Of a stretch of DNA of 24,119 nucleotides, positions 1 through 24,119 are shown piece by piece. How positions within the stretch are numbered: the first letter of the stretch is position 1; each line of letters starts with the position of its first letter. The position numbers were made by a program, and so were the translations under genes. The notes beneath the pieces are model-generated. The model was not told the DNA's origin. It ran no database searches and saw nothing but the letters and a program-made list of their open reading frames with translations. Source of the stretch: a virus; IMG/VR virus record IMGVR_UViG_3300009370_002356, positions 1-24,119 of that record; one strand, 5' to 3'.

Positions 1-198
1 GTTACTCTCAAACCAAGCGCTATGACGATATGGCAGACGATGCGTTTGAGTAAGCCTTCAAATTGGGTTACTCTCAAACCAAGCGCTATGACGATATGGC
101 AGACGATGCGTTTGAGTAAGCCTTCAAATTGGGTTACTCTCAAACCGCAAAGAGTATTCATGGTTTGAGTAAGCCTTCAAATTGGGTTACTCTCAAAC
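1..198 (-). CRISPR. CRISPR array 1 (leader-proximal part; runs off window start)
   Basis: Three full identical 36-bp repeats lie at 44-79, 110-145 and 163-198, plus the last 13 bp of a fourth at 1-13. The repeat has inverted ends (GTTTGAG...CTCAAAC). Spacers are 14-43 (30 bp), 80-109 (30 bp, identical to the first) and 146-162 (17 bp), so repeat plus 30-bp spacer is present as a perfect 66-bp tandem duplication. The repeat next to the ncRNA (163-198) would be first transcribed if the array is read on the minus strand, continuing from the Cas12-like gene and its ncRNA. The array continues beyond base 1. No protospacer was found by eye inside the window. Confidence 0.9.
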
Positions 199-311
199 GG
201 TAACCTTATTTGAAAGTTTATTATTCGTATTGACCTATGCAAGCACAGGTCGCAACGCTTTTTACTTGCCCGACTCAACTTCGGGACAAGGATTAAACTG
301 TAAAAGAACGA
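199..311 (-). ncRNA. tracrRNA/omega-like guide scaffold RNA, copy 1
   Basis: This lies between the stop of the Cas12-like gene and the first CRISPR repeat. Read on the minus strand it holds a 9-bp hairpin (265-290: CTTG, CCCGA paired with TCGGG, CAAG, one bulge), then an 8-bp hairpin with a CUUG tetraloop (232-251). It ends in an anti-repeat (200-214): GTAACC pairs with GGTTAC at 185-190 and ATTTGAA with TTCAAAT at 176-182 of the adjoining repeat, closing a 9-nt loop. RNA and first repeat are therefore one contiguous fold, like an engineered Cas12f single guide. 199-294 is 94/96 identical to copy 2. I see no separate promoter, so it is probably processed from the nuclease mRNA. The 5' boundary is approximate. 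Confidence 0.8.
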
Positions 312-1718
312 TTAACCAAACGCCGCTTTTTTGATATTTTGGGCGGCGTTTTGGTCACGAGAATGGTGCGCTCCACATTCGGGGCAATCCCATTCGCGAA
401 TTTCTAAATTATTTGACAATTCTGTGTTCACAAAACCACAACAAGAGCATTCTTGCGTGGTATAGGCAGGATCAACCGCAACGGCAACAACCCCCCTTAA
501 CTGAGATTTGTAATCTATTTGAGATTTAATCTTGTGGATTCCTCCAGCTAAGGCTTTTCTGTTTATGGCTTGTTTCTGTTTATTGTAAAGTTTGGGGTCA
601 TCTTGGGTCTTTTTAACTATTTGTGAAGGTTTGTAGTCTTCATATGCAATCCCGTCAAATTCATTCGTCACTTTGCTTGTAAAGTTATGTATTTGGTCAT
701 TATGGATACGAGTTTGGTGACGATGGAGCTTATTTAGGGCTGCCTTTGTCTTTTTCCAGTTGTTGGAACCTTGGGTTTGAAGGCAAAGCTTCTGTTGGAG
801 TTTAGTTATTTTCTTTTCTAGACGCTCATCCTTCGGAAAATTATAAGTATTATTTTGATCGTCAACAATATGGTCTTTAATGCCAAAGTCAAGCCCAGTG
901 GTATTCTTTGGTTTTTTGGGGGCAGTAGGGATAGATTTGGAATCGAGAGTAATCGTAAGACAAAGGTAAAATTCGTCCCCATCCCTAGCAATCTTGGCGG
1001 TTTTAGGCTCACCCATCAAGGGGCGATGGATCACCACCCTTATCTTTTCCTTGACGCCTGCAAAGTGATGGAGGGTACTGCGTTCGGGATTTGCTTCATT
1101 AATTTCTAGCTTATATTCCCCTTCATAGACTACGCCATCCTTGACAGTATTCGAGGTCGAGATAGAGTCGCCATCGCAAATATGAGTAGGGTGAACTGGA
1201 AGACGAGCGCGCTCGGACTTTTCCCATCCAAGCCCACGCTTGGTAGTCTTGGGGGCATAGTAATTGACCTTCTTCCCCTTAGTATACCACGACGATTGAA
1301 GTTCAGGATAAATATGATTAAGTGAACGCGCAGAAATTTTATTAAGGAGGTCATACGCCCAGCATTTGCCATCTTCATTCGTGTAGCGATTATTTGGCAA
1401 AGATTTATTAATAATTCGAACGCCGCCCTCCTTAAGATTTTTTACACGATAATATTTAAACTCTGGGAGGTTATCAAGCCCTACCCTGTGAGTTCTCCAT
1501 TGTGAAATTGAGGAGTTCATCTTGGGGAAATTAGGGCCACCTTTGGCGCTTTGAAATTCTGGATAGTCTTCTATATGGGCCGCAATCCTGATCATCTCAT
1601 TTTTGACCAACTGAAAAGCCTTATGCCCTTCGCACATCTGACGATACCATTCAGTGTCCAGAATATCTTGCTTGCGACTCAATGGAAGTATCCTGAATTT
1701 CTGAGTAATAGTTTTCAT
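312..1718 (-). CDS. Miniature Cas12-like RuvC nuclease (Cas12f/TnpB-related)
   Basis: RNA-guided DNA nuclease candidate of 468 residues, in the size range of TnpB and the smallest Cas12f proteins. Visible motifs, numbered from the ATG at 1718: RuvC-I GLDFG with D277; RuvC-II 'IAYEDYK' with E360; a zinc ribbon CSCC (424-427) and CPEC (445-448); RuvC-III 'RDQNAAQNI' with D455. All three catalytic acids are intact. The N-terminal ~270 residues are divergent and should hold the recognition lobe. An in-frame TTG nine bases upstream is possible, but the ATG fits the promoter (-10 ends 10 nt upstream, implying a leaderless mRNA). The gene runs straight into an ncRNA and a CRISPR array, as in type V-F/V-U loci. 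No cas1, cas2 or TnpA is visible. The exact subtype cannot be settled by eye; a TnpB ancestor newly associated with an array is the main alternative. Confidence 0.88.
   Translation of the reverse strand: MKTITQKFRILPLSRKQDILDTEWYRQMCEGHKAFQLVKNEMIRIAAHIEDYPEFQSAKGGPNFPKMNSSISQWRTHRVGLDNLPEFKYYRVKNLKEGGVRIINKSLPNNRYTNEDGKCWAYDLLNKISARSLNHIYPELQSSWYTKGKKVNYYAPKTTKRGLGWEKSERARLPVHPTHICDGDSISTSNTVKDGVVYEGEYKLEINEANPERSTLHHFAGVKEKIRVVIHRPLMGEPKTAKIARDGDEFYLCLTITLDSKSIPTAPKKPKNTTGLDFGIKDHIVDDQNNTYNFPKDERLEKKITKLQQKLCLQTQGSNNWKKTKAALNKLHRHQTRIHNDQIHNFTSKVTNEFDGIAYEDYKPSQIVKKTQDDPKLYNKQKQAINRKALAGGIHKIKSQIDYKSQLRGVVAVAVDPAYTTQECSCCGFVNTELSNNLEIREWDCPECGAHHSRDQNAAQNIKKAAFG
316..354 (-). other. Inverted repeat inside the 3' end of the Cas12-like gene
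   Basis: CCAAA-CGCCGC (316-326) pairs with GCGGCG-TTTTGG (343-354), leaving one unpaired base and a ~16-nt loop. It encodes the last residues after the RuvC-III motif and sits at the stop codon. No T-tract follows on the minus strand, so it is not an intrinsic terminator. It may be a structural or processing element of the downstream guide RNA, or a coincidence of alanine and lysine codons. Confidence 0.45.
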
Positions 1719-1728
1719 GATGGACAAC

Positions 1729-1757
1729 AGTATAGACTATATTTGCATATATGTAAA
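1729..1757 (-). promoter_or_regulatory. Promoter of the Cas12-like gene
   Basis: On the minus strand, TTTACA (1752-1757), 17-bp spacer, TATACT (1729-1734). The -10 box ends 10 nt before the ATG at 1718, so the predicted start site is about 3-4 nt from the start codon and the mRNA would be leaderless. No Shine-Dalgarno is present. Confidence 0.7.
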
Positions 1758-1794
1758 GAAAAAAATAACATATTTGCGTATCTGGTACCAGGGG

Positions 1795-1995
1795 TTCCGC
1801 TGTCCTCTTAAATAAAAGGGGGGCGAAAGCTCCCGTAGTTCAATGTTTCGCCATCCTATTAACTAAAAACTAGTCGTTTGGGGCGGGTTTCACCATCCTC
1901 TTAGTGATCCGGGGAGGGTTCCGCTGTCCTGTCCTGCAGGTAGTTCCGCAGACCTTAAAGACAAGCGCTGGATGTAATTCCGCCTCTCTTTTTTA
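1795..1995. repeat. Six-copy degenerate short motif upstream of the Cas12-like gene
   Basis: The non-coding stretch 1758-2102 contains six related blocks starting near 1795, 1846, 1888, 1919, 1944 and 1978. Plus-strand forms are TTCCGCTGTCCTCTTA, TTTCGCCATCCTATTA, TTTCACCATCCTCTTA, TTCCGCTGTCCTGTCC, TTCCGCAGACCTTAAA and TTCCGCCTCTCTTTTT. The minus-strand consensus is roughly TTAAGAGGAYRGCGGAAC. Spacing is irregular (25-51 bp). They could be an eroded array of a different repeat family or binding sites controlling the nuclease promoter. 1819-1834 also forms a small hairpin with a GAAA loop. No convincing gene is seen in 1758-2102. Confidence 0.5.
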
Positions 1996-2102
1996 AAAGG
2001 AGTTTTTGCCTATCGATGTTATCGCAAGGCTTTTGATTCCCCCAGCGAACTTGGGAAGAATAAAAAAGTATTAATCAAAAATAATCACGGCTAGCACCTG
2101 GG

Positions 2103-2387
2103 GTTTAAGTAAACTTATAAATCGCCTGTCTCTCACCAGTTTGGATAAGCCTTCAAATTATGTTGCATCACAACCAACTGAGGTGTTTGAGTAAGCCTTC
2201 AAATTCGGTTGTTCTCATTCCCCTCACACTAACCGTTTGAGTAAGCCTTCAAATTTGGTTACTCTCAAACTTCCGGAGGCTCCCTCTCATGCTCTTCTTG
2301 GTTTGAGCAAGCCTTCAAATTGGGTTACTCTCAAACGAATTAACAAGAAACGTTTGAGCAAGCCTTCAAATTGGGTTACTCTCAAAC
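2103..2387 (-). CRISPR. CRISPR array 2 (same repeat, eroding at its distal end)
   Basis: Repeats of 36 bp lie at 2352-2387, 2301-2336, 2235-2270, 2185-2220 and 2139-2174, with a remnant at 2103-2138 (23/36 to the array 1 repeat). The two nearest the ncRNA match array 1 except for T to C at position 8. 2235-2270 has one change, 2185-2220 several, and 2139-2174 matches at 26/36. Spacers from the ncRNA outward are 15, 30, 14, 10 and 0 bp (2337-2351, 2271-2300, 2221-2234, 2175-2184). Erosion away from the ncRNA is normal for the old end of an array and sets the leader on the ncRNA side, meaning minus-strand transcription. Confidence 0.88.
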
Positions 2388-2505
2388 GGCAACCTTATTT
2401 GAAAGTTTATTATTCGTATTGACCTATGCAAGCACAGATCGCAACGCTTTTTACTTGCCCGACTCAACTTCGGGACAAGGATTTAAAATGAGAAAGAACA
2501 AATAC
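2388..2505 (-). ncRNA. tracrRNA/omega-like guide scaffold RNA, copy 2
   Basis: 2388-2483 matches copy 1 at 94 of 96 positions. Both changes keep pairing on the minus-strand RNA: one turns a C-G pair of the CUUG-loop hairpin into U-G, the other turns an A-U pair of the anti-repeat stem into G-U. Read from the plus strand both would be mismatches. The RNA ends against the repeat at 2352-2387, again giving a single-guide-like fold. A dedicated promoter lies just upstream (2512-2539), predicting a start near 2505. The gene in front is an HNH nuclease, not Cas12, so this RNA may supply guides in trans to the nuclease at 312-1718. Confidence 0.8.
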
Positions 2506-2511
2506 CACCTT

Positions 2512-2539
2512 ATTATAGCGCACCGAAGAAAAATTTCAA
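2512..2539 (-). promoter_or_regulatory. Promoter of guide RNA copy 2
   Basis: TTGAAA (2534-2539), 16-bp spacer, perfect TATAAT (2512-2517) on the minus strand. It sits between the stop of the HNH gene (2545) and the conserved ncRNA, where no ORF needs a promoter, which supports an independent noncoding transcript. Confidence 0.7.
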
Positions 2540-2544
2540 CCAAA

Positions 2545-3171
2545 TCATGGGAGAAACTTTTTTTTACGGATCGCTCGCCCTGTCTTTTTTTTACGACATT
2601 TGTCTCGCCACCTCAAGACCGCCTCGCATAACTTATAGAACTCATCTAGAGGGAGGTCGGCCTTGGCTCGATTGGCGCGAAGCGAACAAATTTCTAGATT
2701 CTCTAAGTCATTGCTGCCTCCTAGGGAGGTGGGAACTCTATGGTCTAGGCTGTAACTCGAGGCATTGTTGAGGTTTATCTTTTCGCCCGTCAAGTAGCAT
2801 ATGGGTTTTGGGCCTATCTTATTTACAACATCAGCCGTAGTATATGGCTCTGAGACACGAACCCTCCAATTCGTGCGTCCTGCACCTTTTTGGCGCCTCT
2901 TGAAACATTTTACTTTGCTTGAAAATTGACGCCAAGCTCCCTTGGTGCAACGCGCCTTAAAAGACCAAATCTTGCGCTCTAGAGGAGACCTCTTTTGAGT
3001 AGAGACCCTTTTCTTTTCGCTCTTTTTGTGACCGCAATGGTACGAGATCGTAGCTTTGGAGCAGCCTAGGGCAGAAGCGATTTCATTATAACTAAGCCCT
3101 TGGCGCCGAAGCTTTAGGATGTCTTCTCTGTGGCGCTTATATTTGTTTCTTTTACTTCTAATGTTTGTCAT
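2545..3171 (-). CDS. HNH endonuclease with N-terminal helix-turn-helix
   Basis: A homing-type HNH nuclease of 208 residues. From the ATG at 3171, residues about 22-46 form an HTH ('LSYNEIASALGCSKATISYHC'-like), followed by a very basic linker. The HNH core contains SLDHRVP (D143-H144), GGSNDLENL and the later N167/K170. I chose this start because AAGGA lies 5-6 nt upstream, a real Shine-Dalgarno and rare in this window. An upstream TTG at 3237 leaves the frame open but lacks support. It belongs to the broad family of phage free-standing HNH nucleases. It occupies the place in front of guide RNA copy 2 that the Cas12-like gene holds in front of copy 1. It has no RuvC domain, so it is not IscB. 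Its different translation signal suggests separate acquisition. Confidence 0.85.
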   Translation of the reverse strand: MTNIRSKRNKYKRHREDILKLRRQGLSYNEIASALGCSKATISYHCGHKKSEKKRVSTQKRSPLERKIWSFKARCTKGAWRQFSSKVKCFKRRQKGAGRTNWRVRVSEPYTTADVVNKIGPKPICYLTGEKINLNNASSYSLDHRVPTSLGGSNDLENLEICSLRANRAKADLPLDEFYKLCEAVLRWRDKCRKKKTGRAIRKKKFLP

Positions 3172-3330
3172 TTTTTTCCTTATGTCTAGAGTCCGGGCAA
3201 GTTGAGTCATGTATCCATTTTGACAGGGAACTTGCAAGACGAGAAGAGAATAAGCAAATTACCCAATATGAAATCTCAGACAATGGATGCCCGAAGACAT
3301 TATGGAAAAACCAATTCTTGTATATTCTAT

Positions 3331-3516
3331 TCATCGCTGTTGCTCAAGGAATTCAAGTATCATTTTAATGGTGGCTTCGTCCTTGGTATGAATAGCCTCC
3401 CCGGAAATCAGCATGATTTTCCATAAGTCATAGCTTCTGCGCTCCTTGATGTACACAATGTTGGCGGGATTAATATAGTAGTACTCGCCCACTTTATCTT
3501 TAACTGTAAAAATCAT
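3331..3516 (-). CDS. Small conserved-looking protein, FlbD-like in shape
   Basis: 61 residues, beta-rich N-terminal half ('GEYYYINPANIVYIKE') and a helical C-terminus. The layout recalls small FlbD-type or LytTR-like proteins ('xxFYLNPxxIxxIE...'), but the match is too weak to name. The ATG overlaps the stop of the ECF sigma gene by 4 bp (ATGA), so it is translationally coupled to it. About 160 bp follow before the HNH gene with no gene that I can support. Function unknown; an accessory of the sigma factor is possible from position alone. Confidence 0.65.
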   Translation of the reverse strand: MIFTVKDKVGEYYYINPANIVYIKERRSYDLWKIMLISGEAIHTKDEATIKMILEFLEQQR

Positions 3517-4097
3517 TTTTCTTGTCTCTCTTTAATAAGCTTTTTTATTTTTTTTATTATCCTTGATTTGGCAACGGTAACATTTGTAACCTTGAATCCT
3601 GTTTTTTCTGCAATTTCATGACAATCAAAACCATCTACTAATAAATTAAAAATTATTTTCTCCTTATTTCCTAGATAATTTTCCAGTTGACGCAAGAATT
3701 CAATCCTTTCTTCTTTAATTAAGTCTGCGAACGGCGCATCGGCAAGCCAATCATAGTTAATGGGAATCGAGCCGCACCCAATAGATAATTTATAAGGATC
3801 ACTGTGGTCAATAGTTTTTGAGTTATCAAGGTGCTGAGAGAGGGTATCTTTGTATTCCGGGACATAATTTATTTTATTTCTTTGGCGCCGCTTTAGGTAT
3901 GCCTTTATTTGAAACCGAGCTATTCCGAAAATCCATGACACAAAACTCTTGGAGCTATCGTAGTCCCGCTCTTTATTAATGACGACAAGATTTGTTTCCT
4001 GTAGAACGTCATGAGCGTCAGAATGGTCAAATATTCTCGATGATATAAATTTCTTGAGTTTTGGTTGGGCGTCAGAAAGCTGGGATTGATAGCCCAT
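3513..4097 (-). CDS. ECF-type RNA polymerase sigma factor
   Basis: 194 residues. Region 2 spans about 25-73: 'DAHDVLQETNLVV' core-binding helix, then SFVSWIFGIARFQIKAYLKRRQR. Region 4 spans about 138-190 with an HTH ('CHEIAEKTGFKVTNVTVAKSRI'). The region 2 wording is close to the ECF family expanded in Planctomycetes and Verrucomicrobia (general pattern DVLQETNL...SFxxWxxGIAR), which is the best host clue in the window. It overlaps its neighbours on both sides (1 bp upstream, 4 bp downstream). It presumably redirects host RNA polymerase to phage promoters. No anti-sigma gene is recognised next to it. It may be host-derived. Confidence 0.85.
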   Translation of the reverse strand: MGYQSQLSDAQPKLKKFISSRIFDHSDAHDVLQETNLVVINKERDYDSSKSFVSWIFGIARFQIKAYLKRRQRNKINYVPEYKDTLSQHLDNSKTIDHSDPYKLSIGCGSIPINYDWLADAPFADLIKEERIEFLRQLENYLGNKEKIIFNLLVDGFDCHEIAEKTGFKVTNVTVAKSRIIKKIKKLIKERQEK

Positions 4098-4678
4098 TAA
4101 AATGGAACGTCATCAGTTGGGAGGATAGTAGGGGGTTTTGTTTTTTTGACTTTAACGGCTTTTTTCTTGAGCGCTTTCTTGGGCGCCTTCTTGGCCGTTT
4201 TCTTTTTCTTTGGGGGTTGATGTTGGCTGTATTGGAGAAGAATTAGATCATTAGTCCCGTAGGCATCATCGATTGCAAGCTGTAGCGTCTCAAGCGCATA
4301 GCGCGAATGAGTCATGCTTCCATAGAGTTGCCCATTGTCTAATTTACTAAAAATATTCATTAGGAAGTCTTTGGCGTCCACATGATTTGTGATATTTGCG
4401 AGATCCAGAGATTCTTTCCAGAAGCGGTAACTGTCTCTTTGGCGATAACGCTTTTTTATTTCTTCCTCAAGTTTCTTGGTGGATTTCTCTTCAGGTATAT
4501 GGAAGTCAAGCTCAGTCTGAATAAGCTCAATGGTCTTTGCTGGAATAAGATGGCCTTTATCTTTAACTGGCTGAGCTTGCAGATAAACTAAATTAAGCAA
4601 ATTCTGATACCTGCGGAGCAACTTATCCTGTGGAATAGATCCGTTTTCTATACGCGTTCCACTCATCGTCATGCTCAT
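4097..4678 (-). CDS. Lysine-rich protein with SSB-like acidic C-terminal tail
   Basis: 193 residues, no family recognised. Residues 1-150 look mostly helical. About 153-183 is a Lys/Ala/Pro-rich tract like a nucleic-acid-binding tail. The protein ends exactly in DDVPF (189-193), closely matching the DDIPF tip by which bacterial SSB recruits partners. I see no OB-fold pattern, so it is not an ordinary SSB. By inference it may bind DNA or RNA through the lysines and recruit or compete for host SSB partners. The stop overlaps the start of the ECF sigma gene. Confidence 0.7.
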   Translation of the reverse strand: MSMTMSGTRIENGSIPQDKLLRRYQNLLNLVYLQAQPVKDKGHLIPAKTIELIQTELDFHIPEEKSTKKLEEEIKKRYRQRDSYRFWKESLDLANITNHVDAKDFLMNIFSKLDNGQLYGSMTHSRYALETLQLAIDDAYGTNDLILLQYSQHQPPKKKKTAKKAPKKALKKKAVKVKKTKPPTILPTDDVPF

Positions 4679-4681
4679 GCT

Positions 4682-4825
4682 TTATAATCCTTTCAATAAC
4701 TCGGGGTGAACTGAATAACCTAATTGAGTCTTTGGCTTCTCAAAGGCGCCAAAATCCCATAGATCGCATAGGAAATTTTCTTTATATAAGTCCCAGATGC
4801 TTTTATTTGAAGTATTTGTATTCAT
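4682..4825 (-). CDS. 47-residue hypothetical protein
   Basis: Short ORF (begins MNTNTSNKSIWDLYKENF) in the gap between the 87-residue and lysine-rich genes. Its ATG overlaps the preceding stop by 4 bp (ATGA at 4822-4825) and it ends 3 bp before the next ATG, filling the operon with no space wasted. That is the main support. It is acidic to neutral and Trp/Phe-containing, with no recognised domain. Confidence 0.6.
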   Translation of the reverse strand: MNTNTSNKSIWDLYKENFLCDLWDFGAFEKPKTQLGYSVHPELLKGL

Positions 4826-5085
4826 TTCTTCTGATCGATAGTTAAGGATAGATGGTAGCCGTCTTTTTCTTTGTCTATTATAATGTAGATTGAGTTGTTA
4901 TTTTCAACAAACATAAGATAATCTATGATTTCTTTGATATGCCTTGAGTTTAACCCGCCGTATTGACTGTTCTCTTTGTAGTCGCTTTCGTTGACGATTG
5001 CCGAAATGAGTTTTTTGATCTGGGCCTGAGTGAGCTTTAATTTGTCGCTAGACCAGTTGCCTTCTCCTTCGGCAAAAGAAATCAT
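4822..5085 (-). CDS. Hypothetical protein, 87 aa
   Basis: Acidic N-terminus, central amphipathic helices, and a beta-like C-terminal half ('NNNSIYIIIDKEKDGYHLSLTID'). Nothing recognised. It overlaps both neighbours by 4 bp as ATGA, so it belongs to one translationally coupled operon starting at 5324 and leading to the lysine-rich protein and the ECF sigma factor. Confidence 0.65.
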   Translation of the reverse strand: MISFAEGEGNWSSDKLKLTQAQIKKLISAIVNESDYKENSQYGGLNSRHIKEIIDYLMFVENNNSIYIIIDKEKDGYHLSLTIDQKK

Positions 5086-5324
5086 CCCACGACAACCCTC
5101 TCCACATCATTCTCTAGCTCATGGTTGTCCCAATATTTGTGGTCGTATTCACTATACTTAATATCATTAAAAAGAATTAACTTAGTAGAGTTTGGGCCTG
5201 TGGAATGAGAGACTTCATATCCTACCGCATTCCCGTCAGGCACTCGACCGGACCCATCTTTATATTCAAAACACTCGTCGTAGTCATGCTCCGAATAAAC
5301 TAATTGACTTGATTTAATTTCCAT
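5082..5324 (-). CDS. Hypothetical acidic protein, 80 aa (paralogue of 6585-6773)
   Basis: First gene of the operon running to 3331, directly behind a TTGACA promoter. Residues ~19-57 align with the protein at 6585-6773: an aromatic 'F(E/F)Y' start, 'VP(D/E)G..VG', then '(K/V)(L/F)(I/V)LF(N/K)(D/N)I' and a closing aromatic stretch. That suggests a small beta-rich domain duplicated in this genome. Function unknown. The ATG lies 9 nt from the -10 box, implying a leaderless mRNA. Confidence 0.65.
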   Translation of the reverse strand: MEIKSSQLVYSEHDYDECFEYKDGSGRVPDGNAVGYEVSHSTGPNSTKLILFNDIKYSEYDHKYWDNHELENDVERVVVG

Positions 5325-5333
5325 GATGAAAGC

Positions 5334-5362
5334 AGTGTACTATATAATATGAAGATTGTCAA
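5334..5362 (-). promoter_or_regulatory. Promoter of the 5324-to-3331 operon
   Basis: TTGACA (5357-5362), 17-bp spacer, TACACT (5334-5339) on the minus strand, 9 nt before the ATG at 5324. The -35 box lies inside the small plus-strand gene at 5349-5501. Confidence 0.7.
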
Positions 5363-5501
5363 GGTGAAACACAAAATAACCCACGACTTTTTATTAGATT
5401 TATACGAAAAAAGCAAAAAGTTAAAAGGGGAAAAGAAGAAGAAGCTCCTAGAGCAAATAGAGTTTCTCAGCAATCACATAGGAGAATACTTAGTTAAGTA
5501 G
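5349..5501 (+). CDS. 50-residue lysine-rich protein, the only plus-strand gene candidate
   Basis: ATG at 5349, stop TAG at 5499-5501. The product is basic and helical ('LLDLYEKSKKLKGEKKKKLLEQ', then an amphipathic end). It is divergent from the operon at 5324 and overlaps the methylase gene's 3' end by 12 bp. TATAAT abuts the ATG, but no matching -35 was found. The composition looks protein-like and no minus-strand gene explains the interval, yet orientation and size make this uncertain. Confidence 0.5.
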   Translation: MKIVKVKHKITHDFLLDLYEKSKKLKGEKKKKLLEQIEFLSNHIGEYLVK

Positions 5502-6125
5502 GATGGCTTTCGACCATTGTTCAGCCATCGCTCGAGCAAACCCCGGAAAAGTCTTGCTTCGGTATCGAGTCCTCTCGGCCGGTGCCATCTTCATGCTTTC
5601 TACATGCCAAATAGGATCTTTTCTGCCATCCTTATAGGTGTACATTTCGGGTTCGACCACCTTAGTCTTATTCAGTAACGGAAGCCCTTTTAACCACAAC
5701 CCGGTCTTCTTGCTGTGAGGATCCCCAAAATAGTAAGGGTGGACGTATTGGTCTGGCTTGCGCCAGCGCGTTGACATAATTCCCACTGGATTCTCGATGG
5801 CTATGCGTGAGCAATCGGATTTAGCGATATCTAAGAAGAATTTGATAGCATCCTCCCTCTGCTTGGGACGATCAGGAAAACGATCTCTGAACTCTGGCTT
5901 AAACCACTTATTCCCAGTCACAGTTAGAAAAGTGCAGGGAGGGTGAGCAATGATTAAGTCCCATTCTTCGTCTAGATGGTCGATGCAGTCGCCCTGAATA
6001 TGCCATTCGGGCCTTCCACCGCTACATGGAGCTATATCGCAGGAATAAGCCTCGGCCCCAACTTTACGAAATGCATGACATACAATCTGGCTCTCTTCGC
6101 ACGCCACCATAACCTTTAGGTTCAT
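5490..6125 (-). CDS. DNA cytosine-methylase-like protein (phage short form)
   Basis: 211 residues. The N-terminus has a Rossmann-type start 'VMVACEESQIV' and 'CDIAP', a HPPCTF motif (61-66, position of the C5-methylase catalytic Pro-Cys) and ENPVG (111-115, like ENV motif VI). It is much shorter than a full C5 DNA methyltransferase and I see no target-recognition domain. This short form is common in phages and is usually annotated as a DNA methylase, though its real substrate is unproven. By inference it modifies phage DNA or a nucleotide to evade restriction. It follows a membrane/coiled-coil gene by 18 bp and ends at the convergent small plus-strand gene. Confidence 0.8.
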   Translation of the reverse strand: MNLKVMVACEESQIVCHAFRKVGAEAYSCDIAPCSGGRPEWHIQGDCIDHLDEEWDLIIAHPPCTFLTVTGNKWFKPEFRDRFPDRPKQREDAIKFFLDIAKSDCSRIAIENPVGIMSTRWRKPDQYVHPYYFGDPHSKKTGLWLKGLPLLNKTKVVEPEMYTYKDGRKDPIWHVESMKMAPAERTRYRSKTFPGFARAMAEQWSKAILLN

Positions 6126-6143
6126 GGGGTGATGCTTTATGAA

Positions 6144-6578
6144 TCACTGAGCCTCAAGAGTGTCCACTACCTCGGGCGTATCCGGGGTGGGCGCCTCTTC
6201 GGGGGGATCTTTTTTAATCATTTCTCTAATGTCTTCCTCAAGCTCCCTAAAGAGTTTTTCTTCCTCTGATATTAGAAAGAGGCTATTTTGCTCGATGGCA
6301 GCATGATACCCATCCGCATAGTTGTATATAGACCCAGCCTCAGCAAGAACGCTCGCGGCTTGAGTCCTGCCGTCTTCAAATCCCCTTTGGTAGTGCGCAT
6401 CCTTCGCAGCGCTCAACTGTTCTCCGAAGTCGCTTATTTGGGCGTCCTGAATGTTCGACTCAAGTTGATAGGTGGAGAGTAGAGTCTCAAGATCGCTAGA
6501 TTTCTTGAGTTGCCCCTGTATAACGAATCCAGCAAGGATTACTCCAGCAATCCATAGGTATCTTTCTTGAATCTTCAT
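6144..6578 (-). CDS. Membrane-anchored coiled-coil protein
   Basis: 144 residues. An N-terminal hydrophobic helix (about 8-23, 'LWIAGVILAGFVIQG') is followed by a long helical, acidic region and a Pro/Glu-rich end (KDPPEEAPTPDTPEV). One membrane span plus a helical periplasmic or cytoplasmic body is the shape of i-spanin (Rz-like) proteins, but nothing else supports that. It is in the operon 7491 to 5490, 6 bp behind the small acidic gene. Function unknown. Confidence 0.65.
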   Translation of the reverse strand: MKIQERYLWIAGVILAGFVIQGQLKKSSDLETLLSTYQLESNIQDAQISDFGEQLSAAKDAHYQRGFEDGRTQAASVLAEAGSIYNYADGYHAAIEQNSLFLISEEEKLFRELEEDIREMIKKDPPEEAPTPDTPEVVDTLEAQ

Positions 6579-6584
6579 GACTTA

Positions 6585-6773
6585 TTAATATTGAGGGTTC
6601 CAGTATATATTTTTAAAAAGAACAAACTTGACTTCTTTCCCGATATCAATGTCAAGTCCGACAAATTCACCCTCGGGAACTGGATCGTCGGTATCAACGT
6701 AAAAAAACTCTTCAATTTCAGTGGCGCACACCATCTCGGCGCCAAACTCCTCGGTTTTATAGCTAGAGCTCAT
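6585..6773 (-). CDS. Small acidic protein, 62 aa (paralogue of 5082-5324)
   Basis: Acidic and aromatic-rich. Residues ~22-59 follow the same pattern as the protein at 5082-5324 ('FFYVDTDDPVPEGEFVGLDI', then 'KFVLFKNIYW'). A G-rich stretch (AGGGGG, about 10-15 nt from the ATG) could act as a weak ribosome-binding site. It sits 16 bp after the upstream gene's stop and 6 bp before the membrane protein gene. Function unknown. Confidence 0.6.
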   Translation of the reverse strand: MSSSYKTEEFGAEMVCATEIEEFFYVDTDDPVPEGEFVGLDIDIGKEVKFVLFKNIYWNPQY

Positions 6774-6789
6774 ATTTGCCTAGCCCCCT

Positions 6790-7491
6790 CTAGATTTGTT
6801 CGTTAAGATAGAGGTTGTCCAAAATTTTAGCCTTAGTATTATCGGATAATACGGACATTACCTTAGAGGGTATATCTTTAAGAGGCCTATCACGAAGAAG
6901 ATCAAGGATTGTCTTCTCATCTAAAATAACTGAGCCCGTAGAGGGATCTGGGGACTCCTCGGTCTCTTGCAACATCAAGCCTGTGCATGACCCAGAAGCC
7001 TCAAAGAGGAGTTCAGACTGAGATGGTTCGTCATCCAATATAGGGCACCTGCCGAGAATATTGGTGCGCCTATCATATTCCTCTATGCTAGATTCAATGA
7101 TTTGGCTTACACTCCTAACATTGAACCCTAACTTCTCTGGAGAACGAGTGGCTGTTCCACCCATAAGAATATCTTCGTTTACTATAAGCTTAAGGCTTGC
7201 GGACTCGACTTTCTCGTATTGAACGGGTGAGCCGTCAGAATATGCACGCATCCCGCGCTTATTACGCCTAGAGTAAAGTGTGGCGTCTTCGGTATAACCA
7301 TCCAATACGTAATCGCATTGATCTTCAACGTTTTGAATTTGCTCATAAATATCAAGCCCGTGCTCCTCGCACGAACCAACTTGATGAATCATCTGATCCT
7401 TCTCTAGGCGATCCACGAGAAGCCTCTCAATTAATACTGGGTAAAACGTTTGACCGTTTTCTCGAATAGGTTTGATTTCGCAGTTTTTCAT
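6790..7491 (-). CDS. Hypothetical protein, 233 aa
   Basis: No family recognised. Acidic and mixed alpha/beta by eye, with the C-terminal third helical ('KTILDLLRDRPLKDIPSKVMSVL'). The start was moved from the ATG at 7503 to the ATG at 7491 because the upstream ATG overlaps the -10 box (TAATATG) and would not be transcribed. It leads the operon continuing to the small acidic, membrane and methylase genes. Confidence 0.65.
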   Translation of the reverse strand: MKNCEIKPIRENGQTFYPVLIERLLVDRLEKDQMIHQVGSCEEHGLDIYEQIQNVEDQCDYVLDGYTEDATLYSRRNKRGMRAYSDGSPVQYEKVESASLKLIVNEDILMGGTATRSPEKLGFNVRSVSQIIESSIEEYDRRTNILGRCPILDDEPSQSELLFEASGSCTGLMLQETEESPDPSTGSVILDEKTILDLLRDRPLKDIPSKVMSVLSDNTKAKILDNLYLNEQI

Positions 7492-7501
7492 ATAAGCCTC
7501 C

Positions 7502-7530
7502 ATATTACTATATTATTATTAATCTGTCAA
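7502..7530 (-). promoter_or_regulatory. Promoter of the 7491-to-5490 operon
   Basis: TTGACA (7525-7530), 17-bp spacer, TAATAT (7502-7507) on the minus strand; the -10 ends 10 nt before the ATG at 7491. The -35 is built into the last codons of the preceding gene (codes Leu-Thr), which fixes the operon boundary. Confidence 0.75.
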
Positions 7531-7815
7531 GTTTTTTTTCAACATTTTTTTTCTTTTTTCACACTTATATTGTATTTGCGTGACCCATATTAGGGATTGA
7601 TTGTTTTCTTTGTGGAATTGGTTCATGTAATCCATTTCATAATCAAACATGGAGGAGGCTTGAAGAGGGGGGCTGTTGTAGTCAATTTCACCATCGACAA
7701 CGTTGAGTTGGGCAACCGCCTGTCGATGACGCCTTTTTTCCCACCGTATGCGGCGCATACTATGAAGGAGGAAGTTTTTATTCCATCTCTTTGTATGTGC
7801 GTTTATCTTTCTCAT
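7519..7815 (-). CDS. Basic hypothetical protein, 98 aa
   Basis: Strongly basic ends (RWNKNFLLHSMRRIRWEKRRHR near the start; KCEKRKKMLKKNL at the end) flank an acidic, aromatic middle. Nucleic-acid binding is plausible from charge only. It overlaps the upstream gene by 4 bp (ATGA) and is the last gene of the operon from 9184. The next promoter's -35 box overlaps its final codons. Confidence 0.6.
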   Translation of the reverse strand: MRKINAHTKRWNKNFLLHSMRRIRWEKRRHRQAVAQLNVVDGEIDYNSPPLQASSMFDYEMDYMNQFHKENNQSLIWVTQIQYKCEKRKKMLKKNLTD

Positions 7816-8075
7816 TTATCGTCAAACATAAACATTTGGTTCGGGTCAAATTGTTCTATATCCTCTAATTCTGGCACGGAGTCAGGAGTTTTATCAACCT
7901 TTTTTGCACTTCTAAACCAATTTCTTTGAGCCATACGCACTACAAAGCGCATGAAAGCAAAAGCGTAGACTTTGTTTAAGGAAACTTTATTCCCGTCCTT
8001 GTCGATAAGAGTGAACGTTTTACTAGAGTCGTCCCATTCGAAGGCGGCGTGTTTTAATTCTTTAGTTATTTTCAC
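7812..8075 (-). CDS. Hypothetical protein, 87 aa
   Basis: N-terminal half beta-like ('AFEWDDSSKTFTLIDKDGNKVSL'), central basic helix ('FMRFVVRMAQRNWFRSAKK'), acidic C-terminal tail ending MFMFDDK. No family recognised. It shares one base with the stop of the GIY-YIG gene and overlaps the following gene by 4 bp, so it is in the same coupled operon. Confidence 0.6.
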   Translation of the reverse strand: MKITKELKHAAFEWDDSSKTFTLIDKDGNKVSLNKVYAFAFMRFVVRMAQRNWFRSAKKVDKTPDSVPELEDIEQFDPNQMFMFDDK

Positions 8076-8623
8076 TACGATGACACCCTAGGGAAAACTG
8101 GTGGAGAGGTAGGAGAGTGCGGTTTTGGCCTAGGAAAAACCGGAGGAGAAGGGGTGACTTGAAAAGCCTTTGATTTAGGAAAACTAGGAGGAGAAGAGGG
8201 CTTATGCGGTTTTGGATTAGGGAAAACGGGAGGAAGGCCGGCGAATTTATTAGCTCCTTCGAACTTGTTAGTAATGAAATTAGTTCCCGCCTCCTCGTTA
8301 ATTACGTCGATGGCAGTTTGTAGAGGGACATTAAAAAACTCCCTATGTGAAGAATGCCTTAAATGGGCAAGTCTTTCATGAACACGCTTTTCTATCTCAG
8401 GCGCACCAGAAACAAGAACATCGTACTCCACAATGAATGGGTCCGGATTACTTGTCCCTCCAAGCTCCTTAGCCCTGTGGTGCTTCGGATCCCTGCGAGC
8501 AAAGCCAATCTTGCGCTGGTTCTTGCGATGGGACTCACACCTCATTATATAGAGGTAGGCGCGCTCTTTAGGGAGGCAGTGGGGCAAATTCAAGGGCAAC
8601 TCCTCTTGTGTTGGATTAGACAT
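8075..8623 (-). CDS. T5orf172-type GIY-YIG protein with proline-rich repeats
   Basis: 182 residues. The N-terminal domain (about 20-110) fits the T5orf172/Mug113 branch of GIY-YIG nucleases: AYLYI (22-26), KIGFARRDP (38-46), then EKRVHERL (78-85) and REFF (94-97). The last ~50 residues are four tandem 14-15-residue units built on PP(V/S)FP plus lysine/serine, visible as a DNA repeat at 8085-8235. Such repeats suggest a flexible or partner-binding tail. Many family members occur in phages as nucleases or DNA-binding accessories; the actual role is unproven. It abuts the upstream gene and overlaps the downstream one. Confidence 0.8.
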   Translation of the reverse strand: MSNPTQEELPLNLPHCLPKERAYLYIMRCESHRKNQRKIGFARRDPKHHRAKELGGTSNPDPFIVEYDVLVSGAPEIEKRVHERLAHLRHSSHREFFNVPLQTAIDVINEEAGTNFITNKFEGANKFAGLPPVFPNPKPHKPSSPPSFPKSKAFQVTPSPPVFPRPKPHSPTSPPVFPRVSS

Positions 8624-9184
8624 TTACGCTCCTTCTTTAAGTATTTCTTTTCTCTGGCGTGAGCGAGTAATAAACCTCTTAATGATCGGCGCTAATTCGT
8701 TTTGGCAACAGACTATACATTCGTGGTCATTAATATCCCACAACTGCTTAATAAGGTCGTTTATATCGGAGCCCCCATTGGTGTCGGCATCCAAGCGCAT
8801 CTCGCTTGAAGTCTCGGAAGAGCACAAAATTAACATGAAAAAATCAAAAACGCGCCCAACGGCTATCCTTCTCTTCTTGGTTTTGTGGGGGAAGGTGCCG
8901 CCGATGCTATGAAGCGGTTTCCTGAGTGTGCGCACCTGTCTCGGCGTGTAAAGCTTGTAGCCATTACCATTGTGGATTAACTCCGACTCCTCGCCGTCTG
9001 AGGCGCGTTCAAGACTGCAAGTGCTGAACTCTTTTTCAATGTCGGGGCGATATTCGACGGCGACCTGAGAATCGATCCCCATGACCTCGCTCCAAGGCAA
9101 ATCATTATAGTCGGAGGTAGACATGGAGCTTAGTGCCTTGCCGGGGTTAAGTAGTTCAGTACTATTTGTCATGTTCTTTTGCAT
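8624..9184 (-). CDS. Hypothetical protein, 186 aa
   Basis: No family recognised. The N-terminal ~45 residues are polar and probably disordered. The middle has a basic patch (PHKTKKRRIAVGRV). The C-terminus is basic (RFITRSRQRKEILKEGA) and includes CIVCC, too few cysteines for a clear zinc site. It is the first gene of a coupled operon (9184-7519) behind a TTGACA promoter with a 27-nt leader. A second in-frame ATG at codon 5 is possible. Confidence 0.6.
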   Translation of the reverse strand: MQKNMTNSTELLNPGKALSSMSTSDYNDLPWSEVMGIDSQVAVEYRPDIEKEFSTCSLERASDGEESELIHNGNGYKLYTPRQVRTLRKPLHSIGGTFPHKTKKRRIAVGRVFDFFMLILCSSETSSEMRLDADTNGGSDINDLIKQLWDINDHECIVCCQNELAPIIKRFITRSRQRKEILKEGA

Positions 9185-9211
9185 ATCTATTTTGGATTAG
9201 TAAAAGCGTCC

Positions 9212-9240
9212 ATTGTAGCACGCGGAGAATTGATTGTCAA
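9212..9240 (-). promoter_or_regulatory. Promoter of the 9184-to-7519 operon
   Basis: TTGACA (9235-9240), 17-bp spacer, TACAAT (9212-9217) on the minus strand. The -35 box overlaps the stop region of the preceding gene. Leader length to the ATG at 9184 is about 20 nt, so this one is not leaderless. Confidence 0.75.
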
Positions 9241-9431
9241 GAATCTTTTGATTCTTTTTTTGAGCAGTCGAGGGATTCCTTGGCTAGCTTCAGCGCCTCT
9301 TCAAATGCCTCGGGATGATTCTCTTTGCACCATCGAAGAACCCATTCCTTGATGTATGCATTAATTAAATCTGATCGAGTAAATTCTATTTTATAAGGGT
9401 TTAGTCCCTCATTGGGATTGTCCGAGCTCAT
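9237..9431 (-). CDS. Small helical protein, 64 aa
   Basis: Mostly helical by eye: 'RSDLINAYIKEWVLRWCKENHPEAFEEALKLAKESL' resembles a compact amphipathic helix pair, with charged tails. Family not recognised. It stands alone between the lipoprotein gene and the promoter at 9212-9240. Upstream 9432-9524 is AT-rich with no gene I can support; a weak TAATCT-like -10 is present there. Confidence 0.5.
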   Translation of the reverse strand: MSSDNPNEGLNPYKIEFTRSDLINAYIKEWVLRWCKENHPEAFEEALKLAKESLDCSKKESKDS

Positions 9432-9524
9432 AAGTTAAAAATAAAAGAAGAGATTATCATTAAAAAATAAACAACAAAATAAAAGGTCAATAGGACTTTA
9501 TGGGGCTCCGTTTCTTTAAAATAC

Positions 9525-9764
9525 TTATTTAGCATTGGATTTTTTTGCCCGTTCCTGCCTAATTCTTTCGCGCATATACTCCTGAAAAAAGAAATGATAA
9601 GCGTCTGAGTCTTCGTTCTCTACGGCCCTCTTTATTTCGTGACGATAAACTTCAGCCCAATTCCTCTTGGATGGATCGAATTCAGTGTCTTTGGGGGTAG
9701 GGCCTGGAGGAACAATACAACTTGTGAGAAGAATGAGAGCAAGAAACCGTAATAAGCGTGACAC
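9525..9764 (-). CDS. Small lipoprotein, 79 aa
   Basis: The GTG start gives a classic lipoprotein signal: MSRLLRF, hydrophobic stretch, lipobox LTSC with the lipidated Cys at residue 16, followed by IVPPGPTP. The mature part is charged and helical. Small, proline-led lipoproteins in phages are often o-spanins (Rz1-like), but no partner is adjacent, so that is only a possibility. Likely anchored in the inner or outer membrane, implying a Gram-negative-type host. Confidence 0.65.
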   Translation of the reverse strand: MSRLLRFLALILLTSCIVPPGPTPKDTEFDPSKRNWAEVYRHEIKRAVENEDSDAYHFFFQEYMRERIRQERAKKSNAK

Positions 9765-9789
9765 ATAAAGTGTTACACATTATTATTTT

Positions 9790-9993
9790 CTACAACGTAG
9801 GCTCAAACCACGCAACGCAACGATTACGCTCGTAATCCTTTTGGATTTGAGTGCAATTAAACCCAGCGCTTTCAAGGCGCTCGACTAGGGGCTCTAGGTG
9901 CGACAAGGACAAAATGCATCGAATTTCATCGTCCTCGGAGGAAACTTCAACACAAAGCTCTTCGCAGATGGCGAGAGGGTTTATTACTTGCAT
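9790..9993 (-). CDS. Hypothetical protein, 67 aa
   Basis: Acidic, with four cysteines spread through the chain ('ICEELCVEVSSEDDEIRC', later 'FNCTQ', 'NRCVAWF'). Alpha/beta layout ('LEPLVERLESAGFNC', 'CVAWFEPTL'). I start it at the ATG at 9993, which overlaps the end of the Cys-rich lipoprotein gene by 10 bp. An upstream in-frame ATG at 10035 would overlap that gene by over 50 bp. Function unknown. Confidence 0.55.
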   Translation of the reverse strand: MQVINPLAICEELCVEVSSEDDEIRCILSLSHLEPLVERLESAGFNCTQIQKDYERNRCVAWFEPTL

Positions 9994-10124
9994 TTGCAGT
10001 TTTCGCAATTCTTGTCGCAAGATTCGCACCGACAAATCTTATCTCCGTTGCATTTATGCGTTAAAGCAGTATGGGTGCAACCAAAAATCGAAAGAGTAAA
10101 TAAAAGAATTATGAATTTTTGCAT
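9984..10124 (-). CDS. Tiny cysteine-rich lipoprotein, 46 aa
   Basis: Start set at the ATG at 10124, which gives a signal peptide MQKFIILLFTLSIFGC (lipobox IFGC, Cys16). A longer frame to 10232 would bury the signal. The mature part of ~30 residues carries six further cysteines in CxxC-like spacing ('CRCESCDKNCENCKC'), suggesting a metal-binding or disulfide-knotted surface peptide. It follows the ParB-like gene by 14 bp. Confidence 0.65.
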   Translation of the reverse strand: MQKFIILLFTLSIFGCTHTALTHKCNGDKICRCESCDKNCENCKCK

Positions 10125-10138
10125 ATCTATATATACAC

Positions 10139-11308
10139 CTATTTTATAAGTCCCCAATAAAATGAAGGATCCTGAGTTCCCTCCGACTTTCCTTCTCGTT
10201 GAAGCTTTTGGTATGTAACCTTCGAGTCGCAAAGCCTTCTCGGTATTATTCTCTTGCAGGATTCCCCTTCCGAGTATTTAAGTATTACCGTAAGCATTCT
10301 GCCGTAGTGATGAGGGAAGGCGCTTCCAGCATGGGACACCCTCTCCAACATAAGATCCTTGAGATCGGCGCGAAGCTTTTTGATAGCAGAAAGCTTGACG
10401 GTTGAGAATTCGTCGTCGTAGCCCTCAGCCTTAATCTCTATGCGATTAGCCGTGCAGAGGAAAAGGATTTCTCGGGCAAGCTCTAAATCTCGATGACACG
10501 CCAAGTCATATATGCAAGCCAAATACCCCTTGGGGAGAGGCCACTCCGAAGAATGTCGGGGATCGGCTAGTGAGCAAAACTCTCGAGCGACCGATGCGTA
10601 GGTAAGGTCTTCGTCGCCATCCGCATAAGAAGTCTCCGGGAAGGAGCAATTAAACATTTTGCAAACGTCTTTGTAAGTAGCCTTATTTGGCTTGCATCCA
10701 TTGCCATTGACTGTTTTTGTCATATGGGTCTGAAGAAGCTTGAGCGCTTGGCGCCCAATTTTATCTTTAGGCCCAATAAGTCCATTTATTTGGGCAATGT
10801 CAGTAAGTGTACGCGCCTTACCTACGTCGGTAATATCTTGGGATTCGGGAGGAAGGGAATGAACGACCAACACTTTTAACACCTGATCCTTCCAGCGACC
10901 ATTGGGGTAGTTCTTCTTGGCCCAACGAAGAAATGCGGTAAGTCGATGTTGGCCGTTCTGAATAGTACCACTTCCTTTTGTGAAGGAAATAGCATCCGGC
11001 GACAATACGTATTGATCTTTCTCGAAAACAGTCACAAGGTGGTCTACTCTCGAAGTGCGGATGTCTCGGTTCTTGGAATTGAATTCCTTTAGAATATGCT
11101 CAATTTCAAGCCCACAGAGCTCTTCTACGCCGCTTTGCGGCTCTTTAAAGCTAGTCTTGAATCGATGAGTGGGAATTGGGTTTCCTTCTTCATCCTTTTT
11201 ATTCAAGTATAATTGAAGTTTTTTACCTGTACTTTGAGGAGCCTTGGCAAACCTTTGCATGTAGGTATTTGACTTTGAACGTTTATGGGCTTTCTTTTTA
11301 GTCTTCAT
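10139..11308 (-). CDS. ParB/Srx-like domain protein
   Basis: 389 residues from the ATG at 11308. The open frame reaches 11362, but the promoter at 11341-11369 lies inside that extension, so the inner ATG is right. A ParB/sulfiredoxin-like core is visible around residues 60-160, with the NGQHRLTAFLRW motif (118-129) characteristic of phage ParB-like proteins. Before it is a Lys/Arg-rich N-terminus, after it a helical C-terminal half with HTH-like segments ('KATYKDVCKMFN'). Phage relatives are DNA-binding or nuclease/CTPase-fold proteins. With no ParA nearby, a role in partition is unlikely; regulation or DNA processing is my inference. Confidence 0.75.
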   Translation of the reverse strand: MKTKKKAHKRSKSNTYMQRFAKAPQSTGKKLQLYLNKKDEEGNPIPTHRFKTSFKEPQSGVEELCGLEIEHILKEFNSKNRDIRTSRVDHLVTVFEKDQYVLSPDAISFTKGSGTIQNGQHRLTAFLRWAKKNYPNGRWKDQVLKVLVVHSLPPESQDITDVGKARTLTDIAQINGLIGPKDKIGRQALKLLQTHMTKTVNGNGCKPNKATYKDVCKMFNCSFPETSYADGDEDLTYASVAREFCSLADPRHSSEWPLPKGYLACIYDLACHRDLELAREILFLCTANRIEIKAEGYDDEFSTVKLSAIKKLRADLKDLMLERVSHAGSAFPHHYGRMLTVILKYSEGESCKRIIPRRLCDSKVTYQKLQREGKSEGTQDPSFYWGLIK

Positions 11309-11340
11309 AGTATTTGTTTTGTGTCTTGAATATGGAGCAT

Positions 11341-11369
11341 AGTATACGGGAATTAAATCCATAAGTCAA
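11341..11369 (-). promoter_or_regulatory. Promoter of the ParB-like gene
   Basis: TTGACT (11364-11369), 17-bp spacer, TATACT (11341-11346) on the minus strand, 32 nt before the ATG at 11308. Its position decides the start of the ParB-like gene. Confidence 0.7.
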
Positions 11370-11407
11370 GCTTTTTACTAAAAAAACTTTAAAAAAGAAA
11401 AAAAGAC

Positions 11408-12271
11408 TTAAAGAGAAGGGTATTTATACTTGGAAAGAGAGCATTTTAAAGCTGCTTTTACCGTTCTAATCTTTATATACTGTTCTATATTGGACGTATT
11501 AAGAACACAATTAGATCGTGGGGCAATTACCCCTGAAAAAAAGGATTCAAGGGAATCAAAAAAAGAAAATTCACGATAAGTCGGACTGTACTCGTTTATT
11601 AACTCCACCACCTCCCTTGTGGTAATGCTGCCCTTATTGGTAATATTATAAATTCCTTCCGGCGCTCTTTGCTCTATTAGGTCGATTGAGTATTTGGCGA
11701 AATCACCTCGATGGCTCAAGGAGTTTTTGGCATCAAGCAATGTATCGTAGCTTAATAGCTTAGTTAAGTAATTCCGAGGAGATGTATATTCATCGAATGG
11801 GATCCGCAACCTAAAAATATAGTAGTTTTCAGTGTTTTGGGCGACAACTTTTTCGGCAAGAGCTTTTGACCCACTATAGAAGCTGCCATTTTCGAAGTCA
11901 AAATTTGGAGGATCGTATTCATGAAAATCTCTTTCATACCCATTATAGATGCAGCCTGAAGAGATATGGACATATTTCCAGTCATAATAAGCGCTGCACA
12001 GTTGCGACAACATCATGGGCAACAAAATATTCCCTTCAATGCAATCTGCTTTCGCAGACTCACAAGCATCAACGTTCGGCTTCCCGATGTAGCCCGCACA
12101 ATTAATAATGTATAAGGGAGCCCTTAGATTATCGAGGCTACGCTCAAGATGCAAGCGATTAGTGTAATCTACGTCGCTTCGGCTCCAGGCAAGATAAGGT
12201 AATGAGCGCGACTTTAATTCTCTAATCAGGGCTTCGGCAATATAGCCGCTTTTACCCAATATTACATACAT
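11408..12271 (-). CDS. RmlD-like NAD(P)-dependent sugar-nucleotide reductase/epimerase
   Basis: Extended short-chain dehydrogenase of 287 residues. It has a Rossmann glycine motif GKSGYIA (6-12), NCAGYIG (57-63), Ser at SSG (104-106), and the catalytic YSGSK (Y132, K136). Overall shape and length fit dTDP-4-dehydrorhamnose reductase (RmlD) and related viral UDP/dTDP-sugar enzymes. It likely makes or modifies a nucleotide sugar for glycan or cell-envelope decoration; no other sugar gene lies in the window, so the substrate is open. No Shine-Dalgarno is seen before the ATG at 12271. Confidence 0.85.
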   Translation of the reverse strand: MYVILGKSGYIAEALIRELKSRSLPYLAWSRSDVDYTNRLHLERSLDNLRAPLYIINCAGYIGKPNVDACESAKADCIEGNILLPMMLSQLCSAYYDWKYVHISSGCIYNGYERDFHEYDPPNFDFENGSFYSGSKALAEKVVAQNTENYYIFRLRIPFDEYTSPRNYLTKLLSYDTLLDAKNSLSHRGDFAKYSIDLIEQRAPEGIYNITNKGSITTREVVELINEYSPTYREFSFFDSLESFFSGVIAPRSNCVLNTSNIEQYIKIRTVKAALKCSLSKYKYPSL

Positions 12272-12280
12272 AATTTAATT

Positions 12281-12517
12281 TTAGTAAACTGGAGAATCCG
12301 GGCTGGTATTTTTATAAAAGTCGTTGATTAATTGAACCTCCAAGAGGCTTATATATCCCCGCTGGGCCGTTATCGCCTTCTGCTGAGAACGTATAATATC
12401 GTCTTGCTTTGAGGCTAATCTATATAATTCTTCGGCGTATTGATACTGATTATAGAAACAATAAGTAACAATAACTATTAAAAAAGATAAAAAATAAATC
12501 AAACTACGATCTGCCAC
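12281..12517 (-). CDS. Small membrane protein with coiled coil, 78 aa
   Basis: GTG start. One membrane helix (about 5-22, 'LIYFLSFLIVIVTYCFY') is followed by a Gln/Lys-rich helical region likely to form a coiled coil, and a polar tail. The size and shape resemble phage i-spanin or small tail/lysis accessories, but no specific family is recognised. It lies 9 bp before the RmlD-like gene. Confidence 0.6.
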   Translation of the reverse strand: MADRSLIYFLSFLIVIVTYCFYNQYQYAEELYRLASKQDDIIRSQQKAITAQRGYISLLEVQLINDFYKNTSPDSPVY

Positions 12518-12531
12518 ATAAAAGATTACAC

Positions 12532-12684
12532 TTACTCTCGATTGTAGCGAGGATCATAAGTTCCAATCCCGCAAAACATTCCAACTATTAATGAAAATAA
12601 GGAACCTGCAACAAAAAGCTGTAAAGCAAAAAATACAGAAAGGCACACATTAAAGACGCACATTGTAAGAATTAAGCGCCCCAT
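12532..12684 (-). CDS. Small two-helix membrane protein, 50 aa
   Basis: The ATG at 12684 gives a protein that is almost entirely two hydrophobic helices ('LILTMCVFNVCLSVFFAL' and 'FVAGSLFSLIVGMFC'), ending in TYDPRYNRE. A longer frame up to 12924 overlaps the sigma gene and looks like its shadow, so I use the inner start 49 bp after the sigma stop. Holin-like shape, unproven. Confidence 0.5.
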   Translation of the reverse strand: MGRLILTMCVFNVCLSVFFALQLFVAGSLFSLIVGMFCGIGTYDPRYNRE

Positions 12685-12733
12685 AGCATTTAAAGATGAC
12701 CACGGCCTCACACAGAAAGGTACACCTGAGAGC

Positions 12734-13390
12734 TTATTTATGTACAATATGGTCAGTGTTTCCGTCTCGCGACGAATTAAAGAAATCAGTAACCATCTCA
12801 AGGTGTTGGGGGAGCTTAAAGGTATTCTCGTCAATAACTTCATCTGTGCTCGACTTGAAACGTTTTTTAATTTTATTCCTGATATCTTCTGCGATTTGGC
12901 TAATCCTCTGGTGAGTGAGACCAAATATGTTGCCGATTTCCTCGATCTTTATTCCTCGCCACATAAGACTGAATACATTTTGTTCATGTGGCGTCAACAC
13001 TGATCGGTACTTATAATAGAGGTGACTAACGGACTCTTTTGAAAATTCTTCGTCAAGATGTTCATCATTTTCTCCAACTTGCGCAGAAACAACCTCAAAT
13101 TTTTCACTATCAAAGTCTATTTTTCTGTCTTTTCTTTGCTTTTTAGAGAGATACCAAACCACTTGGTTATGTGTGAAACTAGCAACCCACTTTTTAAAAT
13201 GAGACGTCTTTACTTCTCCGTCGGAAAGGCGAAAGCGATCTCGGTGCTTCCATACATTTGTGCATACCTCTTGAAAAATTTCATCACGGTCAGCTTCGGG
13301 CGCAGAGCACTTATTGGCAATAATCACACGAATATAGCCTTCGTGTTGAGTTAGCTGGTTAAGTAATTTTTCCTCCAAGTCGGGACTCAT
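12734..13390 (-). CDS. Sigma-70/ECF-like factor (module 1)
   Basis: 218 residues. Region 2 spans about 18-75 ('DRDEIFQEVCTNVWKHRDRF', then 'FKKWVASFTHNQVVWYLSKKQRK'). Region 4 spans about 128-180 with the HTH 'IKIEEIGNIFGLTHQRISQIAEDI'. A ~40-residue C-terminal tail is extra. It starts on ATGA with the stop of the HTH protein at 13387-14472, so the two are co-translated. It probably programmes RNA polymerase for a class of phage genes. It is distinct from the ECF factor at 3513-4097 and from module 2. Confidence 0.8.
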   Translation of the reverse strand: MSPDLEEKLLNQLTQHEGYIRVIIANKCSAPEADRDEIFQEVCTNVWKHRDRFRLSDGEVKTSHFKKWVASFTHNQVVWYLSKKQRKDRKIDFDSEKFEVVSAQVGENDEHLDEEFSKESVSHLYYKYRSVLTPHEQNVFSLMWRGIKIEEIGNIFGLTHQRISQIAEDIRNKIKKRFKSSTDEVIDENTFKLPQHLEMVTDFFNSSRDGNTDHIVHK

Positions 13391-14472
13391 TTTTTCGTAG
13401 GCCTAAGGTGTGGGGGCGTAGGGTTTTGTGGTGGTGGGTATTCTTTAGCCCAATCGACATCCGTAATGTCACGCATCGCGCGCCAGAGGCAGTTGCGAGA
13501 GATTTTTAACTCTTTGGCTGCTCTAGATCGAATATTGTTGTTATTGGATAAGGCCTCAATGATTTTAGGCTTTAAGGATTTAAGCTTTTTGCTTCTTTGG
13601 CCGGCGCAGGTCTGAGATCTTTTTTCAATGGTTTCTTTTGAGAGTTTGGTGCCCAAATTCCAATGCACGCGATTTGCTAGAGTTTTTTTCATGGTAGCCC
13701 TTGCTTTGTCTATGGCCTCACGAGAGCGATGTTTTGGCCTGCCGCCAATGGGGTGCTCTTTATTCCAGTCAAAATCAGGATGCTTCTTCCACATGAGTAT
13801 CCATAAGTCTTTTTTATTCATGCCAAGGTAGCGAGCTGCGGCGGCTCTATTCCCTTTGGTTTTAATTAAGGCATTAGAAATTTCAATTCGCTGAGCTAGG
13901 CGCTCTTCTTCTGGAATTCTCTCCCAATCCACCCCAGGTCTACCCCCGGGCTTCACACGATAAAGGTGGCGCTCTTCTGGAGGTGGACGATCCGCATCGG
14001 TAACTGGATTTAGTCTTGACCAGTTCTCGTCTCCTTTTTTAAAGCCAGTCTTTTTGAGGCGTGCAAGTTCTGCGGCATCAATACGGCGATCAAAGTAACT
14101 GGTTTGGCCTGGCCTTCTGGGCTTTTCAATTAAATGAAGATGGTCGGCTACATTGGGAAAAGATATATTCCGAAAAGCCTCCCATGCCTCAATACTTAAA
14201 GATTGATTCGTGTTTCCGGGGGGGATGCGGAATTTGCTATGTATTTTATAGGTCTTGAGAGATTTTACCCTATTTTTGGGATCTTCTCTTTTTATCTTGT
14301 CGATAAGGAGTTCTTTGGCCTTGTCGCTAGAAGTGGCTCGGACGACTGTCTTAAAATCCTTTTCAGAACCATTAGCATAAATCCATGTGAAATAGGCAAA
14401 CCAATAGACATCGAAGTCGTATTTCTCTTTATTGAATTTTTTTTGGGGGTGAACCCAGTCTTTATGTGGCAT
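13387..14472 (-). CDS. Fis-like HTH DNA-binding protein, two HTH copies (module 1)
   Basis: 361 residues. The N-terminal ~150 residues align with the protein at 15634-16332: 'YW' start, Lys-rich strand pattern, 'AEL(A)xLKKxGF..G.ENWS' at 132-152. Two Fis/HTH_8-type motifs follow: GNRAAAARYLGMNKKDLW (207-224) and NNIRSRAAKELKISRNCLW (312-330), each followed by '(D)W.KE(H/Y)P'. It looks like a sequence-specific regulator, possibly an adapter or activator for the sigma-like factor coupled to it. It overlaps the preceding sigma-like gene by 11 bp. No known family name fits with confidence. Confidence 0.7.
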   Translation of the reverse strand: MPHKDWVHPQKKFNKEKYDFDVYWFAYFTWIYANGSEKDFKTVVRATSSDKAKELLIDKIKREDPKNRVKSLKTYKIHSKFRIPPGNTNQSLSIEAWEAFRNISFPNVADHLHLIEKPRRPGQTSYFDRRIDAAELARLKKTGFKKGDENWSRLNPVTDADRPPPEERHLYRVKPGGRPGVDWERIPEEERLAQRIEISNALIKTKGNRAAAARYLGMNKKDLWILMWKKHPDFDWNKEHPIGGRPKHRSREAIDKARATMKKTLANRVHWNLGTKLSKETIEKRSQTCAGQRSKKLKSLKPKIIEALSNNNNIRSRAAKELKISRNCLWRAMRDITDVDWAKEYPPPQNPTPPHLRPTKK

Positions 14473-15637
14473 AATTAGAAGTATTTGGTAATAAGTTGAG
14501 AGACTTAAACCACCTTAACTTCCCAGAAACAACAGATGTCGGGATGCGAAGCTCGGCAGCAGTCTCTTTGCACGAAAAGCCCTCTTTTAAAAACTGTAGG
14601 ATATTCTTATCTCGAGAGGTAAGTTTTTTTGGCTTAACCCCGGTATGGGGAATTTTATCGATCATTCCATTTGATAAGAGGAATTGGCATTTACGCTTTA
14701 CAAGGTAGGCGTGGCTTATGTCGAGTAATTTGGTTATTTGGTGGATGGTGTGGCCAGCGTTAACAAGCTCAATGAGCTTATCTATGTCTTCTCGGGGCCA
14801 ACCAAAAATAATCGACCTCTTAAGGTAACTAAAAACTCCCATATTCTGAGATAATCTATTGATTTGGCCCGCAGTGTATTCCCCCTCCTTAAAATGCTTG
14901 GAAATTTCTTCAGCAGTATACTTTCCTTTATTCCTCAAGATGTAATCGAGGAGCGCAGACCTATCGGCCTCGGTTATAGGATTATGCGGAGGGGTCTTTT
15001 CAAAAAATGAACGGGCACACGATAATCCGTTCGATGGAAGGGGGGAGTCTTTATAGTCAAATTTAATATTTGATCGAAGCTTTTTTGCTAATTTAATCAA
15101 TGAGATTGAGACTCCTTGGTGGGTCACTCCCAGATAGTCGGCAATTTCGTACTGATTTTTTCCCACCTCTAAAAGAGATATTATATGCAGCTCCATGGGA
15201 GTTAGGAGTTGCGAGTACTCTCGCACATACTTTAGGAAGTATTTGGCTTGATCGGATTTAAATATCTTCTTGAGCTCTTGGTCTTCGGCGCCCTCGAATT
15301 CAATTATGTAGTCAAAACTGCTTTTAAGCCCTTCGTCGGTGGAATATGTTTCGTTAAGCCTATATTTTTGCTCTTTTTTAATCTTGTAAGTCGCGGCAGA
15401 CCATTTTGTGATATTTACTGCATAACGATAGGCAATTTTAGAAAAATCGTCGTAAGAAAGATCTCCGTCCGTATTTTGGGTAATATCGTGACGCTTTTTA
15501 TAAAGAGACAAATTGACATCCGCCACAATCTCATCTAGGGTTAAAGGGTGAGAAGATTTACGGCACGCTGCCACAATAGACCTAAGATCTTGTTGGTGAT
15601 CTCTGAGGTAGCCGGCAAAAAGAGCATCTACGTTCAT
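14462..15637 (-). CDS. Sigma-like factor with extra HTH domains (module 2)
   Basis: 391 residues, far longer than an ECF factor. A divergent region 2 (about 5-95) is followed by a clear region 4 (145-190, 'LTPMELHIISLLEVGKNQYE', 'IADYLGVTHQGVSISLIKL'). Beyond residue 200 come three more HTH-like segments (about 238-262, 285-310, 348-375; e.g. 'TIHQITKLLDISHAYLV', 'SCKETAAELRIPTSVVSGKL'). It is coupled by ATGA to the HTH protein upstream and overlaps the next module by 11 bp. The extra HTHs suggest recognition of extended or upstream promoter elements, which is inference. Confidence 0.7.
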   Translation of the reverse strand: MNVDALFAGYLRDHQQDLRSIVAACRKSSHPLTLDEIVADVNLSLYKKRHDITQNTDGDLSYDDFSKIAYRYAVNITKWSAATYKIKKEQKYRLNETYSTDEGLKSSFDYIIEFEGAEDQELKKIFKSDQAKYFLKYVREYSQLLTPMELHIISLLEVGKNQYEIADYLGVTHQGVSISLIKLAKKLRSNIKFDYKDSPLPSNGLSCARSFFEKTPPHNPITEADRSALLDYILRNKGKYTAEEISKHFKEGEYTAGQINRLSQNMGVFSYLKRSIIFGWPREDIDKLIELVNAGHTIHQITKLLDISHAYLVKRKCQFLLSNGMIDKIPHTGVKPKKLTSRDKNILQFLKEGFSCKETAAELRIPTSVVSGKLRWFKSLNLLPNTSNYAT

Positions 15638-16332
15638 CTTTTATTGGACTTTCTGGGGGGGTAATCCTTTTCCCAGTTCACCTCGGCAAATTTAGAAAAA
15701 AGATGATATATTTTGTTGCGATTATAACCCAAGTAGCGAGCCGCCTCGCTCCTGCTGTTGTCGTGCTTGACTAAAGCCCTTATGAGCCTATCTTTTTCAA
15801 GAGCCCTCTCTTCTGAATCCCAGTCAACCCAAGTCCCCCTGTATATCTTATGGGCCCTTTTGTCGAGGGGGAGAGAGGTGCCTTTTCTGAATTTATGAGA
15901 CCAATTCTCTTTCCCCGGCTGAAAGCCTTTTTTCTTTAGGTCAGCCAATTGGGACGGGGAAAGACTTCTGGCCCTATAATTTACCCAAGGTACTTTAAAG
16001 AGGGTGTTGTCCGCATTCGGGAACGCAGCGCCACGAATATCATCCCAATCCTCTACAGTTAATTTCCTATTCCCGTTACGCATCATATGGTAATTTTTAT
16101 GTATCCAATAAGAATGCCCGCTAAACTTGACTTTTGAAGAGGGCATATCTTCTTTTATTTTGGAGGTAATGATCCTTTTTGCCCAATAAAGGGACTTTGC
16201 CTTTATGATGCAGCTATAAAACGACTTGGCGCCAGTATTATCTTCTATGCCAAAATTAATACTCCAGTATTGAGCAACTGGAAATCTGTAGCGCCGAGCG
16301 TCAGCTTGAGAGAACTTCTTTTTGGGAGGCAT
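15634..16332 (-). CDS. Fis-like HTH DNA-binding protein, one HTH copy (module 2)
   Basis: 232 residues, shorter paralogue of the protein at 13387-14472. It shares the N-terminal domain, the 'LADLKKKGFQPGKENWS' segment (129-145) and one Fis/HTH_8-type motif (NSRSEAARYLGYNRNKIY, 192-209) followed by 'VNWEKDYPP'. It lacks the second HTH. It is the first gene of the four-gene operon 16332-12734, behind a TTGACT promoter with a ~22-nt leader, and is coupled by ATGA to its sigma-like partner. Confidence 0.7.
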   Translation of the reverse strand: MPPKKKFSQADARRYRFPVAQYWSINFGIEDNTGAKSFYSCIIKAKSLYWAKRIITSKIKEDMPSSKVKFSGHSYWIHKNYHMMRNGNRKLTVEDWDDIRGAAFPNADNTLFKVPWVNYRARSLSPSQLADLKKKGFQPGKENWSHKFRKGTSLPLDKRAHKIYRGTWVDWDSEERALEKDRLIRALVKHDNSRSEAARYLGYNRNKIYHLFSKFAEVNWEKDYPPRKSNKR

Positions 16333-16354
16333 ATAGTTTTAAAATTGAGCCTCT

Positions 16355-16383
16355 ATAATACCATAGGGGAGAAGGCAAGTCAA
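16355..16383 (-). promoter_or_regulatory. Promoter of the double HTH-sigma operon
   Basis: TTGACT (16378-16383), 17-bp spacer, TATTAT (16355-16360) on the minus strand, 22 nt before the ATG at 16332. The -35 overlaps the stop of the preceding small gene. Confidence 0.7.
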
Positions 16384-16541
16384 GATTTTTTTGACCAATT
16401 TATTCTATCGTAATTCGAGCGAAAGGAGTCTGAAATATTCCTGGGGCAATCCCCTTTTCCATTTTGATGTTTTTGCTTTTTGGTGTTTTTGGGGGCGCAA
16501 GGGCACTTTTTTTTACAGGGCTTGGGCTTGGGTTCTTTCAT
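16380..16541 (-). CDS. Tiny Lys/Cys/Pro-rich protein, 53 aa
   Basis: The ATG overlaps the stop of the 56-residue gene by 4 bp (ATGA); an ATG two codons earlier is also possible. N-terminus MKEPKPKPCKKKCPCAPK, basic with cysteines in CxxxCxC spacing, later another Cys and a polar end (SFRSNYDRINWSKKS). Possibly a metal-binding or DNA-binding peptide. Support is the coupling and its exact fit before the next promoter; the opposite strand's hydrophobic frame here is its antisense. Confidence 0.5.
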   Translation of the reverse strand: MKEPKPKPCKKKCPCAPKNTKKQKHQNGKGDCPRNISDSFRSNYDRINWSKKS

Positions 16542-16708
16542 TTCCATTTGCAGTAATTTGGGTTTTCGGCTCTTTTTCGACGCATATAGTCTCTTTTTTG
16601 GAGCCGACGCTTTTCTCTATTAGATTCATCATACTTTTTTTGCGCGCGCGTAAGGGCTTTTTTTCCCTTCTCGGATTTGCTGTATTTCTGCTGAGAATTT
16701 TCTTTCAT
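16538..16708 (-). CDS. Tiny basic protein, 56 aa
   Basis: Starts MKENSQQKYSKSEKGKKAL and continues as a Lys/Arg-rich helix with 'QKKYDESNREKRRLQKRDYMRRKRAENP'. The 'Y.KSEKGK..L...QKKY.ES' wording resembles basic helices found beside HNH and AP2-type phage endonuclease domains. Nucleic-acid binding is likely from charge. It directly abuts the dNMP kinase stop (16709) and overlaps the next small gene by 4 bp, which supports a real gene despite its size. Confidence 0.6.
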   Translation of the reverse strand: MKENSQQKYSKSEKGKKALTRAQKKYDESNREKRRLQKRDYMRRKRAENPNYCKWK

Positions 16709-17284
16709 CTATAGTCCACTATAAGTTTGACTCCGTGCGGAAATTTTTTTGCAAAATGGAGAAACAAAACCATCAAGCTGAGAAAAATTTTTCTCTCCTA
16801 CGGTGGGCCAAGTGATCGACTCAAAGAAATAAGACCTTAAGAGCGAAGACTGTTGCTTCTCGTCTGGATTCGCTGGGCCAATTCCCTTCCGAGCCACATT
16901 AACAATTAAACCCCCGGAATCTTGCACCCATAAGGCTTCGTTTTCAAACCTTACGTCAGTAACAAATATATAAGAGTTTTTTACATTGTCGTCTGAAATT
17001 TTATCAATTAACTTGTTTATCCAGCAGCTTGGATCTATTTTGCGCCTGATATGGGTGCCGTAAGTAACTAGAAGCGGCCTAATAAGCTCTTTTTCTCTAG
17101 GGTTGGTGGTGTGAGCCGATATACCTATGTTTTTAAGTAGAAGCTCATCGCACTCGTCCTTAAGGATGTCGGCAAAAGCGTAACGACGGCATTTGTCCTC
17201 GCCGATCTTCTCCGCGCACAACTTAAAGAAAGTATCTTTGCCTGAGGTAGCGAAGCCAGTAACCCCTATGAGAGTATTATTCAT
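16709..17284 (-). CDS. Deoxynucleoside monophosphate kinase (T4 gp1-like)
   Basis: 191 residues. P-loop GFATSGKDTF (10-19; invariant G15, K16, D17/T18) and the family signature DVRFENEA (110-117), as in T4 gene 1 dNMP kinases (usually ~190-240 aa). It phosphorylates dNMPs to dNDPs, feeding dNTP supply for phage replication together with the dUTPase and deoxyribosyltransferase in this window. The start overlaps the upstream acidic gene by 8 bp, in the operon from 17483. Confidence 0.85.
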   Translation of the reverse strand: MNNTLIGVTGFATSGKDTFFKLCAEKIGEDKCRRYAFADILKDECDELLLKNIGISAHTTNPREKELIRPLLVTYGTHIRRKIDPSCWINKLIDKISDDNVKNSYIFVTDVRFENEALWVQDSGGLIVNVARKGIGPANPDEKQQSSLLRSYFFESITWPTVGEKNFSQLDGFVSPFCKKISARSQTYSGL

Positions 17285-17483
17285 TTAAATCTATATCCAT
17301 TTCAGTATTTCCATGGTCCAATAGCTCTTGAATTTTTTCCTGTAAAGCCCCGACCATTACAAAAGTATTAATGTCAAACTCATCTATATAACGATAGACT
17401 AAATCATCTAATTCAAATCTGAAGGCGTCCGTCTGCTCGTCATAGTCTTTCGGCCCACCGATATAAAAATCATCATCGTCCAT
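17277..17483 (-). CDS. Very acidic small protein, 68 aa
   Basis: MDDDDFYIGGPKDYDEQ start, Asp/Glu-rich throughout with helical 'LDDLVYRYIDEFDINTFVMVGALQEKIQELLDHG' in the middle. No family recognised. It could mimic nucleic acid or bind a basic partner, purely from charge. It leads the dNMP kinase operon from a perfect TATAAT promoter ending 6 nt before its ATG. Confidence 0.6.
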   Translation of the reverse strand: MDDDDFYIGGPKDYDEQTDAFRFELDDLVYRYIDEFDINTFVMVGALQEKIQELLDHGNTEMDIDLNE

Positions 17484-17489
17484 AATATT

Positions 17490-17518
17490 ATTATAATATA
17501 TAGTCCACTAGATTTCAA
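17490..17518 (-). promoter_or_regulatory. Promoter of the dNMP kinase operon
   Basis: TTGAAA (17513-17518), 17-bp spacer, perfect TATAAT (17490-17495) on the minus strand; only 6 nt separate the -10 from the ATG at 17483, so the mRNA should start at or next to the ATG. Confidence 0.8.
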
Positions 17519-17554
17519 GTTGGCCTGCGGAAAATTTTTTCATTTTTAGGCGCC

Positions 17555-17592
17555 AAAAAAAAAGAGTCGCCCCCCATCGAGGGAGGCGACTC
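17555..17592 (-). terminator. Rho-independent terminator
   Basis: On the minus strand GAGTCGCC(T)CCC - TCGATG - GGG(G)GGCGACTC forms a ~11-bp GC-rich hairpin (17564-17592) followed by nine Ts (17555-17563). It closes the beta-barrel/membrane-protein operon (18756-17617) and insulates it from the dNMP kinase promoter. Confidence 0.9.
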
Positions 17593-17616
17593 AGAAGTAC
17601 ACCGTAAAACCAAGTT

Positions 17617-17805
17617 TTAGCTCGACTTGTTTTTCCCAAGGTCCGCGAGACCTTGACCTAGAATGTAGGCGGCAATTGGACCGATGGTTTGCAATACAAC
17701 GTCTGGCGTTAGGCCAAGATCGAAGAAGTGATTAAGGATGGGAACTGCGGCTCCAGCTACGGAGGCCCAGAACTTTTTGCTGTGCCAGAATTTCTTTTCA
17801 GACAT
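17617..17805 (-). CDS. Small holin-like membrane protein, 62 aa
   Basis: Basic N-terminus (MSEKKFWHSKKFWASVAG), a hydrophobic helix with 'AAVPILNHFF', a second one 'VVLQTIGPIAAYILGQGL' and a charged end ADLGKNKSS. The 'SKKFW...GQGLAD.GK' pattern is shared by many phage small membrane proteins annotated as holins. It follows the next small membrane gene by 9 bp and is followed by a strong terminator. Confidence 0.65.
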   Translation of the reverse strand: MSEKKFWHSKKFWASVAGAAVPILNHFFDLGLTPDVVLQTIGPIAAYILGQGLADLGKNKSS

Positions 17806-17814
17806 AACTTAACC

Positions 17815-18066
17815 TTACTTCTTGCTGGTGTCGCAGCAGCCCTGCTTTTGCAAAAGACCAACTAGCAGAAGAAGAGTGATAAGCCCCGCAAGACTTGCCC
17901 CTTCCCCAACGAAGCCGTTGACAATATCCTGAAGATTGCCAATGACATTCATCCCAGCAGATTCACCGAACACTATCTGTGCAAGCACAAGAAGCCCGAT
18001 GATTGACGTTAATACGGCGAAGAGTCCACCAACTGCGGACTTTACTGTCTTTACTACGTTATCCAT
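17815..18066 (-). CDS. Small two-span membrane protein, 83 aa
   Basis: Two hydrophobic segments (about 13-34 'GGLFAVLTSIIGLLVLAQIV' and 58-72 'SLAGLITLLLLVGLL') separated by an acidic loop, ending QKQGCCDTSKK. Holin or holin-partner is plausible by size and topology, unproven. It sits 21 bp after the beta-barrel gene in the same operon. Confidence 0.6.
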   Translation of the reverse strand: MDNVVKTVKSAVGGLFAVLTSIIGLLVLAQIVFGESAGMNVIGNLQDIVNGFVGEGASLAGLITLLLLVGLLQKQGCCDTSKK

Positions 18067-18087
18067 GATTTATGTATATTGGGGTTA

Positions 18088-18756
18088 TTAAAATTTAACA
18101 CTGAGACCGAGCCCCCAAATCGTTTCATTTGAACGATCATCGGAATCGGAGACTGCCACATCTGCATAAAGATTAAGATTGTCTTTTACAGTTTTACTAG
18201 CAGTAAGCTTGGCGCCCACATAAGTACGATCCAAAGTGGTAGTGGAATCAGTATTTCCGATAACCCCAGCCAATTCGAGATCAATCACCTCTAGGGAAAT
18301 CCCATGACTGAGCTGCCCTTCAAACGTGTACAGAGAGGCGTCAGTGTCCCTAAAAACGCTTACAGTCGGAGACAGGAGGGTTTCCACCTGAATGGAGGCA
18401 AAAGCCTCGAGGGTGTCCTCTGCGGCCCCCAGATCAGTATTGTAGATACCGATGTAAGCATTGAAGTTATTGTCAAAAAGAGAAGTTCCCAATCCGAGAG
18501 TCGTCTCGTCGGTGTCTGCTCCCCCAGAATCCGTGCTCTGATTGGTAAAGAAATCACCAAAAACATCTACGGACCCCAGGCCGACATTGAAGCCCACTTG
18601 GGCCTGCAAGGCCTCTGCTGAAAGAATTTCCCCGCGACGATTGTAATCAGAGGAGTATTTTGCTCCAACATTACCTTTTACAGGGGGGGCTTCAGCAGAA
18701 GCGGCGTTAATAAAGAACCCTAAAAGGGCACTGAGTATTACTGTTGTAGTTTTCAT
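18088..18756 (-). CDS. Outer-membrane beta-barrel protein with signal peptide
   Basis: 222 residues. A Sec signal peptide (MKTTTVILSALLGFFINAASA) is followed by alternating-residue beta strands through to the end, which closes with 'WGLGLSVKF', a terminal Phe typical of outer-membrane insertion. 'GNVGAKYSSDYNRRGEIL' resembles the N-terminal strand of TorF/Gcw_chp-type small porins ('TSDYVFRG'). It should be exported to the host outer membrane, perhaps to alter phage receptor access or transport during infection. A phage or moron origin, co-transcribed with holin-like genes, is notable. No tail-fibre features are seen. Confidence 0.75.
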   Translation of the reverse strand: MKTTTVILSALLGFFINAASAEAPPVKGNVGAKYSSDYNRRGEILSAEALQAQVGFNVGLGSVDVFGDFFTNQSTDSGGADTDETTLGLGTSLFDNNFNAYIGIYNTDLGAAEDTLEAFASIQVETLLSPTVSVFRDTDASLYTFEGQLSHGISLEVIDLELAGVIGNTDSTTTLDRTYVGAKLTASKTVKDNLNLYADVAVSDSDDRSNETIWGLGLSVKF

Positions 18757-18776
18757 ATGTATTATTGTTTATGAAA

Positions 18777-19412
18777 TTATTTAATTCTTATTTCTTTCCA
18801 AGCTACCTGTTTGGCTTTAACTAAGTCCCTGATGTGTCGTTGTTTTGCGTTCAGTTGGCTTTTGCCGGTTTTTACTTCGATAACCGTAATGATTTCATCG
18901 TCAAAGGAAATATAGTCAATGGGCTGCCCCAAGAAAATACAGTTTTCTGGATCAAAATCAAATTCATCTAAAAATGGTGCTAATTTTTCGGCAATATTAC
19001 CTAGGCGTACTTCGCTGCTTTTCTTTTGGGATAAAACTTTTTTCCGGTTTTCTGTTTCTTCTTCTAAGTTTTTTTGAACTTGATCTAAGGCTTTGGTCAG
19101 TTCTTCCTCTTTATTCTTGAGTTCAGCTTCTCGTTTTTTTACAGATTCTTGCTCAGAACTTAAAACTTCGCGCAGTCCAGTAAGATTTTTATGTAATTGG
19201 GATTCTTTTAAGGAGTAGTCCTGAGTCTGCTTCTCGAAATTTGATTTTAACTCACTGTATTCAGATTCGCGCTCGCTTAACCTAGCGCGATGAAATTCCG
19301 ATTCATCCTTGAGCTTTTTAATCCGTTCATTTGAGAGAGCATTTAATCTTACAATAAGAACTATTAAACATATAATAGCGCAACACAGCAATATTTCAAC
19401 AAAAAAATCCAT
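18777..19412 (-). CDS. Membrane-anchored Holliday-junction-nuclease-like protein
   Basis: 211 residues. An N-terminal membrane helix (about 4-22), then a ~105-residue charged coiled coil, then a C-terminal PD-(D/E)xK-type domain (about 131-211) matching the 'endonuclease related to archaeal Holliday junction resolvase' family: 'GNIAEKLAPFL', QPIDYI (D166) and VIEVKTGKS (E179, K181), then QRHIRDLV. Such proteins would cleave branched DNA. The long coiled coil would hold the nuclease well away from the membrane. Active-site residues look intact. Its role in recombination or packaging is inferred. Confidence 0.78.
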   Translation of the reverse strand: MDFFVEILLCCAIICLIVLIVRLNALSNERIKKLKDESEFHRARLSERESEYSELKSNFEKQTQDYSLKESQLHKNLTGLREVLSSEQESVKKREAELKNKEEELTKALDQVQKNLEEETENRKKVLSQKKSSEVRLGNIAEKLAPFLDEFDFDPENCIFLGQPIDYISFDDEIITVIEVKTGKSQLNAKQRHIRDLVKAKQVAWKEIRIK

Positions 19413-19427
19413 AAAAAGGCAAACAAA

Positions 19428-19697
19428 TCATTTCTTAGTGATCGAAACGATTCTGTCGTGCCGAAAGGATCTAACCTCATCACGGGCAAAGCAATAAGCT
19501 TTGAAACCGGCGTTATCTCGGTTCTCGTCTTTGTTTCTGAATGAATTATACAAATCTATTTCTCCTATTAAATAAGTCTTAGTTTTGCCTTCTTCATTTT
19601 TATATACAACAAAATATTGTTTTTTATTAACTTTATTATAGAGCTTGTTTATAAATTTTTTAAGAGATCCGATCTCTTTAAGAAGTTTTGTCATCAT
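19428..19697 (-). CDS. WYL-domain-like small protein, 89 aa
   Basis: Basic N-terminal helix (KEIGSLKKFINKLYNKVNKK), then 'YFVVYKNEEGKTKTYLIGEI' and 'GFKAYCFARDEVRSFRHDRI', wording that matches the end of WYL domains ('YCHLRD.VR.FRLDRI'). WYL domains bind nucleic acids or nucleotides and regulate transcription or CRISPR/defence systems; here it stands without an HTH. It overlaps the upstream gene by 20 bp (or 17 using the second ATG). Confidence 0.6.
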   Translation of the reverse strand: MMTKLLKEIGSLKKFINKLYNKVNKKQYFVVYKNEEGKTKTYLIGEIDLYNSFRNKDENRDNAGFKAYCFARDEVRSFRHDRIVSITKK

Positions 19698-19926
19698 TTG
19701 GGTCTATTCCTCGGCTTTCGCAATATGCAACGCTATATCCTACTTTAAAAGAAAATCTATCTATAAACACAATCATTCCTATAATAACATAAGGTTCCCA
19801 ATTTGTCAAACTAAATTTAGTGAAAATTAACCAAATTATAACTGCAAAAGGGCAAAATTTATGTAGAGTATAATTCACTATCGCTTCAAACGTATTGATT
19901 TTGATATTTAAGTTTTTATTTTCCAC
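19678..19926 (-). CDS. Small membrane protein, 82 aa
   Basis: Two hydrophobic segments ('FCPFAVIIWLIF' and 'YVIIGMIVFI') flanked by charged ends, C-terminus ESRGIDPNDDKTS. I use the GTG at 19926, overlapping the dUTPase stop by 11 bp; the upstream ATG at 19980 would overlap dUTPase by 65 bp. Function unknown. Confidence 0.5.
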   Translation of the reverse strand: MENKNLNIKINTFEAIVNYTLHKFCPFAVIIWLIFTKFSLTNWEPYVIIGMIVFIDRFSFKVGYSVAYCESRGIDPNDDKTS

Positions 19927-20344
19927 TGCTACCGAATCCTTTCTCCTGTCGAGTTGATGTATTAAGTTCTTCCACTTCAATAATATCCACCGACGGCAAT
20001 TTAATAAATAAAATTTGCCCTACCCTATCCCCAATTTGATAAGCTGTCTGACTATCGTCAGTAGAAAACCTTAACTTAATTTCTCCACGATAGCCACTAT
20101 CGATAACCCCTACGGAATTACGCAAAAAATGCTTTGTATTACTTATACTTGAGCGCGGAAAAACTAAACCCACATAACCTACTGGAATCTCCGCCGCAAG
20201 AGCGGTGCCCACTTCTACATAAGTGCTTAGAGAGCCAAAAGGGTGTGTTATGGATGTGGCAACCAAATCAAATCCAGCATCCCCGGGGTTGGACTGCTCT
20301 GGAATCTTGGCGATTTCGTGAAGCTTTTTAAATTTTACCTTCAT
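19916..20344 (-). CDS. dut: dUTPase (dUTP diphosphatase), trimeric type
   Basis: 142 residues with all five motifs of the homotrimeric family in order: PGDAGFDL (20-27), PRSSIS (63-68), GVIDSGYRGEI (79-89), GDRVGQILF (105-113) and the mobile C-terminal arm RQEKGFGSSGK (132-142). It hydrolyses dUTP to dUMP and PPi, keeping uracil out of DNA and supplying dUMP. Typical phage gene. It starts 6 bp after the small gene at 20351-20563. Confidence 0.95.
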   Translation of the reverse strand: MKVKFKKLHEIAKIPEQSNPGDAGFDLVATSITHPFGSLSTYVEVGTALAAEIPVGYVGLVFPRSSISNTKHFLRNSVGVIDSGYRGEIKLRFSTDDSQTAYQIGDRVGQILFIKLPSVDIIEVEELNTSTRQEKGFGSSGK

Positions 20345-20350
20345 TTAAAA

Positions 20351-20563
20351 TCAAAAAATTTTACGAGGCTCGGAAGTGCATACGATCCCGATGGAGCTTG
20401 CCTGGAGTGGGTCATATTCCTTTAGCATTTTGCGCAAGCGTTCAGCTCGCTCTTGGGCGCCGTACTCGGTCCTGTAGTTGCGATCTTCTATTCGGCGCCC
20501 TTGGCGCGTCACTACATAGCAGATATCTTTGTTCTTGTCAATGTTTCGGCGAGTAATTTTCAT
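20351..20563 (-). CDS. Basic small protein, 70 aa
   Basis: Lys/Arg-rich with 'DICYVVTRQGRRIEDRNYRTEYGAQERAERLRKML': a strand, a turn and a long basic helix, loosely like the small proteins at 21049-21351 and 21548-21733 (a 'Y.+.Y...G' strand followed by a helix). Family unknown. It opens the dUTPase operon from a TTGACA promoter ending 9 nt before the ATG. Confidence 0.6.
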   Translation of the reverse strand: MKITRRNIDKNKDICYVVTRQGRRIEDRNYRTEYGAQERAERLRKMLKEYDPLQASSIGIVCTSEPRKIF

Positions 20564-20572
20564 TGTGCATAC

Positions 20573-20601
20573 ATATTAGCATAATAATTAAGATTTGTCA
20601 A
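20573..20601 (-). promoter_or_regulatory. Promoter of the dUTPase operon
   Basis: TTGACA (20596-20601), 17-bp spacer, TAATAT (20573-20578) on the minus strand; 9 nt to the ATG at 20563, implying a leaderless mRNA. Confidence 0.78.
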
Positions 20602-20615
20602 GAGGAAATTATAAT

Positions 20616-21013
20616 TGGTGGAGGTGGCGGGAGTTGAACCCGCGTCCTGAGACCTTCAAGCATGTACGTCTACAAGTTTAGTTAATTTTTTTTATAGTTA
20701 TGATATTAACATCCAACTACTTGTTTCAATTATTTGCAGTTTGTGACACAAGTAAACTTTTGTCTGTTTTTGCAGATAGATGACCCCTTATCCTTTTTAT
20801 CTGCGTCAAAAGGTAAGAGGTTAGCAGGTTAAGCTGCTAAGGCGAGCTTGCGGCCCTTGAAGCCGAAACGCTTCGCAGCGAGACGGTTCTTGAAACCTAA
20901 AGCTCTAACACGGTTTTTGTTGCCATGTACAACTTTGCGCCTTTTTCCGAAGCCGGGCGCCTCTTCGACTTGCAGTGCAAGAATCCAACCTCAGTCGAAT
21001 CCAGTACACCCCC
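20616..21013 (-). ncRNA. ssrA: tmRNA with an unusually long basic tag
   Basis: 398 nt. The 5' end GGGGGTG pairs with CACCTCC before an encoded ACCA. Near the 5' end is GGATTCGAC; near the 3' end a T arm GCGGG-TTCAACT-CCCGC. Pseudoknot PK1 is visible (CGAAG/CTTCG and GCGCC/GGCGC). 12 nt after it UACAU precedes a GGC resume codon (as UAGUC precedes GCA in E. coli). The reading frame (20924-20829) encodes 31 residues: GNKNRVRALGFK, then NRLAAKRFGFKGRK, then LALAA and UAA. The LALAA end is the standard protease signal, but the tag has ten Lys/Arg and no acidic residue, against ~10 residues in E. coli. It rescues stalled ribosomes; phage-borne tmRNAs are known but uncommon. Confidence 0.93.
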
Positions 21014-21036
21014 ATAAATTTTTCAAAGAACAGTTA

Positions 21037-21065
21037 ATTATCTTACGCTTAAGTAACGTTTTTAA
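21037..21065 (-). promoter_or_regulatory. Possible tmRNA promoter
   Basis: TTAAAA (21060-21065), 17-bp spacer, GATAAT (21037-21042) on the minus strand, predicting a start ~15-20 nt before the mature tmRNA 5' end, trimmed by RNase P. Weaker than the other promoters here. Confidence 0.45.
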
Positions 21066-21351
21066 GTACAACCGCAACGCCCTCTAGGGAAATTTCCGGG
21101 GAAGAAGCATGCTCGTAGGCTTTGGCCGTTCTGTCTTCCCAGATATCTTGAAAGGGCTGATGCTCCTCAATGGCAAGTATGCGCAAGGCTCCCCCGTGAA
21201 TGTGGCCGCGACGATAGGTATGCGCCAAAAAGTCTAGTGCTTCACTGGAGTGAAATACATTGTAGTATTGGATGCTCTCATTTAGGGAGCCATTGATGCA
21301 ATACCGAATGCGGTACTGCATGGGGCGTGGATGTAGTTTTTTCTTTTTCAT
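21049..21351 (-). CDS. Hypothetical protein, 100 aa (paralogue of 21548-21733)
   Basis: Basic start MKKKKLHPRP, then 'QYRIRYCINGSLNESIQYYNVFHSSEALDFLAH', which parallels 'KYKVSYRIGGDPQRHVRYYTALNKSTALEMF' in the protein at 21548-21733: same strand-turn-strand-helix order, and both have an 'I(D/A)IEE' strand. The C-terminal 40 residues are extra. Function unknown. ATGA overlap with the membrane protein gene upstream. It ends within the possible tmRNA promoter. Confidence 0.65.
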   Translation of the reverse strand: MKKKKLHPRPMQYRIRYCINGSLNESIQYYNVFHSSEALDFLAHTYRRGHIHGGALRILAIEEHQPFQDIWEDRTAKAYEHASSPEISLEGVAVVLKNVT

Positions 21352-21515
21352 TGCCCCATTAGATTCCAGTATCCCTTTTTGAGAATCTTAAATTGCTTCA
21401 CTTTATACCACCAATAAAAGGGCATTGCAAGAGCCCAACCTGTAGAAAGTATCAGGATATTAAACCCAAACCATACCCAAAAACTGGAGAAAATAAACTC
21501 TAATGCATTAATCAT
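21348..21515 (-). CDS. Small membrane protein, 55 aa
   Basis: MINALEFIFSSFWVWFGF, a long hydrophobic helix through 'NILILSTGWALAMPFYWWY', then a basic tail (KVKQFKILKKGYWNLMGQ). One or two membrane spans, positive-inside tail. It overlaps the next ATG by 4 bp and has its own TTGACA promoter ending 7 nt before the start, which together make a real gene likely. Function unknown. Confidence 0.7.
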   Translation of the reverse strand: MINALEFIFSSFWVWFGFNILILSTGWALAMPFYWWYKVKQFKILKKGYWNLMGQ

Positions 21516-21522
21516 GCACTAT

Positions 21523-21551
21523 AATATACCTGTAAAAGGCTAAAATGTCAA
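21523..21551 (-). promoter_or_regulatory. Promoter of the 21515 operon
   Basis: TTGACA (21546-21551) overlapping the stop of the preceding gene, 17-bp spacer, TATATT (21523-21528); 7 nt to the ATG at 21515 on the minus strand, implying a leaderless mRNA. Confidence 0.75.
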
Positions 21552-21733
21552 GTGTTTTTAGTCTTTACCACAAATACCTCTTCAATGTCTATGCTCTGAG
21601 GGCTTTCTCCGGCAAGAGATTCTTCGCATGTCGCTTTAAACATTTCGAGCGCAGTGGACTTATTAAGAGCAGTATAATACCTGACGTGCCTCTGGGGGTC
21701 TCCCCCGATCCGATAAGATACTTTGTACTTCAT
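21548..21733 (-). CDS. Hypothetical protein, 61 aa (paralogue of 21049-21351)
   Basis: Compact strand-helix-strand protein ('KYKVSYRIGGD', 'STALEMFKATCEESL', 'IDIEEVFVVKTK'). It shares its layout with the protein at 21049-21351. The ATG follows the UvdE-like stop by one base (TAAATG), so translation is probably coupled. Function unknown. Confidence 0.65.
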   Translation of the reverse strand: MKYKVSYRIGGDPQRHVRYYTALNKSTALEMFKATCEESLAGESPQSIDIEEVFVVKTKNT

Positions 21734-22849
21734 TTATTCTTTAATAAATTTTGTGTCGCCCTCCTGTGATGCTAGATTGGTACGCCTTGCAGCTTCGTAG
21801 AGGGCATTATAATTGTTAGTTACGTGCGTATAACGCTGACGGGTGATCTTCTTTAGGGCTTCTTCTGAAATACGAGAAGGACCGTCATCGGTAAATAGTT
21901 TGAGGATAGCTATATCCTTGTTGGTCACATCAACTTCCCATTTGATCTGATACCCAAAGTCTGGAATGGGGCCGGAAAGATCTGCCGCATGAGCGCGAGA
22001 TCCGGGACTTTTGGATTCACTCCAAGTAAAAACTGGGACGACGCCTCCCCATGTTTCATGAAAAGCTCCAACATTAATTTGTTGCTCAACAACGGCCCCG
22101 TCAATATCAGAGGGGTTTAAGGCGTCAAATAAATTGTTATAAGACAAAGGGAAACCAAAATCATGCTCCTCAAAGCAATATACATGAAGGTATTTAAATA
22201 AACGAAACGCATTCCATGAGCCATGGTCGGCATTTTTTAATACGAGGCGCTTTTGAGTGTTCTTTCCAAGCTTTTTGAAGTTTTCAAAAAATCTATCCGC
22301 AAAATCACAATAAGCTTCATGATCTTCGGTACTAGGTTGGGAATTTAGATGTAAGGTGATCGGTGAGGAAATGTTCGGTTGCCCTCCAAGCGTATCAAGA
22401 AACCAAGAATAAAAATCTAGTTCCTTTATAGACTTCTCAACTACGGACTCATCGTCATCTATCAGCTTACAAAACTTGTCTGGCTGAATGGACAGGGAAA
22501 CGCCTTTGGTAATTGAGGTGCGACCAATTTCCTGAATGGACTCTATGAGTTCATCTTTTTTAGGTAAATCATTAATTCCAATATCAAAACTCGGATCAGC
22601 TAAAATGCCAAAAATAGAGGTGTTGAGTCGGTAATGATCTATATTGCTGTCTCGGCAGAAATCAATAATCTTTACGGTAAGATCGAGATTGTGAAGAATA
22701 TCTTTTTGCAGCCTGTTGAGCGCCGCCTTATCCCCTTCCTCAGAGGAAAGTTTTCCGTAGTCTTTGCGAGTTAGGCCAACGAAAGAATTAGAGGGGTCTT
22801 CTTCCTTTAAGACTTTTGAGACACAAATTAATCCATATTTGGTATTCAT
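21734..22849 (-). CDS. UvdE-like TIM-barrel protein with altered active-site motifs
   Basis: 371 residues from the ATG at 22849 (a GTG at 22864 is also in frame). It follows the UV-damage endonuclease UvdE/UvsE order: 'YGLICVSKVL' start, NRLQKDILHNL, HYRLNTS, LHLN, a 'LVL.N.D.GSWN' block (202-213), 'FPLSYNNLFDALNPS' (233-247), 'PVFTWSE' (272-278), AHAAD (286-290) and a KWEVD segment. Compared with what I recall of phage and bacterial UvdE, LENDD reads LKNAD, YDNLHD reads YNNLFD and the His of HYSE is Thr, so several metal-ligand positions seem replaced. It may be a divergent or non-cleaving relative. Active UvdE nicks DNA 5' of UV lesions. Confidence 0.75.
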   Translation of the reverse strand: MNTKYGLICVSKVLKEEDPSNSFVGLTRKDYGKLSSEEGDKAALNRLQKDILHNLDLTVKIIDFCRDSNIDHYRLNTSIFGILADPSFDIGINDLPKKDELIESIQEIGRTSITKGVSLSIQPDKFCKLIDDDESVVEKSIKELDFYSWFLDTLGGQPNISSPITLHLNSQPSTEDHEAYCDFADRFFENFKKLGKNTQKRLVLKNADHGSWNAFRLFKYLHVYCFEEHDFGFPLSYNNLFDALNPSDIDGAVVEQQINVGAFHETWGGVVPVFTWSESKSPGSRAHAADLSGPIPDFGYQIKWEVDVTNKDIAILKLFTDDGPSRISEEALKKITRQRYTHVTNNYNALYEAARRTNLASQEGDTKFIKE

Positions 22850-22870
22850 TAAAGATGAGTACACATAAAA

Positions 22871-23143
22871 TCATATAAGATCTACTTCATCATCCGGCGG
22901 AAGAGATGAATCGGAATCGGCCTCTCCTGTATCGGCGGGAGCTTGGCCGAGTTCCTTTTGGCGATAAACTCGAAAGTCAGGGGCCTTGGCATTCTCTTCC
23001 TTGAATTTGTTCTTGAATACAATAACTTTCTCGCCATTGATGTGGCCAGTAAGATATTTTTCTCCACCGCCTTGCTTTGAATTGACCCAAAGGGCTCCAA
23101 GTTCACGGTCATTCCATTGATTTTCTTCTTTGTTTTCACTCAT
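22871..23143 (-). CDS. Small conserved phage-type protein, 90 aa
   Basis: The core 'ELGALWVNSKQGGGEKYLTG', then 'INGEKVIVFKNKFK' and 'APDFRVYRQKE' matches a small protein common in phages and mobile DNA (pattern LGALW...YLTG...V.VFKNK.K....PDFR+Y), often near replication genes and without a firm function. The C-terminal third is acidic and disordered, ending PDDEVDLI. It is followed by the UvdE-like gene. Confidence 0.7.
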   Translation of the reverse strand: MSENKEENQWNDRELGALWVNSKQGGGEKYLTGHINGEKVIVFKNKFKEENAKAPDFRVYRQKELGQAPADTGEADSDSSLPPDDEVDLI

Positions 23144-23162
23144 AGTATTTATGTATGTTATA

Positions 23163-23399
23163 TTACTTTAAAACTGATCCTTCTACTACTTCTAGTTCAT
23201 CTAGTAATTCAAAAAGTTCTTTTAATAGTTTGGAGGATTTCTGTTGCGCTTCTATAAACTGTGGATTCTTGGATATCTCGGTAATTTTTTTCATATCCGG
23301 AGAATGTGGGTTTATTCCCTTAAGTAAAGGGCCACTGGAGCGGCTAATAACCTTGTACTCTTGAGCCTTATCTATGATTTTAACCCTAAGATCTTCCAT
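23163..23399 (-). CDS. Helical small protein, 78 aa
   Basis: Charged and helical, with a C-terminal heptad-like run 'SSKLLKELFELLDELEVVEG'. No family recognised. It starts 6 bp after the 37-residue membrane gene and ends 19 bp before the next ATG, in the operon from 24058. Confidence 0.6.
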   Translation of the reverse strand: MEDLRVKIIDKAQEYKVISRSSGPLLKGINPHSPDMKKITEISKNPQFIEAQQKSSKLLKELFELLDELEVVEGSVLK

Positions 23400-23405
23400 G
23401 TCTAA

Positions 23406-23519
23406 TTAAAATTTACGGATTTCTCCACCTTTACTCACTAAAAGCAACCCCAAAAATATCATGGCGCCAAGCGCAAAAATGGGATCCTGAACCAATGAAG
23501 CTGTAATAATTGTACTCAT
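23406..23519 (-). CDS. 37-residue single-span membrane peptide
   Basis: MSTIITASLVQDPIFALGAMIFLGLLLVSKGGEIRKF: polar N-terminus, one hydrophobic helix (about 14-28), basic C-terminus. Its ATG shares a base with the stop of the deoxyribosyltransferase gene (TAATG) and the next gene follows 6 bp later, so it fits the operon exactly. A small membrane regulator or holin-type peptide is possible. Confidence 0.6.
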   Translation of the reverse strand: MSTIITASLVQDPIFALGAMIFLGLLLVSKGGEIRKF

Positions 23520-24058
23520 TATCTGTATTCCTTTCTTAGTAATCTCCATCTGTCGGAGTCGATTTCTTTATTGCCATTATCTATAGCATACAACATTTCT
23601 ACGACTTCGTCAAGTGAATTATAAATATATTTGTGAGGAAACATTCCTAGCATCCAAAGCGGAGCCTTAGCTTTACCGCCCTCCATACTGACGAAAATGG
23701 GCTTTTTCATGCGCACGGCAGTCACAATTTCCTCGGCTGAACCCCAACTGGCAACGTCGGGTACAAGATGAGCTATAATAAAGTCACTGCGATCCACTAA
23801 ATTTAAATCATAAGACCTTACGGTTTTCATTCTATCGGTAACGCGGTCATACTGCTTGGTTTTCATCCAAGCTTCCATTTCTTGGCGCGAAGCCTCATCT
23901 TCTTCTACGTCTTTTATAAATGGCTTTCTGTAGGGGTCAAAGCAAGTAATGTTTAGCTTCCATAGTTTCTCGGTAATCTCTTGGCGCCAGTCTCTGCCGC
24001 TGAGATACTGCATATGACCAACTAAGTAAGTCTTTGTTTTCTTTAACAAATTCAACAT
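23519..24058 (-). CDS. Nucleoside 2-deoxyribosyltransferase-like protein
   Basis: 179 residues. It starts 'KTYLVGHMQYLSGRDWRQEI', has CFDPYRKP (39-46), 'RSDFIIAHL' and GSAEEI (106-111, with the expected catalytic Glu), the order seen in the phage branch of nucleoside 2-deoxyribosyltransferases (a DUF4406/PF15891-type fold). It would move deoxyribose between bases or cleave nucleotides, helping salvage of host DNA alongside dNMP kinase and dUTPase. First gene of its operon; the -10 box ends 6 nt before the ATG. Confidence 0.8.
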   Translation of the reverse strand: MLNLLKKTKTYLVGHMQYLSGRDWRQEITEKLWKLNITCFDPYRKPFIKDVEEDEASRQEMEAWMKTKQYDRVTDRMKTVRSYDLNLVDRSDFIIAHLVPDVASWGSAEEIVTAVRMKKPIFVSMEGGKAKAPLWMLGMFPHKYIYNSLDEVVEMLYAIDNGNKEIDSDRWRLLRKEYR

Positions 24059-24064
24059 GCCTAT

Positions 24065-24093
24065 ACTCTATCAAAAAAGAAAGAATATGTCAA
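24065..24093 (-). promoter_or_regulatory. Promoter of the deoxyribosyltransferase operon
   Basis: TTGACA (24088-24093), 17-bp spacer, TAGAGT (24065-24070) on the minus strand; 6 nt to the ATG at 24058, implying a leaderless mRNA. 24094-24119 holds nothing else recognisable. Confidence 0.75.
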
Positions 24094-24119
24094 GAAAAAA
24101 ATACTAAAAACTATGGGGT

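Follow-up and report, generated by a model that had tools for sequence, protein, structure and literature searches.

The window analysed here is a 24,119-nt stretch of virus DNA that carries, on its minus strand, an operon of four overlapping genes (Table 1). In each half of the operon a gene for a basic DNA-binding protein, hereafter the partner, is coupled through an ATGA overlap to a sigma factor gene, and this module is present twice. Partner A and sigma A overlap by 4 nt, sigma A and partner B by 11 nt, and partner B and sigma B by 4 nt; the open reading frames, coordinates, and overlaps of the four genes in the initial annotation all hold when recomputed. The sigma70-type promoter sequence of the operon has a flank, AATTGGTCAAAAA..CTTGACTT.CCTTC, that is also present at the operon that carries the modules in L013, the nearest relative (a 104-kb contig). 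The first gene of that L013 operon is the partner of the other module.

Table 1. Features of the window and of the L013 contig
Feature	Position	Strand	Description
Promoter of four-gene operon, sigma70-type	16355..16383	minus	TTGACT-N17-TATTAT, 23 nt ahead of the operon's first start codon
Partner A, 232 aa, pI 10.1	15634..16332	minus	N-domain and one Fis-type HTH (15706-15804); Pfam HTH_8 27.8 bits
Sigma A, 391 aa	14462..15637	minus	Region 2, 15359-15637; region 4, 15056-15271
Sigma A extra HTH units	14834-14971, 14672-14794, 14501-14617	minus	From AlphaFold model
Partner B, 361 aa, pI 10.1	13387..14472	minus	N-domain 14134-14445; HTH 1, 13762-13911; HTH 2, 13471-13572
Sigma B, 218 aa	12734..13390	minus	Regions 2 and 4 only
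GTGTAATC box	12524..12531	minus	Exactly 14 nt upstream of GTG start of small gene 12281-12517
Second GTGTATAT box	10131..10138	minus	14 nt upstream of ATG (10124) opening a 46-codon frame
Conserved gene, 193 aa	4097..4678	minus	Shares one base with the start of the ECF-type factor gene
Third sigma-like factor, ECF type	3513..4097	minus	Regions 2 and 4; Sigma70_r2 41.6 bits
GTGTATAAT promoter (candidate)	Upstream of structural gene 11296-13395, L013 contig		

Architecture of the sigma and partner proteins

Sigma A and sigma B are assigned by sequence profile and predicted fold to the Sigma-70 superfamily, with both region 2 and region 4 in each; a structure lacking both regions was not seen, in keeping with the sigma-like identity originally proposed for these proteins. 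Sigma B matches Pfam Sigma70_r4 at 24.4 bits (cut-off 24.1), Sigma70_r2 at 23.7 bits (just under the cut-off of 24), and the PHROG RNA polymerase sigma factor annotation at 2.8e-18, which is also matched by most sigma family members (17 and 16 of 25). With hhalign, the sigma family profile aligns to E. coli region 2 (P = 4.7e-5, negative controls under 1%) and to region 4 (P = 1.1e-6). Searching the PDB by fold gave no match at E<=0.001 for the partner B and sigma A models, and statements about fold therefore rest on VIA-align comparisons together with sequence profiles. By VIA-align, region 2 folds match at Z 9.6-10.0, including sigma A against sigma-E region 2 (4lup; Z 9.6, 80 residues, rmsd 3.4), and sigma A also matches SigF region 4 (8jzt; Z 8.1, 56 residues, rmsd 1.5). 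The two sigmas are paralogues (27% over 190 aa, E = 1e-11). Sigma B fits the plan of small ECF (group IV) factors having regions 2 and 4 only, and sigma A has an ECF-type core as well, plus extra C-terminal HTHs. The AlphaFold model of sigma A (mean pLDDT 79.7 overall) places three added three-helix units past region 4, at residues 223-265, 282-322, and 341-379 (pLDDT mostly about 90 or more in these blocks), in agreement with the three extra HTH segments noted in the initial annotation.

As also anticipated there, an ECF-type factor encoded elsewhere in the window brings the number of sigma-like genes to three within 24 kb, and it too fits the ECF plan. Its orthologue in L013 is 46.8% identical. 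The adjoining 193-aa gene has no N-domain, known family, or Pfam match, and its L013 orthologue, in the equivalent position, is 54.9% identical. L013 itself carries four sigma-like genes, the fourth being a structural-block gene (Sigma70_r2, 27.9 bits).

The partners share a family-specific, uncharacterised N-terminal domain (the N-domain), to which one or two Fis-type HTHs are added. They are paralogues, as had been suggested (31% over 240 aa, E = 2e-26), and the HTH counts are likewise as first read, with Pfam HTH_8 found once in partner A and in two stretches of partner B (50.5 bits). HTH 1 of the partner B model (mean pLDDT 85.1) matches NtrC/Fis at Z 7.4 (VIA-align), and HTH_8 is matched in 15 of 26 partner family members. 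Structural matches to the N-domain are weak, the best named being eL20 (Z 6.5), and its role is therefore guessed from context. The partner A orthologue in L013 is 58% identical and keeps two HTHs, so partner A of the window has lost its second. The proposal that DNA-binding parts had been traded between partners is thus not upheld: the L013 module-A partner has both Fis-type HTHs, short forms recur on several branches, and gain and loss account for the pattern.

Distribution and joint descent of the module

All 16 related uncultured phage records found (36-180 kb, 31-43% GC) carry the module, and it was absent from the 50,697 phage records searched, among which neither of the tested partners nor the long sigmas matched beyond chance and sigma B gave weak matches only; prokaryote genomes yielded no relatives. 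Recovery of relatives on viral contigs required alignment queries, as single window proteins gave almost no matches. Chance is excluded, since 16 independent records show this family with the same gene order. Some records have a single module and others two, and the partner always lies directly upstream of its sigma gene (24 pairs, spacing -50 to +26 nt). All HTH- or mini-type partner copies in the 16 records have a sigma neighbour, except for one copy cut by a contig end.

In the smallest form of the module, the partner is the N-domain alone and the sigma consists of regions 2 and 4 alone, which marks these elements as the conserved core, around which HTHs have been gained or lost. Most full-length partners have two HTHs, with a long sigma in most of their pairs, and several branches include short sigmas and partners with one or no HTH, a distribution explained by HTHs having been repeatedly gained and lost.

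The main splits of the partner and sigma trees agree. A clade comprising window module B, L013 module B, L008, L016, and L018 is recovered in both trees (support 97/96 for partners and 96/92 for sigmas), and the mini partners form a clade (97/98) with a matching sigma clade (100/98). The correlation between the two trees (Mantel r = 0.65) was reached by none of 5000 permutations. When partners were swapped within genomes the true pairing ranked third of 256, which we attribute to the long window and L013 branches. The two modules of the window are copies of one module that diverged anciently; a recent tandem duplication is ruled out, as they sit in different well-supported clans common to other phages.

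A GTGTA box and an ACTTT array upstream of phage genes

The relatives share a second promoter-like box, GTGTA(A/T)W, located 13-17 nt upstream of start codons. GTGTA is the top pentamer of all, with 66 sites at 13-17 nt where 1.3 are expected, and this was replicated in 9 further loci (11/58 against 0.24 expected, P = 1e-15). A clear -35 element was sought upstream of the box and is absent. Shine-Dalgarno-like sequences precede 3% of the GTGTA-box genes and 15% of other genes; being mostly without a Shine-Dalgarno, the box genes resemble those with leaderless mRNAs. Within the window, the GTGTAATC box precedes a small gene that directly follows sigma B and is a candidate phage-specific promoter of a leaderless mRNA, and three relatives (G002, G007, and G008) have a GTGTAA box at the equivalent position, ahead of a short gene that comes right after the sigma gene. 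An ACTTT repeat array followed by a GTGTA box precedes one structural gene in all four genomes holding that gene, and this combination occurs at no other place in 17 records. Structural genes tend to have GTGTAT and others GTGTAA (pooled P = 0.0016, mainly from one genome); a match of this split to two sigma factors is only a lead.

A staged transcription programme, as hinted at in the initial annotation, gains indirect support from the sigma70-type operon promoter together with this second, phage-specific box in the relatives. The explanation we favour, at about even odds, is that each pair acts as a transcription-specificity unit of the phage, a sigma/partner system that retargets host RNA polymerase to phage promoters and may thereby switch it to late genes. 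In such a scheme, host sigma70 would turn the module operon on early, and sigma A and sigma B would bind host RNA polymerase, with region 2 engaging the -10 element and core clamp and region 4 the flap; a gene for a multisubunit RNA polymerase beta subunit was not found in 9 records. The partner, made at the same place by translational coupling, would join the sigma through its N-domain, and its Fis-type HTHs would contact DNA upstream of the promoter. The resulting holoenzyme would read phage promoters that have a GTGTA-type -10 box but lack a -35, starting largely leaderless mRNAs; the ACTTT array upstream of the main structural promoter would be a partner binding site, and two diverged modules could provide two promoter sets or stages. 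We infer three points: binding of RNA polymerase by these sigmas, contact between partner and sigma, and recognition of the GTGTA box by the module as opposed to the host or the ECF-type factor.

The foremost alternative, which we consider unlikely though deserving of attention, is that the module sigmas do act on host RNA polymerase but serve other promoters, such as those of middle genes, and that the reader of the GTGTA box is the ECF-type factor of the window or a host sigma. Recognition of short -10 boxes starting with GT is common among ECF sigma factors, an ECF-type factor is present in 7 of 8 large related records, and the GTGTA motif is weak in G006, which carries both modules. Nonetheless, G015 has the box (P = 1e-11) and no ECF-type factor of this kind was found in its 180 kb, and the box is absent from that position in the unrelated phages tested.

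We think it improbable that the partner is an anti-sigma or chaperone, with the N-domain holding the sigma until DNA or another signal arrives and the HTHs tethering the inactive pair. ECF sigma genes commonly adjoin anti-sigma genes, partner and sigma duplicate and diverge together, and mini partners lack HTHs, all of which would suit such a role. However, most full-length partners have two Fis-type HTHs, those checked all being strongly basic, the partner gene precedes its sigma gene, the reverse of the usual order for anti-sigma genes, and no anti-sigma domain is matched among the Pfam families shown for the partner family, anti-sigma folds being highly divergent. A role as a paired activator, as first suggested, is plausible; anti-sigma and assembly factor are other roles that the partner could have. 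Finally, use of sigma-derived folds in DNA replication, packaging, or recombination is very improbable: sigma A does score higher with generic HTH families than with Sigma70_r2 (Pfam), and some sigma family members weakly match a terminase small subunit profile, but both regions lie in the right order, the region 2 fold matches at Z about 10, and most members match the PHROG sigma factor annotation.

Returning to the sigma/partner system, a fuller version that we offer tentatively is an undescribed two-protein specificity factor, in which the sigma would work only with a cognate partner bearing a new N-domain and the pair would have been copied together to serve at least two promoter programmes, with -35-less GTGTA promoters, leaderless transcripts, and tandem ACTTT partner sites at the main structural promoter. 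Literature searches returned no description of the sigma/partner pair or of the GTGTA box. If correct, a group of large uncultured phages uses a paired system that duplicates as a unit, and its members (N-domain only, one HTH, or two HTHs; short or long sigma) form a natural series for how phages build temporal promoter classes. It would be unusual for a phage to express genes as leaderless mRNAs from promoters with only a -10. The GTGTA box and ACTTT array are concrete templates for testing, and would aid late-gene calling from sequence in these phages.

Relation to known systems

In T4 late transcription (gp55, gp33, and the clamp gp45), a phage sigma-like protein and a small second protein redirect host RNA polymerase to late promoters, as is proposed here for the module. 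The T4 late box is -10-like without a -35, as is the box described here, which differs in being of GTGTA type. T4 gp55 and gp33 have been described as the two parts of a split sigma, gp33 sitting at the flap tip as a mimic of region 4 (PMC2988020). By contrast, region 4 is present in each module sigma itself, and the partner has Fis-type HTHs and an unrelated N-domain. PHROG scans gave no gp33- or gp55-named family. In SigO-RsoA of Bacillus subtilis, two genes give one specificity factor, as may be so for the module, with regions 2/3 and 4 on separate proteins (PMC10141391); a two-subunit sigma of this type is ruled out here, since each module sigma has both regions.

The PHROG sigma families phrog_1740 and phrog_351 have similar sigma cores by sequence, but no homologous partner protein was found in the phage records searched. 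The partner shares the HTH_8 unit with Fis and NtrC-type activators (NtrC1/Fis), from which it differs in its family-specific N-domain and, in partner B, two HTHs per chain; an NtrC-type enhancer-binding activator is rejected, as the partner family has no Pfam match to an AAA+ sigma54-interaction domain, its main match being HTH_8. Of ECF (group IV) sigmas such as E. coli RpoE, sigma B has the region 2/region 4 plan, with a matching region 2 fold; the modules differ in having a DNA-binding partner instead of a known anti-sigma, and sigma A adds three HTH units to that plan.

Organization and fold of the paired modules

The four genes of the operon all lie on the minus strand, and transcription therefore reaches module A first. 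The initial annotation had placed here two tandem modules, each a Fis-like HTH protein (the partner) coupled by overlap to a sigma-like factor, with the two HTH proteins as paralogues; its coordinates, overlaps, and paralogies were all borne out on rechecking, and sigma A and sigma B are also paralogues of each other. The window makes up one complete IMG/VR virus record of 24,119 bases, and no near match to it was found among 50,697 phage records. Pfam identifies one HTH_8 in partner A and two in partner B; sigma B scores above the cut-off for Sigma70_r4 and 0.3 bits below it for Sigma70_r2, and the separate ECF-type factor matches Sigma70_r2 at 41.6 bits. A conserved gene overlapping the start of the ECF-type factor gene lacks the N-domain of the partners, and possibly encodes that factor's own partner or anti-sigma.

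Features of the window and of related phage contigs
Feature	Record	Position	Strand
CRISPR-like array	window	1-201	
Cas12f/TnpB-like gene	window	312-1727	-
CRISPR-like array	window	2139-2390	
ECF-type factor	window	3513-4097	-
Gene overlapping ECF-type factor	window	4097-4678	-
Sigma B (module B)	window	12734-13390	-
Partner B (module B)	window	13387-14472	-
Sigma A (module A)	window	14462-15637	-
Partner A (module A)	window	15634-16332	-
Sigma70-type promoter upstream of operon	window	16355-16383	
tmRNA gene	window	20616-21013	-
UV damage endonuclease (UvsE-like)	window	21734-22864	-
Transposase-type gene	L026 (L013 contig)	9428-10771	-
Structural-block sigma-like gene	L023 (L013 contig)	18279-19007	-
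Third N-domain protein kind	L007	1870-2367	
Third N-domain protein kind	L017	2728-3225	
Third N-domain protein kind	L020	2304-2822	
Third N-domain protein kind	L021	3413-3979	
Third N-domain protein kind	L022	2934-3437	

The description of these proteins as sigma-like is upheld by both fold alignment and profile comparison, which recover regions 2 and 4. AlphaFold predicts sigma A with a mean pLDDT of 79.7 and a pTM of 0.33, a value that leaves the arrangement of domains uncertain; in this model, residues 1-93 align with sigma-E-type region 2 of 4lup (Z 9.6, 80 residues, rmsd 3.4) and 5uxx (Z 10.0, 83 residues, rmsd 3.6), and residues ~123-194 with region 4 of 8jzt (Z 8.1, 56 residues, rmsd 1.5). 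With hhalign, the family region-2 columns match region 2 of Escherichia coli RpoE/FecI/RpoD (P=4.7e-5, probability 68%), and family region 4 matches E. coli region 4 (P=1.1e-6, probability 91%); crossed controls involving region 2 gave probabilities of <1%. By predicted fold and profile, sigma A and sigma B are thus sigma factors. C-terminal of region 4, the sigma A model has three more three-helix units, the last two similar to the lone C-terminal unit in a relative, L003.

Elsewhere in the window, the CRISPR-like arrays flank a 471-aa protein (PADLOC Cas12f, 4e-38; NCBIfam guided_TnpB, 157 bits, cut-off 100), and contain eight copies, part of them degenerate, of a 36-nt repeat, GTTTGAGTAAGCCTTCAAATTGGGTTACTCTCAAAC, with short spacers (30 and 17 nt; about 10, 14, 30, and 15 nt) and a 135-nt block present at each array (97% duplicate). 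One 30-nt spacer has no exact match in IMG/VR. In appearance the locus is a miniature type V system carried by a phage, or else an intermediate between TnpB and CRISPR systems, and it merits separate study. The tmRNA gene is full-length (Rfam, 153 bits); the tag peptide predicted from it has 31 residues, which is unusually long, and its C-terminus reads LALAA; the endonuclease assignment derives from NCBIfam (8e-18, under the cut-off) and PHROG (endonuclease).

Distribution and history of the module

Single-protein scans reached one relative, and alignment scans reached 16 records. Profile searches of the full records place the partner gene immediately before the sigma gene in every case, with start-to-stop spacings of -50 to +26 nt (n=24 pairs). 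One module was seen in L003, L005, L006, L008, L014, L016, L018, and L019, and two tandem modules in L007, L009, L015, L017, L020, L021, and L022. In the tandem records, the first module has a mini partner of 131-145 aa, consisting of the N-domain alone, and its sigma is short except in L007; in the second module, the partner is full-length and the sigma long. The L007 contig ends after its second partner. An ECF-type factor precedes the second module in L007, L017, and L022. The smallest pair, an N-domain plus regions 2 and 4, thus represents the conserved core of the module, and this makes the N-domain the candidate element for contact with sigma or polymerase.

Five records encode, ~3-5 kb before the modules, yet another type of protein with the N-domain (165-188 aa, with a FKKGFTPWNK-like motif and no HTH), the third in the family; the one member checked is strongly basic, and two members scanned matched no known family. 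In L009, the partner gene is frameshifted within a poly-A stretch (~8800), and its second HTH continues in another frame; this is either a sequencing error or real.

The nearest relative, the L013 contig (103.8 kb), has both window modules in reversed order, its partner B being 65% identical. A transposase-type gene lies between them, and may be connected with the reversal. The initial annotation suggested that HTH segments had been traded between partners, but this is unnecessary: L013 partner A retains the second HTH, which was therefore lost from window partner A.

The N-domain and sigma-core trees have the same main splits. In each, module B of the window and L013 clusters with L008, L016, and L018 (97/96 for the partner, 96/92 for the sigma), and the mini partners form one clade (97/98), as do their sigmas (100/98). 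Partner and sigma distances are correlated (Mantel r 0.65, reached by 0 of 5000 permutations). Two results call for caution: the true pairing ranks third of 256 when partners are swapped within genomes, and the window/L013 and mini/full pairs give conflicting orthology calls, which separate duplications would lead one to expect. Modules A and B are thus old rather than products of a recent tandem duplication.

A promoter-like box and an upstream repeat array

A GTGTATWW sequence directly before gene starts was first noticed in the structural block of L013. In L013 and seven other large records, with starts taken as the longest ORF (ATG/GTG/TTG), no pentamer class ranks above GTGTA(A/T)W at 13-17 nt before starts (66 sites; 1.3 expected), and the box is significant in seven of the eight (P from 1e-28 to 1e-4), the exception being G006 (P=0.13). 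Further loci including the window, which are partly non-independent because L006 and the window are related to discovery-set records, have the box in 11 of 58 cases (0.24 expected, P=1e-15). In T4, P-SSM2, and HTVC008M, 50 kb of each genome yielded no box so placed. Shine-Dalgarno-like sequences precede 3% of box genes versus 15% of other genes (P=0.004), and several boxes, on an unscored reading, directly follow terminator-like hairpins. No -35 element was found upstream. If the box is a -10 element, transcripts would start on or beside the start codon, yielding mRNAs with no leader. Phage transcripts of the leaderless type have been noted before (PMC5312081).

One structural-block gene (672-699 aa, adjoining the terminase gene) has the box GTGTATAAT with two to five ACTTT direct repeats upstream, and in two genomes it alone has at least three. 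Across 17 records, the array-plus-box pattern matches only before this gene, in 4 of the 4 records containing it, one of which was not used to define the pattern and is a close relative of another; the reversed-pattern control gave one match. The array would suit a two-HTH protein as a candidate binding site, and any link to the partner is hypothetical. The L013 structural block also encodes another sigma-like protein (Sigma70_r2, 27.9 bits), with relatives in the corresponding position of two other contigs, G002 and G015.

Possible mechanism and relation to known systems

The window and L013 operons share the sequence surrounding the operon promoter despite their different first genes, and TTGAC-type promoter-like sites in L013 are ~fourfold fewer per base inside the structural block (4 hits/26.6 kb) than outside it (45 hits/77 kb). 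In the window, the box lies exactly 14 nt before the gene immediately following sigma B, and in three relatives it likewise precedes a short gene just past the sigma gene. We propose that the module would be a specificity factor made early that moves host RNA polymerase onto phage promoters, the partner serving as activator or co-sigma. The main rival is that the box is read by the ECF-type factor, which is present in most genomes. A search of nine records found no gene for a beta subunit, so the module probably targets the host polymerase, a T7-type RNA polymerase being a possible alternative.

To our knowledge, a sigma with both regions that is coupled to a partner combining Fis HTHs and a new N-domain, the two being duplicated as a unit, is undescribed, and our literature search returned no paper on this arrangement. 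Phage sigma factors with co-activators are themselves already known, as in T4 gp55/gp33 (PMC2988020).

Follow-up and report, generated by a model that had tools for sequence, protein, structure and literature searches.

Why should a phage carry its own tmRNA, and what would read a tag as long and as basic as the one encoded here? The DNA analysed (hereafter the window) is an entire virus record of 24,119 bases, in which Pfam and PHROGs searches recognised a dUTPase, a dNMP kinase, a DNA methyltransferase, an HNH endonuclease, a phage-type sigma factor, UvdE and a deoxyribosyltransferase-like protein. Scanning of 20 window proteins brought up neither a terminase nor a capsid protein, and we call the source a phage on the basis of this gene set, its IMG/VR record and the kin contigs described below. 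A search with one 407-aa window protein gave no relatives. Further annotated genes were as follows:

312-1727, minus strand: TnpB/Cas12f-like protein with OrfB_IS605 and TNB domains, transposon-type, near the record end
3513-4097, 12734-13390 and 14462-15637, minus strand: three proteins with sigma-70-like or related HTH domains (Pfam/PHROGs)
13387-14472 and 15634-16332: Fis-type HTH proteins, alongside the sigma-70-like/HTH proteins

The locus that raises the question comprises:

20616-21013, minus strand: complete one-piece tmRNA (ssrA) gene, called by ARAGORN and by Rfam RF00023
20924-20922, minus strand: resume codon GGC (ARAGORN coding part 90-185 of the gene)
20829-20924, minus strand: tag frame GNKNRVRALGFKNRLAAKRFGFKGRKLALAA, 31 codons followed by TAA, called by ARAGORN and backed by pN/pS

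The RF00023 match (153.2 bits, where the gathering score is 47; E 9.2e-61) lies on the same bases as the ARAGORN tmRNA and covers positions 1-374 of the 374 in the model, as expected of a full-length member of the tmRNA family; nothing else in the window reaches an Rfam gathering score. The acceptor stem is intact, with seven pairs (GC, GC, GU, GC, GC, UA and GC) that include G3-U70, followed by ACCA. These results bear out the preliminary description of this DNA, which had reported a tmRNA with complete fold landmarks and had named a covariance-model scan beforehand as the check on the resume codon: the RF00023 alignment sets the GGC of the window opposite the consensus resume codon GCa and places the resume codon nowhere else. 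From this GGC, ARAGORN gives the same tag as that description, with 31 codons, ten Lys/Arg, no Asp/Glu and a C-terminal LALAA before TAA, whose LAA would be the part read by a Clp unfoldase if the tag acts as an ssrA-type degron. The alanine carried by a tmRNA precedes the encoded tag, so that 32 residues are expected on a tagged protein.

Over the 28 pairs, not independent of one another, that eight distinct tag sequences of 31 codons form, pN/pS was 0.20 in the GGC frame and 1.23 and 1.75 in the remaining frames, which fixes the frame without reliance on one program and rules out the other frames. A frame under protein-level constraint, with a hydrophobic end before its stop, again places the gene among tmRNAs. 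Purifying selection acts on the 31-codon tag as protein and keeps its basic sequence from drifting: net charge is +10 in 8/8 distinct 31-codon tags and reaches +11 and +12 in two longer kin tags (L002 and L032, respectively), and LALAA is present in 10/10 tags of 31-33 residues. With pN/pS at 0.20 and charge held at +10, the long basic tag proposed for this phage tmRNA is a real and conserved trait. As to how it arose, the likeness of 13/18 bases within the window tag, equalled by 89/2000 shuffles, is only a hint of a duplication of 11 codons.

Relatives were sought over viral contigs with degenerate patterns drawn from the tag and the pseudoknot region, which returned 47 stretches with a tmRNA visible in 44 (not in L048, L053 or L059). 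An exact long DNA pattern from the 3' half of the tmRNA gave no match in viral sequences; blastn of the window tmRNA against phages and plasmids recovered, among the matches listed, the conserved tRNA-like end only; and tblastn of the tag, a very short and therefore weak query, gave no match at E up to 10 in 50,697 phage records. The tags of the 44 kin contigs, which provide the comparison with other phages called for earlier, span 19-40 residues and are mostly basic, some of them acidic. Outside the window, basic tags of 31-33 residues occur at nine loci (L002, L003, L005, L008, L009, L013, L027, L032 and L050), that of L005 being identical to the window tag. Most other kin tags have 19-21 residues and range from mildly basic (GNKSRVKAFAFKKRQLALAA) to mildly acidic (AKNIVSFEDFVHSEELALAA), while L226 bears an unrelated basic tag (GLLDRFNPAKKVASRKVVTRKSVAHQVAAVA). 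At the other extreme, two kin tmRNAs with a related scaffold encode strongly acidic tags of net charge -10, one of 40 residues (L023 4550-4998, plus strand) and one of 34 (L225 1501-1911, minus strand); the ARAGORN tags for these two are shorter than our readings. Charge counts refer to a list of 33 sequences rather than to all records, repeats being left out and some hand-read tags standing outside it (e.g. L034, L035, L036, L043, L054, L057, L225, L226 and L227).

The kin phages thus retain LALAA or a near variant while tag length and charge vary; the scaffold is common to the kin tmRNAs, and the tag shifts greatly in both respects. In a tmRNA tree inferred with the tag region removed, three rows with 20-21-residue tags are nested within the long basic tags, which do not form one clade; a single origin of the long basic tags, for which this tree needs three changes at low support, was rejected. 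Two kin records show, beside the full tmRNA, a further RF00023 match of 73 bases that passes the cut-off (56.5 bits; G115:41861-41933 and G129:8632-8704, both plus strand); it is either a tRNA or a tmRNA of which the tRNA-like portion alone is present. The preliminary description had foreseen neither the 20-residue and acidic kin tags nor the phage ClpC-like unfoldase to which we turn below.

The window gene resembles bacterial one-piece tmRNAs in its full-length match, resume codon, tRNA-like end with G3-U70 and ALAA tag end, and departs from them in its tag, with 31 codons and a charge of +10 as against 9-13 residues and -2 to 0 in 24 tags of Bacteriovoracales. Phage-encoded ssrA is itself known: tmRNAs have been described in mycobacteriophages and phage G (PMC4131195, as far as its accessible text goes), and according to the accessible part of PMC9004378 a tmRNA is present in 402 of 18,146 phage genomes, that of phage Melnitz being two-piece, unlike the one-piece gene of the window. 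Streptomyces phages likewise carry ssrA, with tags that are short among the matches listed (ANSKFAFALAA, ANSNVASAYALAA) and unlike that of the window.

A possible reader of the tag came from the genes that accompany the kin tmRNAs. When 35 of the 44 kin records were scanned for partners, nine short contigs being left out, PF10431 (ClpB_D2-small, which marks Clp unfoldases) was found in 22/35, as against 0/21 control virus records; the controls (eight from earlier patterns and 13 from an arbitrary pattern) are shorter, at 0.77 Mb versus 3.40 Mb, so that about five Clp hits would be expected in them at the test rate, and the kin records are related and incomplete, so that the Clp counts are not independent events. 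SmpB was found in 0/35 of the same kin records and ClpP in 1/35, which implies that host partners are needed. Huge phages bearing both tmRNA and SmpB are comparable in that ribosome rescue genes sit on large phages, and they differ from the kin phages, where SmpB is missing from the 35 records and a ClpC-like unfoldase frequent (22/35), in having SmpB (PMC7162821, accessible part).

Ten complete kin Clp proteins are 794-824 residues long and have two Walker A motifs; aligned to the first of them, the others are 39-58% identical. The best PDB relatives of the one kin Clp protein searched are ClpC chains (E about 1e-191), and a [VILMF]GF loop, at a position which we take to be where ClpC and ClpA dock on ClpP, is present in 26/26 Clp proteins read, with G685 and F686 invariant in the ten aligned kin proteins. 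With two Walker A motifs, this loop and ClpC as best relatives, the kin phage proteins are of ClpC type; four of the four proteins scanned nevertheless missed the NCBIfam equivalog cut-offs for ClpA and ClpB (L119 scored 685 vs 993 for ClpA), and it is for this reason that we name them no more than "ClpC-like". They share with ClpC and ClpA two AAA+ modules, the GYVG pore loop and the ClpP loop, and differ in being phage-encoded, often beside a tmRNA, in scoring below those cut-offs and, in a second group of phages, in lacking the N-domain. An electrostatic fit of the tag to the Clp N-domain was considered and dropped, as the two charges showed no significant relation over 26 records (Spearman -0.31, P 0.12).

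The association is not universal. No Clp was found in 3/8 kin virus records with a 31-33-residue basic tag (G101, G102, of 103 kb, and G113). Nor did any of the 20 scanned proteins of the window, itself a fragment of 24 kb, belong to the Clp family, and the pair is not seen in its own phage as recovered here. In G100, which bears the exact tag of the window, Clp and tmRNA lie about 18 kb apart. By contrast with this distance, in G099 and G124, both with 31-residue basic tags, 125 and 122 bases, respectively, separate the end of the D2-small match from the tmRNA.

The reverse test started from Clp. An alignment search of viral contigs returned at least 80 loci, showing that phage Clp is not rare there, and 145/50,697 isolate phage records have a Clp match at E up to 1e-40 (tblastn, one Clp query). 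Fifty of the 80 loci were used, four being already in the first set and 26 others left out, mostly as short contigs or for a shorter Clp form. Among the matches listed, a tmRNA over the Rfam cut-off was present in 21/50 of these Clp-bearing virus records and absent from 29/50, many of which are fragments; the phage genomes surveyed in PMC9004378, for comparison, have a tmRNA in 402 of 18,146. Where both genes occur, they tend to be linked: in 20/43 records the tmRNA follows Clp on the same strand by no more than 3 kb, where 0.84 would be expected, and the linkage is seen in each set separately (10/22, expected 0.43; 10/21, expected 0.41), with 0/200,000 simulations as high. In 13/21 records of the second set, the Clp match starts beyond the N-domain. 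Here, a second phage group (L262-L268) has an N-less ClpC-like unfoldase, which the tmRNA follows at about 2.1-2.7 kb; in the seven stretches read, the Clp protein has about 670-686 residues, the loop reads VGF or IGF where the protein is shown whole (six stretches), and the tags are of another kind (GNTFAKMATLGLTREASVVAA, GDVFANLEAVGLLAAEEVVVA). The Clp-tmRNA pairing is therefore seen in two phage groups that do not share a kind of tag.

The leader of the tmRNA holds two further candidate elements:

21023-21030, minus strand: boxA-like TTCTTTGA just upstream of the tmRNA, from sequence reading
21040-21045, minus strand: possible -10 element TAAGAT, read by eye

Upstream of the kin tmRNAs the first of these, the boxA-like motif, has the form TTCTTTGA or TTCTTTAACA, and TCTTT[GA]A occurs within 45 nt of the gene in 35/39 kin sequences (L013 and L064 among them being one gene), against a base rate of 152/7800. 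The motif may point to antitermination-type control of kin tmRNA transcripts.

We infer from the sequences that the phage probably writes its own degron and that many of its kin bring a reader for it, both the degradation and the pairing being predictions. Following established knowledge of trans-translation, the host would charge the phage tmRNA with alanine during infection, and the RNA would use host SmpB to enter stalled ribosomes, where alanine followed by GNKNRVRALGFKNRLAAKRFGFKGRKLALAA would be added to the unfinished protein. The LALAA end would then be engaged and pulled by the pore of a Clp unfoldase, and the 26-residue basic part, with its net charge of +10, could act as a conserved extra handle that replaces the host-type adaptor segment and serves a phage or a host reader. 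In many kin, the phage ClpC-like unfoldase, often encoded just upstream of the tmRNA, is the putative reader of the phage tag and would feed tagged proteins to host ClpP. We put forward tentatively that this unfoldase reads the phage degron and docks on host ClpP, such that the phage would pick which stalled products, its own or those of the host, are destroyed, apart from host tags and adaptors. With the same reserve, the arrangement might amount to a private disposal line, its degron being long and basic, of 20 residues or acidic according to lineage, and its pairing present in at least two groups with unrelated tags.

A more conservative reading is that of an ordinary phage tmRNA, which would keep ribosomes moving late in infection and deliver its tag to host ClpX, ClpA or Lon; we regard this as unlikely, and find it similarly doubtful that the basic stretch is a peculiarity of the lineage that lacks a dedicated reader, and the nearby phage Clp a general chaperone or protease aid. 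The canonical LALAA end fits such a role, as do the prior descriptions of phage tmRNAs (the accessible parts of PMC4131195 and, for the 402 genomes, PMC9004378), the want of a significant correlation between tag and N-domain charge, and the Clp-bearing records without a tmRNA over the cut-off (29/50 among the matches listed, many of them fragments). This reading is at odds with the protein-level purifying selection on the 31-codon tag and with the adjacency of Clp and tmRNA in two phage groups whose tags differ.

It is less probable still that the tag is the host lineage's own, captured by the phage together with the gene. The candidate hosts come from genes beside kin tmRNAs on phage contigs: a PSCyt2/PSD1 protein (L009 688-2715, minus strand) and ORFs that are presumably DUF1501-like (L025 1-1284, L028 1-561 and L029 1604-2893, all minus strand). 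Genes of both kinds are typical of Planctomycetota and Verrucomicrobiota, which suggests hosts in the Planctomycetota-Verrucomicrobiota group and lends the capture of a host tag some plausibility. Against it, one scan for the C-terminal motif of the tag across 84,980 species genomes (the collection size stated by the tool), with a pattern that would miss the 20-residue tag type, gave ten places, one of them a tmRNA. ARAGORN called no tmRNA in any of the ten; direct reading and Rfam show the one in L013, a 47 kb contig with a basic-tag tmRNA in a MAG labelled Halobacteriovorax. Because this tmRNA has as neighbours relatives of the UvdE and deoxyribosyltransferase-like proteins of the window, we read L013 as a phage contig binned with the MAG, which has three tmRNAs in all, the other two with ordinary tags (ANNDFAPAMAA and ANNNDNFEYALAA).

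Bacteriovoracales were considered as hosts and rejected, both because this contig is phage-like and because the 24 usable tags, from 30 loci read after a search of 97 genomes, have 9-13 residues and net charges of -2 to 0 (four loci without an ARAGORN call and two calls without an alanine-rich end were left out). From the one tmRNA returned by the motif scan, the tag looks phage-borne, with the proviso that the compared genomes may not be those of the host. The earlier suggestion that the phage tag differs from that of its host accordingly stands in part: the lone tmRNA of the scan is phage-like, as this would predict, but the tags compared may not be the host's.

Relocation, the role first proposed for the basic part, would send tagged proteins to RNA, DNA or a membrane instead of to proteolysis. 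Ten Lys/Arg, no acidic residue and a charge held at +10 are what it would call for; nonetheless we judge it very improbable, given that LALAA is kept at the C-terminus of all ten tags of 31-33 residues, that the tags of L023 and L225, kin whose scaffold is related, are strongly acidic and that helical amphipathicity is not above that of shuffles (1540/2000 as high), a result that also disposed of an amphipathic helix in the tag. Least probable of all is a phage tmRNA that mainly takes up SmpB or other host tmRNA partners and so inhibits host rescue, for although the 35/35 kin records without SmpB would draw on that of the host, and the accessible part of PMC4131195 considers a TLD-only phage tmRNA in such an inhibitory role, a pure decoy needs no tag under protein-level selection.

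Returning to a phage degron with a phage reader, parts of the ssrA pathway are carried by other phages as well: Chryseobacterium phage MA9V-3 has a tmRNA and a gene annotated as ClpX about 3.8 kb apart, not linked to each other by the authors in the accessible part of PMC13120357, and Pseudomonas phage pf16 has an SspB analogue and no tmRNA in the accessible part of PMC5587285. ClpA has no occurrence in the accessible part of the Melnitz paper (PMC9004378), which puts forward the marking of host proteins for recycling as a possible role of phage tmRNA. A literature search by listed titles and the starts of abstracts, mostly among papers outside subscription, gave no tmRNA-unfoldase pair in phages. 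What is new here is that a phage tmRNA is frequently partnered by a phage unfoldase, the phage tmRNA itself being already known. The conserved tag and, in kin phages, the often adjacent unfoldase with its ClpP-docking loop make the question of why phages carry tmRNA a testable one. If the phage unfoldase prefers the phage tag, the two would form a degron-reader pair that evolved apart from that of the host and, if so, a natural source of orthogonal degradation tags.
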